NCBI GenBank assembly: GCA_029260215.1
Contig: JAJDDQ010000085.1
Span: 62,001-126,000 of the forward strand
Direction of reading: 5' to 3'
Length of the DNA: 64,000 bases
Source of the DNA: Phycisphaerae bacterium
GTDB lineage: Bacteria > Planctomycetota > Phycisphaerae > UBA1845
A program made the translations under genes and the position numbers. The first letter of the stretch is position 1. Every line of letters starts with the position of its first letter. The notes under the pieces were generated by a model. The model searched no databases and was not told the origin of the DNA. It saw only the letters and a list, made by a program, of their open reading frames with translations. Of the stretch, positions 1-64,000 are shown piece after piece.

Positions 1-726
1 GATGACGTCAGGCCCCGGATTCGGGAAACCCTCAGCCGGCTGCGTGGGCTGAGGATACATCGTAAACGATTCTACATCCCCTTCGGCATTGAGCGCGACT
101 GATTCGGTCAGCGACACGTTGATGGACACAGCGAAACGCCCTGCACGCATGCCAGCCAACGATTTGTCGCCAAGATGCTGCGCAAGCTCCGGTGCGATGG
201 CCAAGCCGGCGTTGATTCCGAATAAACCGTTGTCCGAATCAAACGACGCTTGCGCCACGCTCAACGTGAACAACCGCAGGCCATCTTTGCTGTCGGCGTA
301 GACCGAAAACTCCCGATCCGACTGCCCAAAGGCATCATGCACGAGCACGATTGCGGTGCCCGAAAGTACTGTTTTTCCGAACTGGGAGAAATGAAAGGCT
401 CCATCGGCGGTGATTTCGCCACCCAGATACCGTTCGACAGCATCTCCCGACGCAACGATAGTATACGTGTCCGTCACGTGCGTCATCTGGAAGCGCCGGC
501 TGATCCTGTCCCCGACGGGTGACGCATCGACGACGTCGCTCGGGGCGGTCGCGCTCAGCAACTCACCGTCGAGGACGATTTCCAGAATACCACCCGTCGC
601 AACATAGGTGTCTTTGTAGACCAAGCTCACGTTCTCGTCGGGCACCGAGGCCCCCAATACCAAGCATGAGCACAGAATAGTCAAAGCCGAAACGACGCGG
701 CTCCGTCCGAACGCCTGACGAATCAT
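1..726 (-). CDS. Exported protein of unknown function, C-terminus cut by window edge
   Basis: The reading frame is open from an ATG at 726 to base 1, giving 242 codons with no stop, so the C-terminus lies outside the window. A GAGGAG ribosome site sits 6 bases before the ATG. The N-terminus (MIRQAFGRSRVVSALTILC...) has a basic start and a hydrophobic stretch ending near SVPDE, which reads as a Sec signal peptide. The mature part is rich in small and beta-forming residues. I recognise no domain. The many exported neighbours suggest a surface protein, which is inference. The gene is in the same direction as the PEP-CTERM gene that ends at 1026, about 300 bases upstream. Confidence 0.7.
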   Translation of the reverse strand, partial: MIRQAFGRSRVVSALTILCSCLVLGASVPDENVSLVYKDTYVATGGILEIVLDGELLSATAPSDVVDASPVGDRISRRFQMTHVTDTYTIVASGDAVERYLGGEITADGAFHFSQFGKTVLSGTAIVLVHDAFGQSDREFSVYADSKDGLRLFTLSVAQASFDSDNGLFGINAGLAIAPELAQHLGDKSLAGMRAGRFAVSINVSLTESVALNAEGDVESFTMYPQPTQPAEGFPNPGPDVI

Positions 727-1025
727 GGAAACTCCTCACATGGCACCAAACAGGTGGAAACAACGAAGCCACTCCCCACAAGCGACCCGGGTTTCAAACA
801 TCACTTCAACCACAGCGCGTGATTTTGCAATTCAAGTTAGGGAAATATCGGTTTTGGCGCTTTTCCTGAACCGACCCTCAGCCTCAGGGTATCAGGTGGG
901 GGGCCTATAAGCAAGAATTTACACGACGATTGTGGCCGCGCCGGTTCAAAACACCTGCCGCGGAAATGGTCAACAACGAGAAAAATGATGCGAGCACAGT
1001 GGGTGCTGAAGTGTCAATGCAATAA
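727..1025. other. Intergenic, no gene seen
   Basis: This is about 300 bases between two minus-strand genes. It must hold the promoter of the exported protein that starts at 726. I see no convincing -35/-10 pair, hairpin or small gene in it. Confidence 0.5.
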
Positions 1026-1682
1026 TCAGATCGTCGCAGCATTGCGACGCTTGCACAAGATCGCGATTCCCAGGGCACCGAGCAGGGCGGCTGACCCGGG
1101 TTCCGGGACAATCGTGATGATCGTGTTTTGCGTGCCGCCCAAAATGTTTACACCGGGCGGACCGTCTCCAAGGAAAACAGCGGAGGCCGTGTGCTCGCCG
1201 ACACCGAGTGGAATCGATATTTCGGTCACGTTGGCTGCGAGCGCCTGGAACAGAATGCGCACCACTTTCAGGCCACCGCTTGTGACCGTTGGGCGATTTT
1301 GCAGGCCGAACTGCGCCAGCGCCTCAAAAAAAGCATTTCCGTCGTTATCGGGCAGGCCGATGGGTTCGGTCGTGACGCCGTTGTTCAGGTCGTCAAGTCC
1401 GGAATCGTCGTTGAAACCAGCCAGGAACCACTCGTAATCGGGGTTTTCGTTGGTCACCACGCCCGCCAACTGCAGGGCGACAGGATCCCAGTTCAAGACG
1501 GCCGCCACGCCACCGACCCTGAAATCAGCCTCCTCCAGGGGCGTGACCACCAAATCAACAGCCACGGTATCGCCGATCTCGACAAGCGAATCCTGCGTGA
1601 CGATATCCAGGCGCACCAAGGGCTCAGCCGAACAAAGCATAGGAAGGGCGCACAGGGCCCCAAAGGCGGTCAGCCTCAACAT
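1026..1682 (-). CDS. PEP-CTERM surface protein with cohesin-like domain
   Basis: This is an exported protein of 218 residues. I chose the ATG at 1682 because it begins a signal peptide (MLRLTAFGALCALPMLCSA) and follows GAGAGAGGAA; a longer frame reaches 1790 but adds 36 residues unlike a signal peptide. The mature domain carries VLNWDP, LDDLNNGV and LPDNDGNAF, matching segment by segment the protein encoded divergently at 2034. The C-terminus is a textbook PEP-CTERM signal: VPEPGSAALLGALGIAI, then CKRR. In known systems an exosortase recognises such tails and anchors or releases the protein at the envelope; no exosortase is in this window. The beta-rich part with the NWDP motif resembles cohesin-type domains, but this is by eye only. 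Confidence 0.85.
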   Translation of the reverse strand: MLRLTAFGALCALPMLCSAEPLVRLDIVTQDSLVEIGDTVAVDLVVTPLEEADFRVGGVAAVLNWDPVALQLAGVVTNENPDYEWFLAGFNDDSGLDDLNNGVTTEPIGLPDNDGNAFFEALAQFGLQNRPTVTSGGLKVVRILFQALAANVTEISIPLGVGEHTASAVFLGDGPPGVNILGGTQNTIITIVPEPGSAALLGALGIAILCKRRNAATI

Positions 1683-2033
1683 TTTCCTCTCTCCCTCTTC
1701 CCAAAGAGCCGCCCACGACGAAATCCCGTGAAGTGATCGTGGAGCGGAATCCGGTCGCGATAGACCGGTTTTCACCCGCTTGGTGAACACCTATCATAGC
1801 GAAGTCCCAATGCCTGATGCAATGATTGGCCGGGAAAAACTCGGAGCGTAGCGCCGACGTCCCAGAAAAAGCGGGAAGCCCGCGTGGTGTGAAATGCGTA
1901 CTTGAGGTTGGTGCTAAAGGCGGTGTACAATGCAGCGGGGTGCAGGTCCATGTGCGCGAATCCGGAGTTCGGCGGTGCGCGCACCGTGCGAGCCGCCGCC
2001 TTGTTGACCTGAACAAGTTATGAGGAGTAAGCA
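1683..2033. other. Divergent intergenic region between two paralogous surface-protein genes
   Basis: These 350 bases separate the starts of two related, divergently transcribed genes, so both promoters should lie here. A possible plus-strand promoter is annotated separately at 1902-1931. I found no gene or strong palindrome. Confidence 0.5.
1902..1931 (+). promoter_or_regulatory. Possible sigma70-type promoter for the gene at 2034
   Basis: TTGAGG (1902-1907) and TACAAT (1926-1931) are separated by 18 bases, an acceptable vegetative promoter layout. The ATG lies about 100 bases downstream, preceded by a strong GAGGAG ribosome site. Similarity to a consensus is the only support. Confidence 0.35.
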
Positions 2034-2864
2034 ATGAATGCGATACGTCGGAACTTGATGATTGGCCTGTCGCTGTGTGTTGCGGCGGTTGCGGGAGTCG
2101 CAAACGCGGTAGAGCCGGACTGCGCATTCAAGTGCAACCTGCCATTTCCAATTTCGGCCAACTTGGAGCTTAGGCCTTCGCCCGTTCAGAACTTCAGCAT
2201 CGGCCAGGAGTTCACGGTGGGACTGTATGCGGTTCCGAGTGACCCCGATCTGGACACGCGTGTGGCTGCGGTGCAAACCATCCTGAACTGGGATCCGAGC
2301 AAGATTCGCCTGCTGGGCCTGACCAACAACGGGCCTTACGCGTGGATTTTCTCCGCATTCGTGAGCGACGTGGGACTCGACAACCTCAACAACGGCGTGG
2401 ACTCTCCGCCCCTAGGTGTACCGAACAACGACGGCGACGCGTTCTATTCAGCCTTGCAGCAATTTCCGCCGCCGCTTGGTCCGGGGCCTGCGCTTCTCCC
2501 CGACGACGGCTTGCTTGTCACGACGTTTCGGTTTCGCGCTCTGGCGAACACTCCGGGCACGGATATTTCGATACCGCTCAGCACTGGGGCGGCCACCTGC
2601 ACCGCGATATTCTGGGGTGAGGGTGCTCCGAGTTGCGGAATCACGGGCACGCTGGGAATAGCCACGGTACAGATCGGCGAGACAGGCCCCGTACCGGGCG
2701 ACGGCGACAACGACGGCGATGTCGATCTGGATGATTTCACCTTATTTGACGCCTGCGTGCAGATCGGTGGCGGAACGCCCGCCTGCCTGCCGTTCGATTT
2801 CGATGACGACGACGATACCGATCTGATCGACTTCGCGGGATTCCAGGCCGTCTTTGGAGGGTAA
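2034..2864 (+). CDS. Exported cohesin-like protein with dockerin-like Ca-loop tail
   Basis: The ATG at 2034 follows GAGGAGTAAGCA and begins a signal peptide ending near GVANA. Residues about 45-200 parallel the protein at 1026-1682: LNWDPS, LDNLNNGV, VPNNDGDAF and a closing ISIPL segment. The ends differ. In place of a PEP-CTERM tail, this protein ends with two acidic calcium-loop units, DGDNDGDVDLDDF and DFDDDDDTDLIDFAGF, finishing VFGG. This tail is shared with the protein ending at 8029 and is the dockerin-like type frequent in planctomycete exported proteins. The pair looks like a gene duplication whose copies acquired different terminal modules. The ligand is unknown. Confidence 0.85.
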   Translation: MNAIRRNLMIGLSLCVAAVAGVANAVEPDCAFKCNLPFPISANLELRPSPVQNFSIGQEFTVGLYAVPSDPDLDTRVAAVQTILNWDPSKIRLLGLTNNGPYAWIFSAFVSDVGLDNLNNGVDSPPLGVPNNDGDAFYSALQQFPPPLGPGPALLPDDGLLVTTFRFRALANTPGTDISIPLSTGAATCTAIFWGEGAPSCGITGTLGIATVQIGETGPVPGDGDNDGDVDLDDFTLFDACVQIGGGTPACLPFDFDDDDDTDLIDFAGFQAVFGG

Positions 2865-2945
2865 CCACCCCCCTCGGGCGGATTGGCGCACGGACAGACA
2901 TTCCATTAGAATCGGGCGGCTGGTCCACAGCGGAGTATCCTACGC

Positions 2946-4094
2946 ATGGTCGCCCGTCTTCCCGTCGCATCGGACAAAGCTTGTTTGTATCTGAGGATCG
3001 TGCAGGCGCACGGTGTCGGCCCGGTCTGCATACGCCGGGTTGTTGAGCACTTTGGTTCAATCGAAGCCGCTCTTGGTGCGTCGATCGCCGCTTTGGAAAG
3101 AGTCGAGGGCGTTGGGCGGCAACGGGCGGAAGCGATCAGCAAAGCCTCAAACGAAACGGCGTGGCAGCGGGAGCTTGAAGCGGCTGCTTCGCGCGATGTT
3201 CACATCATTTGTATCGACGACGACGAATATCCCCGGCTACTGCGACACATTCCCGATCCGCCCGCGTGCCTTTACGTCCGAGGCCGACTTGAAGCTGACG
3301 ATGGTTTGGCGATGGCAATCGTGGGTTCGCGACGATTCACGCGCTACGGACTCGAACAAGCGGAGCGCTTCGGCTCATCTTTGGCGAGGACGGGTTTCAC
3401 CGTGGTTTCCGGGATGGCTCGCGGAGCGGACGGCGCTGCCCATCGGGGGGCGTTGCTGGCTGAGGGGCGGACGGTGGCGGTGCTGGGCTGCGGGTTGAGC
3501 CATATCTATCCGTCCGAGCATGCGGAGTTGGCGGAGCGCATTGTGGGGTCGGGGGCTGTTGTTTCCGAACTCTCGATGAATACGCCGCCGGAGCGTAAGA
3601 ATTTCCTGCCGCGTAACCGCATCATTGCGGGCATGTCGCTGGGAGTTGTGGTAACTGAGTGCGCACAGCGCAGCGGTGCACTGGCCACGGCCAGACTGGC
3701 GACGGAGTACAACCGCGAGGTATTCGCCGTGCCCGGACAGGCTGACAATGCGTTGTGCTACGGCAGTAACGCATTGATTCGGGATGGGCTTGCGAAACTG
3801 GTGATGAATATCGGGGACGTTCTGGACGGGCTTGGTGAAGTGGGCCAACTGTTGACACAGGATTCGCCCGAGCAGTCAGCCTCACCCGCACCGGTGCAGG
3901 TCGCCCGGCTGAACGATAAGGAACGCGCGGTCTGCGCCTGCATTGAGTCGAAGGGTACGTCGCTGGAGGAAATCTGTACCGGCTCAGGCCTGTCCGCCGC
4001 GGCTGTCGCATCGACGCTGACCATGCTGCAAATCAAGGGGTTGATCGTGCAGAGGCCTGGGAACATCTTCGCGACGCGCGGGCCTTCGGGGTAG
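2946..4094 (+). CDS. dprA: DNA processing protein DprA
   Basis: DprA binds incoming single-stranded DNA during natural transformation and loads RecA. The N-terminal 70 residues contain a helix-hairpin-helix region (VEGVGRQRAEAI). The central Rossmann-like domain shows AIVGSRRFTRYG, the SGMARGADGAAHRGAL signature, AVLGCGLSHIYPSEH, FLPRNRIIAG and AVPGQ, in the order seen across the family. The last 60 residues (EICTGSGLSAAAVASTLTML) form the winged-helix domain found in longer DprA proteins. The length of 382 residues is normal. GGAG lies about 10 bases before the ATG. The gene stands alone between surface-protein genes; no other competence gene is in the window. Confidence 0.95.
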   Translation: MVARLPVASDKACLYLRIVQAHGVGPVCIRRVVEHFGSIEAALGASIAALERVEGVGRQRAEAISKASNETAWQRELEAAASRDVHIICIDDDEYPRLLRHIPDPPACLYVRGRLEADDGLAMAIVGSRRFTRYGLEQAERFGSSLARTGFTVVSGMARGADGAAHRGALLAEGRTVAVLGCGLSHIYPSEHAELAERIVGSGAVVSELSMNTPPERKNFLPRNRIIAGMSLGVVVTECAQRSGALATARLATEYNREVFAVPGQADNALCYGSNALIRDGLAKLVMNIGDVLDGLGEVGQLLTQDSPEQSASPAPVQVARLNDKERAVCACIESKGTSLEEICTGSGLSAAAVASTLTMLQIKGLIVQRPGNIFATRGPSG

Positions 4095-4295
4095 GGGTGT
4101 TGGGCTGGGGCCAAAATCCGATCATCCTTCAGAAAGCAGGGATGATGTCGGTCGCTGACGACACTCGGCGTTTGGCACGATCCCTCCCCGTTCCATTAGA
4201 CACATCTTCAAGCTCAACGTGCAAATGCATGGAAACTGAGCCTGGCAGTCGGTAACATGGGCTGCGGCGATCAATGAGGTTAAGGAATATTCAGC

Positions 4296-4439
4296 ATGTG
4301 TAGGAATATGAATTGGACGGTTGCTCTTACTGTTTTGCTCGGTATCGGCTTTGCGGCGGTTCCCGTCGAAGCCCGGAGCGTGATATTCGTTGATGATGAC
4401 GCTGCGGCTGGCAGCGATGGGGTGAGTTGGGGTTCGTAG
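4296..4439 (+). pseudogene. Truncated remnant of an exported beta-helix type protein
   Basis: This 47-codon frame encodes a clear signal peptide (MCRNMNWTVALTVLLGIG..., cleavage near VEA) followed by SVIFVDDDAAAGSDGVSWGS and a TAG stop. The VDDDA...G.DG.SW string is the usual mature N-terminus of large planctomycete right-handed beta-helix surface proteins, where it normally continues as a long protein. Here nothing of that kind follows; the next gene, at 4501, is unrelated glycine-rich sequence with its own signal peptide. I read this as the 5' stub of a gene lost by deletion. A genuine secreted micro-peptide is possible but less likely. Confidence 0.55.
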
Positions 4440-4500
4440 TTGGGGGCGGGTTGTGTTAGGATTTCGGGCTGAATCGGGAAGCGGTTTTTGGGAGTATGGC

Positions 4501-5766
4501 ATGATGAATGCGACGCGTTGGTTGACGGCTTTGGTGGTGGGTTGGGTGGGGTGTGCCGCGATGGGGCAGGACTTCAACAGCCAATCGGACGGGACGGACG
4601 GGGCGTTGAACTGTGCGACGCTGAACTGTCCGGCTGGCTGCGACGAGGCTAACCCATGTACCGTTGAGATTCCCCTTGGCCTCGCGGCCACTGCCGTTTG
4701 GAATACCCCCAGCCCTGTCCCCGGACGCGGCGTCTACGACGCCAGCGAATGGGCCGTCGTCTTCAAGTACACCTCAATCGACATTCCTGCTGGCGTCACC
4801 GTGCGATTCATAAACCATTCCAAAGGCGCGCCGGTTGTTTGGCTTGCTACGGGCGATGTCACCATCGCGGGTACGATCAACCTCAACGGGGCCGATGGTA
4901 ACCCCAACTTCCCGTCTTACGCCGAGCCTGGTCCGGGCGGGTTTGCCGGTGGAATCAGACTCTCTGATCTAGGTTTTATTTCCGCCGGATTCGGCCCAGG
5001 GGGTGGCAGCCTTGGTGCTACCAACGTCGCTGTCGGCGGCGGCGCCTATGCAACATCTGGCGGCGGTGTCGATCCAGGATCCGCTGTTTACGGATCGCGC
5101 AAACTGTTGCCACTCATCGGTGGATCGGGTGGAGGCGGGCGAGGTATTAATGGATTGCAATTCAATGGGGGCGCAGGAGCAGGAGCGATATTGATTGCTT
5201 CGTCAACAAGGATTCTGTTGACCGAGTCGAGCTCCATTGTTGCCAAAGGTGGTGCGGGATCTGGGGGACATGGGGCGGGCGGCGGAATTCGTCTGGTATC
5301 CAATCAAATCGCCGGAGACGCGACTCTGCGTGCCACCGATCCTCTTGAAGGTAGCAGCGGGCTGGGGCGCATTCGTCTTGAATCCCCGTTCCTGGATGTT
5401 GGGTCGGACATGATTCCGCTGCCGTCGATCGGTCTGCCGGGTTGTCTTTTTCCCGATCCTTCGACGACGCCTTCGCTTCGCGTTACACATGTTGATGGCG
5501 TGCCCGTTCCGACTGATCCGTTGGCGCGGGTCACTACTGACGATTTGTCGATTTCTGCGGAAAGCGCCTCAATTCTTCAGATCGAGGCCAAGAATGTGCC
5601 GCCCGGGTTGACGGTCGTTGCGAGATTTGCACGGGGTCACAGTATTTCGGACGAACGAACATCGACGCCATTGGTGGGGACGTTTTCCCTTTCAACCGCA
5701 ACCATTGAGAACGTCATCTTTTCCACGGGGGCGACGGAAGTGCAGCTTCGTGTGGAGATTCCATAG
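4501..5766 (+). CDS. Glycine-rich exported protein, unknown function
   Basis: The start at 4501 (MMNATRWLTALVVGW..., cleavage near AAMGQ) follows GGGAG by 6 bases and gives a good signal peptide; the frame itself begins at 4453 without one. The 421-residue product has a beta-rich N-terminal part (residues about 40-130), then a long glycine-rich stretch with short GGG-containing blocks (PGGGSLG, GGGAYATSGGG, GGSGGGGRG, GGAGAG), then a beta-rich tail. Such Gly-rich exported proteins are common in planctomycetes and are thought to be surface or adhesin-like. No enzymatic motif, dockerin-like tail or PEP-CTERM is present. Confidence 0.8.
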   Translation: MMNATRWLTALVVGWVGCAAMGQDFNSQSDGTDGALNCATLNCPAGCDEANPCTVEIPLGLAATAVWNTPSPVPGRGVYDASEWAVVFKYTSIDIPAGVTVRFINHSKGAPVVWLATGDVTIAGTINLNGADGNPNFPSYAEPGPGGFAGGIRLSDLGFISAGFGPGGGSLGATNVAVGGGAYATSGGGVDPGSAVYGSRKLLPLIGGSGGGGRGINGLQFNGGAGAGAILIASSTRILLTESSSIVAKGGAGSGGHGAGGGIRLVSNQIAGDATLRATDPLEGSSGLGRIRLESPFLDVGSDMIPLPSIGLPGCLFPDPSTTPSLRVTHVDGVPVPTDPLARVTTDDLSISAESASILQIEAKNVPPGLTVVARFARGHSISDERTSTPLVGTFSLSTATIENVIFSTGATEVQLRVEIP

Positions 5767-5830
5767 TTTGCGCTCGGGTGTGTGAAGAGACTCGTTGAGA
5801 TAATTGCGGAGTGCTGGGGTGGGTCGATCC

Positions 5831-8029
5831 ATGCATAATTTTAGAATTTCCGCAATTGGGGCTGGGTTGTTGTTTGTCTTTATGGTGGACGCAACAGGTC
5901 AGCCGTGTGCAATGTCGGATTACCAGAAACACCGCGAGGACGAGACTTTCTCGTACAAACGCAACGGTCGCTTTCTTCCTCCCCTCCTTGCGAAGGAGGG
6001 GTCGGGGGAGGTTCTTCTTGCGAGACCAGACGTTGCTCCGGTCCAGACCCCCCTGTATCCCCCCTTTGCAAGGGGGGAAAAGATTGTTCCCTGTCGCAAG
6101 GAAACGATAGGAAGTACGCACGCAGTGCACATGACTGGTACGCACGCATTGCACGTGGCTGACCTGTTGCTGGTAGACTTTGCGACCGCCGGTGTGTCCA
6201 TCGAAACTGGGGGCAAGCGTGCCGGTATCGGCGGAGTTGGGAAACTCGTTTCAAATCTGAGATGGGCTCGGTGGCTGGCACCGTTGATTGTCCGGCCGCT
6301 CCATTACTGTCGCGGTTCTGATTGGGCCCCTTCTGTCGGAAACGTCATTCACGCAAACAGGGTGGCTGCGGGCCGTCCGCTTAGTGATTCCGGGGAATCG
6401 GAAATCGCTGTCTCCCGCGCCTTTACTGTGCGAAATCAGAGCGGCTCTCCTGACGTGTTTGTCTCTCGCGCGGTGACGGTTCGAAACGGTCCTCCTGAAT
6501 TCTTCGTGTCGCGGGCGTTCACTGTGTCGAATCGTCGTGATGTTTTCGTTTCTCGTGCGTTTACGGTGCAGACTTGTCAGGTTGGGGCTTGTTGTTTGGA
6601 CGGGGGTTCGGCGTGTGAGGAGGTGTCGGCTGGTGCGTGCGGGCAGATGGGCGGGATGTTTCAGGGGTTGTGTACGGAGTGTCCGGACCAGCTTTCGGCT
6701 CAGGTGAATGAGGCGGGGAGCGTGTTTACGCATGTGATTGGATTGGTCGAGGAATGCGGCGGGGAGATGGCGGCGGTGCTGCCGGAAAGTGCGGCTGGTG
6801 CGCCGTTTGTCGATCCGTGGGTGTCGATTCCGGGCGGTGCAATGTGTGAGGCGTTCGGGGTGCCTGGTTCACCGGCGATTCCGGCTGGTTTTTTCGACGC
6901 CGGGTCCGATCCGTTCACGGGGACGATCTGTTTTCGCGGGGAGCCTTTGGGGATGACGCCGTTTGGGGAGTTCGGGGATGCGGATACGCTGGTGCAGCGG
7001 CCGGCGGACCCTTTTGATTTGTGTGCGCTGCCTTCGGCGGTGGAATCGACTGTGGCTGCTACGGTGGTGGGGCTTGGTTTGGTGAGTGTTTCGCCGATTA
7101 CGGTTACCCGTGACGGTGGTCAGTCGCCTGTGTTGTGGAATGTGGCGGTCGATCTGTCGGAGGTGGCTGCCCCGGCTGGTTCGGTGACGGCGGTTAAGAC
7201 GCATTGCAACGGGGGCACGTATACGTCTGTGCTGCATGTGCAGGCGCGGTTTACGTTTGTTGAGGTGGCTGACCCGGGGGTGGTCCGCGTGCTGGATACG
7301 GGATTGGCGGGGATTCCGCCGGTGACGCTTGAGCAGAATGAATCGATGCAGTGGGTGGGTCGGATTGCCAACGGGTTGAATGTAGTCGGTGATCCGGACT
7401 CTGCATTTCACCCGGCGATTATGGAACTCAATCCGACGCTGGACTGCGATTGTAATGAAAACGCGACGCACGACCTCTGCGATATTGAAAGTAAGACCAG
7501 TCGCGACTGCGATGTGAACAATCGGCCTGATGAGTGTGATATTGCCGGTGGGGCTGTGAACGATTGCGATGGGGACGGTGAGCCTGATGCGTGTGCGATT
7601 CAGGATTGCGGCGGTGATCCATCGTGCGGTGATTGCAACCTTAACGGTGTGCCGGATGGGTGTGATATCGCGAACGGTGTGTCGCCGGACCTTAATGGTA
7701 ACGGTCGGCCTGACTTGTGCGAGGGGGCGTGTTGTCTGCCGGATGGTACGTGTTCGGATGTGGAGTCGCAGGCGAGTTGCGCGATGCGTCATGGAGCGTT
7801 TCGCGGGTTGTTCTGCGATTGTGCGGGGGTTGTGTGCGATCGGTTGACGCTGGGTGATGCGGACGCGGATGGGGATGTGGATTTGTTTGACTATCAGGCG
7901 TTTTCGGGTTGTGTGATGGGGGGAGAGGGTGGTCTTCCGCCGGGGTGTGGTGTTCTTGATTTTGACGGTGATGGGGATGTGGATTTGCTGGATTGGGCGG
8001 GGTTTCAGGATGTTTTTGGCGGGCGGTAG
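5831..8029 (+). CDS. Large exported repeat protein with dockerin-like tail
   Basis: The chosen ATG (5831) begins MHNFRISAIGAGLLFVFMVD, a signal peptide; an in-frame ATG at 5804 lacks one. Residues about 45-90 are translated from a GC-rich palindromic repeat embedded in the gene (5981-6077). Four SRAFTV/SRAVTV units follow (about residues 193-245), then a Cys-containing GACCLDGG module and a beta domain (about 290-530). A string of Cys/Asp repeats of the type CDCNENATHDLCDI, CDVNNRPDECDI and CNLNGVPDGCDI comes next, then a second GACCL module. The end is a double calcium-loop tail (DADGDVDLFDY, DGDGDVDLLDW) finishing VFGGR, the same architecture as the tail of the protein at 2034. It is probably a surface protein. 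The first 190 residues may be partly degenerate. Confidence 0.8.
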   Translation: MHNFRISAIGAGLLFVFMVDATGQPCAMSDYQKHREDETFSYKRNGRFLPPLLAKEGSGEVLLARPDVAPVQTPLYPPFARGEKIVPCRKETIGSTHAVHMTGTHALHVADLLLVDFATAGVSIETGGKRAGIGGVGKLVSNLRWARWLAPLIVRPLHYCRGSDWAPSVGNVIHANRVAAGRPLSDSGESEIAVSRAFTVRNQSGSPDVFVSRAVTVRNGPPEFFVSRAFTVSNRRDVFVSRAFTVQTCQVGACCLDGGSACEEVSAGACGQMGGMFQGLCTECPDQLSAQVNEAGSVFTHVIGLVEECGGEMAAVLPESAAGAPFVDPWVSIPGGAMCEAFGVPGSPAIPAGFFDAGSDPFTGTICFRGEPLGMTPFGEFGDADTLVQRPADPFDLCALPSAVESTVAATVVGLGLVSVSPITVTRDGGQSPVLWNVAVDLSEVAAPAGSVTAVKTHCNGGTYTSVLHVQARFTFVEVADPGVVRVLDTGLAGIPPVTLEQNESMQWVGRIANGLNVVGDPDSAFHPAIMELNPTLDCDCNENATHDLCDIESKTSRDCDVNNRPDECDIAGGAVNDCDGDGEPDACAIQDCGGDPSCGDCNLNGVPDGCDIANGVSPDLNGNGRPDLCEGACCLPDGTCSDVESQASCAMRHGAFRGLFCDCAGVVCDRLTLGDADADGDVDLFDYQAFSGCVMGGEGGLPPGCGVLDFDGDGDVDLLDWAGFQDVFGGR
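5981..6077. repeat. Pair of GC-rich palindromic repeats inside a gene
   Basis: Two hairpins lie 57 bases apart. The first is CCCCTCCTT at 5981-5989 pairing with AAGGAGGGG at 5993-6001; the second is CCCCCCTT at 6059-6066 pairing with AAGGGGGG at 6070-6077. Flanking GTCGGGGGAGG and GACCCCCCTG indicate two inverted copies of the widespread CCCCTTGCAAGGGG-type repetitive element. Both are read through in frame, producing PPLLAKEG and YPPFARGE in the protein. Such elements normally lie between genes. Confidence 0.7.
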
Positions 8030-8043
8030 GTAGATTGCGTCCG

Positions 8044-8061
8044 CGCGGACTGAAGTCCGCG
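8044..8061. repeat. Short palindrome CGCGGACT-GA-AGTCCGCG
   Basis: A perfect 8-base inverted repeat with a 2-base loop lies 15 bases after the stop codon of the large repeat protein. The sequence resembles short dispersed palindromes common in planctomycete genomes. It could act as a transcription end, but there is no T-run. Confidence 0.5.
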
Positions 8062-8263
8062 GCTCGTTGGGTTGGGGATGAAAGCGACCTGTCCCACAGT
8101 TTGCGGGGTTGGACTCGTGGGGTCTTTGGCGGCGTTGGCGAGTGGCGATTCGGGCTGATTTTGGCTAGTATCCTGCGCTCCTCACGTTCCCGTGGGGGCG
8201 ATTCAGCCGTTGGCGGTGCGCTGCGGCGGGTCGCTGCAATCTCGATTTTCCGGAGCCTGTTTG

Positions 8264-9427
8264 ATGCAGCCGATTGATCCTTATGATTTCTACCGCGTGG
8301 GCGACCTTCTCAGTGACGATGAACGCCAGGTCCGCGATACGGTGGCTAAGTTCGTGGACGAACGCGTTCTGCCCAACATCGCCGAGCACTTTGAAAAAGA
8401 CGAATTCCCTCGGGAGATGATCCCGGAGGTGGCTGAGCTTGGCCTGCTGGGTTGCACGATCGACGGCTACGACTGCGCGGGGCTGAACTACGTCAGCTAT
8501 GGCTTGATGTGTCAGGAGCTTGAACGCGGCGACAGCGGGTTGCGCAGTTTCGTTTCCGTGCAGAGCAGCCTGGTCATGTTCCCGATTCACGAATACGGCA
8601 GCGAGGAGCAGAAGAATCGCTGGCTGCCGGCGCTGGCCAAGGGGGAGGCGATCGGCTGCTTCGGGCTGACCGAGCCGGACGGCGGCAGCGATCCGGGCGT
8701 GATGAAGACGGTGGCCAAACGCGACGGCGACGACTGGATCATCAACGGTGCGAAGATGTGGATCACCAACGGCTGCCTGTCGGATGTGGCGGTGGTGTGG
8801 GCGGAGACCGACGAGGGCAAGCGTGGGTTCCTCGTCGAGCGCGGCATGAAGGGCTACACCACGCGCGAGATCAAGCGGAAATTCTCGCTGCGGGCTTCGG
8901 TGACGAGCGAGCTTTTCTTCGACAACGTCCGCGTGCCCGATGCCAACCGCCTGCCCAAAGCCGAGGGGCTGGCTGCCCCGTTGAGCTGTCTGACGCAGGC
9001 GCGTTTCGGCATCGCGTGGGGCGTGATCGGGCCAGCCATCGCGTGTTTCAACGAGGTACTCGATTATTCAAAGGTGCGCGTGCTCTTCGGCAGTCCACTG
9101 AGTCACAAACAGGCTATCCAAATGCGGCTGGCGGACATGTCGCGTCGCATTACGACGGCTCAACTGCTTGTGATGCAACTGGGGCGCATGAAAGACGCGG
9201 GCACGATGCACCACACGCAGGTGTCGCTGGCCAAGTGGAACAACTGTCGGATGGCGATCGACATCTGCCGCGACGCCCGCGACATGCTGGGCGGCTCGGG
9301 CATCACGGTCGAGTTCAGCCCGATCCGTCACATGCTCAACCTGGAAAGCGTCATCACCTACGAAGGGACCGAGACGATCCATCAACTGATCGTCGGTGGT
9401 GAGTTGACGGGTGTGTATGCGTTCTGA
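8264..9427 (+). CDS. gcdH: Acyl-CoA dehydrogenase, glutaryl-CoA dehydrogenase type
   Basis: This FAD enzyme would oxidise (and, if a true GcdH, decarboxylate) glutaryl-CoA to crotonyl-CoA. The ATG at 8264 gives MQPIDPYDFYRVGDLLSDDE, the normal N-terminus; the frame extends further upstream without support. Diagnostic blocks are SGLRSFVSVQSSLVMFPI, whose Arg corresponds to the GcdH substrate-binding arginine; GCFGLTEPDGGSDP; the WITNG flavin region; ARFGIAWGVIG; and ARDMLGGSGI. TYEGTETIH near the C-terminus supplies the catalytic Glu. The 387-residue length is typical. It lies 41 bases before the E1 gene and is probably co-transcribed with it. Another short-chain acyl-CoA specificity cannot be excluded. 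Confidence 0.85.
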   Translation: MQPIDPYDFYRVGDLLSDDERQVRDTVAKFVDERVLPNIAEHFEKDEFPREMIPEVAELGLLGCTIDGYDCAGLNYVSYGLMCQELERGDSGLRSFVSVQSSLVMFPIHEYGSEEQKNRWLPALAKGEAIGCFGLTEPDGGSDPGVMKTVAKRDGDDWIINGAKMWITNGCLSDVAVVWAETDEGKRGFLVERGMKGYTTREIKRKFSLRASVTSELFFDNVRVPDANRLPKAEGLAAPLSCLTQARFGIAWGVIGPAIACFNEVLDYSKVRVLFGSPLSHKQAIQMRLADMSRRITTAQLLVMQLGRMKDAGTMHHTQVSLAKWNNCRMAIDICRDARDMLGGSGITVEFSPIRHMLNLESVITYEGTETIHQLIVGGELTGVYAF

Positions 9428-9468
9428 GTCATCCCGACTCGGCAAGGCAGCCAAAGAAACGAACGGGT

Positions 9469-11706
9469 ATGCACATGTTCAATCGCGCGGAAGTTGTTGA
9501 CGAGAATTTTACGCGGTTCCTGAAAGATTGGGACGGGGTTGGTGTGGCTGAACGCGACCCTGCCGACTCGATCGTGGATGATTCCTCGCTCACCGGGCGG
9601 GACGCGATGGAGATCATGGAATCGCAGATGTCGTCACGACACTTGGATTTCATCGCCCGCGAGCTTCGCACGACCAACCAGTCATTCTACACCATCGGCA
9701 GCAGCGGGCACGAAGGCGACGCGGTTGTGGGCCGGCTGACGCGGCATACTGATCCAGCCTTTCTGCACTACCGTTGCGGCGGTTTCATGGCTCAGCGCTC
9801 GCGGAAGGTTCCCGAGGTTAATTTTCTCCGCGACACCGTGCTCGGTCAGGTGGCCAGTGAGGATGATCCCATCGCGGGCGGGCGGCACAAAGTTTGGGGT
9901 AGCAAAACCCTCTGGGTTCCGCCGCAGACCAGCACGATCGCCAGCCATCTTCCCAAAGCGGTTGGCACGGCGATGGCCATCGGTCGTGCGAAGCGTCTCA
10001 AGTTGCCGCTTCCGTTTCCGCCGGACAGCATCGTCGTGTGCTCATTCGGAGATGCCAGCACGCAGCACGCGAGCTGTGCGACGGCCATCAACGGTGCGAC
10101 CTACGCAAGCTACTCTCAAGTGCCCGTGCCAATTCTGTTCCTGTGCGAGGACAACGGCATCGGTATCTCCGTGCATACCAAAGCCGGTTGGGTCGAGAAA
10201 AATTACAGCGTGCGCGCCAACCTCAAATACTTCCAGGCCAATGGCTTGAACGTGGCTGAGTCCTACCCTGTGGTCGAGCGGGCGGTCAACTATTGTCGTG
10301 CAAAGCGCGTACCAGTGTTCCTGCATCTCAAGACCGTGCGTCTGCTGGGTCACGCCGGGTCGGATTTCGAACCTGAATACCACACCATCGAGCAGATCGA
10401 AGCCAACGAAGCCAAAGACCCGTTGCTCGCGACGGCGCGCGTTATTCTGGATGCTGGCGTGGCGACGGCGGCGGAATTGCTCGACCTGTATGAGTCCATT
10501 CGCGGGAAGGTGCATGAAGAAGCGGCTTACTGCGTCGAGCGTCCCAAGCTGACGTCGGCAGCCAAGGTCATCGAACCGCTCGCACCGCACCATCCCGACC
10601 GCGTGCGAGAGGAAGTGGCCCGCACCGAGCACGAGCGGCGCGTCAAAGTTTTCGGCGGAGAAGATCGCTTGCCGGAAAAAGGCCCCGCGAGACACATGGC
10701 TGTTCAGATCAATCGGGCGATGTTCGACCTGATGGCCAAGTACGATGAAATCGCGGTTTTCGGCGAGGACGTAGCCCAAAAGGGTGGCGTGTACAACCTG
10801 ACCGCCGGCCTCTACAAGCAGTTCGGCGTGGGTCGGGTATTCAACTCGATGCTCGATGAGACGATGATTCTTGGCTTGGCACAGGGGTTTGGGACGGTCG
10901 GCATGCTGCCCATGCCGGAGATTCAATACCTCGCCTACTTCCACAACGCGGAGGACCAGATTCGCGGCGAAGCCTGTTCTTTGCAGTTCTTCTCGAACGA
11001 TCAGTTTCGCAATCCGATGGTCGTGCGTATCGCCTCGCTTGGATATCAGAAGGGATTCGGCGGGCACTTCCACAATGACAACAGTGTGGCAGTCTTGCGG
11101 GACATCCCCGGTCTTGTCGTGGCAATTCCCAGTCGCGGCGACGACGCGGTGCAGATGTTGCGAACAGCCGTCGCACTGGCTCGTGTGAACGGTCGCGTAG
11201 TGGTGTTCCTCGAACCGATCGCGTTGTACATGACCAAGGATTTGCACGCAGACAAGGATGGCGGCTGGCAGACGGACTATCCGCCCCCCGAGTGCTCCAT
11301 CCCCGTCGGCGAACCGCGCGTGTACAATCCCGAGACGAACGAGCTTGTGATTATTACCTATGCGAACGGAGCCTACTTCTCAGTCAGAGTGGCTAAACGC
11401 CTCGAAGACGAGCACGGCATCAAGCCGCGTATCGTCGATCTGCGCTGGCTTAGCCCGCTGAATACTGAGGCGATTGCCAAGCATGCGCGGGAATGCGGGC
11501 GCGTGCTGATTGTCGATGAAGGTCGGCGCAGCGGGGGCGTGGGAGAAGCTGTCATCGCTGCCATCGTGGAACATTGCGACGCGCCGCCGCGTATGCGTCT
11601 CGTCGCCGGCATGGACACGTACATCCCCCTCGGACCGGCTGCCCCGCTTGTCGTTCCCAGCGAGCAGCAGATTTTCGACGCGGCCGTCGCGTTGTGCAGC
11701 CGATAA
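9469..11706 (+). CDS. Fused alpha/beta thiamine-dependent 2-oxoacid dehydrogenase E1
   Basis: One 745-residue chain carries both E1 subunits. Residues about 1-360 are the alpha part: the thiamine diphosphate region runs from FGDASTQHASC to FLCEDNGIGIS, the GDx...N signature. The beta part begins near residue 410 (MAVQINRAMFDLMAKYDEIA) and shows VFGEDVAQKGGVY, the catalytic-loop region PEIQYLAYFHNAEDQIRGE, and the C-terminal domain with LIVDEGRRSGGVGE. Fused E1 of this branched-chain/pyruvate type is known in several bacterial phyla. The upstream gcdH-like gene suggests a role in 2-oxoadipate or branched-chain 2-oxoacid oxidation, which is inference. No E2 (lipoyl) or E3 gene is in the window, so partners must be elsewhere. 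Confidence 0.88.
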   Translation: MHMFNRAEVVDENFTRFLKDWDGVGVAERDPADSIVDDSSLTGRDAMEIMESQMSSRHLDFIARELRTTNQSFYTIGSSGHEGDAVVGRLTRHTDPAFLHYRCGGFMAQRSRKVPEVNFLRDTVLGQVASEDDPIAGGRHKVWGSKTLWVPPQTSTIASHLPKAVGTAMAIGRAKRLKLPLPFPPDSIVVCSFGDASTQHASCATAINGATYASYSQVPVPILFLCEDNGIGISVHTKAGWVEKNYSVRANLKYFQANGLNVAESYPVVERAVNYCRAKRVPVFLHLKTVRLLGHAGSDFEPEYHTIEQIEANEAKDPLLATARVILDAGVATAAELLDLYESIRGKVHEEAAYCVERPKLTSAAKVIEPLAPHHPDRVREEVARTEHERRVKVFGGEDRLPEKGPARHMAVQINRAMFDLMAKYDEIAVFGEDVAQKGGVYNLTAGLYKQFGVGRVFNSMLDETMILGLAQGFGTVGMLPMPEIQYLAYFHNAEDQIRGEACSLQFFSNDQFRNPMVVRIASLGYQKGFGGHFHNDNSVAVLRDIPGLVVAIPSRGDDAVQMLRTAVALARVNGRVVVFLEPIALYMTKDLHADKDGGWQTDYPPPECSIPVGEPRVYNPETNELVIITYANGAYFSVRVAKRLEDEHGIKPRIVDLRWLSPLNTEAIAKHARECGRVLIVDEGRRSGGVGEAVIAAIVEHCDAPPRMRLVAGMDTYIPLGPAAPLVVPSEQQIFDAAVALCSR

Positions 11707-11752
11707 CGCCCCGTCAGCCTCGACGATCGCGAATCGTCATTCGATATATGAG

Positions 11753-11796
11753 AATCGGGCGGGAAACGGGAAAACCTCGCCGCCCACCCGATTTTT
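11753..11796. terminator. Probable terminator between convergent genes
   Basis: AATCGGG (11753-11759) pairs with CCCGATT (11787-11793), with extra GC-rich pairing inside, followed by TTT. It lies 47 bases after the E1 stop codon and before the convergent M16 protease stop codon. Confidence 0.55.
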
Positions 11797-11851
11797 GAAG
11801 AATCCGAAACTATCTTCACGAGTCCGTCGAACCGCGTGGTTCGTGCTCGAA

Positions 11852-14614
11852 CTAATCGACCGCTTTGATCTGAAGATCGCCGGCTTTGACGCCGATCAGT
11901 CGATCCGGCTGAATGTGCTTTTGCATCGCCTGCCTGATTTCGTCTTGGGAGAGATTGGCGATTTTCTCGTACATATCCTTGTAGAACTGCATCGTTCGAC
12001 CGTGGTGGAGGCCGTCATTGAGCATGCGCGCCACCGAAGCATCGTTGGCCAATCGGTTCTTGACCTGCATCGCGAAACTGGCTTTGGATTCCTCAAGCTC
12101 CTCGACTCCGACGCCGTCGTTCACCAGTTTTTTGATCTCGTCGATCATGGCTGCGTAGGCTTTGTCGGCGTTCTGGGGAGCACAAATTCCCATGCTCATG
12201 AACAGGGCATACTCGTCCTCGCTGTCGGCGATGAATGCGGAGCTGGCTCCGTAGGACAGGCCCTCTTTGTGTCGCAGGCGATTGAGCAATCGCGACTTGG
12301 CTGAGGCACCCAGGATGTAGTCAGCCAAATGCATCGCGGGATAGTCGGGGGCGTCGTCGCGGAGCGGCACGTTTGAGACGCAGGCGACCAAAGCCATCTT
12401 TTTGTCGGGTGTCTGAATGATTTCGATCGAGCCGTCCACGTCGGTCGCGCACTCGTTGACGATGCGTCTGAAAGGCTTGGGGGACTTCCAATTGCCAAGG
12501 GCGCGTTTGATGGCTGCGGTGACGGCTGCCTCGTCAAAATCCCCTACCACCGTAACCGTTGCGTTGGATGCACCGTACAAGTCCTTGTGAATGTTGCGGA
12601 CGTCTTCCACATCGACATTCTTGAGCAGCTCGACCGATTCCTCGACGGTGGGGATGTAGCGAACGTCGTCGGCGGACCTGGGATTCATGCGGCGAAGCAC
12701 GCTGGTAAACCCAAGGGCGCGCGGGTCGGACAACTGCTCTTCGAGGCCTGCCAACCCTTCCTTCTTCACGATTTCGAATTCATCGGTCGGGAAAGTCGGA
12801 TGACGAAGCAGCTCGCCGACCAGGTCGATGACGGCGGGCAGATGCTCGCGGTCCGTGCGGATACTGGCATTGACCGACCCTTTCGCCCCCGTCATGCCGC
12901 CTCCGCCATAAATATTCACGGAGGCTTTCAGTTCGTCGAGCTTGTCCTGAATCTGCTGGTAGGAGTGTTTCTCGGAACCACGCATGAGCATTTGCGGAAC
13001 CAGTCCCAATGCTGTCTTGCGTCCTTTGATGTCCCGTTCGCTGCCAAAGCGCAATGTCAAAGTGGCACTCACGCTGTCGCCGCGCGTTTCTTTGGGAAGC
13101 AAGGCAAGCTTGATACCCCCCGGGAGCGTCTCGCGTTTGACGCGGCGTTCGATGTTCTCGGGTGTTGCTTCGAATGCCTCACCTTCGGAGAGCGCTTCTT
13201 TGCCCTTGAAGTCACGCACAAGCGCGAGCACGTTTGGAGCCTGGGGCACGGTCGTGCGGTCGGCATCGCGCGTCGGATGGAAGATGCCCGATGTGCGGTT
13301 GCTCGGTTTGAAATACTTGGTGGCCACGCGCTGCACTTGTTCCGTGGTGAGACTCTCCAGGCGATCGCGGTGCAGGAAAAACAGTCGCCAGTCTCCGGCG
13401 GCTGCCCATTCGGAAAACTGCACGCCGATGCGGCCGCTGTTCTTCATGGATAGCTCGATGTTCTTGAGCAGGCGATTCTTGGCGCGATTGACCTCCGCGT
13501 CCGTCACCGGAGTAGAGGCAAACCCTTCGATGATCTCATTCATCTTGGCCATCACCGGCTCGATGGGGCTGTCGAGACGGACTGAGGCCATGTGCAGCGC
13601 CAAACCCGGATCCCGCCAGCCAAAAGCCACGCCAAACACGCTGGCAGACATGCCGGACTCGACCAGCGCCTTGTAAAGGCGGCCGGACGGCTGGTGGGTC
13701 AGGATGTTCTCGATAACGTCCAGCGCGGGGTAGTCGGCGTGCGAGGCAGAAGAAATGTGGTACGCGGATCCGCAGGCAGCCACATCGCCCACGCGACGGA
13801 GTTCAACGTGGCGGGCGCCATCCTGCACCGGCTCGACCGTATAGGTTCCTTCGAGCTTTCGTTCGGGTTTGGGGATGGCACCGAAGCACTCGCGGATCAG
13901 TGCGAGCGTTGGCGCGGGGTCGAAGTCGCCCGCTACGACGAGCATGGCGTTGTCCGGCTGATAGTACTTCTTGTAGAACTTCTTGAGGCTGGTCGCGGGG
14001 ACGCGCTCGATGTCGCTGCGGTTGCCGATGGTCGAGTCACCGTAGTTGTGCCACAAGTAGGCAGCCGACATCATGCGCTGCATCAGGATGCCGGTCGGAT
14101 TGTTCTCGCCCATTTCGAACTCATTACGCACGACGGAGAATTCCTTGCTGAGATCCTCCTGCGCGATGTTGCTGTTGACCATACGATCCGCTTCCATGCG
14201 CAAAGCCCACTCAAGGTTGGCTGGATCGGTGGTCGGCAGGGTCTCGTAGTAGTTCGTGCGATCGACCCAGGTCGTGCCGTTAAAGCGCGCGCCGTGGTCT
14301 TCCAGCGCTTTCCAAATGTCGGGATTGCTCGGCGTGCCTTTGAAGACCATGTGCTCCAGAAGGTGGGCCATGCCTTTTTCGCCGCGTCCTTCGTGACGCG
14401 AGCCGACAAAGTATGTGGCGTTTACCGTGACCGTCTGCTTCGATCGATCGGGAAACAGCAACACCTGCAAGCCGTTTTCCAGACGATACTCCGTAATGCC
14501 CTCGACCGATGCGACGGGCTTGAGATCATCGTCGGCTCCTGCCTGGAGCGTGAAAGGAACAACGAGCGCAAAAACCAAGGTTGGCGCCCACCACGAACGA
14601 GACTCTTTCTTCAT
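11852..14614 (-). CDS. M16 family zinc metalloprotease, double domain, exported
   Basis: This is a pitrilysin-type peptidase. The ATG at 14614 begins a signal peptide (MKKESRSWWAPTLVFALVV..., cleavage near LQAGA) and follows AAGGAA; upstream in-frame codons lack one. The inverted zinc motif HLLEH is at about residues 84-88 (H84, E87, H88), and the downstream third-ligand region VVRNEFEMGE is near 160. GNRSDIERVPATSLKKFYKKYY and the VVAGDFDP strand complete the first active half. A second, catalytically degenerate M16 half spans about 480-920, with LVPQMLMRGSE where the zinc motif should be, and VVGDFDEAAV. The 920-residue length fits periplasmic double-domain M16 proteases, in which two halves form a chamber for peptides. 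It is likely periplasmic and is convergent with the E1 gene. Confidence 0.92.
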   Translation of the reverse strand: MKKESRSWWAPTLVFALVVPFTLQAGADDDLKPVASVEGITEYRLENGLQVLLFPDRSKQTVTVNATYFVGSRHEGRGEKGMAHLLEHMVFKGTPSNPDIWKALEDHGARFNGTTWVDRTNYYETLPTTDPANLEWALRMEADRMVNSNIAQEDLSKEFSVVRNEFEMGENNPTGILMQRMMSAAYLWHNYGDSTIGNRSDIERVPATSLKKFYKKYYQPDNAMLVVAGDFDPAPTLALIRECFGAIPKPERKLEGTYTVEPVQDGARHVELRRVGDVAACGSAYHISSASHADYPALDVIENILTHQPSGRLYKALVESGMSASVFGVAFGWRDPGLALHMASVRLDSPIEPVMAKMNEIIEGFASTPVTDAEVNRAKNRLLKNIELSMKNSGRIGVQFSEWAAAGDWRLFFLHRDRLESLTTEQVQRVATKYFKPSNRTSGIFHPTRDADRTTVPQAPNVLALVRDFKGKEALSEGEAFEATPENIERRVKRETLPGGIKLALLPKETRGDSVSATLTLRFGSERDIKGRKTALGLVPQMLMRGSEKHSYQQIQDKLDELKASVNIYGGGGMTGAKGSVNASIRTDREHLPAVIDLVGELLRHPTFPTDEFEIVKKEGLAGLEEQLSDPRALGFTSVLRRMNPRSADDVRYIPTVEESVELLKNVDVEDVRNIHKDLYGASNATVTVVGDFDEAAVTAAIKRALGNWKSPKPFRRIVNECATDVDGSIEIIQTPDKKMALVACVSNVPLRDDAPDYPAMHLADYILGASAKSRLLNRLRHKEGLSYGASSAFIADSEDEYALFMSMGICAPQNADKAYAAMIDEIKKLVNDGVGVEELEESKASFAMQVKNRLANDASVARMLNDGLHHGRTMQFYKDMYEKIANLSQDEIRQAMQKHIQPDRLIGVKAGDLQIKAVD

Positions 14615-15058
14615 TGTTTCAATTCCTTGCGAAATACGATTCATACGGCGCGCCTGCTTGCGCGCTGCGACCACTAATACCAAACAGGGATGAACCCGCG
14701 AACATCAACTCTTGTGCCATTGCCTCAACGTTGCCGCTCACGGGTCGGATCGGGCGGCGTGTCACCCAGAGTATAACAACTCCCGTGTAGGATATTGTCG
14801 CGTGACGATGCAAAGTTGTCACGTGTGGAATAGCGTTCGTGTCGGGTTCGGAAAATAGGCAATTTCGCCTACGCGCTTCTTGGCAGCCTGTAGAAGAACG
14901 CAGGCTTTCCGTGTGGCACCGGCTTGCAACCGGTGCGGATGCGAATGCACGGGTAGCAAACCCGTGCCACACTTTTTTGACGGCCTGTTAGGGTGTTGGG
15001 GCGGGGTTTTTCGCTCTTCGCTGGCGAAAGCGTGTTAGCGTGATTATCCTCTCGAATT
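14615..15058. other. Intergenic, holds a nested palindromic repeat
   Basis: These 444 bases separate divergent genes (M16 protease and larB). The only clear structure is the repeat at 14911-14972. The rest should contain both promoters, but I could not place -35/-10 boxes with confidence. Confidence 0.5.
14911..14972. repeat. 62-base element with inverted ends and two inner hairpins
   Basis: The ends are a perfect 9-base inverted repeat, GTGTGGCAC and GTGCCACAC. Inside lie two hairpins, GCACCGG-CTTGCAA-CCGGTGC and GCACGGG-TAGCAAA-CCCGTGC. A TTTTTT run follows immediately. The nested symmetry suggests a mobile REP-like or miniature element; it could also end transcription. Confidence 0.65.
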
Positions 15059-15841
15059 ATGAACGAATCACGACTTCGCGATCTGCTTGAGGCGGTCCGC
15101 GGCGGCGGCACCGATGTTGAACAAGCGTTGGCCAAGCTTCGCGGCCTGCCGTTTGAAGACTTGGAATTCGCCAAACTCGACCACCACCGGGCCATTCGCT
15201 GCGGGCTGGGGGAGGTCGTGTTTTGCCAAAACAAGACCACGGAACAAGTGGCTGTCATCGTTGAACGACTCGCGGAACGCGGCGACGACGTGTTGGCCAC
15301 ACGGGCGTCGCGCGAACAGTTTGAGGCCGTCGCCCAGCGAGTCACCAAAGCCTTCTATCACGAGTCGGCTCGCATGATCACGGTGCGTCAGTGCGATCGC
15401 GATCTTTCGGACGGAACGATCGCGGTGCTGTCAGCCGGCACATCCGATCAACCCGTGGCGGAGGAAGCGCGCATCACAGCCGAGATGATGAATCAGCGCG
15501 TCGAGGCGATTTGCGACGTCGGCGTCGCGGGCATCCATCGCCTTTTCGCGCACGCCGAAGCGTTGCAGCGAGCCAACGTTTGCGTCGTGGTGGCGGGCAT
15601 GGAAGGTGCGCTGCCCAGTGTGGTGGCTGGCTTGGTCGCGTGCCCGGTGATCGCAGTCCCGACGAGCGTGGGTTACGGTGCGAGTTTCGGCGGAATCGCC
15701 GCCCTGCTGACCATGCTGAATTCCTGCGCATCGGGCGTGACCGTGGTGAACATCGACAACGGTTTCGGTGCGGGATGCACCGCCGCGATGATCAATCGGC
15801 TGGCGGATCGCGGGACCACCCAAGACAAGACATGTCCATAA
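15059..15841 (+). CDS. larB: Nickel-pincer cofactor biosynthesis protein LarB
   Basis: LarB carboxylates and hydrolyses nicotinic acid adenine dinucleotide, the first step to the nickel-pincer nucleotide of lactate racemase-type enzymes. The N-terminal part has the family pattern of a short helical segment followed by LDHHRAIRCGLGEVVFCQNKT. The C-terminal domain is PurE/AIR-carboxylase-like: VLSAGTSDQPVAEEA, DVGVAGIHRL, VVAGMEGALPSVVAG, VPTSVGYG, and the closing VNIDNGFGAGCTAA. The 260-residue length is normal. The stop codon overlaps the start of nnrD by 10 bases. LarC and LarE are not in the window. Confidence 0.93.
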   Translation: MNESRLRDLLEAVRGGGTDVEQALAKLRGLPFEDLEFAKLDHHRAIRCGLGEVVFCQNKTTEQVAVIVERLAERGDDVLATRASREQFEAVAQRVTKAFYHESARMITVRQCDRDLSDGTIAVLSAGTSDQPVAEEARITAEMMNQRVEAICDVGVAGIHRLFAHAEALQRANVCVVVAGMEGALPSVVAGLVACPVIAVPTSVGYGASFGGIAALLTMLNSCASGVTVVNIDNGFGAGCTAAMINRLADRGTTQDKTCP

Positions 15842-16713
15842 CACTGCCGACTTTTCCCGACCGTTCCGACGACGCCCACAAAGGCGATGTGGGCCGGTTA
15901 TTGGTCATCGGCGGACGATTCGACGAGCACGGCATGGTCGGCGCGCCTGCCCTGACCGCCAACGCAGCCCTGCGAACCGGGGCGGGCTTGATACAGGTTT
16001 TGACGACCGACGCGGCTCGCCTGCCGATCAGCGTGCTGGCACCTTGTGCGACAACGCGCATCCTGACCCAAGCCGACGCTGCCCGCCTGCATGAATTTGC
16101 AGCTGAGTTCTCGGCTGACGTTGTCGCGATAGGCCCCGGACTTTCACCGATCGTCACGGGGAATGATATCGTTCATCTGATGAACAACTTCGGCGGGCCT
16201 GTAGTCGTCGATGCGGACGGTTTGAATGCATTGTCGGGCGTCGGAGTGTCGGAGACTCCCGTTGCAGGGCGCGTCGTGCTCACACCCCATGCGGGAGAGT
16301 TGCGCCAGCTCGTTCGAGGATTGGGACTGGACAGCGCGTTGGCTGACGACGGTTCACCGGATGGCCGCCGGACCGCGGCAGATGAAGTGGCGCGACGTAC
16401 GAATACGATCGTGGTGCTCAAAGGGAGAGGCACGGTCGTCTCGGACGGCACGCGGTGCTACGTCAATACAACCGGCCATTCGGGGATGGCCACCGGCGGT
16501 TCGGGTGACGTCTTGACCGGCGTGATTGCGGCGCTGATGGGGCAGCAGCTCGATCCGTTCGACTCAGTTGTGTTGGGGGTCTGGCTGCACGGGCGGGCAG
16601 GCGAGATTGCGGGGGATCGCGTTGGGCGCGTTTCACTCATTGCCACGGACATCGTCGATTCGATCGGTGAAGCGATCGCGGAGTGTCGCAGCCAATCACA
16701 CGACGCCACGTGA
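15832..16713 (+). CDS. nnrD: ADP-dependent NAD(P)H-hydrate dehydratase
   Basis: This is a nucleotide repair enzyme that dehydrates the damaged hydrate of NAD(P)H using ADP or ATP. I chose the ATG at 15832 (MSITLPTFPDRSDDAHKGDV) because it gives the KGDVGRLLVIGG N-terminus typical of the YjeF C-terminal domain; the frame itself runs further upstream inside larB. Other family marks are VAIGPGLSP, VVDADGLNAL, LTPHAGELRQL, VVLKGRGTVV, and the ribokinase-fold signature GHSGMATGGSGDVLTG. It is a standalone dehydratase without the epimerase domain (293 residues). The 10-base overlap with larB implies translational coupling; both proteins act on nicotinamide-type nucleotides. Confidence 0.92.
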   Translation: MSITLPTFPDRSDDAHKGDVGRLLVIGGRFDEHGMVGAPALTANAALRTGAGLIQVLTTDAARLPISVLAPCATTRILTQADAARLHEFAAEFSADVVAIGPGLSPIVTGNDIVHLMNNFGGPVVVDADGLNALSGVGVSETPVAGRVVLTPHAGELRQLVRGLGLDSALADDGSPDGRRTAADEVARRTNTIVVLKGRGTVVSDGTRCYVNTTGHSGMATGGSGDVLTGVIAALMGQQLDPFDSVVLGVWLHGRAGEIAGDRVGRVSLIATDIVDSIGEAIAECRSQSHDAT

Positions 16714-16750
16714 TGCGTAATCTAAACCACAACCCCCCAAAGAGGGATGT

Positions 16751-16806
16751 GCGTAATGCGCGATTATTGTGGTCCACCGCTTCCTTACGGGCGCGGCTCT
16801 GTTCGT
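16751..16806 (-). repeat. 56-base dispersed repeat, copy 1
   Basis: Read on the minus strand, this is a conserved 36-base block (ACGAACAGAGCCGCGCCC..., ending AAGCGGTGGACC), then 8 variable bases, CG, 3 variable bases and ATTACGC. The block can form a short GCCGC/GCGGT hairpin. It lies between the convergent ends of nnrD and secA. Copies 2 and 3 are at 24730-24785 and 59418-59473. Confidence 0.85.
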
Positions 16807-16837
16807 CCCATCACATCGAACGGCATTTGATGATGCG

Positions 16838-19800
16838 TCACGCCGTTTTTCCGTGACATTGCTTGTATTTCTTTCCGCTTCCACACGGACAGGGATCGTT
16901 GCGTTTGACGCGAGGTTTATCGCGGCGAATGGTCTCGACCTTTTTTCGATCGACGCCCTGCGCCTTCATCGCGGCGGAACGGTCTGCATCGGCCCCGGCG
17001 AAACCGGTGTTGGTGGCATCGGCGTGGCTGAAACTCACGGCGGGAGCGCCGGAGCCAGCTTCCGCTTCCGCCGGGCCGCCTGCCTCACCCGGTCGCGGAG
17101 CGCGAATCTTGAACATAATGTCGGTTACGCGACGGCGGATGAGCGTCCACATTTCATCGAAGAACTCTCTACCCTCGATCGCGTATTGGCTTTGCGGATG
17201 CGACTGATCGCCACCCATAGGCCGTTGCATGATGGCGTGCTTGAGGCGGTCCATCTCGAGTAGATGGTCTTTCCAGGCTTGATCGTAAATGCGCAGGAGC
17301 ACCGCACATTCCAAACCGATCAATTCGCGCCGCAGCATGGATCGCCCCATGTCGATGAGCGACGCACGCGGATCGTCCGCGTTTTCGTCGAAATCATTTT
17401 CGCGAAACGAGGGTCCGAAACGATTCTTGGCCCACGACTTCAGATCGTCGCCCTGATGACTCGACAGTGCGGCATCGATGTCGGCTTCGAGTTTGCCGTT
17501 GTCCATCCAGTCTTTTTGCAAGTCCAGCAGCTTGTCGCCGATTTCGCTTATGGATTGCCCCTGGATTTGTTCAACGGTCCACGAGGTCTTGTACCTGCTG
17601 TTCGCCCAATTGCAGACGAGTTCGCAGGCTTGGGCGTTTTCCGTATCGACCTGCCCGAATGCCACGGCGATGCACTGCTCGACGGGGTGGGCGATTTCGC
17701 GTTCGTGGTAGATGGCGCGAACACGCTCCCCCAAAAAGTCCGCAACCTCCTCGCGCGATTTGTCCTTCAGATCAGCTTCGACCAACTCCACGCCGAACTT
17801 CTGACGCGACCATTCGCACAATCTCGCCGGCCCGTAGGAATCGTCAAGGAATAGCTCGATACCGGTCAGGTCGATCTCATCGTAGTGCGCTTCCGCTGCT
17901 TCAAAAAGCGCGTCTTCGATGTCTCCCACATCCATTTTCTTGAGCTGGTTCTGCGAATAGGAGAACTTCGTGTACGTACGCTGTGCCCACTGAAGCAGAC
18001 CACGCAAGTCCCACTCTTCCGCCGAGGACTCGGGATCGACGTATTCGATAAGCGAGGTGCGCACAAACTCGCGGGCCTCGTGCTTGGCATGCTCGCGGAT
18101 TTTCCGCTGTGTTTCCTCGAGGTCGTCGATGTCCACCATCTTGGAATCGACCTGCAAGTCCATCTTGGCTTTGCACCATTCCGCCACGCATTTTTGCCGG
18201 TAGTCGCGGGCCAGGAAAATATCCACGCTCTCGGCGATGGATTCGTCAATCACGTCGAAAATAATCTTCTCCGGCTCGCGCTGTTCGAGGATGCGCTGCC
18301 GCTGCCCGTAGAACTCCTTACGCTGGTAGTCCATCGGCTCGTCCCATTCGAGCAGATTTTTTCGGGACGCGAAGTTGCGTTCTTCGACCTTTCGCTGGGC
18401 GCGTTCGATGCCCTTGCTGAGGCGTTTGTCCTCCAGGCTGCTGCCTTCGCTGAAGCCGAGCTTCTCCATCATCTTCAGCATCCAGTCGGGCATGAACATC
18501 TTGAGCAGGTCGTCCTCCAGCGAGAGGAAAAACCGGCTCGAACCCGGGTCACCCTGCCGACCCGATCGCCCGCGAAGCTGGTTGTCGATGCGGCGCGCTT
18601 CGTGACGCTCCGTGCCGACGATGTGCAAACCGCACGGCGAGTTGATCGAGCAAACATTACGGCCCATCGCCGGGAATCGCGGATCGAGTTTCGGCTTGTA
18701 GCAGTGGGCACAGTTGGTGGCTGCGTCGTACTCCTTGCAGAAGATGCAGCACTTCGTCGAACCGACAGGGTAAAGCGCGTTCGCCTGAGACGGTTCCGTA
18801 ATTTTGCACGTGGGATAGACGACGCCTACTTCCAGCTTAATGTCCGTACCGCGACCAGCCATGTTCGTCGCGATGGTCACGTTGCCCAGCGGCCTCTTGT
18901 CCGACCCGCGTGTCGGCATAGTGCGGTGGCCCGCCTTGGCGACGATTTCCGCTTCCCGAGCGTGATTCTTCGCGTTGAGCACCTCGTGCTCAATGCCGTA
19001 CGTGCGCTCGAGCAGCGTCGAGAGTCTTTCGGAATTCTCAACGCTTGTTGTGCCGACCAGCACAGGCCTGCCCGCAGCCAGGTCGCCCATCAACTCGTCG
19101 TAGACTTCCAGCATGAAGTCGATCGTCTTCTGATCGCCCTCTTCAGCCTTGTTGAAACGGTCAATTGCTTCGTCAAGCCGTGCAACACCGTCCGACCCAG
19201 CTTCGAGAATAGGCCTGAGTTGCTTGAAGACGTCTGCCAGCAAAAACGGATCACGCGGCCGACCGCGACGACGCAATTCGTGAACCTCGTCAACGATCGC
19301 CCGAAACTTGTGGTCCGTGGTGCGGAACATCTTGTCGTTGTGATCCAGCCGGTTGACGGGGCGGTTGGTCGGAATTTCGACCACGTCCAGCTTGTAAATT
19401 TTGAGAAACTCGTCGGCTTCGGTCATGGCTGTTCCGGTCATGCCCGACATAGCCCCGTAGAGTTTGTAGAAATTCTGAATCGTGATGGTCGCGAGCGTCT
19501 GCGTTTCCTCTTTGACCGGCACGTTTTCCTTGGCTTCGACCGCTTGATGCAGACCGTCGGACCATTGGCGACCGTGCATCAGTCGCCCCGTGTTCTCGTC
19601 AACGATGATGACTTCACGGTTTTGAACCACGTATTCCTTATCACGCTCATACACCGCGTACGCCCGAACCGCCTGTTCGATCAAGTGAGGCCTGTCCATA
19701 TTTGCGCCGACATAGAAGCTGCCGATGTTGGCCTCCTCCTGTGCGACCGCGATGCCGTCATGCGTCAGGCCCACCGACTTGCGATCGCGTTGCACGACGT

Positions 19801-20743
19801 AGCATTGGCGATGCCCGATCGCCTCAGCCTCATCTTCGGTCAGCATGGAAGGATCGAGCTTGAAGCGTGCGATCGCGCCTTCAAACTTCGGATTGGCTGT
19901 CAGCTCCTCCGGCGGCGCATCGCCCCAAGCGCTGACACGCCGCGCCGTCTCGCTGTTGAACTCGCCCTGCTTGCGCACGAGAAGACGGGCCAAAGCGTCC
20001 GCCCACTTGTAACGGGAAACGTCGTCGCGAGCGGGGCCTGAGATGATCAGCGGTGTGCGGGCCTCGTCGATCAGGATCGAGTCCACCTCGTCGATGATCG
20101 CGAAATCCAACCTCCCCTGAACCTGCGCCTGCCGTTGGACTTTCATGTTGTCGCGCAGGTAGTCAAAGCCGAACTCGCTGGCAGTACCATATGTGATGTC
20201 GCTCGCGTAGGCCTTCTGTCGCAACCCCTGATGCCCGCCAGGGTCGAGTTGCGCCTGAATGTATCCAACGGTCACGCCGAGCATCGCGAAGACCGGCTCG
20301 GCGAATTCGGCATCGCGTTTCACGAGATAGTCGTTGACCGTGACGATGTGTACTTTCTCGCCGCAGACGATGCGCATATAGGCTGCCAGGTGACAGACGA
20401 TGGTCTTGCCCTCGCCTGTTTTCATCTCAGCCACAGTGCCGTCATACAAGACGCGACCGCCGATGAGCTGGCTGTGAAAATGGCGGTGATTCTGAGATCG
20501 TCGCGAAGCTTCGCGCAAGACGGCGAACACCTCAGGCAGAATCTCATCGCGATCAGCCCCATCCGCCAACCGCTTGGTCAACTCGGGCGTCTTGGCCGCC
20601 AGTTGCTCGTCGCTCAAAGCGCGGATCGAATCTTCAAAAGCTTCGGCCGCGTCCGCGATTCTCGAGAGTTTCTTGAGCACGCGCGCGTTGCGCGAACCGA
20701 ATACACGTTCCACAAGTTTGGAAATGAACGGCTGGGCAGACAT
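16838..20743 (-). CDS. secA: Preprotein translocase ATPase SecA, long form with Cys-rich insertion
   Basis: SecA drives Sec-dependent export. The ATG at 20743 ([20 protein letters not shown]) follows AAGGAA. Residues 107-114 are the Walker [22 protein letters not shown] is near 218-230, and the second helicase domain has [12 protein letters not shown] (626-637) and IGTERHE-like [20 protein letters not shown] (710-729). The C-terminus is the SecB/lipid-binding zinc motif [13 protein letters not shown]. At about 1301 residues it is some 400 longer than the E. coli protein. Extra sequence appears at about 495-550, as a Cys-rich block at about 641-704 (eight Cys, including CCIFC and CAHC) between TDIKL and GLHIVG, and in the C-terminal helical scaffold. 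I recall related insertions in planctomycete SecA, but the function is unknown to me. Confidence 0.96.
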
Positions 20744-20808
20744 TTTGATTCCTTGGTATACGAGAACGGGCGATCGCAACGACGCAACGTGCAGAAACGA
20801 ACAGGCGT

Positions 20809-21111
20809 CTAAGGGCCGTGGAGACCGCCGATTCTCGATCGGCAGATGTTTCGGTGGCGTTCGACGATGACAATCACCGGTGCCACCGTGAAGTGCGTGG
20901 GACGAATCGAGCCTTCACCCGCCGGCGGCGTGGAAAGCGCCTGGTTGTCAGCCGCGTTAGCGATGCAGGGCGAAACCAGCGTCGCGTGGGTCGCGTCGAA
21001 CACGGGCGCGCAGTCGCCAGCCCGCACCGGCTGAGTCGCCGCGAGAAACACAATCCCGCCGGCCACCGACCAGGCCCCGAGCGCACATCTTGTCGCCTGT
21101 GAGAGCTTCAT
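20809..21111 (-). CDS. Small exported protein, unknown function
   Basis: This is 100 residues with a convincing signal peptide ([20 protein letters not shown]..., cleavage near PVRAG). The short mature part has two Cys (GDCAPVF and [10 protein letters not shown]) and one hydrophobic strand ([10 protein letters not shown]). I chose the ATG at 21111; a GTG one codon upstream is possible. The gene sits 65 bases upstream of secA in the same direction, so it could share the transcript. No family is recognised. Confidence is limited by length and the lack of homology evidence. Confidence 0.5.
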
Positions 21112-21244
21112 CACCGGGCATTATATCGACTTGCGGCGAAAGTAAACCCTCATCGAAATAGGACAATGCCCGCTCGTTGGAGTTTTCTCCTCGCCCGCGC
21201 CCGCCGATTCGCCCGACGGCCGACGATAGGCCCCAAAAACCAAG

Positions 21245-21267
21245 GGGGCCAATCGCGGCTTGGCCCC
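21245..21267 (-). terminator. Hairpin after the exported repeat-protein gene
   Basis: GGGGCCAA and TTGGCCCC form a perfect 8-base stem with a 7-base loop, 11 bases after the stop codon of the minus-strand gene ending at 21279. CTTGGTTTTT follows on the minus strand, as expected for an intrinsic terminator. Confidence 0.6.
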
Positions 21268-21278
21268 AATTGACGAAA

Positions 21279-23528
21279 TCATTTTCGGTTCTTGGCTGGC
21301 GATTCGATCGTAACACGCTCGGAATTGCTGGTCCACGCGATTTCCTCACGCCAGGACGCAACAAGAAACGTCTGCGCACCCGATTCGGACGAGCCGCCGA
21401 GATCGACGACGAAGGTTCCGGCTGCGTCTTTGCTCACTTCGTAGACGAAGGTGGCGAGATATCCATTTGACGAGGTTTGAACGCCCCCCGCCATGAGACC
21501 GGCGAGCATACGTCCCTCAACGAGATTGTACGCATCGAAAACACCCGGGCGGCGTGCGAAAACGGCGTCCCTGCGCGGCTCGACTTCGATTTCGACCAAT
21601 TCCAGCCGGCCTTGAGTACCCCCGGATACCACCTGCTCAAGCTGATAGCTTTGCAACGAGCGAACACCGGCATCCATGAAAACGCGAACAGCCACCCGAT
21701 CACCCGGACGAGCCTCACGCCGATCGACCTGCGCTTCAATGGTCACGTTATCAACAACGGAGTGCGACGCCTCGGGGGCTGGACCTGCTGCCGGAGGACA
21801 GGTGCAGAGAGACTCATTACTGAAGGCAGCCAACGCGTGGTTCGCATCGTGAATGTTGCAGAATCCGTCAGGTTCACAATCTCCGAATGGCCCCCCGGCA
21901 TCCTGGGAGATGTCGCTACAGGAACTCTGGCTCGCAAAGCACAAGAGCGCGAGGTTGGAATCGTGAACGTTGGCGAAACCGTCGGTTGCACAATCTCCGA
22001 ACGGACCACCCAGATCAGCGAATGCCACGGGATCGGACTCGCAAATCAACGTGCCGGGATTGCAGGTCGAAGCCGCGCAAGCGCTGTCACGAATCCCGTC
22101 GCTGGGATCAAGATCACCGCAAACATGGATTCCGGCAGCTGGGACGTTGCCGCATTGTGTCGAAACCGACACCGTCAAGTCCTGAAACTCATCGACGCTG
22201 TACTGCGTCGCACCGGGGCTTCCGATCGACGTGCCGCCCACCGGAACCCCGCCTATCGGCACGAACGACAATTGGTGATCACCCGACGCATCCGCGGAGG
22301 CTTCGATGATAAATTCGCCAAGATACCGGTCGCCGACAAGCGTGACACCGTCAAACAAACCGGCGAGTTGCCCGATCACGCCAAACCCCAGCCCCGGCGT
22401 TTCATGGTAAACCGGTGGGTTGTCGGCCATGTTTGCAAAAGCATAATCAGCGCGCGTCTGGTCGACGAATACACTGCCACCCGGATTGGGCGTGTCGCGA
22501 TATCCCACAACCCCCGAGGCCCCAAGTTGCGGAGCCAACGTCCAGGGCATGATGATCTGGTAGAAATTCAATTCCTGCGCAGGCACGGATGCATTGAGCC
22601 AAAGCGAGACTCTGGTGCTGCCACCCTGTGCGACCCAAACGTCGGTCTCGCCGGTCGCAGGCGCATCCTGAAGGCCACTGTCAGTGGACATAAACACCCG
22701 ATGCACCACGGGAAACAACGCGCAGTTGTTGTCACAAAACACACCATCAGGAGGGTCGCAGGCTTCACTACCGTGAAGGAGGTTGTCACCGCAAACAGGC
22801 TGAACCTGAATCGTCAAAGACTGATAACTCGCAGCGAGCTCCTGTCCATTTCCCATGGAAAGAAACGCTCCGCCGCTTGGTGCTGCTCCGGCAGGAACGA
22901 AATGCAGGACGTGTTCTCCAATCGCATCGCCCGACGCAGCGATTTCAAATTCCGCGAAATAGAACAAGCCACCGGCTATGGGCGTGGAGCCACCCAAAAA
23001 TGGGGCACCAATGCCTCCGAAACCCGATTGGTTGACGTCGACAGCATCGGTTTCATTGTAGGCGACGGTCACGTTTGTGATTCCATCGAATACCCAGTCG
23101 GGACGGCTGAGATCGATGAGAAACGAGCCGCTTGGCGAGACGCCGCATTCCACTGGATTTCCGCCGCAGGCGCTCGGGTCCGCTGGATTACACAAAGCGT
23201 ACGGTGCCAACGGATCCTCAAAGAAGGCACACCTGTTGTGAACGACATTGACATAGTCCACGAGCCCCGTCGCACCGGGCTCGGGTATCGACTCCCAGCG
23301 AATGAGAATCTGGTACCCGCCGAAAGTTGGCGTACCCGAGGTATCCTCCATCCAAATGCCGACCCGCGCCGTCGTTCCCGGAGCCATGATAAGGCTCGTG
23401 TTGCCGGTCGGCGGCGCAGTGGACTCTTCACCTTCCCCCGCCATAAAAACGCGCACAGCCGCGTTAAGATTTCCGGCGAGCAGAATCGAAAGCAAGATCG
23501 AACACGTGACGCTGGTGAAATGCTTCAT
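21279..23528 (-). CDS. Exported protein with duplicated domain and GGPFGDC repeats
   Basis: This 749-residue secreted protein has the signal peptide MKHFTSVTCSILLSILLAG, cleaved near LNAA. It contains two copies of one domain: residues about 24-265 begin VRVFMAGEGEES and residues about 285-465 begin HRVFMSTDSGLQD. Each contains a YQI(L/I)(I/M) strand, a GG.P(I/V).G segment, an FEIAA or FIIEA strand, and an SF/HFVP(I/A)G end. A linker with VCGDNLLHGSEACDPPDGVFC, an MYXO-type Cys-rich pattern, joins them. After the second copy come two repeats, LGGPFGDCATDGFANVHD and AGGPFGDCEPDGFCNIHD, then a final beta domain. The repeats resemble dockerin-like calcium modules in which the spacing DSNLAL/DANHAL is conserved. 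It is probably cell-surface, with ligand unknown. Confidence 0.8.
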   Translation of the reverse strand: MKHFTSVTCSILLSILLAGNLNAAVRVFMAGEGEESTAPPTGNTSLIMAPGTTARVGIWMEDTSGTPTFGGYQILIRWESIPEPGATGLVDYVNVVHNRCAFFEDPLAPYALCNPADPSACGGNPVECGVSPSGSFLIDLSRPDWVFDGITNVTVAYNETDAVDVNQSGFGGIGAPFLGGSTPIAGGLFYFAEFEIAASGDAIGEHVLHFVPAGAAPSGGAFLSMGNGQELAASYQSLTIQVQPVCGDNLLHGSEACDPPDGVFCDNNCALFPVVHRVFMSTDSGLQDAPATGETDVWVAQGGSTRVSLWLNASVPAQELNFYQIIMPWTLAPQLGASGVVGYRDTPNPGGSVFVDQTRADYAFANMADNPPVYHETPGLGFGVIGQLAGLFDGVTLVGDRYLGEFIIEASADASGDHQLSFVPIGGVPVGGTSIGSPGATQYSVDEFQDLTVSVSTQCGNVPAAGIHVCGDLDPSDGIRDSACAASTCNPGTLICESDPVAFADLGGPFGDCATDGFANVHDSNLALLCFASQSSCSDISQDAGGPFGDCEPDGFCNIHDANHALAAFSNESLCTCPPAAGPAPEASHSVVDNVTIEAQVDRREARPGDRVAVRVFMDAGVRSLQSYQLEQVVSGGTQGRLELVEIEVEPRRDAVFARRPGVFDAYNLVEGRMLAGLMAGGVQTSSNGYLATFVYEVSKDAAGTFVVDLGGSSESGAQTFLVASWREEIAWTSNSERVTIESPAKNRK

Positions 23529-24097
23529 GGCTTCGGCTCCAAGTCGAGGTGAGTCTGGAGTTCAGAACAACTTCGTCCGATATCCGTCGAAGATAACCGT
23601 ATCTTGCCCATTTTTCCAGTAAAATCCTCCCAGGAAAAGAAGTCCGGCCTACGTGTTCCGCGTGTCCGAGTGTATTGGTACCCCCATCCCCACGATTTCA
23701 GAGTAGGGCCTCATCGCGATGGCGTTGGCAATGCTGACCGCCGGCACGCTCGCTTACGCACGAAGGCTACGGCCCAAGGTCGCCGCCTAGACACGCTTGA
23801 CCTGGTTCCGTCCCTCGCGTTTTGTGGCGTCCGGCTTGGTTTCCTCAACCCGGTCTACCGTCATCTTGGATTTTTTCGCCTTTGCCGTCTGGCTCGTTAC
23901 CGTGCTTCGCGCCGTTTCCGCCATCTCGTTGCCGTTCGTCAACATTCTTGTCGTCTCCCGTGTCTCCAAGTGGGATGTGATAGACGTGAACTACCGAGGA
24001 ACGGCTCATTCTTCCAATAGGGTAGATTGCGTTTGGCTCGTCGGCTCTGGTCCGACCAAGCATGCGACGCAAATTCTCGCGACGCGATGATCGAACA
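23529..24097. other. Intergenic, no convincing gene
   Basis: These 569 bases separate the exported repeat protein from the RCK-type gene. Several short frames are open on both strands, but none has a signal peptide, a ribosome site or a recognisable motif. One minus-strand frame ends KREGRNQVKRV (stop near 23787), which loosely resembles the tail of a GGDEF domain; without the rest of the domain I do not call it. Confidence 0.45.
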
Positions 24098-24676
24098 TCA
24101 CCCGCCCGGCGTCGCGCGCTCGAGGCGCTTCTTCATCCGGTTGTAAAATTGAAGCGCGACAGCCTGCTCCGACTTCACAACCTCATCCGCCCCAAGCTTC
24201 GTCGCGCGAATCCCGCGCGAGGCGTAGGTCGTTCGCGCGATGATGAACACGTCCGGGTTCAGATTGCGCGCAATCAAAACCGCACGCAGGACAGCCTCCT
24301 CGTCCGGAATCGTCAAAGCGAGAATGGCTGCCCCCTTGATCCCGGCCGCCAGGAGTGTCTCAGCCTCAGCCACATCGCCTTCGACGGCTTTGCGTCCCAG
24401 TTGCGTTTGCGTCTCGATCGTCGCGAGGTTCCGCTCAACGATCACATACGCAATGCCGCCCTGCTCCAACAGATCAGCCACCGCACGGCCAGCCAGCCCG
24501 AAGCCAGCCACGATCACCCCGCCCGCACCGTCTGGCCGATCCGGTTTGACCACAAGTTTCGCTGGTGAAACCACAACGCACGTACCGTCAGGCCAATCGA
24601 CGTATTCGTCCAACTCGACTAACCCGCTGCGATAAACGCCGTACTGAATGTGCTCAAGATGCGATTCGTCGGGCAT
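24098..24676 (-). CDS. RCK_N (TrkA-N) protein with antitoxin-like N-terminal domain
   Basis: I take the start at the ATG 24676 (MPDESHLEHIQYGVYRSG), preceded by GGGGGAAAG; the frame extends to 24901 through a dispersed repeat, which argues against a longer protein. Residues about 8-40 (IQYGVYRSGLVELDEYVDWP) match the short beta fold of AF2212/DUF104-type antitoxin-like proteins. Residues about 52-185 are a TrkA-N/RCK domain: VIVAGFGLAGRAVADLL is the GxGxxG NAD-binding turn, followed by VIVERN (acidic ribose site), AVEGDVAEAETLLAAGI and ALTIPDEEA. RCK domains regulate potassium channels or transporters by binding nucleotide. No membrane segment is present, so a partner channel would be encoded elsewhere. 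The fusion is unusual. Confidence 0.8.
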   Translation of the reverse strand: MPDESHLEHIQYGVYRSGLVELDEYVDWPDGTCVVVSPAKLVVKPDRPDGAGGVIVAGFGLAGRAVADLLEQGGIAYVIVERNLATIETQTQLGRKAVEGDVAEAETLLAAGIKGAAILALTIPDEEAVLRAVLIARNLNPDVFIIARTTYASRGIRATKLGADEVVKSEQAVALQFYNRMKKRLERATPGG

Positions 24677-24729
24677 GGCAAAACTTTCCCCCACAATGCT
24701 GTGTGGATCCTCCGGCTCGATGGCAAGAG

Positions 24730-24785
24730 ACGAACAGAGCCGCGCCCGTAAGGAAGCGGTGGACCGGGAAGATCGCCAATTACGC
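24730..24785 (+). repeat. 56-base dispersed repeat, copy 2
   Basis: The same element as at 16751-16806: a 36-base block identical to copy 1, then N8-CG-N3-ATTACGC. It sits between the folC stop codon and the start of the RCK-type gene, in the 251-base gap. Confidence 0.85.
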
Positions 24786-24927
24786 CGCGCCACTCGTTCC
24801 CATGACACGGTTCGAATTACACATCGACCTAAGAGTGACAGCGAGTCCGGCGCGTGCCCACATAATGCAAAACGCCCGTCGCAACCATCGAAGGTCGCCA
24901 CGGGCGTATAGTGTCAGGGAGGCTCGA

Positions 24928-26364
24928 TTACTTGGCAAGCAGACGCTTGGCCCGTCCGACGAGCGCGAACGATCCGGTGATGCAAATCAGGTCATCGCGT
25001 GAGACAGCCCGATCGGCAATGGACAGGGCATCCTCCAGCGTATCCGCCACCTGGCACATCTTTGTGGACAGATCGTTGAACGACGACGACAGATCAAACG
25101 GGTCCATCGAACGCGGCGAGCCGGTCGCGGTGAAGATTATTTTGTCCGCACCCAGGCGAATATGCCGAAGCATGCCCGTGATGTCCTTGCCCTTTTGGCA
25201 ACCGAAAATAATCACCATCGAGTCATATGGGACGTTCTGTCCGATGGCCCGCATCAACGCTTCGATACTCGCGGCGTTGTGGGCACCGTCAACCATGATC
25301 CGAGGCTGCTCGGAGATGAATTCCATCCTGCCGGCCAGCTTCACGCCGGAAAGCCCTTCGACCGCCCTGCGATCGTCGATGGCAAACCCGCGCTGCTTGA
25401 GCGAATCAATCACACCCAGCGCCAATGCACAATTCAACGCCTGATGGTCACCCAGCATGGGCGCGTGAACGTGTTCGTACTTGCTGGTCGGCGTGGTCAC
25501 GCAAATGCGCGTGTGAGGCCCCAGCCCACGGGAATACTCAAAACGAGAGCTGAAACCGACATCCCGACCGGTGAGGCGAATCGGGCATCCCGCAGCTCCA
25601 GCGGCTTCGCGGAGTGATTTCTCCACGCCCTCCGTTTGCGGAGAGCAGTTGACCTGGATGCCCTTCTTGAAGATGCCCGCTTTCTCTAGCGCGATTTCCT
25701 CAAGCGTGCTGCCCAAAATGCCCATGTGGTCGTTGCTGATGCTCGTAATCGCCACAACTTCGGGGCTGACGACGTTGGTCGCGTCCAACCGCCCCCCCAA
25801 ACCGGTCTCGATAAGGGCGATTTCCACCTCGGAATCGACGAAATACAAGAACGCAGCCGCCGTGAGCGCCTCAAAATAGGTCGGATCGCTGACACGCGGC
25901 ATGTCGGCCGCCGTCGAAATCGTCTGGATGTACCTCGTGAACGCCGCCTCCGTAATGCACGTGCCGTTCACCGTGATTCGCTCACGTGCGTCGAGAATGT
26001 GCGGGGAGGTGTAAACCCCCACTTTATAGCCGCAATTCCGCAGCATCCCGGCCAGCATGGCCACCGTGCTACCCTTGCCCTTGGAACCGGCGACGTGAAT
26101 GCACTTCAGTTTCTTCTGCGGGTGCCCCAATGCAGAAACCAACCGCTGCATGCGATTAAGCGAATAATTCGCGAGAGTTTCCGTCGTGGGCGGCGTACGC
26201 TCAAAATTCAAGCAACCATTTAAGAATTTGAGTGCAGCACGATATGTGCGGATAGGACCGCCTGTGACGGATTTCCGCGTTGGTGTCTTTCTCTTGATTG
26301 TAGCTGAACGTACCATACGGGAACCATACCAAACTTTCACAAACTCGTCAACGGGATCGGACAC
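24928..26364 (-). CDS. folC: Folylpolyglutamate synthase / dihydrofolate synthase
   Basis: FolC joins glutamate to dihydropteroate and to folates using ATP. The Mur-ligase-type P-loop is IHVAGSKGKGSTVAMLAGML. It is followed by VGVYTSPHILDARERI, TYFEALTAAAFLYF, ALIETGLGGRLDATNVV, ITSISNDHMGILG, EIALEKAGIFK, and in the C-terminal half GRMEFISEQPRIMVDGAHN. All are standard for FolC. The N-terminus is uncertain: the frame opens at a GTG (26364) and an ATG lies at 26316. Neither has a strong ribosome site, and the first 40 residues are basic and atypical. The length is about 460-478. Confidence 0.93.
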   Translation of the reverse strand: MSDPVDEFVKVWYGSRMVRSATIKRKTPTRKSVTGGPIRTYRAALKFLNGCLNFERTPPTTETLANYSLNRMQRLVSALGHPQKKLKCIHVAGSKGKGSTVAMLAGMLRNCGYKVGVYTSPHILDARERITVNGTCITEAAFTRYIQTISTAADMPRVSDPTYFEALTAAAFLYFVDSEVEIALIETGLGGRLDATNVVSPEVVAITSISNDHMGILGSTLEEIALEKAGIFKKGIQVNCSPQTEGVEKSLREAAGAAGCPIRLTGRDVGFSSRFEYSRGLGPHTRICVTTPTSKYEHVHAPMLGDHQALNCALALGVIDSLKQRGFAIDDRRAVEGLSGVKLAGRMEFISEQPRIMVDGAHNAASIEALMRAIGQNVPYDSMVIIFGCQKGKDITGMLRHIRLGADKIIFTATGSPRSMDPFDLSSSFNDLSTKMCQVADTLEDALSIADRAVSRDDLICITGSFALVGRAKRLLAK

Positions 26365-26712
26365 CCCAACGTGTCAATTGAGCAACAGGCAAATCGAACG
26401 TAAGTTGTTTCCAAGAAAAAAGTAACAGTCGAAAACGAGTACGTCCGCTAATGTGCCAACACACTCATAATAGCTTATACACGTGACATACGAACGGGGT
26501 TGGCAGAAGTTGTGGAAAACTTGTAGATAATTTGTAACCTGTTTTCAATAATAGGATTATCGGAACTTGGGACACATGTGGTAAACTGTGACTTTTGAAG
26601 ATGTCCCTGAGCGTCGCTAATATGGCGAAACACTTACTGATACCTAACATTTGCCGATTGTGTCAAACATGTGGAATCTTACGGACGGACCGTTGGGCAG
26701 GGTACATGACTC
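26365..26712. other. AT-rich intergenic region with DnaA-box-like words
   Basis: This 348-base region between divergent folC and aroB is clearly richer in A and T than its surroundings. It contains TGTGGAAAA (26511-26519), TGTAGATAA (26522-26530), TGTGGTAAA (26577-26585) and TGTGGAATC (26670-26678), each one to three changes from the DnaA box TGTGGATAA and all in the same orientation. It also has a GATAA...TTATC inverted pair. This may be a replication-related or regulatory site; it must in any case hold both promoters. No gene is visible. Confidence 0.4.
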
Positions 26713-27816
26713 ATGAATTCAGGCCGTGATTTTTTTGAATTTTCCGCCGGAAAAACCGAATTTCACAGTGGAGCAAACCTCATTCCCAGCATTGGGGCCG
26801 CTGTTGTGGAATCCCTCGGAGCGCGGCGGGCCTTGGTTGTGACGGACGAAAACGTGGCGGCCCGGTATGCGGAGCCGGTTCGGGCGTCGCTGGAGACGGC
26901 GGGAATGACCACCGGCCTGCTGGCTGTGAAGCCCGGGGAGGCGAGCAAGTCGCTCGACGGGCTGGCGGGTGTCTACGATGCGCTGGCAGACTTGGGCGTC
27001 GGGCGGGATGGTGCGGTTATTGGGGTCGGCGGCGGTGTGGTGACCGATCTGGCAGGATTGGCGGCTGCGACCTGGATGCGGGGCATTCCGTCCGTTCTGA
27101 TCCCCACGACGCTGGAAGCTCAAATCGACGCAGCCATCGGGGGCAAGACCGCCGTCAATCATCCGCGCGGAAAAAACCTGATCGGGGCGTTTCATCATCC
27201 GCGGCTGGTGGTTTGTGACGTGGCTACCCTGGCCACGCTATCCGATCGCGATCTGGCGGCGGGGTTGGCGGAAAGCGTCAAGCACGCAGCCATCCGGGAC
27301 GAGTCGTTTTTGAGCTGGCATGAAGAGCACGCTGCCGACGCGACGATTCGCGAGGAAGGGATTCTGGTGGAGTTGGTGCGACGCAACGTGCGCATCAAAG
27401 CTGACATCGTCTTATGCGACGAACGGGAAACGACGGGCAAGCGGGCGATGCTCAACTACGGACACACGATCGGCCACGCGATCGAAGCCTGCGGGCAGTT
27501 TGATCTGCGTCATGGCGAGTGTGTGGCCATCGGCATGGCAGCCGCAGGTTGGCTCGCGGTGCAGACGGGCATGCTCGACGCGACTTCGGCGGATCGAATT
27601 GAGGCGGTGCTTGCGGGCGTCGCCCTGCCGGTGCGTTTGCCCTCGCCGGTCAGTGCGGAGGTGTTGCAGCCATTCATCGCCCTGGACAAGAAGGCCGTCG
27701 CGGGCGTCGCGCGATTCGTACTGTTGGAGCGCATCGGTCATCCCGTCCTGTGCGATAGCGTGCCGGATGGCCTTGTGCGTAAGGCGGTCGGGTACATTCA
27801 GCCGGCGTCGTGTTGA
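26713..27816 (+). CDS. aroB: 3-Dehydroquinate synthase
   Basis: This is the second step of the shikimate pathway: an NAD-dependent, metal-dependent conversion of DAHP to 3-dehydroquinate. The NAD-binding region shows VGRDGAVIGVGGGVVTDLAGLAAATWMRG, followed by VLIPTTLEAQIDAAIGGKTAVNH and KNLIGAFHHPRLVVCD. The metal-ligand region has LAESVKHAAI, then the motif ERETTGKRAMLNYGHTIGHAIE. All are characteristic, and the 367-residue length is normal. It is transcribed away from folC, alone. The weak ribosome site (AGGG about 12 bases upstream) leaves the exact start slightly open. Confidence 0.96.
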   Translation: MNSGRDFFEFSAGKTEFHSGANLIPSIGAAVVESLGARRALVVTDENVAARYAEPVRASLETAGMTTGLLAVKPGEASKSLDGLAGVYDALADLGVGRDGAVIGVGGGVVTDLAGLAAATWMRGIPSVLIPTTLEAQIDAAIGGKTAVNHPRGKNLIGAFHHPRLVVCDVATLATLSDRDLAAGLAESVKHAAIRDESFLSWHEEHAADATIREEGILVELVRRNVRIKADIVLCDERETTGKRAMLNYGHTIGHAIEACGQFDLRHGECVAIGMAAAGWLAVQTGMLDATSADRIEAVLAGVALPVRLPSPVSAEVLQPFIALDKKAVAGVARFVLLERIGHPVLCDSVPDGLVRKAVGYIQPASC

Positions 27817-28165
27817 TCCGATGTGCTCGACAAAAAGTGTTCTCGGTGTTTTGAATCAATCCCGCGCGTTCATCAGAGACAGGTGTTGGGGCATCCGTTT
27901 TGAGGGCTTTGCGCATACGCCCTGGCGTGCGGGGCCAAGGCGCAGTGCTCGCAACGGGTCGTGCGACAAGCGGAATTCACGGTTCACCCCCTGGCGGGGT
28001 CTGCGCACCGCCATCTCCACGTTTTTCAACCGACCACCGGTACGGCTACAACGCCGCGTTCTTCATCCGCCGTTCACACGCGCATGGCAGGCGTAGTCGG
28101 CGCGACTCGCTCCAAAACGCGGGGTTTTCAGATAACCTTGCAGGCGCGTCAGGGTTACGCAGCCA
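27817..28165. other. Intergenic between convergent genes, nothing identified
   Basis: These 349 bases separate the aroB stop codon from the stop codon of the heptaheme cytochrome gene. I see no convincing gene, repeat or terminator hairpin with a T-run. Confidence 0.5.
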
Positions 28166-29014
28166 TCAACGCGATGGAATGTGGCTCATCGTTTTCTTGT
28201 GCCACGGAGCGCCTTTCATGTTGTTCCACGCCGAGATTTCGTGGCACACGTAGCATTGCTTGATGCTGTCCGGCTTCTTTCCGAGCATCTTCGCACACAT
28301 CGAATTGAACATCGGCATAAAATGGCTGGGAGGCGCCTTGTGACATTGCTTGCAGTCTGTCGAGTTGGATGATGGGTGTATGTATTCCGGTATGTTCCAG
28401 GCGGTGGTGGCGTGACAGTTGGCGCACCCGTCGCCGAAGTAGGCGACGTGAGGATCCTCGTTGCCGTGGCAGGTGACGCAGTTGAGGATCAACTCGTCGC
28501 GCGTGATGCGCTGGTGGGGCAGCGACTCCTCTCCGGTGTGTGCCATCCAGACTTGCAACTGCCGCCGAACCTGTTCGCGTTCACCGGACCGATCGCCGTC
28601 GTTCAGTTGCCGCAGGCCCAGGCGAGACAATGTCGTGTGGTCCATTTCCGTGGGCCGATGTCCGCGCCCCTGATGTTCGAGATGGCACTCGGTACACGTG
28701 TCGACGTTGGCGTGAAATGCCGTCGGTTGGCTCTTGAGTAGCGCGGTGTTGTTCGCGTGACAACTGATGCAATTCTCGGCTTCGACACCGCTGACCGGCG
28801 TGTGGCATGCGGCGCAATTGTCTTCGAGCGAGGCATGCGCGGCGGAAAGCTGCCCGGGGTTCGTCATGCGCTGCCATGTGGCTGGCTGCTTGAAGGCGGA
28901 GTCGGCGGGCGTCAACATCCAGACAACAGCAAAACCGATCAGCCCTGCAATCAGAAGAATGCGGTTCGTTGACCCATTCTTCCTGGTACCGACTTTCTCC
29001 CGGGTATGCCCCAT
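28166..29014 (-). CDS. Membrane-anchored heptaheme cytochrome c
   Basis: The 282-residue protein has a single N-terminal membrane segment (about residues 19-36, ILLIAGLIGFAVVWML) and seven CxxCH heme sites at about 67, 82, 107, 179, 197, 221 and 254, in a periplasmic domain. Extra His residues spaced between the sites (for example HLEHQGRGH and HPSS) suggest bis-His hemes. The two groups of three and four sites resemble tandem cytochrome c3/c7-type modules. Its ATG overlaps the stop codon of the upstream cytochrome b/DUF547 gene by one base (TAATG), so translation is probably coupled. It is the last gene of the four-gene redox operon and the likely periplasmic electron carrier. The partner acceptor is unknown. 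Confidence 0.9.
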   Translation of the reverse strand: MGHTREKVGTRKNGSTNRILLIAGLIGFAVVWMLTPADSAFKQPATWQRMTNPGQLSAAHASLEDNCAACHTPVSGVEAENCISCHANNTALLKSQPTAFHANVDTCTECHLEHQGRGHRPTEMDHTTLSRLGLRQLNDGDRSGEREQVRRQLQVWMAHTGEESLPHQRITRDELILNCVTCHGNEDPHVAYFGDGCANCHATTAWNIPEYIHPSSNSTDCKQCHKAPPSHFMPMFNSMCAKMLGKKPDSIKQCYVCHEISAWNNMKGAPWHKKTMSHIPSR

Positions 29015-30651
29015 TAGTTACCACCATCCGCCAAGGCGATATCGTTCAAACCCCAATCGTGTTCAAAGTATTCAATCTTGATTCTGGTGCGGGCTGCATC
29101 AATCCAGTCTTGAGTATCAGAAGCCACATAACGTTGCAGGAACGTCAACAAAGCGTCATCACTGCCGTCGCCGAACAGTTTTCGATCGGCCTTCCATATC
29201 CACGATATCGTGACGACCTCACGCTGTCGGTCGATGGCCAATCCTTTCTTTGGATTGGTAAGAAGCTTCCGAATCATTTCGTCAAGTTGTTCGTCGATTC
29301 GTGTACCGGAGAAAATGTCGCCGGTGCGGTCGGGGCAACTGACGGCTGCACAACTGACGGCGAACACAATGCGCGGGTCGCCAAACTTCCCGAGCAGAAT
29401 TTCCGTTTCGATTTGGCGCAAGGCGTATCGCGAATCTCCGACCTGAATACCCGGGATGCCCCAGGGGTTGCCGGAACTGATCTTGGAATCGGTGATCGAG
29501 GTGACCGGGTAATTCTCCGCCACGAGTTTCATGGCACCGAGGTTGTAGACGTTGATCCAGAAGGCCTTTTCCCGATCGTCGCCCTCAAGGCGATCCGGTG
29601 TCACCCGCTTCAGTGCCGCCAAAGACCGCTCGAAGTCCGATTCCGGCTGGCCCGCCTCTCGCGCGATTCCAGCATAGTCGAACACTGTGGTCGGTATACC
29701 GTGAATGGCGACCGGTGACCGCCAGTAACGCCGGAACATCCGTCCGAAATAGAGCGAAAAATCATCAACCGCAGCCGCAGACTCAAGCACCTCGGCCTGG
29801 TCATTAGGTGGAAGAAGACGCGACGTGGATGTGTTTTCGTACATTGCGGAGCGATCGTAATAGGATTGGCCGGTTGACGGAAACCATCTCAACCCGAAGT
29901 GGATAGCCGCCCAGACGTGCAGGACCATGAGAACATAGAGGATGCAGGAAATGATGATGTGGAACTTCAGCCATTTGCCGAACCACTTCTTGAACGTCTC
30001 GTGCATCTTGATCGCGTATTCCAGGTCGGCGATCGATTCCGACAGGCGAAGAACACCCGCCGCACCGGCCACCGTGGTGGGCGATGTGCCAGCCGGTTCC
30101 GAGGCGAAGTCAGGAACGAAAAAGCTCGCCGCAATGCGCCCGGCCCACCCTGTGAACGGTTGCAACTGTTGGGCTTGCCGGGGATCATTCGCCATTTCAG
30201 TGGCGGCCTGCTCATAGGACTTTTGAAGTCCGGCCAACATCGCCTTCTTTTCGCGAATTTCCGTGGAAAACTGCTTCATCACATAGAGGCCGACAAAACC
30301 GCTGATTACGACGACGAGGGTCATCGCGGTCAGGGCGATGCCTACCGGGCTTTCAAACTTATGCCCGGTGTGCAGCATTACCAGAATCGGGCCGATGATG
30401 CCGGCGTAGACGTGCCACGCAAGTAACGTCCGCATCGAGACGTACTTGTTCAGCCATTTTTTGAGCCTTTTGATGCGTTTCACGATCAGGTAGGCCAGCG
30501 GCACGAGCATGAGCAGCCCACCGCTTACGCCCAGCACGCCGCCCCACAAGCTGCCGGCGAAACGTGGTGCATGGTGAACGAGAAACCCAAGCCACACAAT
30601 CAGCATCAAGATCGTCAGACCGGTGGCCAGGACGCGCTCCCGCTCTTTCAT
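29014..30651 (-). CDS. Cytochrome b-like membrane domain fused to DUF547
   Basis: This 545-residue fusion has about five membrane helices in residues 8-260. Several His lie in or near them (FLVHHAP, LLAWHVYAG, VMLHTGH, KFHIII, VLHVWAAIHFG), enough for two b hemes, as in ferric reductase or PepSY/cytochrome b561-like proteins. From about residue 330 to the end is a DUF547 domain: FWINVYNLGAMKLVAENYPV, then GIQVGDSRYALRQIE, FAVSCAAVSCP, and near the end KIEYFEHDWGLND. The domain has no settled function as far as I know. Between the two is a soluble helical stretch (about 135-205). GGAGG lies about 9 bases before the ATG; the gene is 4 bases after the reductase stop codon. It likely passes electrons between the reductase and the heptaheme cytochrome (inference). 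Confidence 0.85.
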   Translation of the reverse strand: MKERERVLATGLTILMLIVWLGFLVHHAPRFAGSLWGGVLGVSGGLLMLVPLAYLIVKRIKRLKKWLNKYVSMRTLLAWHVYAGIIGPILVMLHTGHKFESPVGIALTAMTLVVVISGFVGLYVMKQFSTEIREKKAMLAGLQKSYEQAATEMANDPRQAQQLQPFTGWAGRIAASFFVPDFASEPAGTSPTTVAGAAGVLRLSESIADLEYAIKMHETFKKWFGKWLKFHIIISCILYVLMVLHVWAAIHFGLRWFPSTGQSYYDRSAMYENTSTSRLLPPNDQAEVLESAAAVDDFSLYFGRMFRRYWRSPVAIHGIPTTVFDYAGIAREAGQPESDFERSLAALKRVTPDRLEGDDREKAFWINVYNLGAMKLVAENYPVTSITDSKISSGNPWGIPGIQVGDSRYALRQIETEILLGKFGDPRIVFAVSCAAVSCPDRTGDIFSGTRIDEQLDEMIRKLLTNPKKGLAIDRQREVVTISWIWKADRKLFGDGSDDALLTFLQRYVASDTQDWIDAARTRIKIEYFEHDWGLNDIALADGGN

Positions 30652-30655
30652 TGAA

Positions 30656-32746
30656 TCACGCCTCCACCGTCACGTCGCCCGTCGGCTTGGCTTGGCAGGC
30701 CAGTATAATGCCAGCCTCTTTGGCTTCAGGCTCCAAGCCGTCTTCGACTTCCATCGTCACGTTTCCGGAAAGAAGCTTGACCGTGCAGACACCGCACATC
30801 CCGACCCTGCATGAGTTTTCGATATCGACGTCGACCCTTTCGGCTGCTTCGAGAATCGTCTCGTCGGGCAGGAATGGTATCGATTTCCCGGATGTTTGAA
30901 ATGTAGCGGTCGCAGCCGGTGTTTCCGTCGCAGCCGTCTTTTCCGTTGCGGCGGCGCTGACCTTTTCACGCTGTGCGGCCCTCGCCTTGGGCTTCTGTTG
31001 TGAGCCGAAATTCTCGGTGTGGATTTTTTCCGAAGGCACGCCCATCTCGGAGAGCATCTGCTTCGTGCCGTCCATCATGGGCGGTGCCCCGCAAAGGTGT
31101 ATCCACTTCGAAGCGATGTCCGGCACGGCTTTGGCAAGCAGTTCTTTGGTCAGCCGTCCGCGATGGTAGCCGTCGATATCCGCGTCGATCCGGCTCATGG
31201 CGATCACGAGGTGCAGGTTTGGGTGCCGCTCCGCCATGCGATTCAATTCGGACTTGAAAATAAGGTGTTCGGGGTCTCGGCAAGCTACGACGAAGTAGAT
31301 ATCGCCAGGCCAACCCATATCGGTCAGGGCGCGGGTGATGCTCATCATGGGCGTGATGCCGACGCCGCCAGAAATAAGCACAACACCGTCCGCCTCTTTT
31401 CCGGTGAAGATGAATTTCCCGTTGGGGGCTTGAATCTCAAGCATGTCACCTTCCTTGACCGTGTCGTGCAGATAACGCGATCCGGCCCCATGCTCTTCAC
31501 GCTTGACGGTCATCTCGCAATAGTAACCCTGCGTCGGAGAGGATGAGATTGTATAGCTTCGCCGGATCGGTTTTTCACCGGTCGGCATGGTGACAGTGAG
31601 AAACTGCCCGGGGAAATAGCTGAACGGAATGCCGCCACCGTGGCACGCGACGAGCCGGAATGTCTTTACGTCTGCGGTTTCTTTGTAGATTCGGGCGACC
31701 CGCAGCTTGCACAGTTTTTTCTTGACGACACGCAGCAATCCCTGCGAGATGTCGGGGCGGTCCGACGCTCCATCCTCGGTTGCACAATCTACGGCTGATT
31801 CATCGCAACAATCGCCGGCCGCAGCCGCCGGATTCTTTTTGGCTGGTGACGCGGCGGGACCAGAGGATGCGGCCTTTGGCGCGGGTCTTGATGGGGCGGC
31901 AGCGGGCGGTGGCTGCGCCGGTGCGTCCACCGCGGTAAGTCTTTCCAGCAGAGCGGCTGCACGACGCATCCTGGAGTGGTACATCCAAAACGCGGCGGCT
32001 ACGAAAACCGCAAGCAGCGTCATGATGCTGGTGTGGAATGCTGTCATGCCGAAGAGTCGGAATTTCGGCTCGTCATTGGCCAGCGGCAGTAGATTCAGAT
32101 CACGTTGAAACCACTCGAGCGCGGTATTGCGGGGCGCCTTCCCTTCGGCAATGGCCCGGTGCGCTGCAAGGCCCGACTCAAACTGCAACAGGCCTTGCCG
32201 CAGCGTAGCCGTGGCCCGCTCCATCGTGCGAAAATCATCGCTGGGTGCAGCCTCGGCAAGCTCGCCAACGCCTTTCGACAAGAGGGCAGCGCCCTCGATC
32301 ATCCGCTCGTGAGCCTTGCGCTCGAGTTCACCACGTTCTTCCGGCGTCATGTTTGGAAGCGTCATCAGCTCCGGGTAAAGCTCTTCCGGTGCCTGGGATC
32401 GCTTGCCCATGCCACCGCCCATACCCTTTCCCATACCGCCGCCCATGCCTTTGCCCATGCCGCCGCCCTTCCCCTTGCCACCCATACCACCGCCCATCAT
32501 GCCGCCGCCCATGCCTTTGCTTCCACCACTCTCCTGGCTGGATGCGCCGGCCTGGGATGGAGCGTTGCCAGCCGAGGCTTGGCCTGGGTGATGTTTCTTG
32601 TGCTCTTCGGGAGATACCTGTCCGGCGGCAAAATGAGGTAGCCAAGCCAATCCAGCGCATATCGCCAGCAAAACAACCATGCAATCACGGGCGGGCAGGA
32701 AGCGAGACGGCTGAGACGACCCGCATCTGAACAATATCGCTTTCAT
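30656..32746 (-). CDS. Membrane FAD/NAD(P) reductase with 2Fe-2S ferredoxin and Met-rich periplasmic domain
   Basis: The 696-residue chain has, in order: a signal peptide (about 1-42); a His-containing linker (EEHKKHHPG); a Gly/Met/Lys tract (about 77-115, repeats of GMGKGMGG); a helical domain (about 130-215); a membrane helix (about 235-256) followed by MRRAAALLERL, which by the positive-inside rule places the rest in the cytoplasm; an Ala/Pro linker; an FNR-type module with RRSYTISSSP (FAD) and LISGGVGITPMM (NAD(P)); and a plant-type ferredoxin with Cys 646, 651, 654 and 684 (SCRVGMCGVC, ILAC). NqrF of the sodium-pumping NADH reductase also has one membrane helix, but with ferredoxin before FAD; here the order is reversed. 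It is the likely NAD(P)H entry point of the operon. Confidence 0.88.
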   Translation of the reverse strand: MKAILFRCGSSQPSRFLPARDCMVVLLAICAGLAWLPHFAAGQVSPEEHKKHHPGQASAGNAPSQAGASSQESGGSKGMGGGMMGGGMGGKGKGGGMGKGMGGGMGKGMGGGMGKRSQAPEELYPELMTLPNMTPEERGELERKAHERMIEGAALLSKGVGELAEAAPSDDFRTMERATATLRQGLLQFESGLAAHRAIAEGKAPRNTALEWFQRDLNLLPLANDEPKFRLFGMTAFHTSIMTLLAVFVAAAFWMYHSRMRRAAALLERLTAVDAPAQPPPAAAPSRPAPKAASSGPAASPAKKNPAAAAGDCCDESAVDCATEDGASDRPDISQGLLRVVKKKLCKLRVARIYKETADVKTFRLVACHGGGIPFSYFPGQFLTVTMPTGEKPIRRSYTISSSPTQGYYCEMTVKREEHGAGSRYLHDTVKEGDMLEIQAPNGKFIFTGKEADGVVLISGGVGITPMMSITRALTDMGWPGDIYFVVACRDPEHLIFKSELNRMAERHPNLHLVIAMSRIDADIDGYHRGRLTKELLAKAVPDIASKWIHLCGAPPMMDGTKQMLSEMGVPSEKIHTENFGSQQKPKARAAQREKVSAAATEKTAATETPAATATFQTSGKSIPFLPDETILEAAERVDVDIENSCRVGMCGVCTVKLLSGNVTMEVEDGLEPEAKEAGIILACQAKPTGDVTVEA

Positions 32747-32804
32747 GGATCTTGTCTCGTGTTCGTGACCTATTCGGACTCGTCGTTGTCGATTCGATGC
32801 TGCT

Positions 32805-33725
32805 TTATCCGTTTCCGTTCAGTTCCCCTCCGTGTTGGCCAACGAGCTTCTTGCGCTGTTCGTCCGTCAACACCTTGGCTGCTTCGCCAACCGCGCGAAT
32901 GAAAGCGATCCGTTGATCCCCCTGCAACTTAGCGATCTTCCGAACCTGAGCATCGATCTTGGCTATGTCGGGCGTGTCGGAGCTGGTGAGTACCCATAGA
33001 TTCTGCTCGGCCTCTTCGATCTGCCGCGTAAACGTAGCCTGCTTGAGGAGCGATTTCTCCTTGAACTGATTAAGCTTCGTCTCTTGCTCCCTGGGGAGGG
33101 TGATGTGTTCGCCGTGGTCGAGAAAGAAACCCGTCGAACCAATGTGATAGATGTGCGATGCACCGGGAAAGCCGGGCAGCGCGGACGGCATCGCCATGCC
33201 CCCCATCTTGGGCATGCGGCCCATCATCCCCATGCCTTTGCCTCCCATCATGCCCATGCCCATTTTCTTGCCGGACACCATCCCCATCTTCTTGCCCTTA
33301 GCGGACATCATCCCCATGCCCATCTTCTTGCCGGATTTCATCCCCTTCATGCCACCGCTCATACTGTCATTGGCCTTCATCTCTTTCTTCGGGGGCGTTG
33401 TCTGGACGGCAACGGATTGTCGTGCCACGCCCTCCTGTGGTGTTCCGAACATATTATCGCCCCGGACAGCCTGATTCGCTTTGCCCTTACTCATTGAAGA
33501 TTGCGTTTGGCCTTGATGTTTCTCTTTTAGCGCGGCTTCCAGCTTCGTAACCTTGGCCCGCATCGCCGCCAACTCCTCGATCAACGACTTGGGAGCAGCC
33601 GACGATCTACGAGCCTGACTGTTGTTCTGCATCCCATTGTCCCCCGACCATGCCGTCGGCGACTGAACAAGAACGGCAAGACTCACAAGAAAAAATGTAC
33701 CTGTGACGCTTGAAACGTGTTTCAT
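32805..33725 (-). CDS. Met-rich exported protein of the CpxP/Spy (LTxxQ) type
   Basis: The start at 33725 is decided by the ribosome site: GGGAG lies 7 bases before this ATG, but directly against the alternative ATG at 33731. The 306-residue product has a signal peptide (MKHVSSVTGTFFLVSLAVL, cleavage near AWSG), a short coiled coil (about 46-70), and a long Met/Gly/Lys tract (about 122-179, repeats such as KKMGMGMMSAKG). A helical C-terminal domain contains LPREQETKL and LTDEQRKKLV, the motif style of periplasmic metal/stress sensors (CpxP, Spy, CnrX). Met-rich periplasmic tracts elsewhere bind copper(I), so metal sensing or sequestration is a reasonable inference. It is the first gene of the redox operon, and the next gene carries a similar tract. 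Confidence 0.8.
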   Translation of the reverse strand: MKHVSSVTGTFFLVSLAVLVQSPTAWSGDNGMQNNSQARRSSAAPKSLIEELAAMRAKVTKLEAALKEKHQGQTQSSMSKGKANQAVRGDNMFGTPQEGVARQSVAVQTTPPKKEMKANDSMSGGMKGMKSGKKMGMGMMSAKGKKMGMVSGKKMGMGMMGGKGMGMMGRMPKMGGMAMPSALPGFPGASHIYHIGSTGFFLDHGEHITLPREQETKLNQFKEKSLLKQATFTRQIEEAEQNLWVLTSSDTPDIAKIDAQVRKIAKLQGDQRIAFIRAVGEAAKVLTDEQRKKLVGQHGGELNGNG

Positions 33726-34105
33726 GATCATTCTCCCGTACTTTTATTGCTGGGCTTCGCCCTTGCCCACGAGGTGGTCATTGTTCGATCAAGTCATCCA
33801 ATTGGATGCACGCCGCCCCGGATTCCTTCCGAGGGCAATCGTCTGTTTTCGTAAGCCGTTCGATCGTGTTGACGCGGAATGTACGGCCGATCGACGGAGT
33901 GCGTCAGCGCGCTTTTGGCCACGAGCTTCGTCAAACCGGCTTTTCACCGGAATAAGTCATCCATCGTCAAGCAGGGTAGCGGTACACTGGTTGCACGCAA
34001 GCTGACCACGCAGAGGCCTCACGAGCACGCGGTCGGCGACCGCCTCTCCCCGGTCGAGCGCAAAATCGCTTTGTTCCGCTCTCGTTTCCGTGGGCGATGC
34101 GATGT
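33726..34105. other. Promoter region of the redox operon, with a perfect palindrome
   Basis: These 380 bases lie between the malic enzyme stop codon and the Met-rich protein start. The palindrome at 33795-33808 is the one clear element. No gene is seen. Confidence 0.5.
33795..33808. promoter_or_regulatory. Perfect 14-base palindrome, possible operator
   Basis: CATCCAATTGGATG is its own reverse complement and lies about 70 bases upstream of the first gene of the redox operon. A regulator dimer could bind here. Nothing else supports this. Confidence 0.35.
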
Positions 34106-35731
34106 CTAGTTGGAACGGGAATAGTCGGGGACGTACATGAGTGCGCGCATTTGCTCAGGCGTGGTGGGGGCTTGTGCGCTTTGCTGTCTGGCGACATTCA
34201 CGACACCGGCAGCGACGGCGGCGGAAACATCACGGATTTCTTCGAGTGGTGGGAATATTCTGCCGGTGGCGAGGTGCGACTCGGAGACGTGGTCGGCGAG
34301 CGCGCGGGCGGCGGCGAGGAACATGTCGTCGGTGATTCTGTCGGCGCCGGTGGCGAGAACGCCGAGTCCGACGCCGGGGAAAATGTACGTGTTGTTGCCC
34401 TGTCCGGGGATGAAGGTTCGGCCGTCGAACTCGACGGGGGCGAAGGGGCTGCCTCCGGCGAAGACAGCGGTCCCGTTGGTGCGGCGATAAGCTTGTTCGG
34501 CGGTGCACTCGGCTTTGGACGTGGGGTTCGAGAGTGCAAAGATGACGGGTCGTTCGTTGATGTTGGCCATGGCTTCGAGGACGGGTTGGGTGAACGCGCC
34601 GGATTGGCCCGAGACGCCGATGAGAATCGTCGGGCGAAGTCCGTTGACGGCGGCGAGCAGGTCGGGAAGGAATTCGTGGTCATGGGCGTAGGGAATCTTG
34701 TGGGATTGCAACCCGTCTCGGGATTTGACGACCAGGCCCTTGGAGTCGACAAGCCAACATCTTCGTCGCGCGTCGTCTGCGGATATGCCCTCCTTCACCA
34801 TGGCGGCGACGAGCAGGTCGGCGATACCGGTGGCGGCTGATCCGGCGCCGAGGAATAGGAGCTTCTGATCGGTGATGGGGACACCCTGGATTCTCGCAGC
34901 CGAATAGACACCGGCGAGCGAAACAGCGGCAGTACCTTGGATATCGTCGTTGAAACAGCGGGCGCGATCGCGGTATTTCTCGAGCAGGCGGATGGCGTTT
35001 CGGTTCGCGAAGTCCTCGAATTGGATGATCGCGTCGGGGTAGAGGTCCTGGATGGAGAGGATGAGCTCCTCGACGAGCGCATCGTAGCCGTCACCTCGAA
35101 CGCGGTGTTGGTTGAGGCCCAGGTAGAGGGGGTCGTTCAGCATGTCGTCGTTTTCAGTTCCAACGTCGAGCATGATCGGGAGGCAGTGCTTGGGATCGAT
35201 CCCGGCGCAGACGGTGTAGAGGGAGAGTTTGCCGATGGGGATGCCCATGCCATTGGCGCCGAGATCGCCGAGTCCGAGGATGCGCTCGCCATCAGTGACG
35301 ACGATGACCTTGACGTCTCGCTCGGGCCAATTCCCGAGGATTTCGGCGACGCGACCTTGGTCGTTGGCCGTAACGTAGAGCCCTCGCGATCGGCGGAAGA
35401 TTCGGTCGAACTGCTTGCATGCTTCCCCGACTGTCGGTGTGTAGATGATCGGGACCATTTCGTCGAGATGATCGAGGATGGTTCGGTAGAAGAGTTTTTC
35501 GTTTCGATCCTGAAGCGAGGTGAGGAAAATGTAGCGTTCGATATCGGACGAGGCGCGGCCATAGTTTTCGAGGATTCGCTGCTGTTGTGCTTCTTGCGTG
35601 AAGACTCGCGGAGGAACCAAGCCTCGGAGCTTGAGCGCGTCGCGCTCCGCTTCGGTGAAGCCGGTTCCCTTGTTGAGGCGCGGATTGTTGAGAATCTCAA
35701 CGCCCGTGACCAGCGTGCGGGATGCGTCCAT
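34106..35731 (-). CDS. maeA: NAD-type malic enzyme
   Basis: This enzyme decarboxylates malate oxidatively to pyruvate with NAD(P). The 541-residue length matches the large malic enzyme class. Signatures in order are RYIFLTSLQDRNEKLFYR, VPIIYTPTVGEAC (with the catalytic Tyr), RSRGLYVTAND, VTDGERILGLGDLGANGMGI, LDVGTEND, IQFEDFANRNA (metal site), RCFNDDIQGTAAV, LFLGAGSAATGIADL (nucleotide site) and FALSNPTSKAECTAE. Coenzyme choice cannot be read with certainty. GGAG lies 7 bases before the ATG. It stands alone, in the same direction as the radical SAM gene upstream and the redox operon downstream but separated from each by more than 300 bases. Confidence 0.95.
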   Translation of the reverse strand: MDASRTLVTGVEILNNPRLNKGTGFTEAERDALKLRGLVPPRVFTQEAQQQRILENYGRASSDIERYIFLTSLQDRNEKLFYRTILDHLDEMVPIIYTPTVGEACKQFDRIFRRSRGLYVTANDQGRVAEILGNWPERDVKVIVVTDGERILGLGDLGANGMGIPIGKLSLYTVCAGIDPKHCLPIMLDVGTENDDMLNDPLYLGLNQHRVRGDGYDALVEELILSIQDLYPDAIIQFEDFANRNAIRLLEKYRDRARCFNDDIQGTAAVSLAGVYSAARIQGVPITDQKLLFLGAGSAATGIADLLVAAMVKEGISADDARRRCWLVDSKGLVVKSRDGLQSHKIPYAHDHEFLPDLLAAVNGLRPTILIGVSGQSGAFTQPVLEAMANINERPVIFALSNPTSKAECTAEQAYRRTNGTAVFAGGSPFAPVEFDGRTFIPGQGNNTYIFPGVGLGVLATGADRITDDMFLAAARALADHVSESHLATGRIFPPLEEIRDVSAAVAAGVVNVARQQSAQAPTTPEQMRALMYVPDYSRSN

Positions 35732-36061
35732 TGTCGGTCTCCATCCGCAAATGCGTCCGGCACGTGTCGCGCCGCTTTGCGGTCCCCAGACCTTATCCGT
35801 CTTTGAGTGGCGGGGAAACAGTCGCGGTGGGAGGGCAGCGGGCGAACGGGTTGAGAATAGGCGTGAGCATTCGACGAATCACATCTTGAGGCGTGACGCC
35901 GCGGGGGGATGATCTCGGCGGAGGTGCTGCATGACAGATCGAGCGAGGCATTGGCGCGGGTTGGTGGATGCGTGGGCGGGGAGCGGGCTGAGCTGACCTG
36001 CACCCCGGGGAACCACTCCATATGTCATGACAGCCTCAACACCCTGACTGTGCCGGCAGAC
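35732..36061. other. Intergenic upstream of malic enzyme
   Basis: These 330 bases carry no gene I can support. TGTCATGACA at 36024-36033 is a perfect 10-base palindrome near the radical SAM stop codon; its role is unknown. Confidence 0.45.
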
Positions 36062-37759
36062 TCATGACACAGCAACATGCGATGACACAACATCGCGAAA
36101 GAACGGCGGCTCATAGGTCCAGCCGTTACGCAACCGCCGCTCCTCCCGCCCTACCATGTGTCGCAGGTATCGGCCTATGATGGGGGCGGTCAGTCGGGAT
36201 TTGAGGCCGAACTCGCGATAGATGTCCTTGAGCGTCTTGGATATCTTCGCAAACAAGGTCGGATTCGACTGGAACCATTTTCGAGCGGCCCACAAAGCGG
36301 CGGCGTAGGTCACGGCCAACTCCCGGGCCTCCCAAGCAAAACGGCTGCGAATACGGCGGTCAGGGTGGTTCTTGTATCGCTTCCAACCTTGAAGCACCGT
36401 GCGCGTAATGCGTACGATGCTGGGGCCGTTCACCTCGAAATCGCGGCGAAACGCCCGCAAAATGAACTCGGTCTCCTGGCCGTCTTTGATGTGCGGGTGC
36501 CGGTAGTTGAATCGCAACTGTCCATGCGCGTCAGCTTCCGGGCATTCGTCAAGATCGAGGAGTAAGCCTCTGGCTTTGTGGTCGGCGTGCAACGGCGTGC
36601 CGGGGATTGGCGTATAGAGCATGAACTGGTGAAACTCTGTGTCGTATCCGACGGCGTGATCGATCACCGCATCGATGTTCTCGGGGGTGTGTTCCTCCAA
36701 GCCGATGATCGACGAACCCAGCACGCGAATCCCATGCGACTGGAGCGTACGCACGAGAGTGTGGGTATCGGTACGCCCGAGCTTGGCATAGTTGGCCCCC
36801 TCTCCTTCGAGGCCAAGCCAAACCCACGATATTCCGAGGCCCACAAGCTGCTCCAGCGTGAAGGATTGCAAGACCTTGGCCGAGCTGAAGACGTAGAGCG
36901 CCCACGATTTACCATGTTCGATCATCAGGTCGAGCAATCGGAGCGCCCGCTTGCGATGCAGAAGGAAATTCTCGTCCATCACGAAGAAGGAGCGTACACC
37001 CATGTCACGCTCAAGCTGGCACATGACGTCGAACAGTTCGTCGCCGGTGTTGTAAAAGTGGAAACAGTTGCCCTTACCGCCGAACATCGAAGATGTGGCG
37101 CAGAAGTTGCAGCCGACAGGACAGCCCACCGACGGCAACAGCGTGGCAGCCACATCGCCCGGTTTCTCTCTGAGACTGACGCCCAAGGTGCGGGCACCGA
37201 TGCCCGAGTAGACGCGCGGATGTCGAATCGGGGCGTTTGTATCCTGGCCCAGGTATCGACGCATCCAACTCACGCCGTCGCCGCGCACGATGTGGTCGGC
37301 GTCGACGCGTTGGCTCAGTTCGGGAATGCCAGCCACGTGTCCACCGATGACGATGGTGGCTTCGGGCAGATGCTCGCGGACCAACTCGCACATTTTCCGC
37401 ACTTTGCCTATGTTGGGCATGATGGCACCGATGCCGACGACGTCGTAGTGATGCGTCGTGATTTCCCTGACGAAATCATCGAGCGTCGGAAAGTCGAGCA
37501 GCGTGCATGGCGCTTCGATGTTGGCCTGAATCAGCATAAGCCCCCACGAACGGTGGAACATGCGCAGCGAAAACGCCCGCTGCACGCGCGTCACCTGGTT
37601 ATGGTAAAGCTCCATAGGATTGAGGGTTCGGCTGCCGTGGACATCGTCCACAGCGAAGGGGCCGAACACGCTGCTGAGCAATATACGGGTCCGGGATCCC
37701 GATGCGTGCATGGGTGGCGCTGACACGCTGGTCGGCGCGATGGTGGCGAGTTCCGTCAT
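36062..37759 (-). CDS. B12-binding-type radical SAM protein, substrate unknown
   Basis: The 565-residue protein has an N-terminal cobalamin-binding-like Rossmann domain (about 60-160; HYDVVGIGAIMPNIGKV, IVIGGHVAGIPEL) without the classic DxHxxG motif. The radical SAM core (about 215-430) has the cluster motif CPVGCNFCATS (CxxxCxxC), FFVMDENFLLHRKRAL, WVWLGLEGEGANYAKLG and VLGSSIIGLEEHT. A helical C-terminal domain (about 450-565) follows. The architecture is that of the BchE/HpnJ/methyltransferase class B group. No neighbouring pathway gene points to a substrate; malic enzyme and a surface protein flank it at a distance. AGAGG lies about 10 bases before the ATG. Confidence 0.88.
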   Translation of the reverse strand: MTELATIAPTSVSAPPMHASGSRTRILLSSVFGPFAVDDVHGSRTLNPMELYHNQVTRVQRAFSLRMFHRSWGLMLIQANIEAPCTLLDFPTLDDFVREITTHHYDVVGIGAIMPNIGKVRKMCELVREHLPEATIVIGGHVAGIPELSQRVDADHIVRGDGVSWMRRYLGQDTNAPIRHPRVYSGIGARTLGVSLREKPGDVAATLLPSVGCPVGCNFCATSSMFGGKGNCFHFYNTGDELFDVMCQLERDMGVRSFFVMDENFLLHRKRALRLLDLMIEHGKSWALYVFSSAKVLQSFTLEQLVGLGISWVWLGLEGEGANYAKLGRTDTHTLVRTLQSHGIRVLGSSIIGLEEHTPENIDAVIDHAVGYDTEFHQFMLYTPIPGTPLHADHKARGLLLDLDECPEADAHGQLRFNYRHPHIKDGQETEFILRAFRRDFEVNGPSIVRITRTVLQGWKRYKNHPDRRIRSRFAWEARELAVTYAAALWAARKWFQSNPTLFAKISKTLKDIYREFGLKSRLTAPIIGRYLRHMVGREERRLRNGWTYEPPFFRDVVSSHVAVS

Positions 37760-38339
37760 TTCGAAATTACCTCTGGTTGACTTCGTGCGTCGGGTTGATC
37801 GGATGCCAACCGGGCGCTGTATGTTGTTTCACGTTGCGTGGCGTGCGCGCGGCCATTTACCGTCTGACGGCGCTCAGTGCGTCCGCGATGTCGCGTGACA
37901 AACTCAGCGCATCAAAGCTTCGCAAGCCCGCCCGAGACGCGCTTCAACGCGTGCCCATCGGCCCGTGATGTTTTGACCGCACAAATCCACTACACGCCTA
38001 TGTCGATATAGACCATTCGTATGGGTGTCAAGATGATTTCTCGATTTTCTCATTCTCTTGGCCTGAGAATTGCCGTTCTTGAGAACCTCGCGCCGGTCGA
38101 AAATTGCGGTCGAAAGTTTTTTTTGCCGACTCGGGATTTTCTGTGTCAGAAATCCGCGTTTGCGTAGACGTAAGGGTAAGGCCGTCCGCGGATTCGACGC
38201 TTGGCGTCGAACAAAACGACGGCGATGACGTAGAAAGGCCAACGCGTCTGATTTTGTCGGGCGGGTCTTGGGTTGCGGCGGGCTTGGCGAAATCGCGCGA
38301 TCGCGGAAGCGCTGATCCTCAATTGAGAGGCGGATCACT
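37760..38339. other. 580-base divergent intergenic region
   Basis: This separates the radical SAM gene (minus) from the thrombospondin-repeat gene (plus). It holds a perfect hairpin, TTCGACGC-TTG-GCGTCGAA at 38193-38211, and an imperfect one at 38134-38155. No gene is evident. Confidence 0.5.
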
Positions 38340-40184
38340 ATGTTGCGAAATATGTTGGCCGGTATCGGAATCGGGCTGATCGCGAATTCTGCAGTTCAAG
38401 CACAGGTTCACGTCACCTACGAGCCTGCGACGCTCGATCCAGGTGTTGAAACGGAAATCGTGATCAGCTTCACGGACACCGGGGGCGTGGGAATCGATCT
38501 CGACGCCGTTGGCTTTTATTTTGTCACGCCGTGCTTTTTCGATCTGGCTCAATTCGATTGGCTTTCCGGGTTGGATGAACCGGACAACTACTTTTCGGGC
38601 GCGTTCACGCCTGCTCCCAGAACCGCCTATTGGGGAACGGTAGCGCTCGGGCCGGTGACATCCATTCCGCCGGGCGGCACGCTTGAGATCGCCAGGATAA
38701 GGGTCTTGGCTTTGGCGCAATTGTCGGGGCAGGTAATTCCGCTGACGACAATGGTTGAAGGCCAGGAAACGCCCTCTGTCCCGCTCTCGGGTGTTTACGA
38801 TTTCACGGTTCCCGGCTGGCTCGACATTACGGGCCGGATCGCAGATATGGTCGTGACGGGCAGTCAGTCGCCCGGAAGCGGGAGCACCTTCGACACGGAC
38901 GGGGACGGAATCTGCGACCTGATCGACAATTGCCCGGACCTGCCCAATCCGATCCAGCGCGATTCGGATGGGGACGGTATCGGCGACGGGTGCGACGATG
39001 TTCTGGGCGACAACTTCGCCAGCGACGATGACGACAGTGACGATGACGGCGATGGGGGTGACGGCGATAGCAACGGCGAAGGCGACGGTGATAACAGTGG
39101 TGACGGCGACAACAACGGCGACGGTGACGGCAGCAGCAGCAGCAGCTTTGGAGATTTCGACGGAGATGGCATAGTCGATACGATCGACAATTGCCCCACC
39201 GTGACAAACGCCGAGCAACTCAACTGGGACCACGACGGTATGGGTGATGCGTGTGATCCATGCCCGTTGTCGGCGGCAAACGACTTCGACAACGACGGTA
39301 TTTGTGGTGAACTGGACAATTGTCTCGGTGTGGCCAATGCGTCACAACTCGACTTTGATCAGGACGGCATCGGCGACGCCTGTGATCCGTGCCCGTTTGA
39401 GGCTGACAACGACACGGACAATGACGAGGTCTGTGACGGCGTGGACAACTGCCCGGAAATTCCCAACGCCGACCAGTTGGATTCCGACGAAGACGGAGCT
39501 GGCGATGCATGCGATCCGTGCCCGCTCGATGCCGACGATGATATCGATGATGACGGGGTCTGCGGAGACCTCGACAATTGCCCGGAAATCGCGAACGTCG
39601 TGCAGCGCGATTGGGACGACGATGGCGTGGGCGACGCCTGCGATGACTGCCCGTTTGATGCCAATGATGACGGCGACGAAGATGGGTATTGCGCCGATGA
39701 GGACAACTGTCCGGAAATCAGCAACGCCGATCAGACTGACATGGACAGTGACAACATCGGCGATGCCTGCGACGACTGCCCGCTCGACCCTGCCAACGAC
39801 ATCGATGGCGACGGCGTTTGCGGGGGTGTGGATAACTGCCCCACGGTGCCCAACGCCAATCAATCCGACGCGAATGCTGACGGCGTGGGAGACGCTTGCG
39901 ACCTCATGGGTGAATCCGGAGCCGTCGACTTCGCGCCCACAGCCTCAGGTGCGCCACCATCGCCCTTGGGGCCGGACGGCGGACTCGAATCGAACCAGAC
40001 GTCGATGGACGACGCCGACGAGGTAAACGCCCCACCGGAGGAGGCAGCCGGTGCAAACCAGCAACGGCAGACCGGAGCCATGTGCGGCAGTCTCGGCATT
40101 GTGGGGTTGATGCTGTGGCCGTTCTCGGCGGCGCTGTTCGTTCAAGCGAGCAAACGAGTACGAGTCGCCCAAAGCCATCATTGA
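38340..40184 (+). CDS. Exported thrombospondin type 3 repeat protein with Cys-bearing C-terminal anchor
   Basis: The ATG at 38340 follows GAGAGG. A signal peptide (about 1-22) precedes a beta domain (about 23-170). From about residue 180 to 520 run thrombospondin type 3 repeats, each with an Asp-rich calcium loop such as DTDGDGICDLIDNCP or DNDGICGELDNC and the closing IGDACDPCP. An extended Asp/Asn/Gly linker interrupts them (about 222-265). The last 35 residues, after GANQQRQTGA, read MCGSLGIVGLMLWPFSAALF followed by QASKRVRVAQ: a Cys, a hydrophobic helix and a basic end, the layout of C-terminal sorting signals of the Cys-containing kind. The repeats imply calcium-dependent rigidity. It is probably a surface protein. 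Confidence 0.85.
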   Translation: MLRNMLAGIGIGLIANSAVQAQVHVTYEPATLDPGVETEIVISFTDTGGVGIDLDAVGFYFVTPCFFDLAQFDWLSGLDEPDNYFSGAFTPAPRTAYWGTVALGPVTSIPPGGTLEIARIRVLALAQLSGQVIPLTTMVEGQETPSVPLSGVYDFTVPGWLDITGRIADMVVTGSQSPGSGSTFDTDGDGICDLIDNCPDLPNPIQRDSDGDGIGDGCDDVLGDNFASDDDDSDDDGDGGDGDSNGEGDGDNSGDGDNNGDGDGSSSSSFGDFDGDGIVDTIDNCPTVTNAEQLNWDHDGMGDACDPCPLSAANDFDNDGICGELDNCLGVANASQLDFDQDGIGDACDPCPFEADNDTDNDEVCDGVDNCPEIPNADQLDSDEDGAGDACDPCPLDADDDIDDDGVCGDLDNCPEIANVVQRDWDDDGVGDACDDCPFDANDDGDEDGYCADEDNCPEISNADQTDMDSDNIGDACDDCPLDPANDIDGDGVCGGVDNCPTVPNANQSDANADGVGDACDLMGESGAVDFAPTASGAPPSPLGPDGGLESNQTSMDDADEVNAPPEEAAGANQQRQTGAMCGSLGIVGLMLWPFSAALFVQASKRVRVAQSHH

Positions 40185-40403
40185 GAAACGTTTTTGGACG
40201 AACCGCCCCGCCGCTGACACGCTTTGGCGGATGTTCTTCTCGCTACCTCGGACCTGCCGGGTTCCGAATGCGCAGACGAATCCGGTTCCGATAATTGTAT
40301 GGATTTGTCCGCCCACACACGCCGAAGCTGTCTGGCCGGTCTAGAGATGGGTAGCATCGCTTGATCGAAGGTCGATTGGAGCCTCCGAGCGATGGGATTC
40401 CGC

Positions 40404-40431
40404 TTGACATTACCTGTTTTGCCTATATCTT
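40404..40431 (+). promoter_or_regulatory. Likely sigma70-type promoter for tpl-tnaA
   Basis: A perfect TTGACA (40404-40409) and TATCTT (40426-40431) are separated by 16 bases in an AT-rich patch, pointing toward the lyase genes. Confidence 0.5.
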
Positions 40432-40441
40432 TGTAGATATA
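40424..40441. promoter_or_regulatory. Palindrome overlapping the -10 box, possible operator
   Basis: TATATC-TTTGTA-GATATA is a perfect 6-base inverted repeat around a 6-base centre. Its left arm overlaps the proposed -10 box, the position expected for a repressor site. Confidence 0.4.
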
Positions 40442-40684
40442 TAGCCGAACCAACAAGGGCCGTGGGTGTTCCTCGGTGGGTGAATGCGACCTGCGAACGA
40501 TCGCACGCCCTTTCGCGAGAAACTGATTCTTTGCGGTCGCGGGTCGCCTTGTTGAGCGGGGTCTCGGTTCTGAGCAGCATCGCCACCCGCTGGGTAGCGC
40601 GCCGTGTCTTGCGGGAAGAGTGGATCGCGTTGCTGCCGCGCGACCGGCCACGCCAAGAGATTCACAGTCAAGAAGGAGTTTTGA

Positions 40685-42169
<1,485 letters not shown>

Positions 42170-42179
42170 GCTGACCTCC

Positions 42180-43550
42180 ATGAAAACGATTATTGAGCCA
42201 TTCCGTATTAAAGTGGTCGAACCCATTCGGATGACCACTGCCGAACAGCGCGACCGGTTGATTCACGCAGCCGGATTGAATCTGTTTGCGCTGCGCGCCG
42301 AAGATGTATTGATTGACTTGCTGACGGACAGCGGCACGAGCGCCATGAGCAGCGAGCAATGGGCGGGCATTATGCGCGGCGACGAGTCATACGCCGGGGC
42401 GACCAGCTTTTTCCGGCTGCACAGTCGCGTGCATGACATGACCGGCTTCGACCATATTCTCCCAACACACCAGGGCCGGGCAAGCGAGCGCATCCTGTTT
42501 GATACAGTGGGTGCGCCCGGCAAGATTGTCCCGAACAACAACCACTTCGATACGACACGTGCCAATGTCGAGCACTCCGGTGCCGAAGCGGTGGACCTTG
42601 TCATTGACGAAGGGCACGATCCTCAGTCGCGTCATCCGTTCAAAGGCAATATGAACGTTCAAAAACTGCGCGCGCTGATTGAACGTGTCGGTGCTGAGCG
42701 GATCCCGCTGTGCATGATGACCATCACGAACAATACGGGCGGCGGGCAGCCGGTGAGCCTCGCCAACCTGCGCGAGGTTCAAGAAGTGTGTCGATTCCAC
42801 GGCATACCGTTCTTCCTCGATGCGTGCCGGTTCGCCGAGAATGCCTATTTCATCAAAATGCGCGAACCGGGTATGCAGGACCGGCCTGTGGACAGCATCG
42901 TGAGGGAAGTGTTCGACCTGGCTGATGGCGCGACGATCAGCGGCAAGAAAGACGGATTGGTCAACATTGGCGGCCTGTTGCTGCTACGCGATGAAGCACT
43001 GGCACGCGAGGCGCGAAACAACCTAATCCTGACAGAGGGATTTCCCACATACGGAGGCCTCGCCGGTCGTGATCTGGAAGCTCTGGCTCAGGGGTTTGCT
43101 GAAGTCCTGGACGAGTCGTACCTGGCCTATCGCATTCGCAGTGTCGCGTACCTGGGTGAGAAGCTTATTGAATCCGGTGTTCCGATTCTGGAGCCACCCG
43201 GTGGTCACGCGATTTATCTGGATGCCCGCCGCTTCTGTCCGCATATTCCCGCAGAACAGTTTCCGGGGCAGGCAGTCGCGATCGCCATTTATCGGCTCGC
43301 CGGAATTCGCACTGTGGAGATCGGCAGCCTGATGTTCGGTTCTGAGAACACTCAGCCAACGATGGAACTTGTGAGATTGGCCATTCCGCGCCGTGTCTAC
43401 ACGCAGTCGCATATCGACTATGTGGCTGAAGCTGTCGTGGAATTGCATGAACGGCGTCACGAACTGCGTGGGCTTCGCATCGTGGAAGCTCCCGTCGCGC
43501 TTCGACACTTTACTGCGCGACTGGAGGAAGTCGAATCACCAACCGCATGA
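42180..43550 (+). CDS. tnaA: Tryptophanase (tryptophan indole-lyase)
   Basis: This PLP enzyme splits L-tryptophan into indole, pyruvate and ammonia. The ATG at 42180 gives MKTIIEPFRIKVVEPIRMTT, aligned with the paralogue at 40691; the open frame starts further upstream inside tpl. Shared marks are [70 protein letters not shown] and the PLP lysine region TISGKKDGLVNIGG. The selectivity segment reads IRTVEIGSLMFG, matching VEIGS of E. coli TnaA and not the MERG of tyrosine phenol-lyase; the following loop is shorter than in E. coli. It has 456 residues and a weak ribosome site, so translation may be coupled to tpl. Activity on another aromatic amino acid is possible. Confidence 0.88.
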   Translation: MKTIIEPFRIKVVEPIRMTTAEQRDRLIHAAGLNLFALRAEDVLIDLLTDSGTSAMSSEQWAGIMRGDESYAGATSFFRLHSRVHDMTGFDHILPTHQGRASERILFDTVGAPGKIVPNNNHFDTTRANVEHSGAEAVDLVIDEGHDPQSRHPFKGNMNVQKLRALIERVGAERIPLCMMTITNNTGGGQPVSLANLREVQEVCRFHGIPFFLDACRFAENAYFIKMREPGMQDRPVDSIVREVFDLADGATISGKKDGLVNIGGLLLLRDEALAREARNNLILTEGFPTYGGLAGRDLEALAQGFAEVLDESYLAYRIRSVAYLGEKLIESGVPILEPPGGHAIYLDARRFCPHIPAEQFPGQAVAIAIYRLAGIRTVEIGSLMFGSENTQPTMELVRLAIPRRVYTQSHIDYVAEAVVELHERRHELRGLRIVEAPVALRHFTARLEEVESPTA

Positions 43551-43563
43551 GGGGGCGGTCAGC

Positions 43564-45450
43564 ATGAAAAGCAGTCAAACCACGAGCAAAGGGCGTTTCG
43601 CCGACAACGTTGCCTCGCAATCTTCGAGCGTACCGCCGCGCAGTTCGACGATCCCGCGCTGGCGTGCAGCCACCCTTCTCTTTGTCTATATTCTGATGGC
43701 TGCCCATGTCGTGCATTGGAAGATATCGGGCAAGACGCTAGCCCCGCTCGAACTGAATGAGGTCATGTACACGCTGGAACTCGGCATTGTCACAGCCGGC
43801 TTTGTCTTCATGGTTGCCCTGGTGTTCGCCACCGCCATTTTCGGTCGCTTTTTCTGCTCATGGGGATGCCATATCCTTGCGCTGCAGGATTTCTCGGTAT
43901 GGCTGCTCAATAAAGTCGGCATCAAGCCCCGTCCAATCCGGAGTCGAATGCTTCTGTGGGTGCCGGCAATCGCGGCTGCGTACATGTTTCTCTGGCCTCA
44001 GGTCAGCCGCGTAATGAGCGGCAAGCCCGTGGCGGCTCTGCATCTTGCGACAGATGCGGACGGTTGGGCCTCATTCACCACTGAAAACTATTGGCGTAAT
44101 TTACCCGGCCTGGGCGTGGCCATCGCCACCTTTTTCGTGTGCGGATTCCTGGTCGTTTACCTTCTGGGGTCACGTTCGTTCTGCTCGTACGGTTGTCCCT
44201 ATGGAGCTGTCTTCAGGTTGGCTGATCGCATCGCGCCCGGGCGTATTCGTGTCGGCCCGGATTGTACTCAGTGTGCGACTTGTACTGCCGTTTGCACTTC
44301 GCATATTCGCGTACACGAGGAAGTCGAACGGTACGGCATGGTCGTTGATCCTGCGTGTATGAAGGATTTGGATTGCGTCGTCGCGTGTCCACAACAGACG
44401 CTCCGATACGGATTCGGTCGCCCGTCGCTGATCCGCCGGGTACTCGGCACGAAGGATGTCAAGAAAATCTACGACTTTGTACTTTGGGAAGAGCTACTCG
44501 CAGCCGTCGTTTTCATTGGCTTTCTGATGACCTATCGCGGCCTCTACGACATCGTGCCGTTTCTACTTTCGCTCGCACTTGCGGGAATTTTGTCTTACGC
44601 GTCCATTGTGTTGACGCGGCTTTTCCGGCAACCCAACGTCTCATTCAGCCGATGGCGATTGCGACAATCCGGCGCGTGGACAGCATCGGGCATCGGTTTC
44701 CTGGCGTGCGCTGTCGCTGTCACTGCGATTACGTTTCACAGTGCGGTTGTTCACTATTCAGCCTACACGGGCGGGCAACTCTACACTCAATCAACACCAG
44801 CCACCTCGGTGAATGCCGCGACCGCGGATCGCGCAATCGGGCACCTCGTTCGCGCCCAATCCTGGGGGCTGATACAGTCGGATCGGGTTGAGCGGATGCT
44901 CGGTGATCTGTACGCGGCGCGCGGACGGTGGGCCGACGCGGAGTTTTCGCTTCGCAAATCTCTGGAGAAGTCCCCGAACGATCACCACATGCAGGACCAG
45001 CTCGGTTACCTGTTGTCCAGACAGGGACGGCACGAGGAAGCGCGGCAGCGGTATATTGACGCGATCGACATGACGCCCGACCGGGCCGAGCCGCACTATG
45101 GCCTGGCAGTCACGGAATACCAGATGGGGCGGCCGAGTATCGCGGTGCATCATCTGCGCATTGCACTGAAGCTTCGGCCTGACTATCCGGAAGCACACTA
45201 TGAACTCGGTGCCATTCTCGTCGAATCCGGCGCTCCGGCCGAAGGAATCCGTCATCTTCGCACCTGCCTGCAACTGAAACCGGAATACGGCGACGCCCAC
45301 TACAATTTAGCGGTCGCATTCGCCATACAGGGCGCCTTCACCGACGCGACAGCAGAGATTGAGGCGGCCGTTGCGCTGCAGCCGGAGGACGAGCGCACAC
45401 AGCAGTTTCGCGCGTTCTTGGCATCACTCGTGCGAGATCGACAGCGATAA
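43564..45450 (+). CDS. NapH/NosR-like membrane polyferredoxin with TPR tail
   Basis: The ATG at 43564 follows GAGGGGGCGG. The 628-residue product has about four membrane helices in its first 205 residues, with two CxxxC(P) motifs at membrane edges (FFCSWGCH about 98-102, FCSYGCPYG about 207-211). A ferredoxin region follows, CTQCATCTAVC (about 234-244) and CMKDLDCVVACP (about 265-276), then three more helices (about 305-430). At least five tetratricopeptide repeats (about 440-625) end the protein (DHHMQDQLGYLLSRQGRHEEA, PHYGLAVTEYQMGRPSIA). The front half matches NapH/NosR/MauN-type electron-transfer proteins. The TPR tail is unusual and suggests docking to another protein on the periplasmic face. 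It follows tnaA by 13 bases. Confidence 0.85.
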   Translation: MKSSQTTSKGRFADNVASQSSSVPPRSSTIPRWRAATLLFVYILMAAHVVHWKISGKTLAPLELNEVMYTLELGIVTAGFVFMVALVFATAIFGRFFCSWGCHILALQDFSVWLLNKVGIKPRPIRSRMLLWVPAIAAAYMFLWPQVSRVMSGKPVAALHLATDADGWASFTTENYWRNLPGLGVAIATFFVCGFLVVYLLGSRSFCSYGCPYGAVFRLADRIAPGRIRVGPDCTQCATCTAVCTSHIRVHEEVERYGMVVDPACMKDLDCVVACPQQTLRYGFGRPSLIRRVLGTKDVKKIYDFVLWEELLAAVVFIGFLMTYRGLYDIVPFLLSLALAGILSYASIVLTRLFRQPNVSFSRWRLRQSGAWTASGIGFLACAVAVTAITFHSAVVHYSAYTGGQLYTQSTPATSVNAATADRAIGHLVRAQSWGLIQSDRVERMLGDLYAARGRWADAEFSLRKSLEKSPNDHHMQDQLGYLLSRQGRHEEARQRYIDAIDMTPDRAEPHYGLAVTEYQMGRPSIAVHHLRIALKLRPDYPEAHYELGAILVESGAPAEGIRHLRTCLQLKPEYGDAHYNLAVAFAIQGAFTDATAEIEAAVALQPEDERTQQFRAFLASLVRDRQR

Positions 45451-45497
45451 TTTGCTACATGCGAGCCGGAACACCACGAAAGCGGACTCGCACTCGC

Positions 45498-46079
45498 TCA
45501 CACGGACAGCCAGCGAGACTCTAAGTCATCAGCGAGGCGGGTAAGCTCCTCACGCTTCTTTCCGCCAAACGTCCGACAGCCAACCTCGCAGAAACTGCTG
45601 CAAAGAGAGGTCTGATCCTCTTCAGTCAGCATTCGGTCGCCCATGTTGAATAGAATATTGTCCTCTTTGAGAATGTGGTTGGTCAACAGCTCAATGTACT
45701 GATGCGCAGCCGTGTGGAATTCTTCGCGGCCATTGGGTTCATCCCTACGTACGGCTTCGAGAGCGCTGGCCATGTCCGCCGTGAGCTGCCGCGCTATATT
45801 GTGCTCGTGCAGCATCACACCGATAGGCCCCCCTTCACGCGGAAGCCCGCGCGATTCGAGTGCGGGAAAAAGTAAGTCTTCTTCCTTGGCGTGATGGCAG
45901 GCGTCTGCAAAGAGCTTGAAGAACTCAACGCACTGCCCGAGCGCCTCCATCTCGAACTGCTCCCTCGACTCCGACAATGTCACCAGTTGTTTGAGCACCG
46001 CTATGACGCGCAGAATTACCTGATGCTCATCTTTGAGAACGCTTGTAGGCCGATCGTTGCTCTTGACCTCAGAAGACAT
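45498..46079 (-). CDS. Hemerythrin-like (HHE) protein
   Basis: This 193-residue four-helix protein has the carboxylate/His pattern of a di-iron site: LKDEHQVILRVI, CHHAKEEDLLFPALE, VMLHEHNIARQL, and FHTAAHQYIELLTNHILKEDNILF. Such proteins bind oxygen or nitric oxide, or handle iron. Its AAGGAG ribosome site overlaps the stop codon of the preceding ferredoxin gene (TAAGGAG), so it is the last gene of the respiratory operon and translationally coupled. Two Cys near the C-terminus (SSFCEVGC) are unusual and might form a disulfide or bind metal. Together with the NsrR-like regulator it hints at NO protection (inference). Confidence 0.88.
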   Translation of the reverse strand: MSSEVKSNDRPTSVLKDEHQVILRVIAVLKQLVTLSESREQFEMEALGQCVEFFKLFADACHHAKEEDLLFPALESRGLPREGGPIGVMLHEHNIARQLTADMASALEAVRRDEPNGREEFHTAAHQYIELLTNHILKEDNILFNMGDRMLTEEDQTSLCSSFCEVGCRTFGGKKREELTRLADDLESRWLSV

Positions 46080-46082
46080 CGA

Positions 46083-46670
46083 TTACTCCTTAGTACCCTC
46101 GGGCGCGATCCGAATCGCGTCACCGGGGCAGAGATAGACACACACACCACAGCCTGTACACCCAACAGAATGCACCTCGGGCAGGCCGTCACTTCCGAAC
46201 GACATGACATCGCTGCCGAGCGGGCAACGCTTCACACAATAGTCGCAGGGTTGCCCCGCAGCCACGTAGCATTTCGACATATCAATGACCGCCGTACCCA
46301 TTTGCACATTGTGCTTGGCCACGGAAAGAAGCGCCTTCGGCTCACACGCCGCAATACACGGCATATCCTCACACAAATAGCACGGCGACTCAGCAGGAAT
46401 GACCACAGGAGTTCCTGCGACCAGGCCAAATTCCGGCCCCAATCGCCTGATCGAATCGTACGGACACGCTTCCTGACAGGCTGTGCATTGCGTGCAGCGG
46501 GCAAGAAACTCTGACTCAGGCAGTGCGCCCGGCGGTCGCAGCCATAGTGATGACGTGTCCGGCGGTGCCTCCGGCGCTTCGCTGTCGAAGCGCACTTGCT
46601 CCAGCGCATCGGCAACGTTCGCCACCAAGGCTCGACTCATTTGAGAAAAAAAACCACGACGCGAAACCAT
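46083..46670 (-). CDS. NapG/MauM-type ferredoxin, third copy
   Basis: This 195-residue iron-sulfur protein opens with MVSRRGFFSQM, a degenerate twin-arginine-like start, and the family hallmark LRPPGALPESEFLARC. Four cluster regions follow: CTQCTACQEACPYD, CYLCEDMPCIAACEP, CDYCVKRCPLG and CTGCGVCVYLCPGDAI. The two other copies in this operon, at 50280 and 51002, share the RPPGALPE segment. In nitrate-reduction systems NapG takes electrons from NapH-like membrane partners. Here it directly follows the YHS/NosR-like gene (10-base gap), suggesting that these two form one transfer unit. Confidence 0.88.
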   Translation of the reverse strand: MVSRRGFFSQMSRALVANVADALEQVRFDSEAPEAPPDTSSLWLRPPGALPESEFLARCTQCTACQEACPYDSIRRLGPEFGLVAGTPVVIPAESPCYLCEDMPCIAACEPKALLSVAKHNVQMGTAVIDMSKCYVAAGQPCDYCVKRCPLGSDVMSFGSDGLPEVHSVGCTGCGVCVYLCPGDAIRIAPEGTKE

Positions 46671-46680
46671 CTAATTCAAC

Positions 46681-48741
46681 TCACATGGCGGACGTACGCA
46701 TTTCCATCGGCTGCTTGAGCAACCACAGGCTGAAGACGCTGAAACTGATCATCCCGCCGAGCATGGGCAATTGACTTCGAAACGCCGCCTTCGCAGTCCC
46801 GAAAAGGCGCAGTGATGTCTTTTGCGCAACCCAAAGACTGTACACGTGGCCTACGAGCACGAGCAGAACCTGCACAATCCAGAGATTCTGAAGCGAAATT
46901 AACGGTGGAATCGACCAGCCGGCGGTCCCGAACAGATTCCATCCCCAGCCGAACGGATCAGAGATCATGGTTGCGACCTTGGGGCCTTCCATAAGCAAAT
47001 GCTCAAGATTGTGCGCAATGTGATAGAATAGCGCAATGGGCAACAGTGCGTAAGCATATCGAATGAAGTAGTCGCGATAGGTAAGCGGCTTGAGCGAATG
47101 CCCCTTACCCAACTCACGAGACATAGCCACCAGTACCGCGTAGATCAAAATAGGTCCTAGCATCAGCAGCAGCATGCTCAAGCTGAATCCGACAATCCGA
47201 CCTGCGCCGGCAGCACTGCGGATCGCTTCGACGAACTGTCCCCATATCGCCGTCATGGTCAAGCCGTGAAAACCCGTGATCGCAAGCATCAACAATGCGA
47301 GGTAGGCCTCGTCCGCCCGCGGCTTGCCCTCTGTGACGAGATCGCTGCCCCAAGGCCGAAGGTTGACTGCGAGGTTGTCGTGCGGGCAGGCTTGAATGCA
47401 TTCCATGCACTGGATGCAATAGGTGTTGGACTGAAGCTTCCCCGGGTAGAGGAATGTCGGGCAGCCGTAAGCGGTTTCGCTACCCGTGACGCATTCTTTC
47501 GAGTGACAGTCTTGGCAGACGTTAGCACTCTTGGAGCGCACTTCAGTACTGGCAAACAATGCGTACAGTCCACTCACCCGCCCCACCAGGCAACCGTATC
47601 GGCAGAAGCTTTTCTTATCGAAAAGCAACGCCGACATCACCGCCATGAGAAGCATTGCGATGGCCAAATAGGCGGTCACACGCGGCTTCATGGTAACGCC
47701 GAACCCCAACTCAACCCACGTCAAGCCAACGAAAAGAAAAGTCGCGATTGCGATATTACGAACTATCCGAGGCCACTTCAGTCCCAGAGTCAGGCCGTCG
47801 TCCGACTTCTTCCAGAAACTCAATCGCTCGACCCACCCCGCGATCGCGTCCCACGGGCAGACGTAGCACCACGCTTTCCCCGCGAACATGATGAGAATGA
47901 TCAACATACCCCACCAGACAGTCCAGGTCAGAATCGGAGCAATGTTGAGCGCAGGGTTTTGATTTCCGAACAGTCCGGCTGCGACAACCATGACAAAGAG
48001 TGCCACGACAATCGCCTGGCAGGAAAAGCGAAAAATACGTGAGCAGGCCGCACGCTTCAGGAGGCCGATGGACAGTAAATCGAACCGGTCCGAACATTCG
48101 GTCGCAGCGGTCGCGGTCCAAATGGGCAATGCAATCGCTCCGGCACTCGGGGCAACACCGGTAGCATTCAGCAACCTTTCACCCTCGCCACGGACCGCGT
48201 CGGAGGTGAGTTGCATGGCCTTTGGCTTGGAATCGCTTTCCGTGCCAGGGACTTGTTTCTTCCGCGACGTAATGTCAAAAACACCGAAGCTCACAACGAG
48301 GACAACGGCGATGGAAGCGTAGTACAGCCACGTCGGAATACCCCACATGGTGTGCATAAAAAAGGCCGCAGGGTCCGATTTGAACTTAGCCCGATGCGCC
48401 TCGCTGCACAACGAATACGTCTTGCCAAGGTACGTCGCCGGGATGGAATCCCCCTCAGAAAGCGGCACACTGCAAACGATGCATTGAGCCGACAGATATG
48501 CCAGTGGATCTTCTGTGAAGCTTTTCCGGCAAGAGTCCGTGCAAAAGAAGTACGTCTCATCGTTGTGTGTAGCCGTCAGATCCCACGCCGCATTGACTTC
48601 CATCTTACAGACAACGTCAACGAGCGGGCCGCCGCTCGATTCACGATGATGCTCTGGAGCCCGCTTGAAGTTGGACAGCACCACGGGAACCGCAATACCG
48701 ACCAGCAAGATGTATGGTAAGAGCATGTTCAGGCGTTTCAC
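46681..48741 (-). CDS. NosR/NapH-like membrane polyferredoxin with N-terminal YHS/TRASH domains
   Basis: The 686-residue chain begins with a membrane helix (about 6-23) and two short metal-binding YHS/TRASH-type modules (Cys 45, 67, 71; then 87, 90, 112; motif YFFCTDSCRKSF). A second helix and a basic linker follow. Then comes a NosR/NapH core with several helices, CYVCPWDAIAGW, FCRYGCLVGR, CQDCHSKEC, and CIQCMECIQACPHD, and about four more C-terminal helices. The start may be a GTG at 48741 or an ATG five codons later. YHS/TRASH modules occur with copper or other soft-metal handling; a link to copper delivery is inference. The gene lies between the NapH-like and third NapG-like genes of the operon. 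Confidence 0.85.
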   Translation of the reverse strand: MKRLNMLLPYILLVGIAVPVVLSNFKRAPEHHRESSGGPLVDVVCKMEVNAAWDLTATHNDETYFFCTDSCRKSFTEDPLAYLSAQCIVCSVPLSEGDSIPATYLGKTYSLCSEAHRAKFKSDPAAFFMHTMWGIPTWLYYASIAVVLVVSFGVFDITSRKKQVPGTESDSKPKAMQLTSDAVRGEGERLLNATGVAPSAGAIALPIWTATAATECSDRFDLLSIGLLKRAACSRIFRFSCQAIVVALFVMVVAAGLFGNQNPALNIAPILTWTVWWGMLIILIMFAGKAWCYVCPWDAIAGWVERLSFWKKSDDGLTLGLKWPRIVRNIAIATFLFVGLTWVELGFGVTMKPRVTAYLAIAMLLMAVMSALLFDKKSFCRYGCLVGRVSGLYALFASTEVRSKSANVCQDCHSKECVTGSETAYGCPTFLYPGKLQSNTYCIQCMECIQACPHDNLAVNLRPWGSDLVTEGKPRADEAYLALLMLAITGFHGLTMTAIWGQFVEAIRSAAGAGRIVGFSLSMLLLMLGPILIYAVLVAMSRELGKGHSLKPLTYRDYFIRYAYALLPIALFYHIAHNLEHLLMEGPKVATMISDPFGWGWNLFGTAGWSIPPLISLQNLWIVQVLLVLVGHVYSLWVAQKTSLRLFGTAKAAFRSQLPMLGGMISFSVFSLWLLKQPMEMRTSAM

Positions 48742-48762
48742 GAAATCTTACTCTGCCTTTCT

Positions 48763-50283
48763 TCAAGTAGTCACGAGTACAGCGTTCGGGTTGACTGCGT
48801 TCGCACGCCGCCGCGCCTTCTTCTTCTGAACCGCCCGCGCGACAACGAACAACAGAACGAACCCTCCGGCACCAGCCGCAACCACTGAGCCCGTCGCCGT
48901 CGGCTGTCCGGCGATCATCAGAAACGGAATAACCTCCACCCTGCCCTCGACTGGCATTGACAACTCGATGACGTATTCAGCCTCCAACGGAAACGTTACA
49001 TGGAACTTGTACTCGTTGTCGAACGGTTCGCGCGTCATCGCCGGCTGGACAACCGTGTTGTCGCCGAACGTACTGGTTTGAAGAATGCGAACAGTAATCG
49101 GCTGACTGTAGACGCTGCCCGTTTCCCGGTTCTTTATGTAGAATGCGAGGTTGGCGGCCTCGCCCGGGACAGGGCTGCCGGGATAAGACGTCAACAGCAC
49201 ATCGTATGGGCCGGTATGCGCCGGGTATTCGAGTGTCGGACGCTGAGGGTAATTCTCCTTATATGAATAGTGCGGCAGGCCAAGAATGTGGTGCGCGCCT
49301 GCGTTTTCGACCGACACAAACATCGAAAACACCACAACCAGCGCAGCTATTTTCCTGGGCGTCGGTCGATACCCACGCGGTTTGGGAAGACTGATCGTGT
49401 AATACAGCGCTTCATCGGGGCAATGCCGAATGCAGACGCCGCAATTGTCGCATTCGATCGACATGGACTGCGTAATCGGATTGATGCCTTCTTCACAAAC
49501 AGGGATGCAATCCCGGCAGCCGGTGCAACGATCGGCATTCAGACGAATGCGCACCGGACGTATCCACCCAATCAAACCGTAAACAGCCCCGCCCGGGCAC
49601 ATCGTACGACACCACCAGCGCGGCGAGACAAACAATTCAAAGGCGACAATTACGCCCAACACAACAAAAATCCCGACCAGCGACGTACCGAAAACCCATG
49701 CGTGCAGCGCACGGCTGATGACCACCGGCGGGTAAATTAACGCGAAGAGAGGCGCTGAGAACAAAGCCGCCAACGCAAGCCCGACAAAAAGCCCGATGTA
49801 TTTGTTCCGGTGCGAAAAAACGACTTCACCAGGACGAATTTCCGCCAGACGAAGCAGGCGACGCAGCTTGCCGGTCAGTTCAAAGAGCACATACCCCGGG
49901 CAAAGCCAACTGCAAAAAACACGCCCGAACAACAAAGTGATCACGATCGGAATCGCGGCGGACGCAATCAAAGGCCAATGAATGCGTTTCGAGGCGGCAG
50001 CCATCTCGGCGGCGGCAAGCGGGTCGGCAATATCGACGCCCATAAGACGCATCGACCACAGAGTCCCCTTGTTGCCATCGAGAAATGCCTGTGGGTCCGC
50101 CAGCCTGTCAACATACGGGTGAACCATTTTCGTGACAACCTCGCCACGGAGACCGGCCATCAGTTGATCGTCGTCAATCACGCGCGCCGCACGGTAGTGT
50201 GCGTACAAACAAAGCAAAGCCACAGATACGGTAACCAGAAGCACAGACGCTTGAACCAGTCTTCGAACAATCTGCAAAATCAT
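48763..50283 (-). CDS. napH: NapH-like membrane ferredoxin with C-terminal periplasmic domain
   Basis: The ATG at 50283 follows GGAGG by 7 bases and overlaps the stop codon of the preceding NapG-like gene (ATGA). About five helices carry VFCSWLCPGYVLFELTGKL and WWCRTMCPGGAVYG at the membrane face, then two 4Fe-4S motifs, CTGCRDCIPVC and CDNCGVCIRHCPDEA, as in NapH. Residues about 310-480 form an additional beta-rich periplasmic domain (LPHYSYKENYP..., TLEYPAHTGPYDVLLTSYPG), and a final helix ends in KKKARRRAN. The extra domain resembles extracytoplasmic FixH/CopC-like beta folds by general character only. NapH passes quinol electrons toward NapG; here that would be the two NapG-like proteins encoded just upstream. 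Confidence 0.87.
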   Translation of the reverse strand: MILQIVRRLVQASVLLVTVSVALLCLYAHYRAARVIDDDQLMAGLRGEVVTKMVHPYVDRLADPQAFLDGNKGTLWSMRLMGVDIADPLAAAEMAAASKRIHWPLIASAAIPIVITLLFGRVFCSWLCPGYVLFELTGKLRRLLRLAEIRPGEVVFSHRNKYIGLFVGLALAALFSAPLFALIYPPVVISRALHAWVFGTSLVGIFVVLGVIVAFELFVSPRWWCRTMCPGGAVYGLIGWIRPVRIRLNADRCTGCRDCIPVCEEGINPITQSMSIECDNCGVCIRHCPDEALYYTISLPKPRGYRPTPRKIAALVVVFSMFVSVENAGAHHILGLPHYSYKENYPQRPTLEYPAHTGPYDVLLTSYPGSPVPGEAANLAFYIKNRETGSVYSQPITVRILQTSTFGDNTVVQPAMTREPFDNEYKFHVTFPLEAEYVIELSMPVEGRVEVIPFLMIAGQPTATGSVVAAGAGGFVLLFVVARAVQKKKARRRANAVNPNAVLVTT

Positions 50284-51002
50284 GACACTGCCTCCGCAAA
50301 GCGAGGCTTTCGGGTTCGCACGACGCGGATGGCCGGCTCGCCGCGCACAACAGTCCGACAAATTTCTTCGCACATCCCACACCCGACGCAGGGCTCGGTG
50401 TAGACCAGCGGCGCCAAGAACGCACCGGGGGCCAGTTTGATCGCTCGGTTGCGCAACGGGCAAAACATAAAACATTCACCACACGGGCCACGGCGCTCGG
50501 CCAGCGCGTCCGACTCAGTCGGCTCGCGTCCAAGCTGCACCAGAAATTCCTGCTCTTCCCGGATGCGTTTGGCCTTGTAAGACAAGCACAGGTCTTCTCT
50601 CAACTCGACCGAGCCCATATCTACATCGGATATGTCCTCAAACGGCAGCAACGCTCCGGTCGGGCAAGCGGGGCCGCACGCATTGCAGAGTGTGCATGCC
50701 TTGACTGCTGGGTCAACGTATGGCGTGTGATAGTGCGCACCATCCGCTCCGGTGTAAAACTGAATCGCCCCAGGCTCGCAAGCATCCTGACATCGACAGC
50801 AGCGAATACAGGCAGCCAGAAAATCTCGCTCGGGTAACGCTCCGGGCGGCCGAAGAATACCGGCGAGTTTCTGGTAAGGTCGTTTGACTGCCGGATAACT
50901 CGGCAGACGCTTTCGCTGGAGAAAATGCGTGACGCCACCGACAAAAGCGATACCCATCGCCGTGGCGGTGGTGCGAATCATGTCCCGGCGTGTGACGGCC
51001 AT
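50280..51002 (-). CDS. napG: NapG/MauM-type ferredoxin, first copy
   Basis: This 240-residue ferredoxin starts at the ATG at 51002, whose first base is the last base of the preceding stop codon (TGATG). The N-terminus MAVTRRDMIRTTATAMGI is a twin-arginine-type signal. LRPPGALPERDFLAAC leads into four cluster regions: CIRCCRCQDACEPG, CTLCNACGPACPTG, CGECFMFCPLRN and CVGCGMCEEICRT. This is the layout of NapG, which relays electrons at the periplasmic face. Its end overlaps the NapH-like start by 4 bases, so NapG and NapH are made in register. Confidence 0.88.
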   Translation of the reverse strand: MAVTRRDMIRTTATAMGIAFVGGVTHFLQRKRLPSYPAVKRPYQKLAGILRPPGALPERDFLAACIRCCRCQDACEPGAIQFYTGADGAHYHTPYVDPAVKACTLCNACGPACPTGALLPFEDISDVDMGSVELREDLCLSYKAKRIREEQEFLVQLGREPTESDALAERRGPCGECFMFCPLRNRAIKLAPGAFLAPLVYTEPCVGCGMCEEICRTVVRGEPAIRVVRTRKPRFAEAVS

Positions 51003-51610
51003 CACACGTTACTCCGTACGCGAATGGCATGCGGGTAGCGAATGCACGATCGCTCGCAACATCCGCATCCGACGCACGCTTCAGGATGAACAGTGGGACG
51101 CTCCCACGCACCGACGGTCATGGCTTCGCCGGCCAATGGACACGCCCGAAAACACGCGCCACAACTCCAGTTGTTATAAGAATAACACAGATCGAAATCG
51201 ATCTCAGCCACACCGATCGCCACCTTCTCCGTGATTTCCTCGCGTTCTCTCTCGATAAGTTGCAAAGCACCACTGGGGCAGACTTCCGTACACTTGAGAT
51301 ATTCACTGTCTTCATGCGCACAGAGCATACAAGAAGCTTTTCTCGGATGCATCGTCGGTGTGCCAGCGCGACCGGCTGGTGCGGTATGCGGCATGGACTC
51401 CAGACAATGATTCGGACACGCATCCACACAGCGCATGCACCGGATGCACGTGGACACGAAATCGTCTTCGGGCAACGCCCCAGGCGGACGCAGCGGCGAT
51501 GGGGTCGACGCCGACGCAGGCTCACCAATCCGCGACAGGTAGACACTTCCCCCCAGAGTCAACGCGACTGCGGAGCCTTGCTTGACGAATTCTCTTCGAT
51601 TAACGGCCAT
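51002..51610 (-). CDS. NapG/MauM-type ferredoxin, second copy
   Basis: I chose the ATG at 51610 (MAVNRREFVKQGSAVALTLGG), which gives a clean twin-arginine signal; the open frame starts 9 codons earlier at a TTG. The 202-residue protein has LRPPGALPEDDFVSTC, then CIRCMRCVDACPNHC, CMLCAHEDSEYLKCTEVCP, CGACFRACPL and CVGCGCCERSCIRYP. It differs from the copy at 50280 in the longer second cluster loop (CAHEDSEYLKC). The two copies are probably successive carriers or alternatives in one complex. Confidence 0.87.
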   Translation of the reverse strand: MAVNRREFVKQGSAVALTLGGSVYLSRIGEPASASTPSPLRPPGALPEDDFVSTCIRCMRCVDACPNHCLESMPHTAPAGRAGTPTMHPRKASCMLCAHEDSEYLKCTEVCPSGALQLIEREREEITEKVAIGVAEIDFDLCYSYNNWSCGACFRACPLAGEAMTVGAWERPTVHPEACVGCGCCERSCIRYPHAIRVRSNV

Positions 51611-51633
51611 GAATTCCCCAAATTGAAAGCTCG

Positions 51634-51927
51634 TCAACCATCTCTGGCGAGCAAATCCGAACGCACCTCAGTCAGAACTTCCCAACTCCTGAGCGTGTAT
51701 CGCTCAACGCCGTGCCTGATGAACGGATCATTATCCGCAATGCGGCGAGCCGCCGCCTCATTCGCCGCCTCGATCAGGATCATGCCGCCTTTCCCATCAC
51801 GAAACGGGCCTCCCGCTATCAAATGCCCTTGTTCGTGAAGACGTTCCATGTAAGCGACGTGCTCCGGAACAATTTCCCGAAACTCTTCCAACTCGCAGCA
51901 TCTCTCCAGCATTATCGCGAACTTCAT
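51634..51927 (-). CDS. YciI-like protein
   Basis: This 97-residue ferredoxin-fold-like protein (MKFAIMLERCCELEEFREIV...) shows the YciI pattern: a first beta strand, HVAYMERLHEQGHLIAGGPF, GGMILIEAANEAAARRIADN, DPFIRHGVERYTLRSWEVL. The conserved His and the DPF segment fit the family, whose biochemical role is generally unclear. It lies 15 bases after the molybdoenzyme stop codon and in the same operon, an unusual setting. It may assist cofactor or enzyme maturation, in the place NapD takes elsewhere, but that is speculation. Confidence 0.8.
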   Translation of the reverse strand: MKFAIMLERCCELEEFREIVPEHVAYMERLHEQGHLIAGGPFRDGKGGMILIEAANEAAARRIADNDPFIRHGVERYTLRSWEVLTEVRSDLLARDG

Positions 51928-51941
51928 CGTCTGAGCGCTCG

Positions 51942-54716
51942 CTAGATGATCTCGATTCGTGTCGCGAGTTTCTTGTAATCACACTGCCCACTTACCGGAT
52001 CCCACGCACGGTGGCTCGCAGCGTTCACCAGCCATTTGTTCTTGCGCGGATCGGCACTGTCTGCCACCGAAAGATTCCACGGGCTAAACAGATACCCCGG
52101 GGGAACTTCTGAGCGAGCGGGACGGATCATACTGGTCTGCCCGACCGACACACGAGCTTCATACGAACCTCGCCGCGTGACCAGTCGCACTCGTTGGCCG
52201 TCCTTTATCCCGAAGCGCTTGGCATCGTCGTCGTTGATTTCGACATACTGTTCGGGGACGAGCTTCTGCGTTGTCGCGCCGCGAATCGTCTTGGCTGTAT
52301 GAAAATGCTCGTACACAACGCCAAGCCCGAGCCAGAACGGATAGACGTCCTGCGCCTTGTGGTCCTTGAGTGACATTTTGCTGTCATTGTAGACGTCCAG
52401 ATGCGGCAACTCAGGCGGAAGCCCCGCGTCACGGGCTTCAACCAGAATGCGCGGTTTGCCCTTGTTAGCCCCATCGGTATGCAGATCGTCAATCAGGAAC
52501 GGGCCTTCACCCGGACGACGCTTGTCTCCGTACTCCATCAATTTCGACGTAATGCGATCGAGATTCGTATAATCCTGCTCGCACAATTTGAATCGCGCCT
52601 TGCCGTCTGCATGACGGAAGTCTCCGTACGGCGTGCCGGCCCAACCCTCCTGGCCTAAATACCTTCGAGGCGTTCCGCCCGCCTTGGCGATCTCGTAAGT
52701 CGGCGCAGGCCACTGAATGCCACGCAGGCTGCGAAGCTGATCGTAAGGTGACACGCCGTCGCGTTTTTCGACTTCGAGTATCCCCGTCAAACCGGCATCG
52801 GAACCTTCACTGGCCTTCAGAATATCGCGAAATATATCTTCAGGATCATAAGCCATCAGACCGTTGCCCATCTTGATCTTCTTCTCGTACGGGAAGACCA
52901 CGTCAGCATCCAAGCCGAGTTTCTCAGCCAGCAGCTTGCCTTTGTCGATGGCCATGTCCATATCAGGCCGACAGTTCGGCGGAGGATTCTTCGTCCCGTC
53001 ACAGATATAGATACGCCGCTCCGATTGAATGTACGTACCGCCGGTCCATTCGCCCCACGTAGCCGCCGGAAAAATCACGTCCGCGTACAGATTGTTGGGC
53101 GCGTGTCGATAGATTTCCTGAATAACAACGAACATACGTGTCAACGCCGGTCGAACGAGTGTTTCCAGATCAGGCATATGCACGTGCGTGGTGTACATCC
53201 AGAACATCGCATCCAGCCCGCCCTGGAGCGCCCGCTCCATCATACCGATGACCATGCCAGGGTTGGGCAAAGCGGTCGTCTGGGTCAGCCGTTCGCGCGG
53301 GACGCGCCAGCAGTCAGCAATGTGATTTCGCCAGGCTTCATTCTTCAGCGGCTGATTAAAAGGCAATCGGCCCGTCAGCCCGCCCATCAGGCGCTCGCTC
53401 ATTGCATTGGGTTGGCCGGTCTGCGAATGACTGCCGCAACCAGGCCGACCCAGATTGCCCGTCAGCAGATGAAGATTGATGATGCTGATCGTATTGTGCT
53501 GCCCGTGGAGCATCTGGTTGTAACCGATACCCCAGAAACTCAGCACGCCGCCCCGGCCTCGCTCTCGACCTTTGATCGACGCTTCCGCCCAGGTGCGAGC
53601 GACGTTCTCAATGGACTCCACAGTCACGCGCCCGTTGTCGATGCGGCGCAATTTCTCAACGACCTGTTCTGGCGAGTAATTCGCCAATACCCCATCGCGA
53701 TATTTCTTCCAGTTGTTCGTGTGCTTCTCAAGCCACGATTCGGGCATGCACGCCTGCGGATATTTTTTCAACAACACGTGGGCAATGGCATTGAGATAAC
53801 TGATATCGCCGTTCAGCGTCGGTATGTGATAGCTGTTGCGCGGATTGATATCCTCAAGCCCGATGACTGTCCCCGTTTTTCGCGGATCAGCCACACACGT
53901 AGGAATATCATGCTTGGCCTTATGGTCCGCCACGCGCCAAAACAAGATCGGATGCGCCTCGCGAGCATTATGACCCCAAAACGTAATGAAGTCTGCCTCT
54001 TCAATATCCTCATAACTCGTCGGCGGCGCATCTGAGCCATAAGAGTGAAAATACCCTGTTACTGCCGACGTCATGCACATACGTGCATTGGCTTCGATCG
54101 AGTTACTCCCGATAACCCCCTTCATCAGAAGATTCTCGATCCACTGAGCCTCCATAGTAAGCTGGCCGGAACCATTAAGACCAACCGCGTTAGGCCCCTT
54201 CTCCCGAATCGTCTCGGCGATACGCTCAGCCACAAGCTCCTCAGCCTCTTCGTAGGTGGCTTCCCGATAGACATCATCGTCGAATCGCCCCTTCGTGCTG
54301 GAAACGTGATTCCGCAACGGGTCGCTCATATCGCGGCGCACCAGCACTTTCGTCAACCGATCGCGATAGATCGGCTCATGCGCATTAAGCCCCTTGATGC
54401 ACTGAATCCCGCGATTCGTCGGGTGCTTCTTGTCCGGCACCATGCCGACCACTTTGTCGTTTTCGACCTTGATCAGCGTGCCGCAACCCACACCGCAATA
54501 CGGGCAGGCCGCCTGCAATAGCTTCATTCCAGTGTCACCACCCGCTGAAAGGTCCGGCGCGGCGTGCGCTTGAACGAATTCGTTCGGCAGCGCAGTCGTC
54601 ATCGCGACAGCCGTACCCGTCCCCGCAGCCATTTTCATGAACTTGCGACGATCAAACCCCTCGCCGTACTTGACGCGACGATGAATCGTATAAGGTGTCA
54701 TATCTTTGTCACTCAT
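51942..54716 (-). CDS. napA: NapA-like periplasmic molybdoenzyme (probable nitrate reductase)
   Basis: This 924-residue member of the DMSO-reductase family has a textbook ribosome site (AAGGAGG, 7 bases). The twin-arginine signal DRRKFMKMAAGTG is at about residues 22-34. One 4Fe-4S cluster is bound by Cys 71, 74, 78 and 106 (CPYCGVGC ... GIQCIKG, with the relay Lys). The molybdenum ligand is Cys 214 in EANARMCMTSAVTGY, in the same frame as NapA ANARHCMASA. FWGHNAREAHPILFWRV, FWGIGYNQ, LHLLTGNLGRPGCG and TGQPNAM parallel NapA; YEHFHTAKTIRG and RFGIKDGQRV are in the C-terminal domain. It is some 90 residues longer than E. coli NapA. Nitrate is the most likely substrate; another oxyanion cannot be excluded. 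NapB, NapC and NapD are absent. It overlaps the cytochrome c gene by 4 bases. Confidence 0.85.
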   Translation of the reverse strand: MSDKDMTPYTIHRRVKYGEGFDRRKFMKMAAGTGTAVAMTTALPNEFVQAHAAPDLSAGGDTGMKLLQAACPYCGVGCGTLIKVENDKVVGMVPDKKHPTNRGIQCIKGLNAHEPIYRDRLTKVLVRRDMSDPLRNHVSSTKGRFDDDVYREATYEEAEELVAERIAETIREKGPNAVGLNGSGQLTMEAQWIENLLMKGVIGSNSIEANARMCMTSAVTGYFHSYGSDAPPTSYEDIEEADFITFWGHNAREAHPILFWRVADHKAKHDIPTCVADPRKTGTVIGLEDINPRNSYHIPTLNGDISYLNAIAHVLLKKYPQACMPESWLEKHTNNWKKYRDGVLANYSPEQVVEKLRRIDNGRVTVESIENVARTWAEASIKGRERGRGGVLSFWGIGYNQMLHGQHNTISIINLHLLTGNLGRPGCGSHSQTGQPNAMSERLMGGLTGRLPFNQPLKNEAWRNHIADCWRVPRERLTQTTALPNPGMVIGMMERALQGGLDAMFWMYTTHVHMPDLETLVRPALTRMFVVIQEIYRHAPNNLYADVIFPAATWGEWTGGTYIQSERRIYICDGTKNPPPNCRPDMDMAIDKGKLLAEKLGLDADVVFPYEKKIKMGNGLMAYDPEDIFRDILKASEGSDAGLTGILEVEKRDGVSPYDQLRSLRGIQWPAPTYEIAKAGGTPRRYLGQEGWAGTPYGDFRHADGKARFKLCEQDYTNLDRITSKLMEYGDKRRPGEGPFLIDDLHTDGANKGKPRILVEARDAGLPPELPHLDVYNDSKMSLKDHKAQDVYPFWLGLGVVYEHFHTAKTIRGATTQKLVPEQYVEINDDDAKRFGIKDGQRVRLVTRRGSYEARVSVGQTSMIRPARSEVPPGYLFSPWNLSVADSADPRKNKWLVNAASHRAWDPVSGQCDYKKLATRIEII

Positions 54717-57622
54717 TGTCCCACCTCCTTGAGTGGTGTTGAGCGAGTCAGGGCCATCGCCCCGTCAGTCGCATCATCTGTCTCAATTGAATTCTTCGGC
54801 TCCAGCGAGCGCTTCGCCGGAATCGTCATGGGAGACGGAGTCTCAGTCGCCCAATGACGCATGTAGGCCACAATGTCATCCACATCCTGCGATGAAAGAT
54901 CGGTCAACCCATGCGCGCCGCGCCCGAACGGACGCATCGCCGTGCCCTTACGACCGCGCACGATCGTCGCCTGCAACATGCCATCCGTCGCCGCGGAAAG
55001 AAATCCTTCATTGCTCAACTCCGGCGCCCACGAACCCCGCCCCTCATCGCCGTGGCAACCGGCACAGTTGGAACGAAACAACTCTCGCCCGTGAGCAAAG
55101 TCCCAGGGAATGACGAACCGATGGGGAATCTGCTGCAGCCGATCCGGTCCGAACGGCGAATCATGCTCCCACGATCGCAGGAACGCGACCACATCGTTCA
55201 CTTCGTCGCTCGACAGACTGAGAATCGACTGCGGACCGCGCTTCACAGGGCGCATCTCCGTCCCCTGCCGACCCAACGCCATCGTCGCCATCAAAAAACC
55301 GTCCGAAGCGAATCGCAGGAAATCAGGATTGGAAAGCGCAGGACCGCTCGCACCCTCACCCCGCTCACCGTGACAGCCTACGCAACTCGTCGCATAGACC
55401 GCCGCACCTCTTATGGGCTGCCCATTCGGTGACTTCGCAACACGCACGATCTCACCCGGGCCGGCCCGTTCAAGCAAACGCAGATAAGCGATAACATCTT
55501 CAATCTGCCGATCAGACAGCTCGGTAATTCCCTGCCCGCCCTTGCGGAAACCGCGCATCGCCGTGCCTTCCTTGCCGTAAGTAATCCAATGACGCAGCAT
55601 GGCATCCGACGCCGAACCAAGAAAAACAGCATTATTCAATTGAGGCCCGGTCGCACCCTCCGCATCAACCCCGTGACAACCGGAACAGTGTCCCGTGAAC
55701 AACTGCCGCCCCGCGTCCCAATCGCCGTGCAGCACAGTCTGAGCATGCCATTCCGGTGACTTCGACGGCTTCTTCTGCCATGTCCGAAGGTATTGAACAA
55801 TCGAAGCAATGTCTGCATTGCGAAGGTGCTGCCAACCCGGCATACCTGTTCCAGGTCGCCCCTCGATCATCGTTTTGATCAGAAACTCGTCCGGCACTGC
55901 CGTGAGAAACGCTTGCGTATTGAGCGAAGGCCCCAAGTCGCCCGAACCGTCAGCCCCGTGGCACATGGTACAGTTCGCATTGTACAGAGTCGCACCGATG
56001 TCTGCCGACACGTTCGCCGATTCCTCCGCAGAGCAAAGAGCAAGAGCACCGTCAATATCCCCCCGGCGCGACTGCCACGTACGCAAGTGAGCCAACAGAT
56101 CACTGATCTCCTGAGAATCAAACTCTCGCCAAGAAGGCATAGCCGTGTTGGCACGACCGTGAATAATCGTATCGCGAAGGAACGCATCCGAAGCCACAGC
56201 CAAGAACGTCGGCGAATTCAACGACACACCAATGCCGCCCTCGCCTTCCACACCATGACACGCCGCACAATTTGCCCGATACAACGCAGCCCCAACGCGC
56301 GCCTCCCCCCGAGCCGCACTCACAGCATCCCCGTCCGGCGCGGCAGCGTCCCAACTGCGAATGAAATTCACCAGCAGTGTGATCTCATCCTCCGCAAGTC
56401 CCCCTTCGTTCGCCCAACCAAGCATCTTCGTACCAGGTCGGCCGGATGTGATAATCCGTCGCAGAAAATCATCGCTCAAAACCGCCAGCGCATCCGCGTG
56501 ATGCAAAGACGGCACCACAACCTCAATATCACTACGGCGCTCGACAACGACATCCACCCGGTCCCAATCGTGGCCCCACGGGTCCGCACCCGTAGGCCAA
56601 AGACCTTCGCGCATTGTCGTCCCGTAACCCTCCGGACCGTGACACGCGGAGCAGAACATCGCGAAAAGCGTCTCACCCCGAACAGGGTCACCCTCACCAA
56701 AACGAGGCTGAGGAATATGACTCGCCGGCGCGGACTTGCGCTTCAAACTCATCATGTACAATGCCAAATCCCGCGCTTCCGCATCGCTCAGATCAACCTC
56801 CGGCATCAACGTGCCGGGCGATACCTCCTTCGGATACTTGAAATGCTCGAACAGCCACTGCTCAACAGTGTGCTCGCCCTGCACACGCGTAAAATCGAAC
56901 GCATGCTTGCCCTTGTCGCCCACGTACGTCAAATCAGGCCCAAGCGTCCCGCCTCGCCCGCGATACTTATGGCAGCCCAGACATCCCAACTCGGTCACCA
57001 GTTTCTTCCCGCGTGCCAAACGATCCGCACCGGGCAGCGACTGCGCCAACGACGCCTGATCAATCCTCCCGCCAGATTCACCGGCAAATAAATCCGACTG
57101 ACCTCCGTAAAGATCATTCTCCGCGTGACAGCGGCCGCAGCTCGTATAAATAGCCGTTCCGCGCAACATAGGAGTGTCAATATGTGGCACTGCACTCCCA
57201 TCGGATCGCCACCCGTGCGCCAAATCCTTGTGCGTGCCGCGACCCTGCCCCTGATGGCAAACCGTGCATCCGAACGTGTCCGGTTGATGCCAAGTAAGCC
57301 ACTGTCCCGGATGCTTCGTCAACGGCTGAGGCTCGGAGGCCATCGCCGGATTCTCAACACCCAGATGGCAAGTCGTGCAACGCTCGATTGCAGACAACTC
57401 CGACAGATACAACTGTTTCAGATTGATATGAAACGAAGCGGCCGATAGACGCGCCGCGTCCGTCTCAGCAGTCTTCAACAGAAGATCACGATACCGGTGC
57501 TGATAGCCCCGCCACTCACCGCGAAAGTTCTCCTGGTACGCAGCCATGCACAGCACAGCCAGACAGGCCAGTGAACTGACCAGAAGAACCATCTTCATAA
57601 TTCGAACTTGTCGATGATCCAT
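54713..57622 (-). CDS. Ten-heme cytochrome c with repeated class I domains
   Basis: The ATG at 57622 precedes an N-terminal membrane anchor (about 8-27). Ten CxxCH sites lie at about residues 82, 119, 162, 214, 324, 452, 551, 646, 747 and 853. The first three are closely set without a clear Met ligand. From the fourth on, each heme has its own cytochrome c class I module of about 100 residues with a downstream Met: TLMPEV (273), GTKMLGW (400), NTAMPSW (495), GTGMPGW (594), GTAMRGF (689), GTEMRPV (790) and GTAMRPF (896). The last six modules are clearly related tandem copies. The gene lies between cytochrome b and the molybdoenzyme, overlapping the latter by 4 bases, so it probably takes the place of cytochrome c1/f and carries electrons to the molybdoenzyme (inference). 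Confidence 0.9.
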   Translation of the reverse strand: MDHRQVRIMKMVLLVSSLACLAVLCMAAYQENFRGEWRGYQHRYRDLLLKTAETDAARLSAASFHINLKQLYLSELSAIERCTTCHLGVENPAMASEPQPLTKHPGQWLTWHQPDTFGCTVCHQGQGRGTHKDLAHGWRSDGSAVPHIDTPMLRGTAIYTSCGRCHAENDLYGGQSDLFAGESGGRIDQASLAQSLPGADRLARGKKLVTELGCLGCHKYRGRGGTLGPDLTYVGDKGKHAFDFTRVQGEHTVEQWLFEHFKYPKEVSPGTLMPEVDLSDAEARDLALYMMSLKRKSAPASHIPQPRFGEGDPVRGETLFAMFCSACHGPEGYGTTMREGLWPTGADPWGHDWDRVDVVVERRSDIEVVVPSLHHADALAVLSDDFLRRIITSGRPGTKMLGWANEGGLAEDEITLLVNFIRSWDAAAPDGDAVSAARGEARVGAALYRANCAACHGVEGEGGIGVSLNSPTFLAVASDAFLRDTIIHGRANTAMPSWREFDSQEISDLLAHLRTWQSRRGDIDGALALCSAEESANVSADIGATLYNANCTMCHGADGSGDLGPSLNTQAFLTAVPDEFLIKTMIEGRPGTGMPGWQHLRNADIASIVQYLRTWQKKPSKSPEWHAQTVLHGDWDAGRQLFTGHCSGCHGVDAEGATGPQLNNAVFLGSASDAMLRHWITYGKEGTAMRGFRKGGQGITELSDRQIEDVIAYLRLLERAGPGEIVRVAKSPNGQPIRGAAVYATSCVGCHGERGEGASGPALSNPDFLRFASDGFLMATMALGRQGTEMRPVKRGPQSILSLSSDEVNDVVAFLRSWEHDSPFGPDRLQQIPHRFVIPWDFAHGRELFRSNCAGCHGDEGRGSWAPELSNEGFLSAATDGMLQATIVRGRKGTAMRPFGRGAHGLTDLSSQDVDDIVAYMRHWATETPSPMTIPAKRSLEPKNSIETDDATDGAMALTRSTPLKEVGQ

Positions 57623-57630
57623 CGTCTTAC

Positions 57631-59244
57631 CTAATGCACCGGCCAATCAATGTGTGACCAGTAGAAATTCCAGTTGGGACCACGGTGAACCGTGGCGAAG
57701 TACGTCAAAATCGCAAAGGCAACCAGGAAGCACGTAAACAACGCAATCGCCCCCATCCGCGTCGACCGCTTCAGCTTGACCACCGCCACAGACCACGCCG
57801 CGAAAACTCCGACAAACAATGTCCCCGGATTGAACAACGTAATAACGATCTGCGGTACGTGCGCAGTCGCCTCCCAATTGCGAAGCCATCCATAATTAAC
57901 CGTGAACGCCAAAATCCCCACTGTCGCGAGCGTCGCGAACACAGCACTCCCCACCGCCACACGTCGGCCCTTGCGCCCACTGAACCAGACGCCCGTATCC
58001 TCACGCTCGCGATCGAGATAAGGCACCAGACCAAGACCGATCACCACAATAGCGGGAATACAAACGCCACCCATAAACGCCGAATAAGACACAAGCTCCT
58101 GCAAACCCAAAAAATACCACGGTGCTTTCGCAGGGTTCTCGGGAACGTCGGGATTGGCTATCTCGCTCAGCGGTGCCTCAAACAAAACCCCCAATACAAG
58201 CATCGCCAGCGTCGTCACCATCGCAACCGCAGCAACGACATACATCACATTAGGCCAAGTCATAATCGTGTTGCGCAGCTCAAGATTGACCGCAGGCGTT
58301 CGACCTTTCATCAAGCTCATCAGCCCGTAAGTCTTCAGCGGCGCAGGCTCTTCACTCGCCGGCATCACAGAAGAAACCTGCCCCCCCTCCGCAGCATCCG
58401 CCGCGAGAGGCCTCACCAGACCGCCATCCTTACGAATACGCCAGAAATGCACGGCAATGAAAATCGTCGTGATGATCGGCAGAACCATAACGTGGAGCAC
58501 GTAGAACCGAATAAGCGCTTCCTGACCGACATAGTGGGCACCAAGCAAAAGCTCTTTCTGCATACCCCCGGGGTCGAAAATCTGAGTAACGCCCAACGCA
58601 TCGGTCAGTTCCTGCGGTGATTGTGCAATATTGGCACCGATCGTCACCGCCCAGAACGCCAGTTGATCCCACGGCAACAGATAACCCGTGAAACTCAATC
58701 CCAGCGTCAGTACGAACAGCCCCATCCCAATGACCCAATTGAACTGCCGAGGCGGCTTGTACGCCGACGTGTAAAACGCCCGGGCCATGTGCAATATCAC
58801 ACAGAAAACCATCGCATGAGCCGACCACCGATGTACGTTCCGAATCAGACGACCGGTCGGAACCACGTGAATGATATCCAGCATCGACGCATACGCCTGA
58901 TCCACCGAGGGCTTGTAGTACACCATCAACAGCACGCCCGTAACGCACAGAATGATGAACAGCACCAGCGTCGCCACGCCGAGACCAAACGTCGCCGTCA
59001 TCTTGATCGAATGCAAATGCGTTCGGACCGGAAGAATGTGGAAGAAAAAATTCGTAAAAATCGCCTGCGAACGAGCACGGTCCGACGTCGGCTTGCCATG
59101 CCGAATAACCGAATCGCGAAACGAACGCGGCGTATCCAGAAGATTGCGAGCGAAGTCGCCCATCGCACCATCGTCACCAATGCGACGCTCACCCGACCCA
59201 TTGCTCGACGACGACGGTGAATTGGTAGTACGTGTTTCAGACAT
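57631..59244 (-). CDS. Cytochrome b of a bc-type quinol-oxidising complex
   Basis: This 537-residue protein joins a cytochrome b6-like part and a subunit IV-like part. After a polar Ser-rich N-terminus, the heme ligands are His138 (IRNVHRWSAH), His152 (ILHMARAF), and a second pair in FYVLHVMVLP and IAVHFWRIRK spaced 15 apart, the b6-type spacing. GYLLPWDQLAFW is the quinol-site region, and the C-terminal half has NPAKAPWYFLGLQELVSY, in which the usual PEWY is replaced, followed by three helices. It forms a bc complex with the Rieske protein (59532) and the ten-heme cytochrome (54713). The cytochrome gene starts 8 bases after the stop codon. The 287-base gap upstream, with tandem repeats, may hold a second promoter. 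Confidence 0.93.
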   Translation of the reverse strand: MSETRTTNSPSSSSNGSGERRIGDDGAMGDFARNLLDTPRSFRDSVIRHGKPTSDRARSQAIFTNFFFHILPVRTHLHSIKMTATFGLGVATLVLFIILCVTGVLLMVYYKPSVDQAYASMLDIIHVVPTGRLIRNVHRWSAHAMVFCVILHMARAFYTSAYKPPRQFNWVIGMGLFVLTLGLSFTGYLLPWDQLAFWAVTIGANIAQSPQELTDALGVTQIFDPGGMQKELLLGAHYVGQEALIRFYVLHVMVLPIITTIFIAVHFWRIRKDGGLVRPLAADAAEGGQVSSVMPASEEPAPLKTYGLMSLMKGRTPAVNLELRNTIMTWPNVMYVVAAVAMVTTLAMLVLGVLFEAPLSEIANPDVPENPAKAPWYFLGLQELVSYSAFMGGVCIPAIVVIGLGLVPYLDREREDTGVWFSGRKGRRVAVGSAVFATLATVGILAFTVNYGWLRNWEATAHVPQIVITLFNPGTLFVGVFAAWSVAVVKLKRSTRMGAIALFTCFLVAFAILTYFATVHRGPNWNFYWSHIDWPVH

Positions 59245-59289
59245 TATAACCAGTGCATCCTCATCCCAGACACAGCGAGCCGCGAACGT

Positions 59290-59353
59290 CAGTTCGCACA
59301 GATTTCAATTCGCACGGATTTCAGATCGAACGAATCTCAGTTCGAACGGATTC
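59290..59353. repeat. Four tandem 16-base repeats upstream of cytochrome b
   Basis: The units are CAGTTCGCACAGATTT, CAATTCGCACGGATTT, CAGATCGAACGAATCT and CAGTTCGAACGGATTC, directly adjacent, 46 bases before the cytochrome b start codon. The 16-base period (about 1.5 helical turns) and the position suggest repeated protein-binding sites. Confidence 0.75.
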
Positions 59354-59417
59354 CCAAACCGTAACAACTGCAACAATTCGCGCTAGCACTTCGTCAACCA
59401 TCGTTCAACCAAAAGAG

Positions 59418-59473
59418 ACAAACAGAGCCGCGCCCGTAAGGAAGCGGTGGACCAAGACAACCGTCTATTACGC
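59418..59473 (+). repeat. 56-base dispersed repeat, copy 3
   Basis: Same element as at 16751 and 24730, with one base changed in the 36-base block (ACAAACAG for ACGAACAG), then N8-CG-N3-ATTACGC. It lies in the gap between the Rieske and cytochrome b genes. Confidence 0.85.
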
Positions 59474-59531
59474 CCATCTCCCAACACACCACCACAATCC
59501 AAATTACCCATCACTTCACGTGCCAGCCGCA

Positions 59532-60023
59532 CTAAGCATTAAGTGTTTTCCCAAGTTCAACCTCTTTCAACGTGTCAGCCACAAGCCATCCCTCGGGCGA
59601 AACGGTCAGCTCGACCCACATCAAACCCTTGGGAGCCGGACCTCCAAGAACAGCCCCATCCGCCGCGAATTTCGAACCGTGGCAAGGGCAACTGAACTTG
59701 CCGTTCTCCGTACGCTCAACGATACATCCGAGATGCGTACACACCGACGAAATAGCATGAAAACCACCGTCATCGCGATACAGCCAAAGACGGTGCGACG
59801 GAAAATAGGTAGTGGAGCCAACCAGAACATCCTCCGGCTTCCCCAGCTTCACAATCGTGCTCGATTCAGGAAACACCGACGGCATCGGCAAACGCATCGC
59901 CCCCAGCATCGCCATCATGAAAGCCCCGATCGCGGACCACGCCGCCGCCAAACCCAGAAAATCGCGACGGGTTTTCGGCGTCGCAAAACGACCGCTTGTT
60001 TTGAGTGGATCTTCCCGATGCAT
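59532..60023 (-). CDS. Rieske iron-sulfur protein
   Basis: The ATG at 60023 follows GGAG by 6 bases, within the end of the upstream gene. The 163-residue protein has a twin-arginine-type start ([15 protein letters not shown]) and an N-terminal membrane anchor (about 25-45), then the Rieske fold with the two cluster loops CTHLGCIVE and CPCHGSKF and a GGPAPKGL segment. It supplies the high-potential 2Fe-2S centre of the bc complex with the cytochrome b at 57631. The gene starts 3 bases after the NAD(P)H oxidoreductase stop codon, so the two are tightly coupled. Confidence 0.95.
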
Positions 60024-60026
60024 CAC

Positions 60027-61934
60027 TTACTCCGACCAATCACACGAAAACTGAAACCGCTCCATCGTGATCGCCCCCACCGGACAACGCTCCGCACACA
60101 ACGCACAACGAATGCACTTGTCCTCGTCCTTGATGATGGCGGACATCTCCGACAACTCCTCGCCCGAATAACGCTCCTGCAACAACTCCGGAAGCCCGTC
60201 TTCCCCGGTCAGCCGATCGCACGAAACAAGACGCAGACACAACTCCGGGCAAACATCCGCACACCCACCGCACAAAATGCATTTCTCAGAATCAAAAATC
60301 GTGTTCACACCGCAGTCCAGACAACGGCACGCCTCCGTCACCGCAGCCGACTCGTCGTAGCCGCGTTCCACAACAGCCGTCTGACTCCCGCGACGCTCTT
60401 CCGCGCTAACCGTAGGCACAGCCGTCCTTTGCAGCTTTTCGTAATCCTGCTCGCGAGCGTAGTCGGGCAGGTTGATCTGCACGAATTCCTCCCGCTTGCG
60501 AAGCGACTGACCGGTCAGCGCCGCGTGTATCGACCGCGCGACCTTCTTACCGCTCGCCACCGCATCGATCAGCAACCTCGGCCCATAAGCGATATCCCCA
60601 GCCAGGTAGACATCCGTCGCCGAAGTCCGCAATGTCTCCGCGTCACTCTGAATCACACCCCGCTCGTCACGCTTGATATCACTGTCATCACCAATGAACG
60701 ACACGTCCGACCGCTGACCAATCGCCCACACCACCGTGTCCGCCCGGATAAACGTCGTGTCAGCCTCATCGAATTTTGGCGAAAACCTGCGATTTTCATC
60801 AAAAACACGCAAACAACGCTTGAATTTGATCCCTTCAAGTCGACCGTCGGCATCCCGCTCAACCGACAGAGGCCCCAGGGACGGGTGAAGCTCGACGCCT
60901 TCTTCATTCCCCTCAATGATTTCCACATCGTCGGCGGGCATCTCGTCAACGCTCTCCAGACAGCACAGATGCACTTCTCGCACACCGCCAAGACGCAGAG
61001 CGCTCCGCGAAACGTCGTAACCAACCTGCCGAATCACGCTCCGCGAAACGTCGTAAGCGACATTCCCGCCGCCGATCACCACCACACGTTCGCCAAGCTG
61101 CCTCAACGACGACGACGATGATTCGTCGCGCACCGCCAGGTCGCGCAGAAACTCAACACCGCCAAGTATCCCAGGCCCATCGCCGCCCGGAATCGGAATA
61201 ATCCGCGACCGCTTCGCCCCGACCGCGATGATCGTGGCTGCAAAATCCTTTCGGATGTCAGCCAACGCGATATCTTTGCCCACCTGCGTGTTGCACACGA
61301 ATTCCACGCCCAGGCTGCGAATGACCTCTACCTCAGCCGCGATCAAATCACGGGGAAGCCGATACTCCGGAATACCGACCGCCAGCATGCCCGCCGGCAC
61401 CGCTTCCATTTCAAAAACCGTCGGACGATAGCCCAGCAGCGCAAGATCGTGGGCCGCCGCCAGACCAGCCGGACCCGACCCGATAATCGCGATGCGCTTT
61501 CCGTCGCCCTTGTTTTCTCCAATCTGAGAAAACGGTATACCGAAGGAGGCCAGCTCCTCCTGTCCACGGCAATCCCGCCCGCCAGTACTGATAACCCGCT
61601 TGAGCAGTTCAATCGGCTTGAGTGTTTCACGCGTGAAAGATTCGGGACCGAACCGGTCTGTGACGAAGCGTTTCAGCGCACGGATCGAAATCGCCTCGTC
61701 CACCGAGCCGCGCCGACATGCCGCCTCGCACGGCGCGCCGCACACGCGACCACAGATGCTCGCCAACGGGTTCGGCCCCCGCGCGATCCGGTAAGCCTGT
61801 TCAAAATCGCCCCCGGCGATCGCCCGCACGTAGCCGCGCGCGTCGGTATGCACCGGACAGGCCTGCTGACAGTTGATCTGACGCTGCCAGTAGGCGTCGT
61901 CGGGTAACTCAACTTGGATGCTGGGCAGGCTCAT
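60027..61934 (-). CDS. GltD-like FAD/NAD(P)H oxidoreductase with extra 4Fe-4S clusters
   Basis: The protein has about 635 residues (ATG at 61934; a GTG three codons upstream is possible). Order: an N-terminal GltD-type cluster domain (INCQQACPVHT, ICGRVCGAPCEAACRRG); FAD site IAIIGSGPAGLAAAHDLA; GMLAVGIPEYRLPRDLI; NAD(P) site VVVIGGGNVAYDVSRS; the closing DVYLAGDIAYGPRLLIDAVASGK; then three Cys groups, CRCLDCGV, CILCGGCADVCPELC and CIRCALCAERCPVGA. Directly after GGGNVA a 12-residue unit is duplicated (YDVSRSVIRQVG and YDVSRSALRLGG), reflected in a 20-base exact repeat 36 bases apart. It precedes the Rieske and cytochrome b genes and so probably links NAD(P)H or ferredoxin to the bc complex. 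Anammox bacteria have, as I recall, bc complexes with a comparable subunit. Confidence 0.88.
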   Translation of the reverse strand: MSLPSIQVELPDDAYWQRQINCQQACPVHTDARGYVRAIAGGDFEQAYRIARGPNPLASICGRVCGAPCEAACRRGSVDEAISIRALKRFVTDRFGPESFTRETLKPIELLKRVISTGGRDCRGQEELASFGIPFSQIGENKGDGKRIAIIGSGPAGLAAAHDLALLGYRPTVFEMEAVPAGMLAVGIPEYRLPRDLIAAEVEVIRSLGVEFVCNTQVGKDIALADIRKDFAATIIAVGAKRSRIIPIPGGDGPGILGGVEFLRDLAVRDESSSSSLRQLGERVVVIGGGNVAYDVSRSVIRQVGYDVSRSALRLGGVREVHLCCLESVDEMPADDVEIIEGNEEGVELHPSLGPLSVERDADGRLEGIKFKRCLRVFDENRRFSPKFDEADTTFIRADTVVWAIGQRSDVSFIGDDSDIKRDERGVIQSDAETLRTSATDVYLAGDIAYGPRLLIDAVASGKKVARSIHAALTGQSLRKREEFVQINLPDYAREQDYEKLQRTAVPTVSAEERRGSQTAVVERGYDESAAVTEACRCLDCGVNTIFDSEKCILCGGCADVCPELCLRLVSCDRLTGEDGLPELLQERYSGEELSEMSAIIKDEDKCIRCALCAERCPVGAITMERFQFSCDWSE

Positions 61935-61943
61935 ATCATCCAC

Positions 61944-61957
61944 AAATCTATAGACTT
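61944..61957. promoter_or_regulatory. Palindromic element AAATCTATAGACTT, possible operator
   Basis: A near-perfect 14-base palindrome with the perfect core TCTATAGA (61947-61954) lies between the regulator gene and the first structural gene, 10 bases before the latter's start. It is a candidate site for the adjacent Rrf2-type regulator. Confidence 0.4.
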
Positions 61958-61988
61958 ATCTTCATCATGGTCAAAAAAAAGACCACGC

Positions 61989-62423
61989 CTATTCCGTATC
62001 TTGTTTCGATTTGCTCCGGCGCTCCAACTCCCGGATCGCCACCTCGTGAATCGTGGTTTCGCGCAAAAACCGCTGCTCCAATTCAACGACCTGCTTCCAC
62101 TTGCTGTGCGCCAAACAGGGATTGTCGTCGGAGCACTCGTTGTTCCCAAACGGACACCGCCGGCGATCGAACTGCTCGAACGGCGAAAGCACCTCGTAGA
62201 GCTTCGTTTCCTTGGCTGAGTTGCGAAGCCGAAACCCGCCGGTCTTGCCCGGAGACGACTCCAGAACGCCGAACCGAACCAAGTCGCCGAGAATCTTGGA
62301 CAGATATTTAGGCGGAATATCCGCATGCTCGGCAATCCGCCGACCGGGGATAGGCCACGAATCGGCATGCTGGGCCAAGTAAATCAAAGCCCGCAGTGCG
62401 TACTCGCTGGTAAGGGTTAGCAT
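61989..62423 (-). CDS. Rrf2 family FeS regulator (NsrR/IscR type)
   Basis: This 144-residue regulator has an N-terminal winged helix (MLTLTSEYALRALIYLAQH, IAEHADIPPKYLSKILGDL) and the wing GKTGGFRL. Three Cys follow in CPFGNNECSDDNPC, spacing Cx6Cx5C, close to the Cx5Cx5C cluster site of NsrR and IscR. Such proteins respond to nitric oxide or FeS status. The gene has a good promoter (62456-62484) and is followed after 54 bases by the oxidoreductase gene, with a palindrome in between, so it most likely controls the respiratory operon and perhaps itself. The specific signal cannot be told from the sequence. Confidence 0.92.
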   Translation of the reverse strand: MLTLTSEYALRALIYLAQHADSWPIPGRRIAEHADIPPKYLSKILGDLVRFGVLESSPGKTGGFRLRNSAKETKLYEVLSPFEQFDRRRCPFGNNECSDDNPCLAHSKWKQVVELEQRFLRETTIHEVAIRELERRSKSKQDTE

Positions 62424-62455
62424 GATGTTTCAATTCTAATCACCACTTCTCCATC

Positions 62456-62484
62456 TTTATATCGACATAACCTTTGCCCGTCAA
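62456..62484 (-). promoter_or_regulatory. Sigma70-type promoter of the Rrf2 regulator gene
   Basis: On the minus strand TTGACG (62484-62479) and TATAAA (62461-62456) are separated by exactly 17 bases, about 33 bases before the ATG. This is the best vegetative promoter in the window. Confidence 0.65.
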
Positions 62485-62566
62485 CCCTTTTTCGCTGCGA
62501 ATTGAAGTCGTGATCGAGTGGTGACGTAAACTCATTACTAACAATATGTTACGCCCGAATAACAAA

Positions 62567-64000
62567 TCATCGCCCGCTGACCGGATATCGACTCTCATGC
62601 GTCAGGCGCAATTCCTGGTCCGCTTCCACCCCGTCCAAGACTTCCTCAACGCCGTCAGGCCAAACCACACGCACTCGGCCCGCGCGTAACGCTTGCCCCA
62701 ACCCGAAATGTGCCGTCCGCTCATCCTGGGACAGATAAGATGAACTCGCTCCAACCTCCAGCATCTGTGTGGTTTCGTCAACCGTAACATAAACGCGGGC
62801 ACCCAGCGCCGACGTATTGCCGCCGGTCTGCGTCAGCGTCACGCGAAGCCAATGATTCGATGTTTGGCTGACATTGCGCAAAATTAGGGCCGGTCCGCCA
62901 TGCTCCACTACCACCAGATCCACACGACCGTCGCGATCGAAGTCGGCCCGCGCCCCGCCGCGGCGCACGCCCGGTGTCGCAAGCCATCTGGCTGCGTGAA
63001 AAGCCACATCGACGAAACCGCGATCACCCCGATTCCAGTACAGGCACGAGCGTTGTTCCTTCAAATTAGCGTGATCCTCAGCTTTTTCGACCGTGCTGCC
63101 GTTGATCATCCACAGGTCCTGGCGACCGTCGTTGTCAAAATCGGCGAACCCCGTCGCCCAGCCGACCATATCAAGTGACACTTGGCCCAAGCCGACGCTG
63201 TCAGCCTCGTCCATGAAGTACAAACGCCCGTCTTCGCTGGGGCCGATCAATTCGTCGAAGATCATGTTGCGGTATAGGGCGTTTTCCTGAGCGATCCAGT
63301 GCGTAATCAAAAGGTCTTGATCCAGGTCGCCGTCGAAATCGCCCACGGCGATGCCCATCGCACCCCGGTAGTCCGCCGCGAGCGAGGGCGGCCCCACATC
63401 CTCGAATTTCACACTTCCGCCCGCGCACCGATTCAGATACACGCCGTTGTTGGACACATCGTTGGCCACATACAAATCCACCCATCCATCGTTGTTCAAA
63501 TCCACCCAACTGGCAGAAAGACTACGCCCGGACGGATTCGCCACGCCGGCGTCGGCGGCTACGTCCTTGAAAGTCCCATCACCGTTGTTGAGAAAAAGCG
63601 AATTCGGTTGAGGCTCGTAGGATGACGGATTCAGCGTGAACGGTTGCTCGGTGGCGTATTGACGCTGGACGATGTTGCGATCCTCGGGACGTGAAACGAA
63701 ATCCACATAGCTGGCTACGTAGAGATCGAGGTCGCCGTCGCGGTCGACGTCTGCCCACGAGCAACCGGCGCTGAATCGCGAATCGCCGGTCTCGCTCTTT
63801 CGGGTCACGTCCACGAACGATCCGTCACCTTGATTTTCGTAAAGCACGTTGGGGCCAAAGGCTGTGACGTAGATGTCCAAGTCCCCGTCATTGTCGTAAT
63901 CGCCCCAAGCAGCCCCCATGCCATGACCGACAAAGCCCACCCCGGCGGACTCGGTCACGTCCTCGAACTTCACACCGTCAACATTGCGATACAAGCGCGA
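62567..64000 (-). CDS. FG-GAP/VCBS repeat protein with ASPIC/UnbV domain, N-terminus outside window
   Basis: The frame is open to the window edge (residues SRLYRN just before the first internal start candidate), so the N-terminus is missing. At least six FG-GAP/VCBS units are visible, each with a calcium loop and LDLYV-type strand: DYDNDGDLDIYV, DVDRDGDLDLYV, DLNNDGWVDLYV, DFDGDLDQDLLI, DFDNDGRQDLWM and DFDRDGRVDLVV. They form a beta-propeller. The last 80 residues are an ASPIC/UnbV domain (NHWLRVTLTQTGGNTSALGARVYV in part, AHFGLGQALRAGRVRVVWPDG). Such proteins are common and abundant in planctomycetes, exported, and of uncertain function. The gene is not part of the respiratory operon. Confidence 0.88.
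   Translation of the reverse strand, partial: SRLYRNVDGVKFEDVTESAGVGFVGHGMGAAWGDYDNDGDLDIYVTAFGPNVLYENQGDGSFVDVTRKSETGDSRFSAGCSWADVDRDGDLDLYVASYVDFVSRPEDRNIVQRQYATEQPFTLNPSSYEPQPNSLFLNNGDGTFKDVAADAGVANPSGRSLSASWVDLNNDGWVDLYVANDVSNNGVYLNRCAGGSVKFEDVGPPSLAADYRGAMGIAVGDFDGDLDQDLLITHWIAQENALYRNMIFDELIGPSEDGRLYFMDEADSVGLGQVSLDMVGWATGFADFDNDGRQDLWMINGSTVEKAEDHANLKEQRSCLYWNRGDRGFVDVAFHAARWLATPGVRRGGARADFDRDGRVDLVVVEHGGPALILRNVSQTSNHWLRVTLTQTGGNTSALGARVYVTVDETTQMLEVGASSSYLSQDERTAHFGLGQALRAGRVRVVWPDGVEEVLDGVEADQELRLTHESRYPVSGR

Follow-up and report, generated by a model that had tools for sequence, protein, structure and literature searches.

Within the window, the 64,000-nucleotide stretch of DNA from a Phycisphaerae bacterium analysed here, we have characterized a cassette of four genes encoding a Met-rich protein, a membrane-anchored reductase, a cytochrome b and a heptaheme cytochrome c, which is both widespread and mobile. 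We find the arguments evenly balanced on whether this cassette constitutes a conduit that exports electrons across the membrane and serves in copper resistance. A more specific proposal is a hitherto unrecognised, horizontally mobile copper reductase of the periplasm, dedicated to this task and driven by NAD(P)H, that works in copper-resistance islands of several phyla. It would be a bacterial counterpart of Fre and STEAP proteins in which the function is divided among three proteins, the last being a heptaheme cytochrome, and we regard it as tentative, with more doubt than confidence. Read directly from the sequences were the genes present and their order, their cofactor motifs and conservation, and the copper genes in their neighbourhood.

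The four genes are closely spaced (58, 4 and –1 bases; Table 1), with an alternative ATG start of gene 1 at position 33725, and both coordinates and Pfam matches bear out the tight packing and the domain types proposed in a preliminary description of this DNA. Comparison with the closest relative yielded dN/dS values of 0.09–0.20 for all four genes, indicative of purifying selection. Scans for sigma-70 promoters and terminators gave matches that were no better than chance.

Table 1. Features of the four-gene cassette, with positions numbered along the window.
Feature	Position	Strand	Evidence
Gene 1, secreted Met-rich CpxP/Spy-like protein (Metal_resist), 308 aa	32805..33731	-	Pfam Metal_resist 4.9e-8; relatives upstream of reductase
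Gene 1, Met-rich stretch (repeated MGMGMM-type motifs), putative Cu(I)/soft-metal binding	33186..33386	-	sequence
Gene 1, CpxP/Spy-like helical core	32850..33110	-	Pfam match residues 208-294
Gene 2, membrane-anchored reductase, 696 aa	30656..32746	-	Pfam, alignment
Gene 2, periplasmic EEHxxHH and Gly/Met-rich stretch	32402..32608	-	sequence
Gene 2, transmembrane helix followed by basic residues (SRMRR)	31988..32044	-	hydropathy, alignment
Gene 2, FAD- and NAD(P)H-binding domains	31061..31699	-	Pfam FAD_binding_6, NAD_binding_1; RRSYTI motif
Gene 2, 2Fe-2S ferredoxin domain	30680..30895	-	Pfam Fer2 9.7e-16; invariant cluster cysteines
Gene 3, 5-TM cytochrome b fused to DUF547, 545 aa	29014..30651	-	Pfam, alignment
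Gene 3, cytochrome b part	29866..30651	-	alignments
Gene 3, TM3 with H80 and H94 (14 apart), putative axial ligands of two b hemes	30370..30414	-	invariant in 34 sequences
Gene 3, TM5 with H231 and H245 (14 apart), putative partner heme ligands	29917..29961	-	invariant in 34 sequences
Gene 3, DUF547 domain, predicted periplasmic	29032..29682	-	Pfam PF04784 2.4e-16
Gene 4, inner-membrane-anchored heptaheme cytochrome c, 282 aa	28166..29014	-	Pfam, alignment, N-terminal membrane anchor
Gene 4, seven CXXCH heme sites	28241..28816	-	invariant in 14 aligned sequences

Gene 1 resembles CpxP, Spy and CnrX, with a Metal_resist score of 33.6 bits exceeding the curated Pfam cut-off of 29.2. Its Met content of 8.8% compares to a mean of 2.75% (sd 0.75, maximum 3.9) in 18 other coding sequences of the window, and its aligned relatives are Met-rich as well. 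Gene 2 shows the composition of FNR/2Fe-2S proteins of the PaaE/HCR/GbcB type, with FAD_binding_6 and NAD_binding_1 domains and a C-terminal Fer2 domain containing a conserved C-x4-C-x2-C motif. Since no NCBIfam equivalog cut-off is reached, it is left without a named function within this type. The Met-rich periplasmic domain of the reductase is retained in most relatives and the Met content of this N-terminal domain ranges between 6.7 and 10% in the eight complete sequences that were measured.

The membrane part of gene 3 yielded no Pfam match, and its NCBIfam matches, which include membrane parts of glycosyltransferases, SLATT and similar families, were judged to be due to chance. The protein contains two pairs of histidines on two predicted transmembrane helices, TM3 and TM5, a feature of the FRD superfamily. 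Its score against the respective profile PF01794 (Ferric_reduct) is 13.4 bits, below the curated cut-off of 28, and 15 of 34 relatives match this profile at E<=1 (best value 0.0012). A comparison with FRD in hhalign resulted in a score of 27.1 (P 0.0019), compared to at most 16.1 in 20 shuffles and 19.2 for the cytochrome b561 family, with the TM3 histidine pair aligned to the FRD histidines. The hhalign comparison suggests a similarity to the FRD superfamily, although it is not decisive. In Foldseek searches of the PDB with two AF2 models (mean pLDDT 73), no match was found at E<=0.001 and SpNOX appeared only at rank 10 with the full-length model (E 4.0). PDB profile searches with the alignments of the cytochrome b and the heptaheme protein returned nothing useful. 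In most relatives, the cytochrome b is a stand-alone protein of about 230–260 residues, and fusions to DUF547 were found elsewhere only in the loci L036, L038, L039 and L043, with a degenerate form in L037. On the sequences compared, the fusion is a lineage-specific add-on, and a role of DUF547 as general part of the mechanism was rejected because most relatives do not contain the domain. Gene 4 combines repeated CXXCH motifs with scores above the cut-offs of Cytochrome_C7 (27.1 bits, cut-off 24.8) and Cytochrom_c3_2 (27.2 bits, cut-off 25), thus grouping with c7/c3-like multiheme cytochromes c.

The cassette had initially appeared to lack an obvious counterpart, a view that does not hold, as the order reductase–cytochrome b–heptaheme cytochrome is kept in 34 other loci (with a 35th running off its contig) in Planctomycetota, Verrucomicrobiota, Bacteroidota and Proteobacteria, and as the cytochrome b and heptaheme protein match the identical 52 of 72,556 plasmid records, 26 of which are conjugative. 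For phyla other than Planctomycetota, abundance was judged from a single genome scan together with the plasmid collection. The proposed linkage is supported, as the three core genes were never found split among the relatives identified. A Met-rich gene immediately precedes the core in about 12 loci.

The metal link suspected at the outset is borne out by the neighbourhoods of plasmid and Planctomycetota loci, and specifically points to copper. Copper or heavy-metal genes are located within 10 kb of the cassette in 14 of 20 plasmid loci, with one further instance at about 12 kb, whereas none were found in four control stretches of 40 kb (160 kb in total) taken from four of the same cassette-bearing plasmids (Fisher p = 0.002). 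In Planctomycetota, CPC-type P1B ATPases are found near the cassette, several of them with a YHS domain. A second group of neighbours comprises dehydrogenases that yield NAD(P)H. In the window, malic enzyme is encoded 374 bases upstream of the cassette, six Planctomycetota loci have a glutamate dehydrogenase gene upstream, and zwf/gnd/tal or adhP accompany the cassette on plasmids. A specific link to pentose-phosphate genes is weakened by their presence in one of the control stretches.

Certain observations were counted against a copper conduit. Many of the same islands also encode a multicopper oxidase (CopA) that works in the reverse direction, from Cu(I) to Cu(II), six plasmid loci carry no annotated copper gene within 10 kb, and in Alteromonas and Glaciecola the cassette is placed inside a NiFe hydrogenase operon. 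In the window itself, no classical copper-resistance gene adjoins the cassette, and a scan for a CueR-type box found none.

Concerning topology, the positive-inside rule predicts the hemes, Met-rich parts and DUF547 to be periplasmic, and the basic residues following the transmembrane helix of the reductase suggest a cytoplasmic location of its C-terminal part. The NAD(P)H module would thus not face the periplasm, where NAD(P)H is absent, and the predicted arrangement supports the previously suggested direction of electron flow, from NAD(P)H in the cytoplasm to hemes in the periplasm. From this arrangement we infer a pathway where the FAD domain would oxidise NAD(P)H in the cytoplasm and pass electrons to the tethered 2Fe-2S domain, from where they would cross the membrane via a stacked pair of b hemes, bound by TM3 and TM5 of the cytochrome b, to arrive at the anchored heptaheme cytochrome on the periplasmic side. 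In the periplasm, the Met-rich CpxP-like protein and the Met/His-rich segment of the reductase may bind or sense copper. We hypothesize that Cu(II) is the likeliest final acceptor, in which case Cu(II) in the periplasm (or a different soft metal) would be reduced, and the resulting Cu(I) could be stored or exported by Met-rich proteins, four-helix-bundle proteins and RND pumps. The interpretation as conduit is based on the cofactor motifs, the four transmembrane histidines that are invariant in 34 sequences and the predicted topology, on the conserved core order with nearby copper genes and NAD(P)H-yielding dehydrogenases, and on the precedent of the eukaryotic Fre and STEAP heme reductases, which use NAD(P)H to reduce Cu(II) on the other side of a membrane (PMC7558416).

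The same wiring could also serve a general NAD(P)H:periplasmic cytochrome c oxidoreductase that bypasses copper-sensitive complexes or sheds excess reductant and does not reduce metal, with the heptaheme protein feeding any c-type partner such as a hydrogenase, a monoheme cytochrome c, a terminal oxidase or a peroxidase. This possibility, which we regard as rather unlikely, would account for the hydrogenase operons, the genes for monoheme cytochromes c that lie close to several cassettes and the Rieske and cytochrome b-c genes upstream in the closest relative L036, but no particular partner enzyme is found repeatedly, copper genes reappear far more often, and most relatives have retained the Met-rich periplasmic domain. 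It would also agree with the properties of orf1 and cyt in the HynSL operon of Alteromonas macleodii, by gene order the cytochrome b and heptaheme protein of the cassette family and the only form in which two of the genes appeared in a literature search that found no description of the system. All that is described for them is that HynSL activity in E. coli does not require them, and they are thus not maturation factors (PMC3102683). The hydrogenase neighbour and the in principle reversible chemistry of FNR-type flavoproteins could instead suggest an inward flow, from H2 via HynSL or other low-potential periplasmic donors through the heptaheme protein to NAD(P)+, which is improbable given that most contexts offer no such donor, that Cu(I) cannot drive NAD+ reduction and that the adjacent enzymes produce rather than consume NAD(P)H. 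An extracellular electron-transfer route, as initially considered for a multiheme cytochrome supplied from the inner membrane, is rejected as very improbable for lack of an outer-membrane partner, since the genome contains no MtrB/PioB porin (no PF11854 match), the annotated plasmid neighbourhoods hold no outer-membrane conduit gene, and gene 4 carries an N-terminal membrane anchor. We consider it equally far-fetched that the heptaheme and b cytochromes act as copper or redox sensor signalling via the CpxP/CnrX-like first gene product in the absence of bulk electron flow, as most loci conserve the entire path from NAD(P)H to heme, and a kinase or anti-sigma partner dedicated to such signalling is not found repeatedly next to the core.

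If the copper conduit proposed here is correct, many unnamed plasmid genes annotated as ‘2Fe-2S protein’, ‘hypothetical protein’ or ‘cytochrome c3 family protein’ would become parts of one defined module that couples cellular reductant to metal handling in the periplasm. The fusion would offer a first functional setting to study DUF547, as periplasmic add-on to an electron-transfer protein.

Pco/Cop/Cus copper-resistance islands, which are frequent genomic neighbours of the cassette, classically contain oxidases, pumps and binding proteins, and to our knowledge a multiheme wire driven by NAD(P)H has not been described as one of their components. The cassette resembles MsrPQ (YedYZ), where an inner-membrane FRD-type heme b protein transfers cellular reductant to a periplasmic reductase, although this system has no heptaheme cytochrome and its end enzyme is a molybdoenzyme. 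A trio of Planctomycetota proteins, consisting of a FAD/4Fe-4S reductase, a related 5-TM cytochrome b and a cytochrome c with 9–20 hemes, shares the cytochrome b superfamily and the three-part logic, but its NAD(P)H module is thioredoxin-reductase-like with 4Fe-4S and its cytochromes are larger. CcoG from Rhodobacter capsulatus is a bacterial membrane Cu(II) reductase, an activity that is hypothetical for the cassette, with two 4Fe-4S clusters and an unknown donor, and hemes or an FNR module are not described there (PMC7558416). Finally, although the cassette differs from the NOX, Fre and STEAP ferric (and cupric) reductases of the FRD superfamily by its separate reductase with 2Fe-2S and Met-rich periplasmic domains, by the predicted continuation of electrons to a heptaheme cytochrome c and by a PF01794 similarity below the curated cut-off, it would share with them the cytoplasmic NAD(P)H-FAD module, one-electron reduction at the outer side and two b hemes with putative histidine ligands on two transmembrane helices.

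The genome that holds the window is of Planctomycetota type (4.97 Mb), and four genes on the minus strand of the window are spaced by 58, 4 and -1 bases, values from the preliminary description that match the gene calls exactly. Gene 1 encodes a secreted protein with a CpxP/Spy-like core (Metal_resist) and a Met-rich middle part, whose methionine content of 8.8% compares with a mean of 2.75% and a maximum of 3.9% in 18 other coding sequences of the window. The reductase encoded by gene 2 begins with a signal or anchor sequence and a Met/His-rich periplasmic stretch; one transmembrane (TM) helix then leads to FAD- and NAD(P)H-binding domains and, last, to a ferredoxin domain of the 2Fe-2S type. 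Gene 3 encodes a cytochrome b in which DUF547 follows five TM helices, and gene 4 a cytochrome c with seven CXXCH sites that is anchored in the membrane at its N-terminus. Relative to the closest relative (L036), dN/dS amounts to 0.20 for gene 1, 0.11 for gene 2, 0.12 and 0.13 for the cytochrome b and DUF547 parts of gene 3 and 0.09 for gene 4, and every part is thus real and under selection.

With gene 4 as query, a single scan across 85,000 species genomes identified 11 loci. A survey of joint conservation, as the preliminary description had proposed, found reductase, cytochrome b and heptaheme cytochrome together and in the same order in all eight close relatives with a sufficiently long contig, which belong to Planctomycetota, Prosthecobacter (Verrucomicrobiota) and a MAG labelled Deltaproteobacteria. 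Within Planctomycetota, members of the close family have a patchy distribution and occur in 6 of 294 genomes. On plasmids, cytochrome b and heptaheme cytochrome each match 52 records at 57 places with identical accessions, half of which (26/52) are typed as conjugative; hosts include Sphingobium, Rhizorhabdus, Variovorax, Alteromonas, Glaciecola, Legionella, Methylophaga, Methylocystis, Acetobacter and Bradyrhizobium BTAi1, besides Spirosoma and Pontibacter. All three core genes are present in 34 of the checked loci, where they mostly overlap or lie a few bases apart, with mechanically taken ORF starts over-calling some overlaps; a further locus, L039, runs off its contig. The reductase is immediately preceded by gene 1 in the window and by its counterpart in L036, L037, L078, L079, L080, L085, L087, L093, L102 and L105. 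In BTAi1, this gene is found 0.4 kb ahead of the second copy of the reductase (L103), and in L040-L042 and L077 it is 1.7-4.5 kb upstream. The BTAi1 plasmid pBBta01 (L086, L103) carries several copies of the cassette, one with a short reductase adjoining an IS3 element.

Six histidines of the cytochrome b (H26, H80, H94, H97, H231 and H245) are invariant in 34 sequences sharing 36-83% identity with the window protein. The pairs H80/H94 on TM3 and H231/H245 on TM5 are each 14 residues apart, as would be expected if they held two b hemes in a stack, and as in NOX/Fre-type proteins. By its anatomy the protein may thus work like members of the ferric reductase superfamily (FRD, PF01794), yet we do not file it there. 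Its Pfam score is below the cut-off, a profile comparison (score 27.1, P 0.0019, shuffles ≤16.1) is suggestive, and searches of the PDB with two AF2 models (mean pLDDT 73) returned nothing significant. Basic residues following the TM helix of gene 2 and in the TM2-TM3 loop of gene 3 would place the FAD/NAD(P)H/2Fe-2S part inside, and we infer that the C-terminus of gene 3 (with DUF547), the hemes of gene 4 and the Met-rich parts face outside. The best-supported reading is a chain in which electrons would pass from NAD(P)H via FAD, 2Fe-2S and the inner and outer b hemes to the seven c hemes and onwards to a periplasmic acceptor. Gene content, order, conservation and copper neighbourhood are direct observations, from which the path and direction of the electrons are deduced together with the topology.

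A fusion of DUF547 to the cytochrome b is present in the window and in L036, L038, L039 and L043, while L037 has a degenerate form. The reductase is divided over two annotated genes in Roseomonas and is incomplete in L037 (see table). In a larger Planctomycetota set, the same cytochrome b signature is located between an FAD/4Fe-4S reductase and a cytochrome c with 9-20 hemes. This trio is widespread, with a related 5-TM cytochrome b and 11-20 hemes in L053-L070, and looks like a larger class of conduits from NAD(P)H to multiheme cytochromes that has no name. With such varied partners around one signature, the cytochrome b looks like a common membrane adaptor through which various NAD(P)H modules are connected to various multiheme cytochromes.

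Features of the window and of related loci
Location	Strand	Feature
Window 46681-48741	-	NapH-like membrane ferredoxin with two N-terminal YHS/TRASH-like metal-binding motifs
Window 48763-50475		Second NapH-like protein
Window 51942-59244	-	One overlapping cluster: NapA-like molybdopterin oxidoreductase, 977-aa protein (about ten CXXCH motifs, tandem cytochrome c domains), bc-type cytochrome b
L006:1038-1487		149-aa outer-membrane-efflux-protein-like ORF between cytochrome b and heptaheme cytochrome
L036:2794-4991		Rieske protein and cytochrome b-cytochrome c fusion, 0.3 kb upstream of the four-gene operon
L037:7648-9866		Reductase with 2Fe-2S kept and FAD/NAD domain absent
L045:8336-17161 (gammaproteobacterial MAG)		Distant cytochrome b relative, then cytochromes with 21, 41 and 27 CXXCH

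Neighbouring genes could supply the cassette with NAD(P)H. Upstream of the reductase, L038, L040-L043 and L077 have a glutamate dehydrogenase; in the window, a malic enzyme gene precedes gene 1 by 374 bases. Several plasmid copies have zwf/gnd/tal or alcohol dehydrogenase nearby, although zwf/gnd also occur in one control stretch.

In 14 of 20 plasmid loci, genes for copper or heavy metals (multicopper oxidase, CopB, Cu or heavy-metal P-type ATPases, four-helix-bundle copper-binding protein, DUF411, heavy-metal-responsive regulators) lie no more than 10 kb from the cassette, compared with none of four 40-kb control stretches taken from other parts of four of these plasmids (Fisher p 0.002, for loci that are not fully independent and a small control). 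CopC/CopD are found about 12 kb away in Alteromonas, and CPC-type P1B ATPases, of which several contain a YHS domain, near the cassette in Planctomycetota (L036, L038, L043, L079, L080). We hypothesize that Cu(II) serves as periplasmic acceptor, as supported by the preference of Met-rich and four-helix-bundle copper proteins for Cu(I). Eukaryotic heme-based NAD(P)H cupric reductases (PMC7558416) lend further support. Against Cu(II), many of the same islands contain a Cu(I) oxidase, and hydrogenase operons suggest that a different partner may serve at least some copies. The HynSL NiFe-hydrogenase operon of Alteromonas and Glaciecola opens with the cassette, whose cytochrome b and heptaheme cytochrome are, matched by gene order, orf1 and cyt, neither of which the hydrogenase needed to be active in E. 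coli (PMC3102683). The extracellular electron-transfer route considered in the preliminary description is unlikely, as the genome has no match to the MtrB/PioB porin family (PF11854).

The full-text literature searched contains no description of such a system, which papers beyond it could hold. Every single part is of a known kind; the combination, mobility and copper link of the cassette appear unreported.
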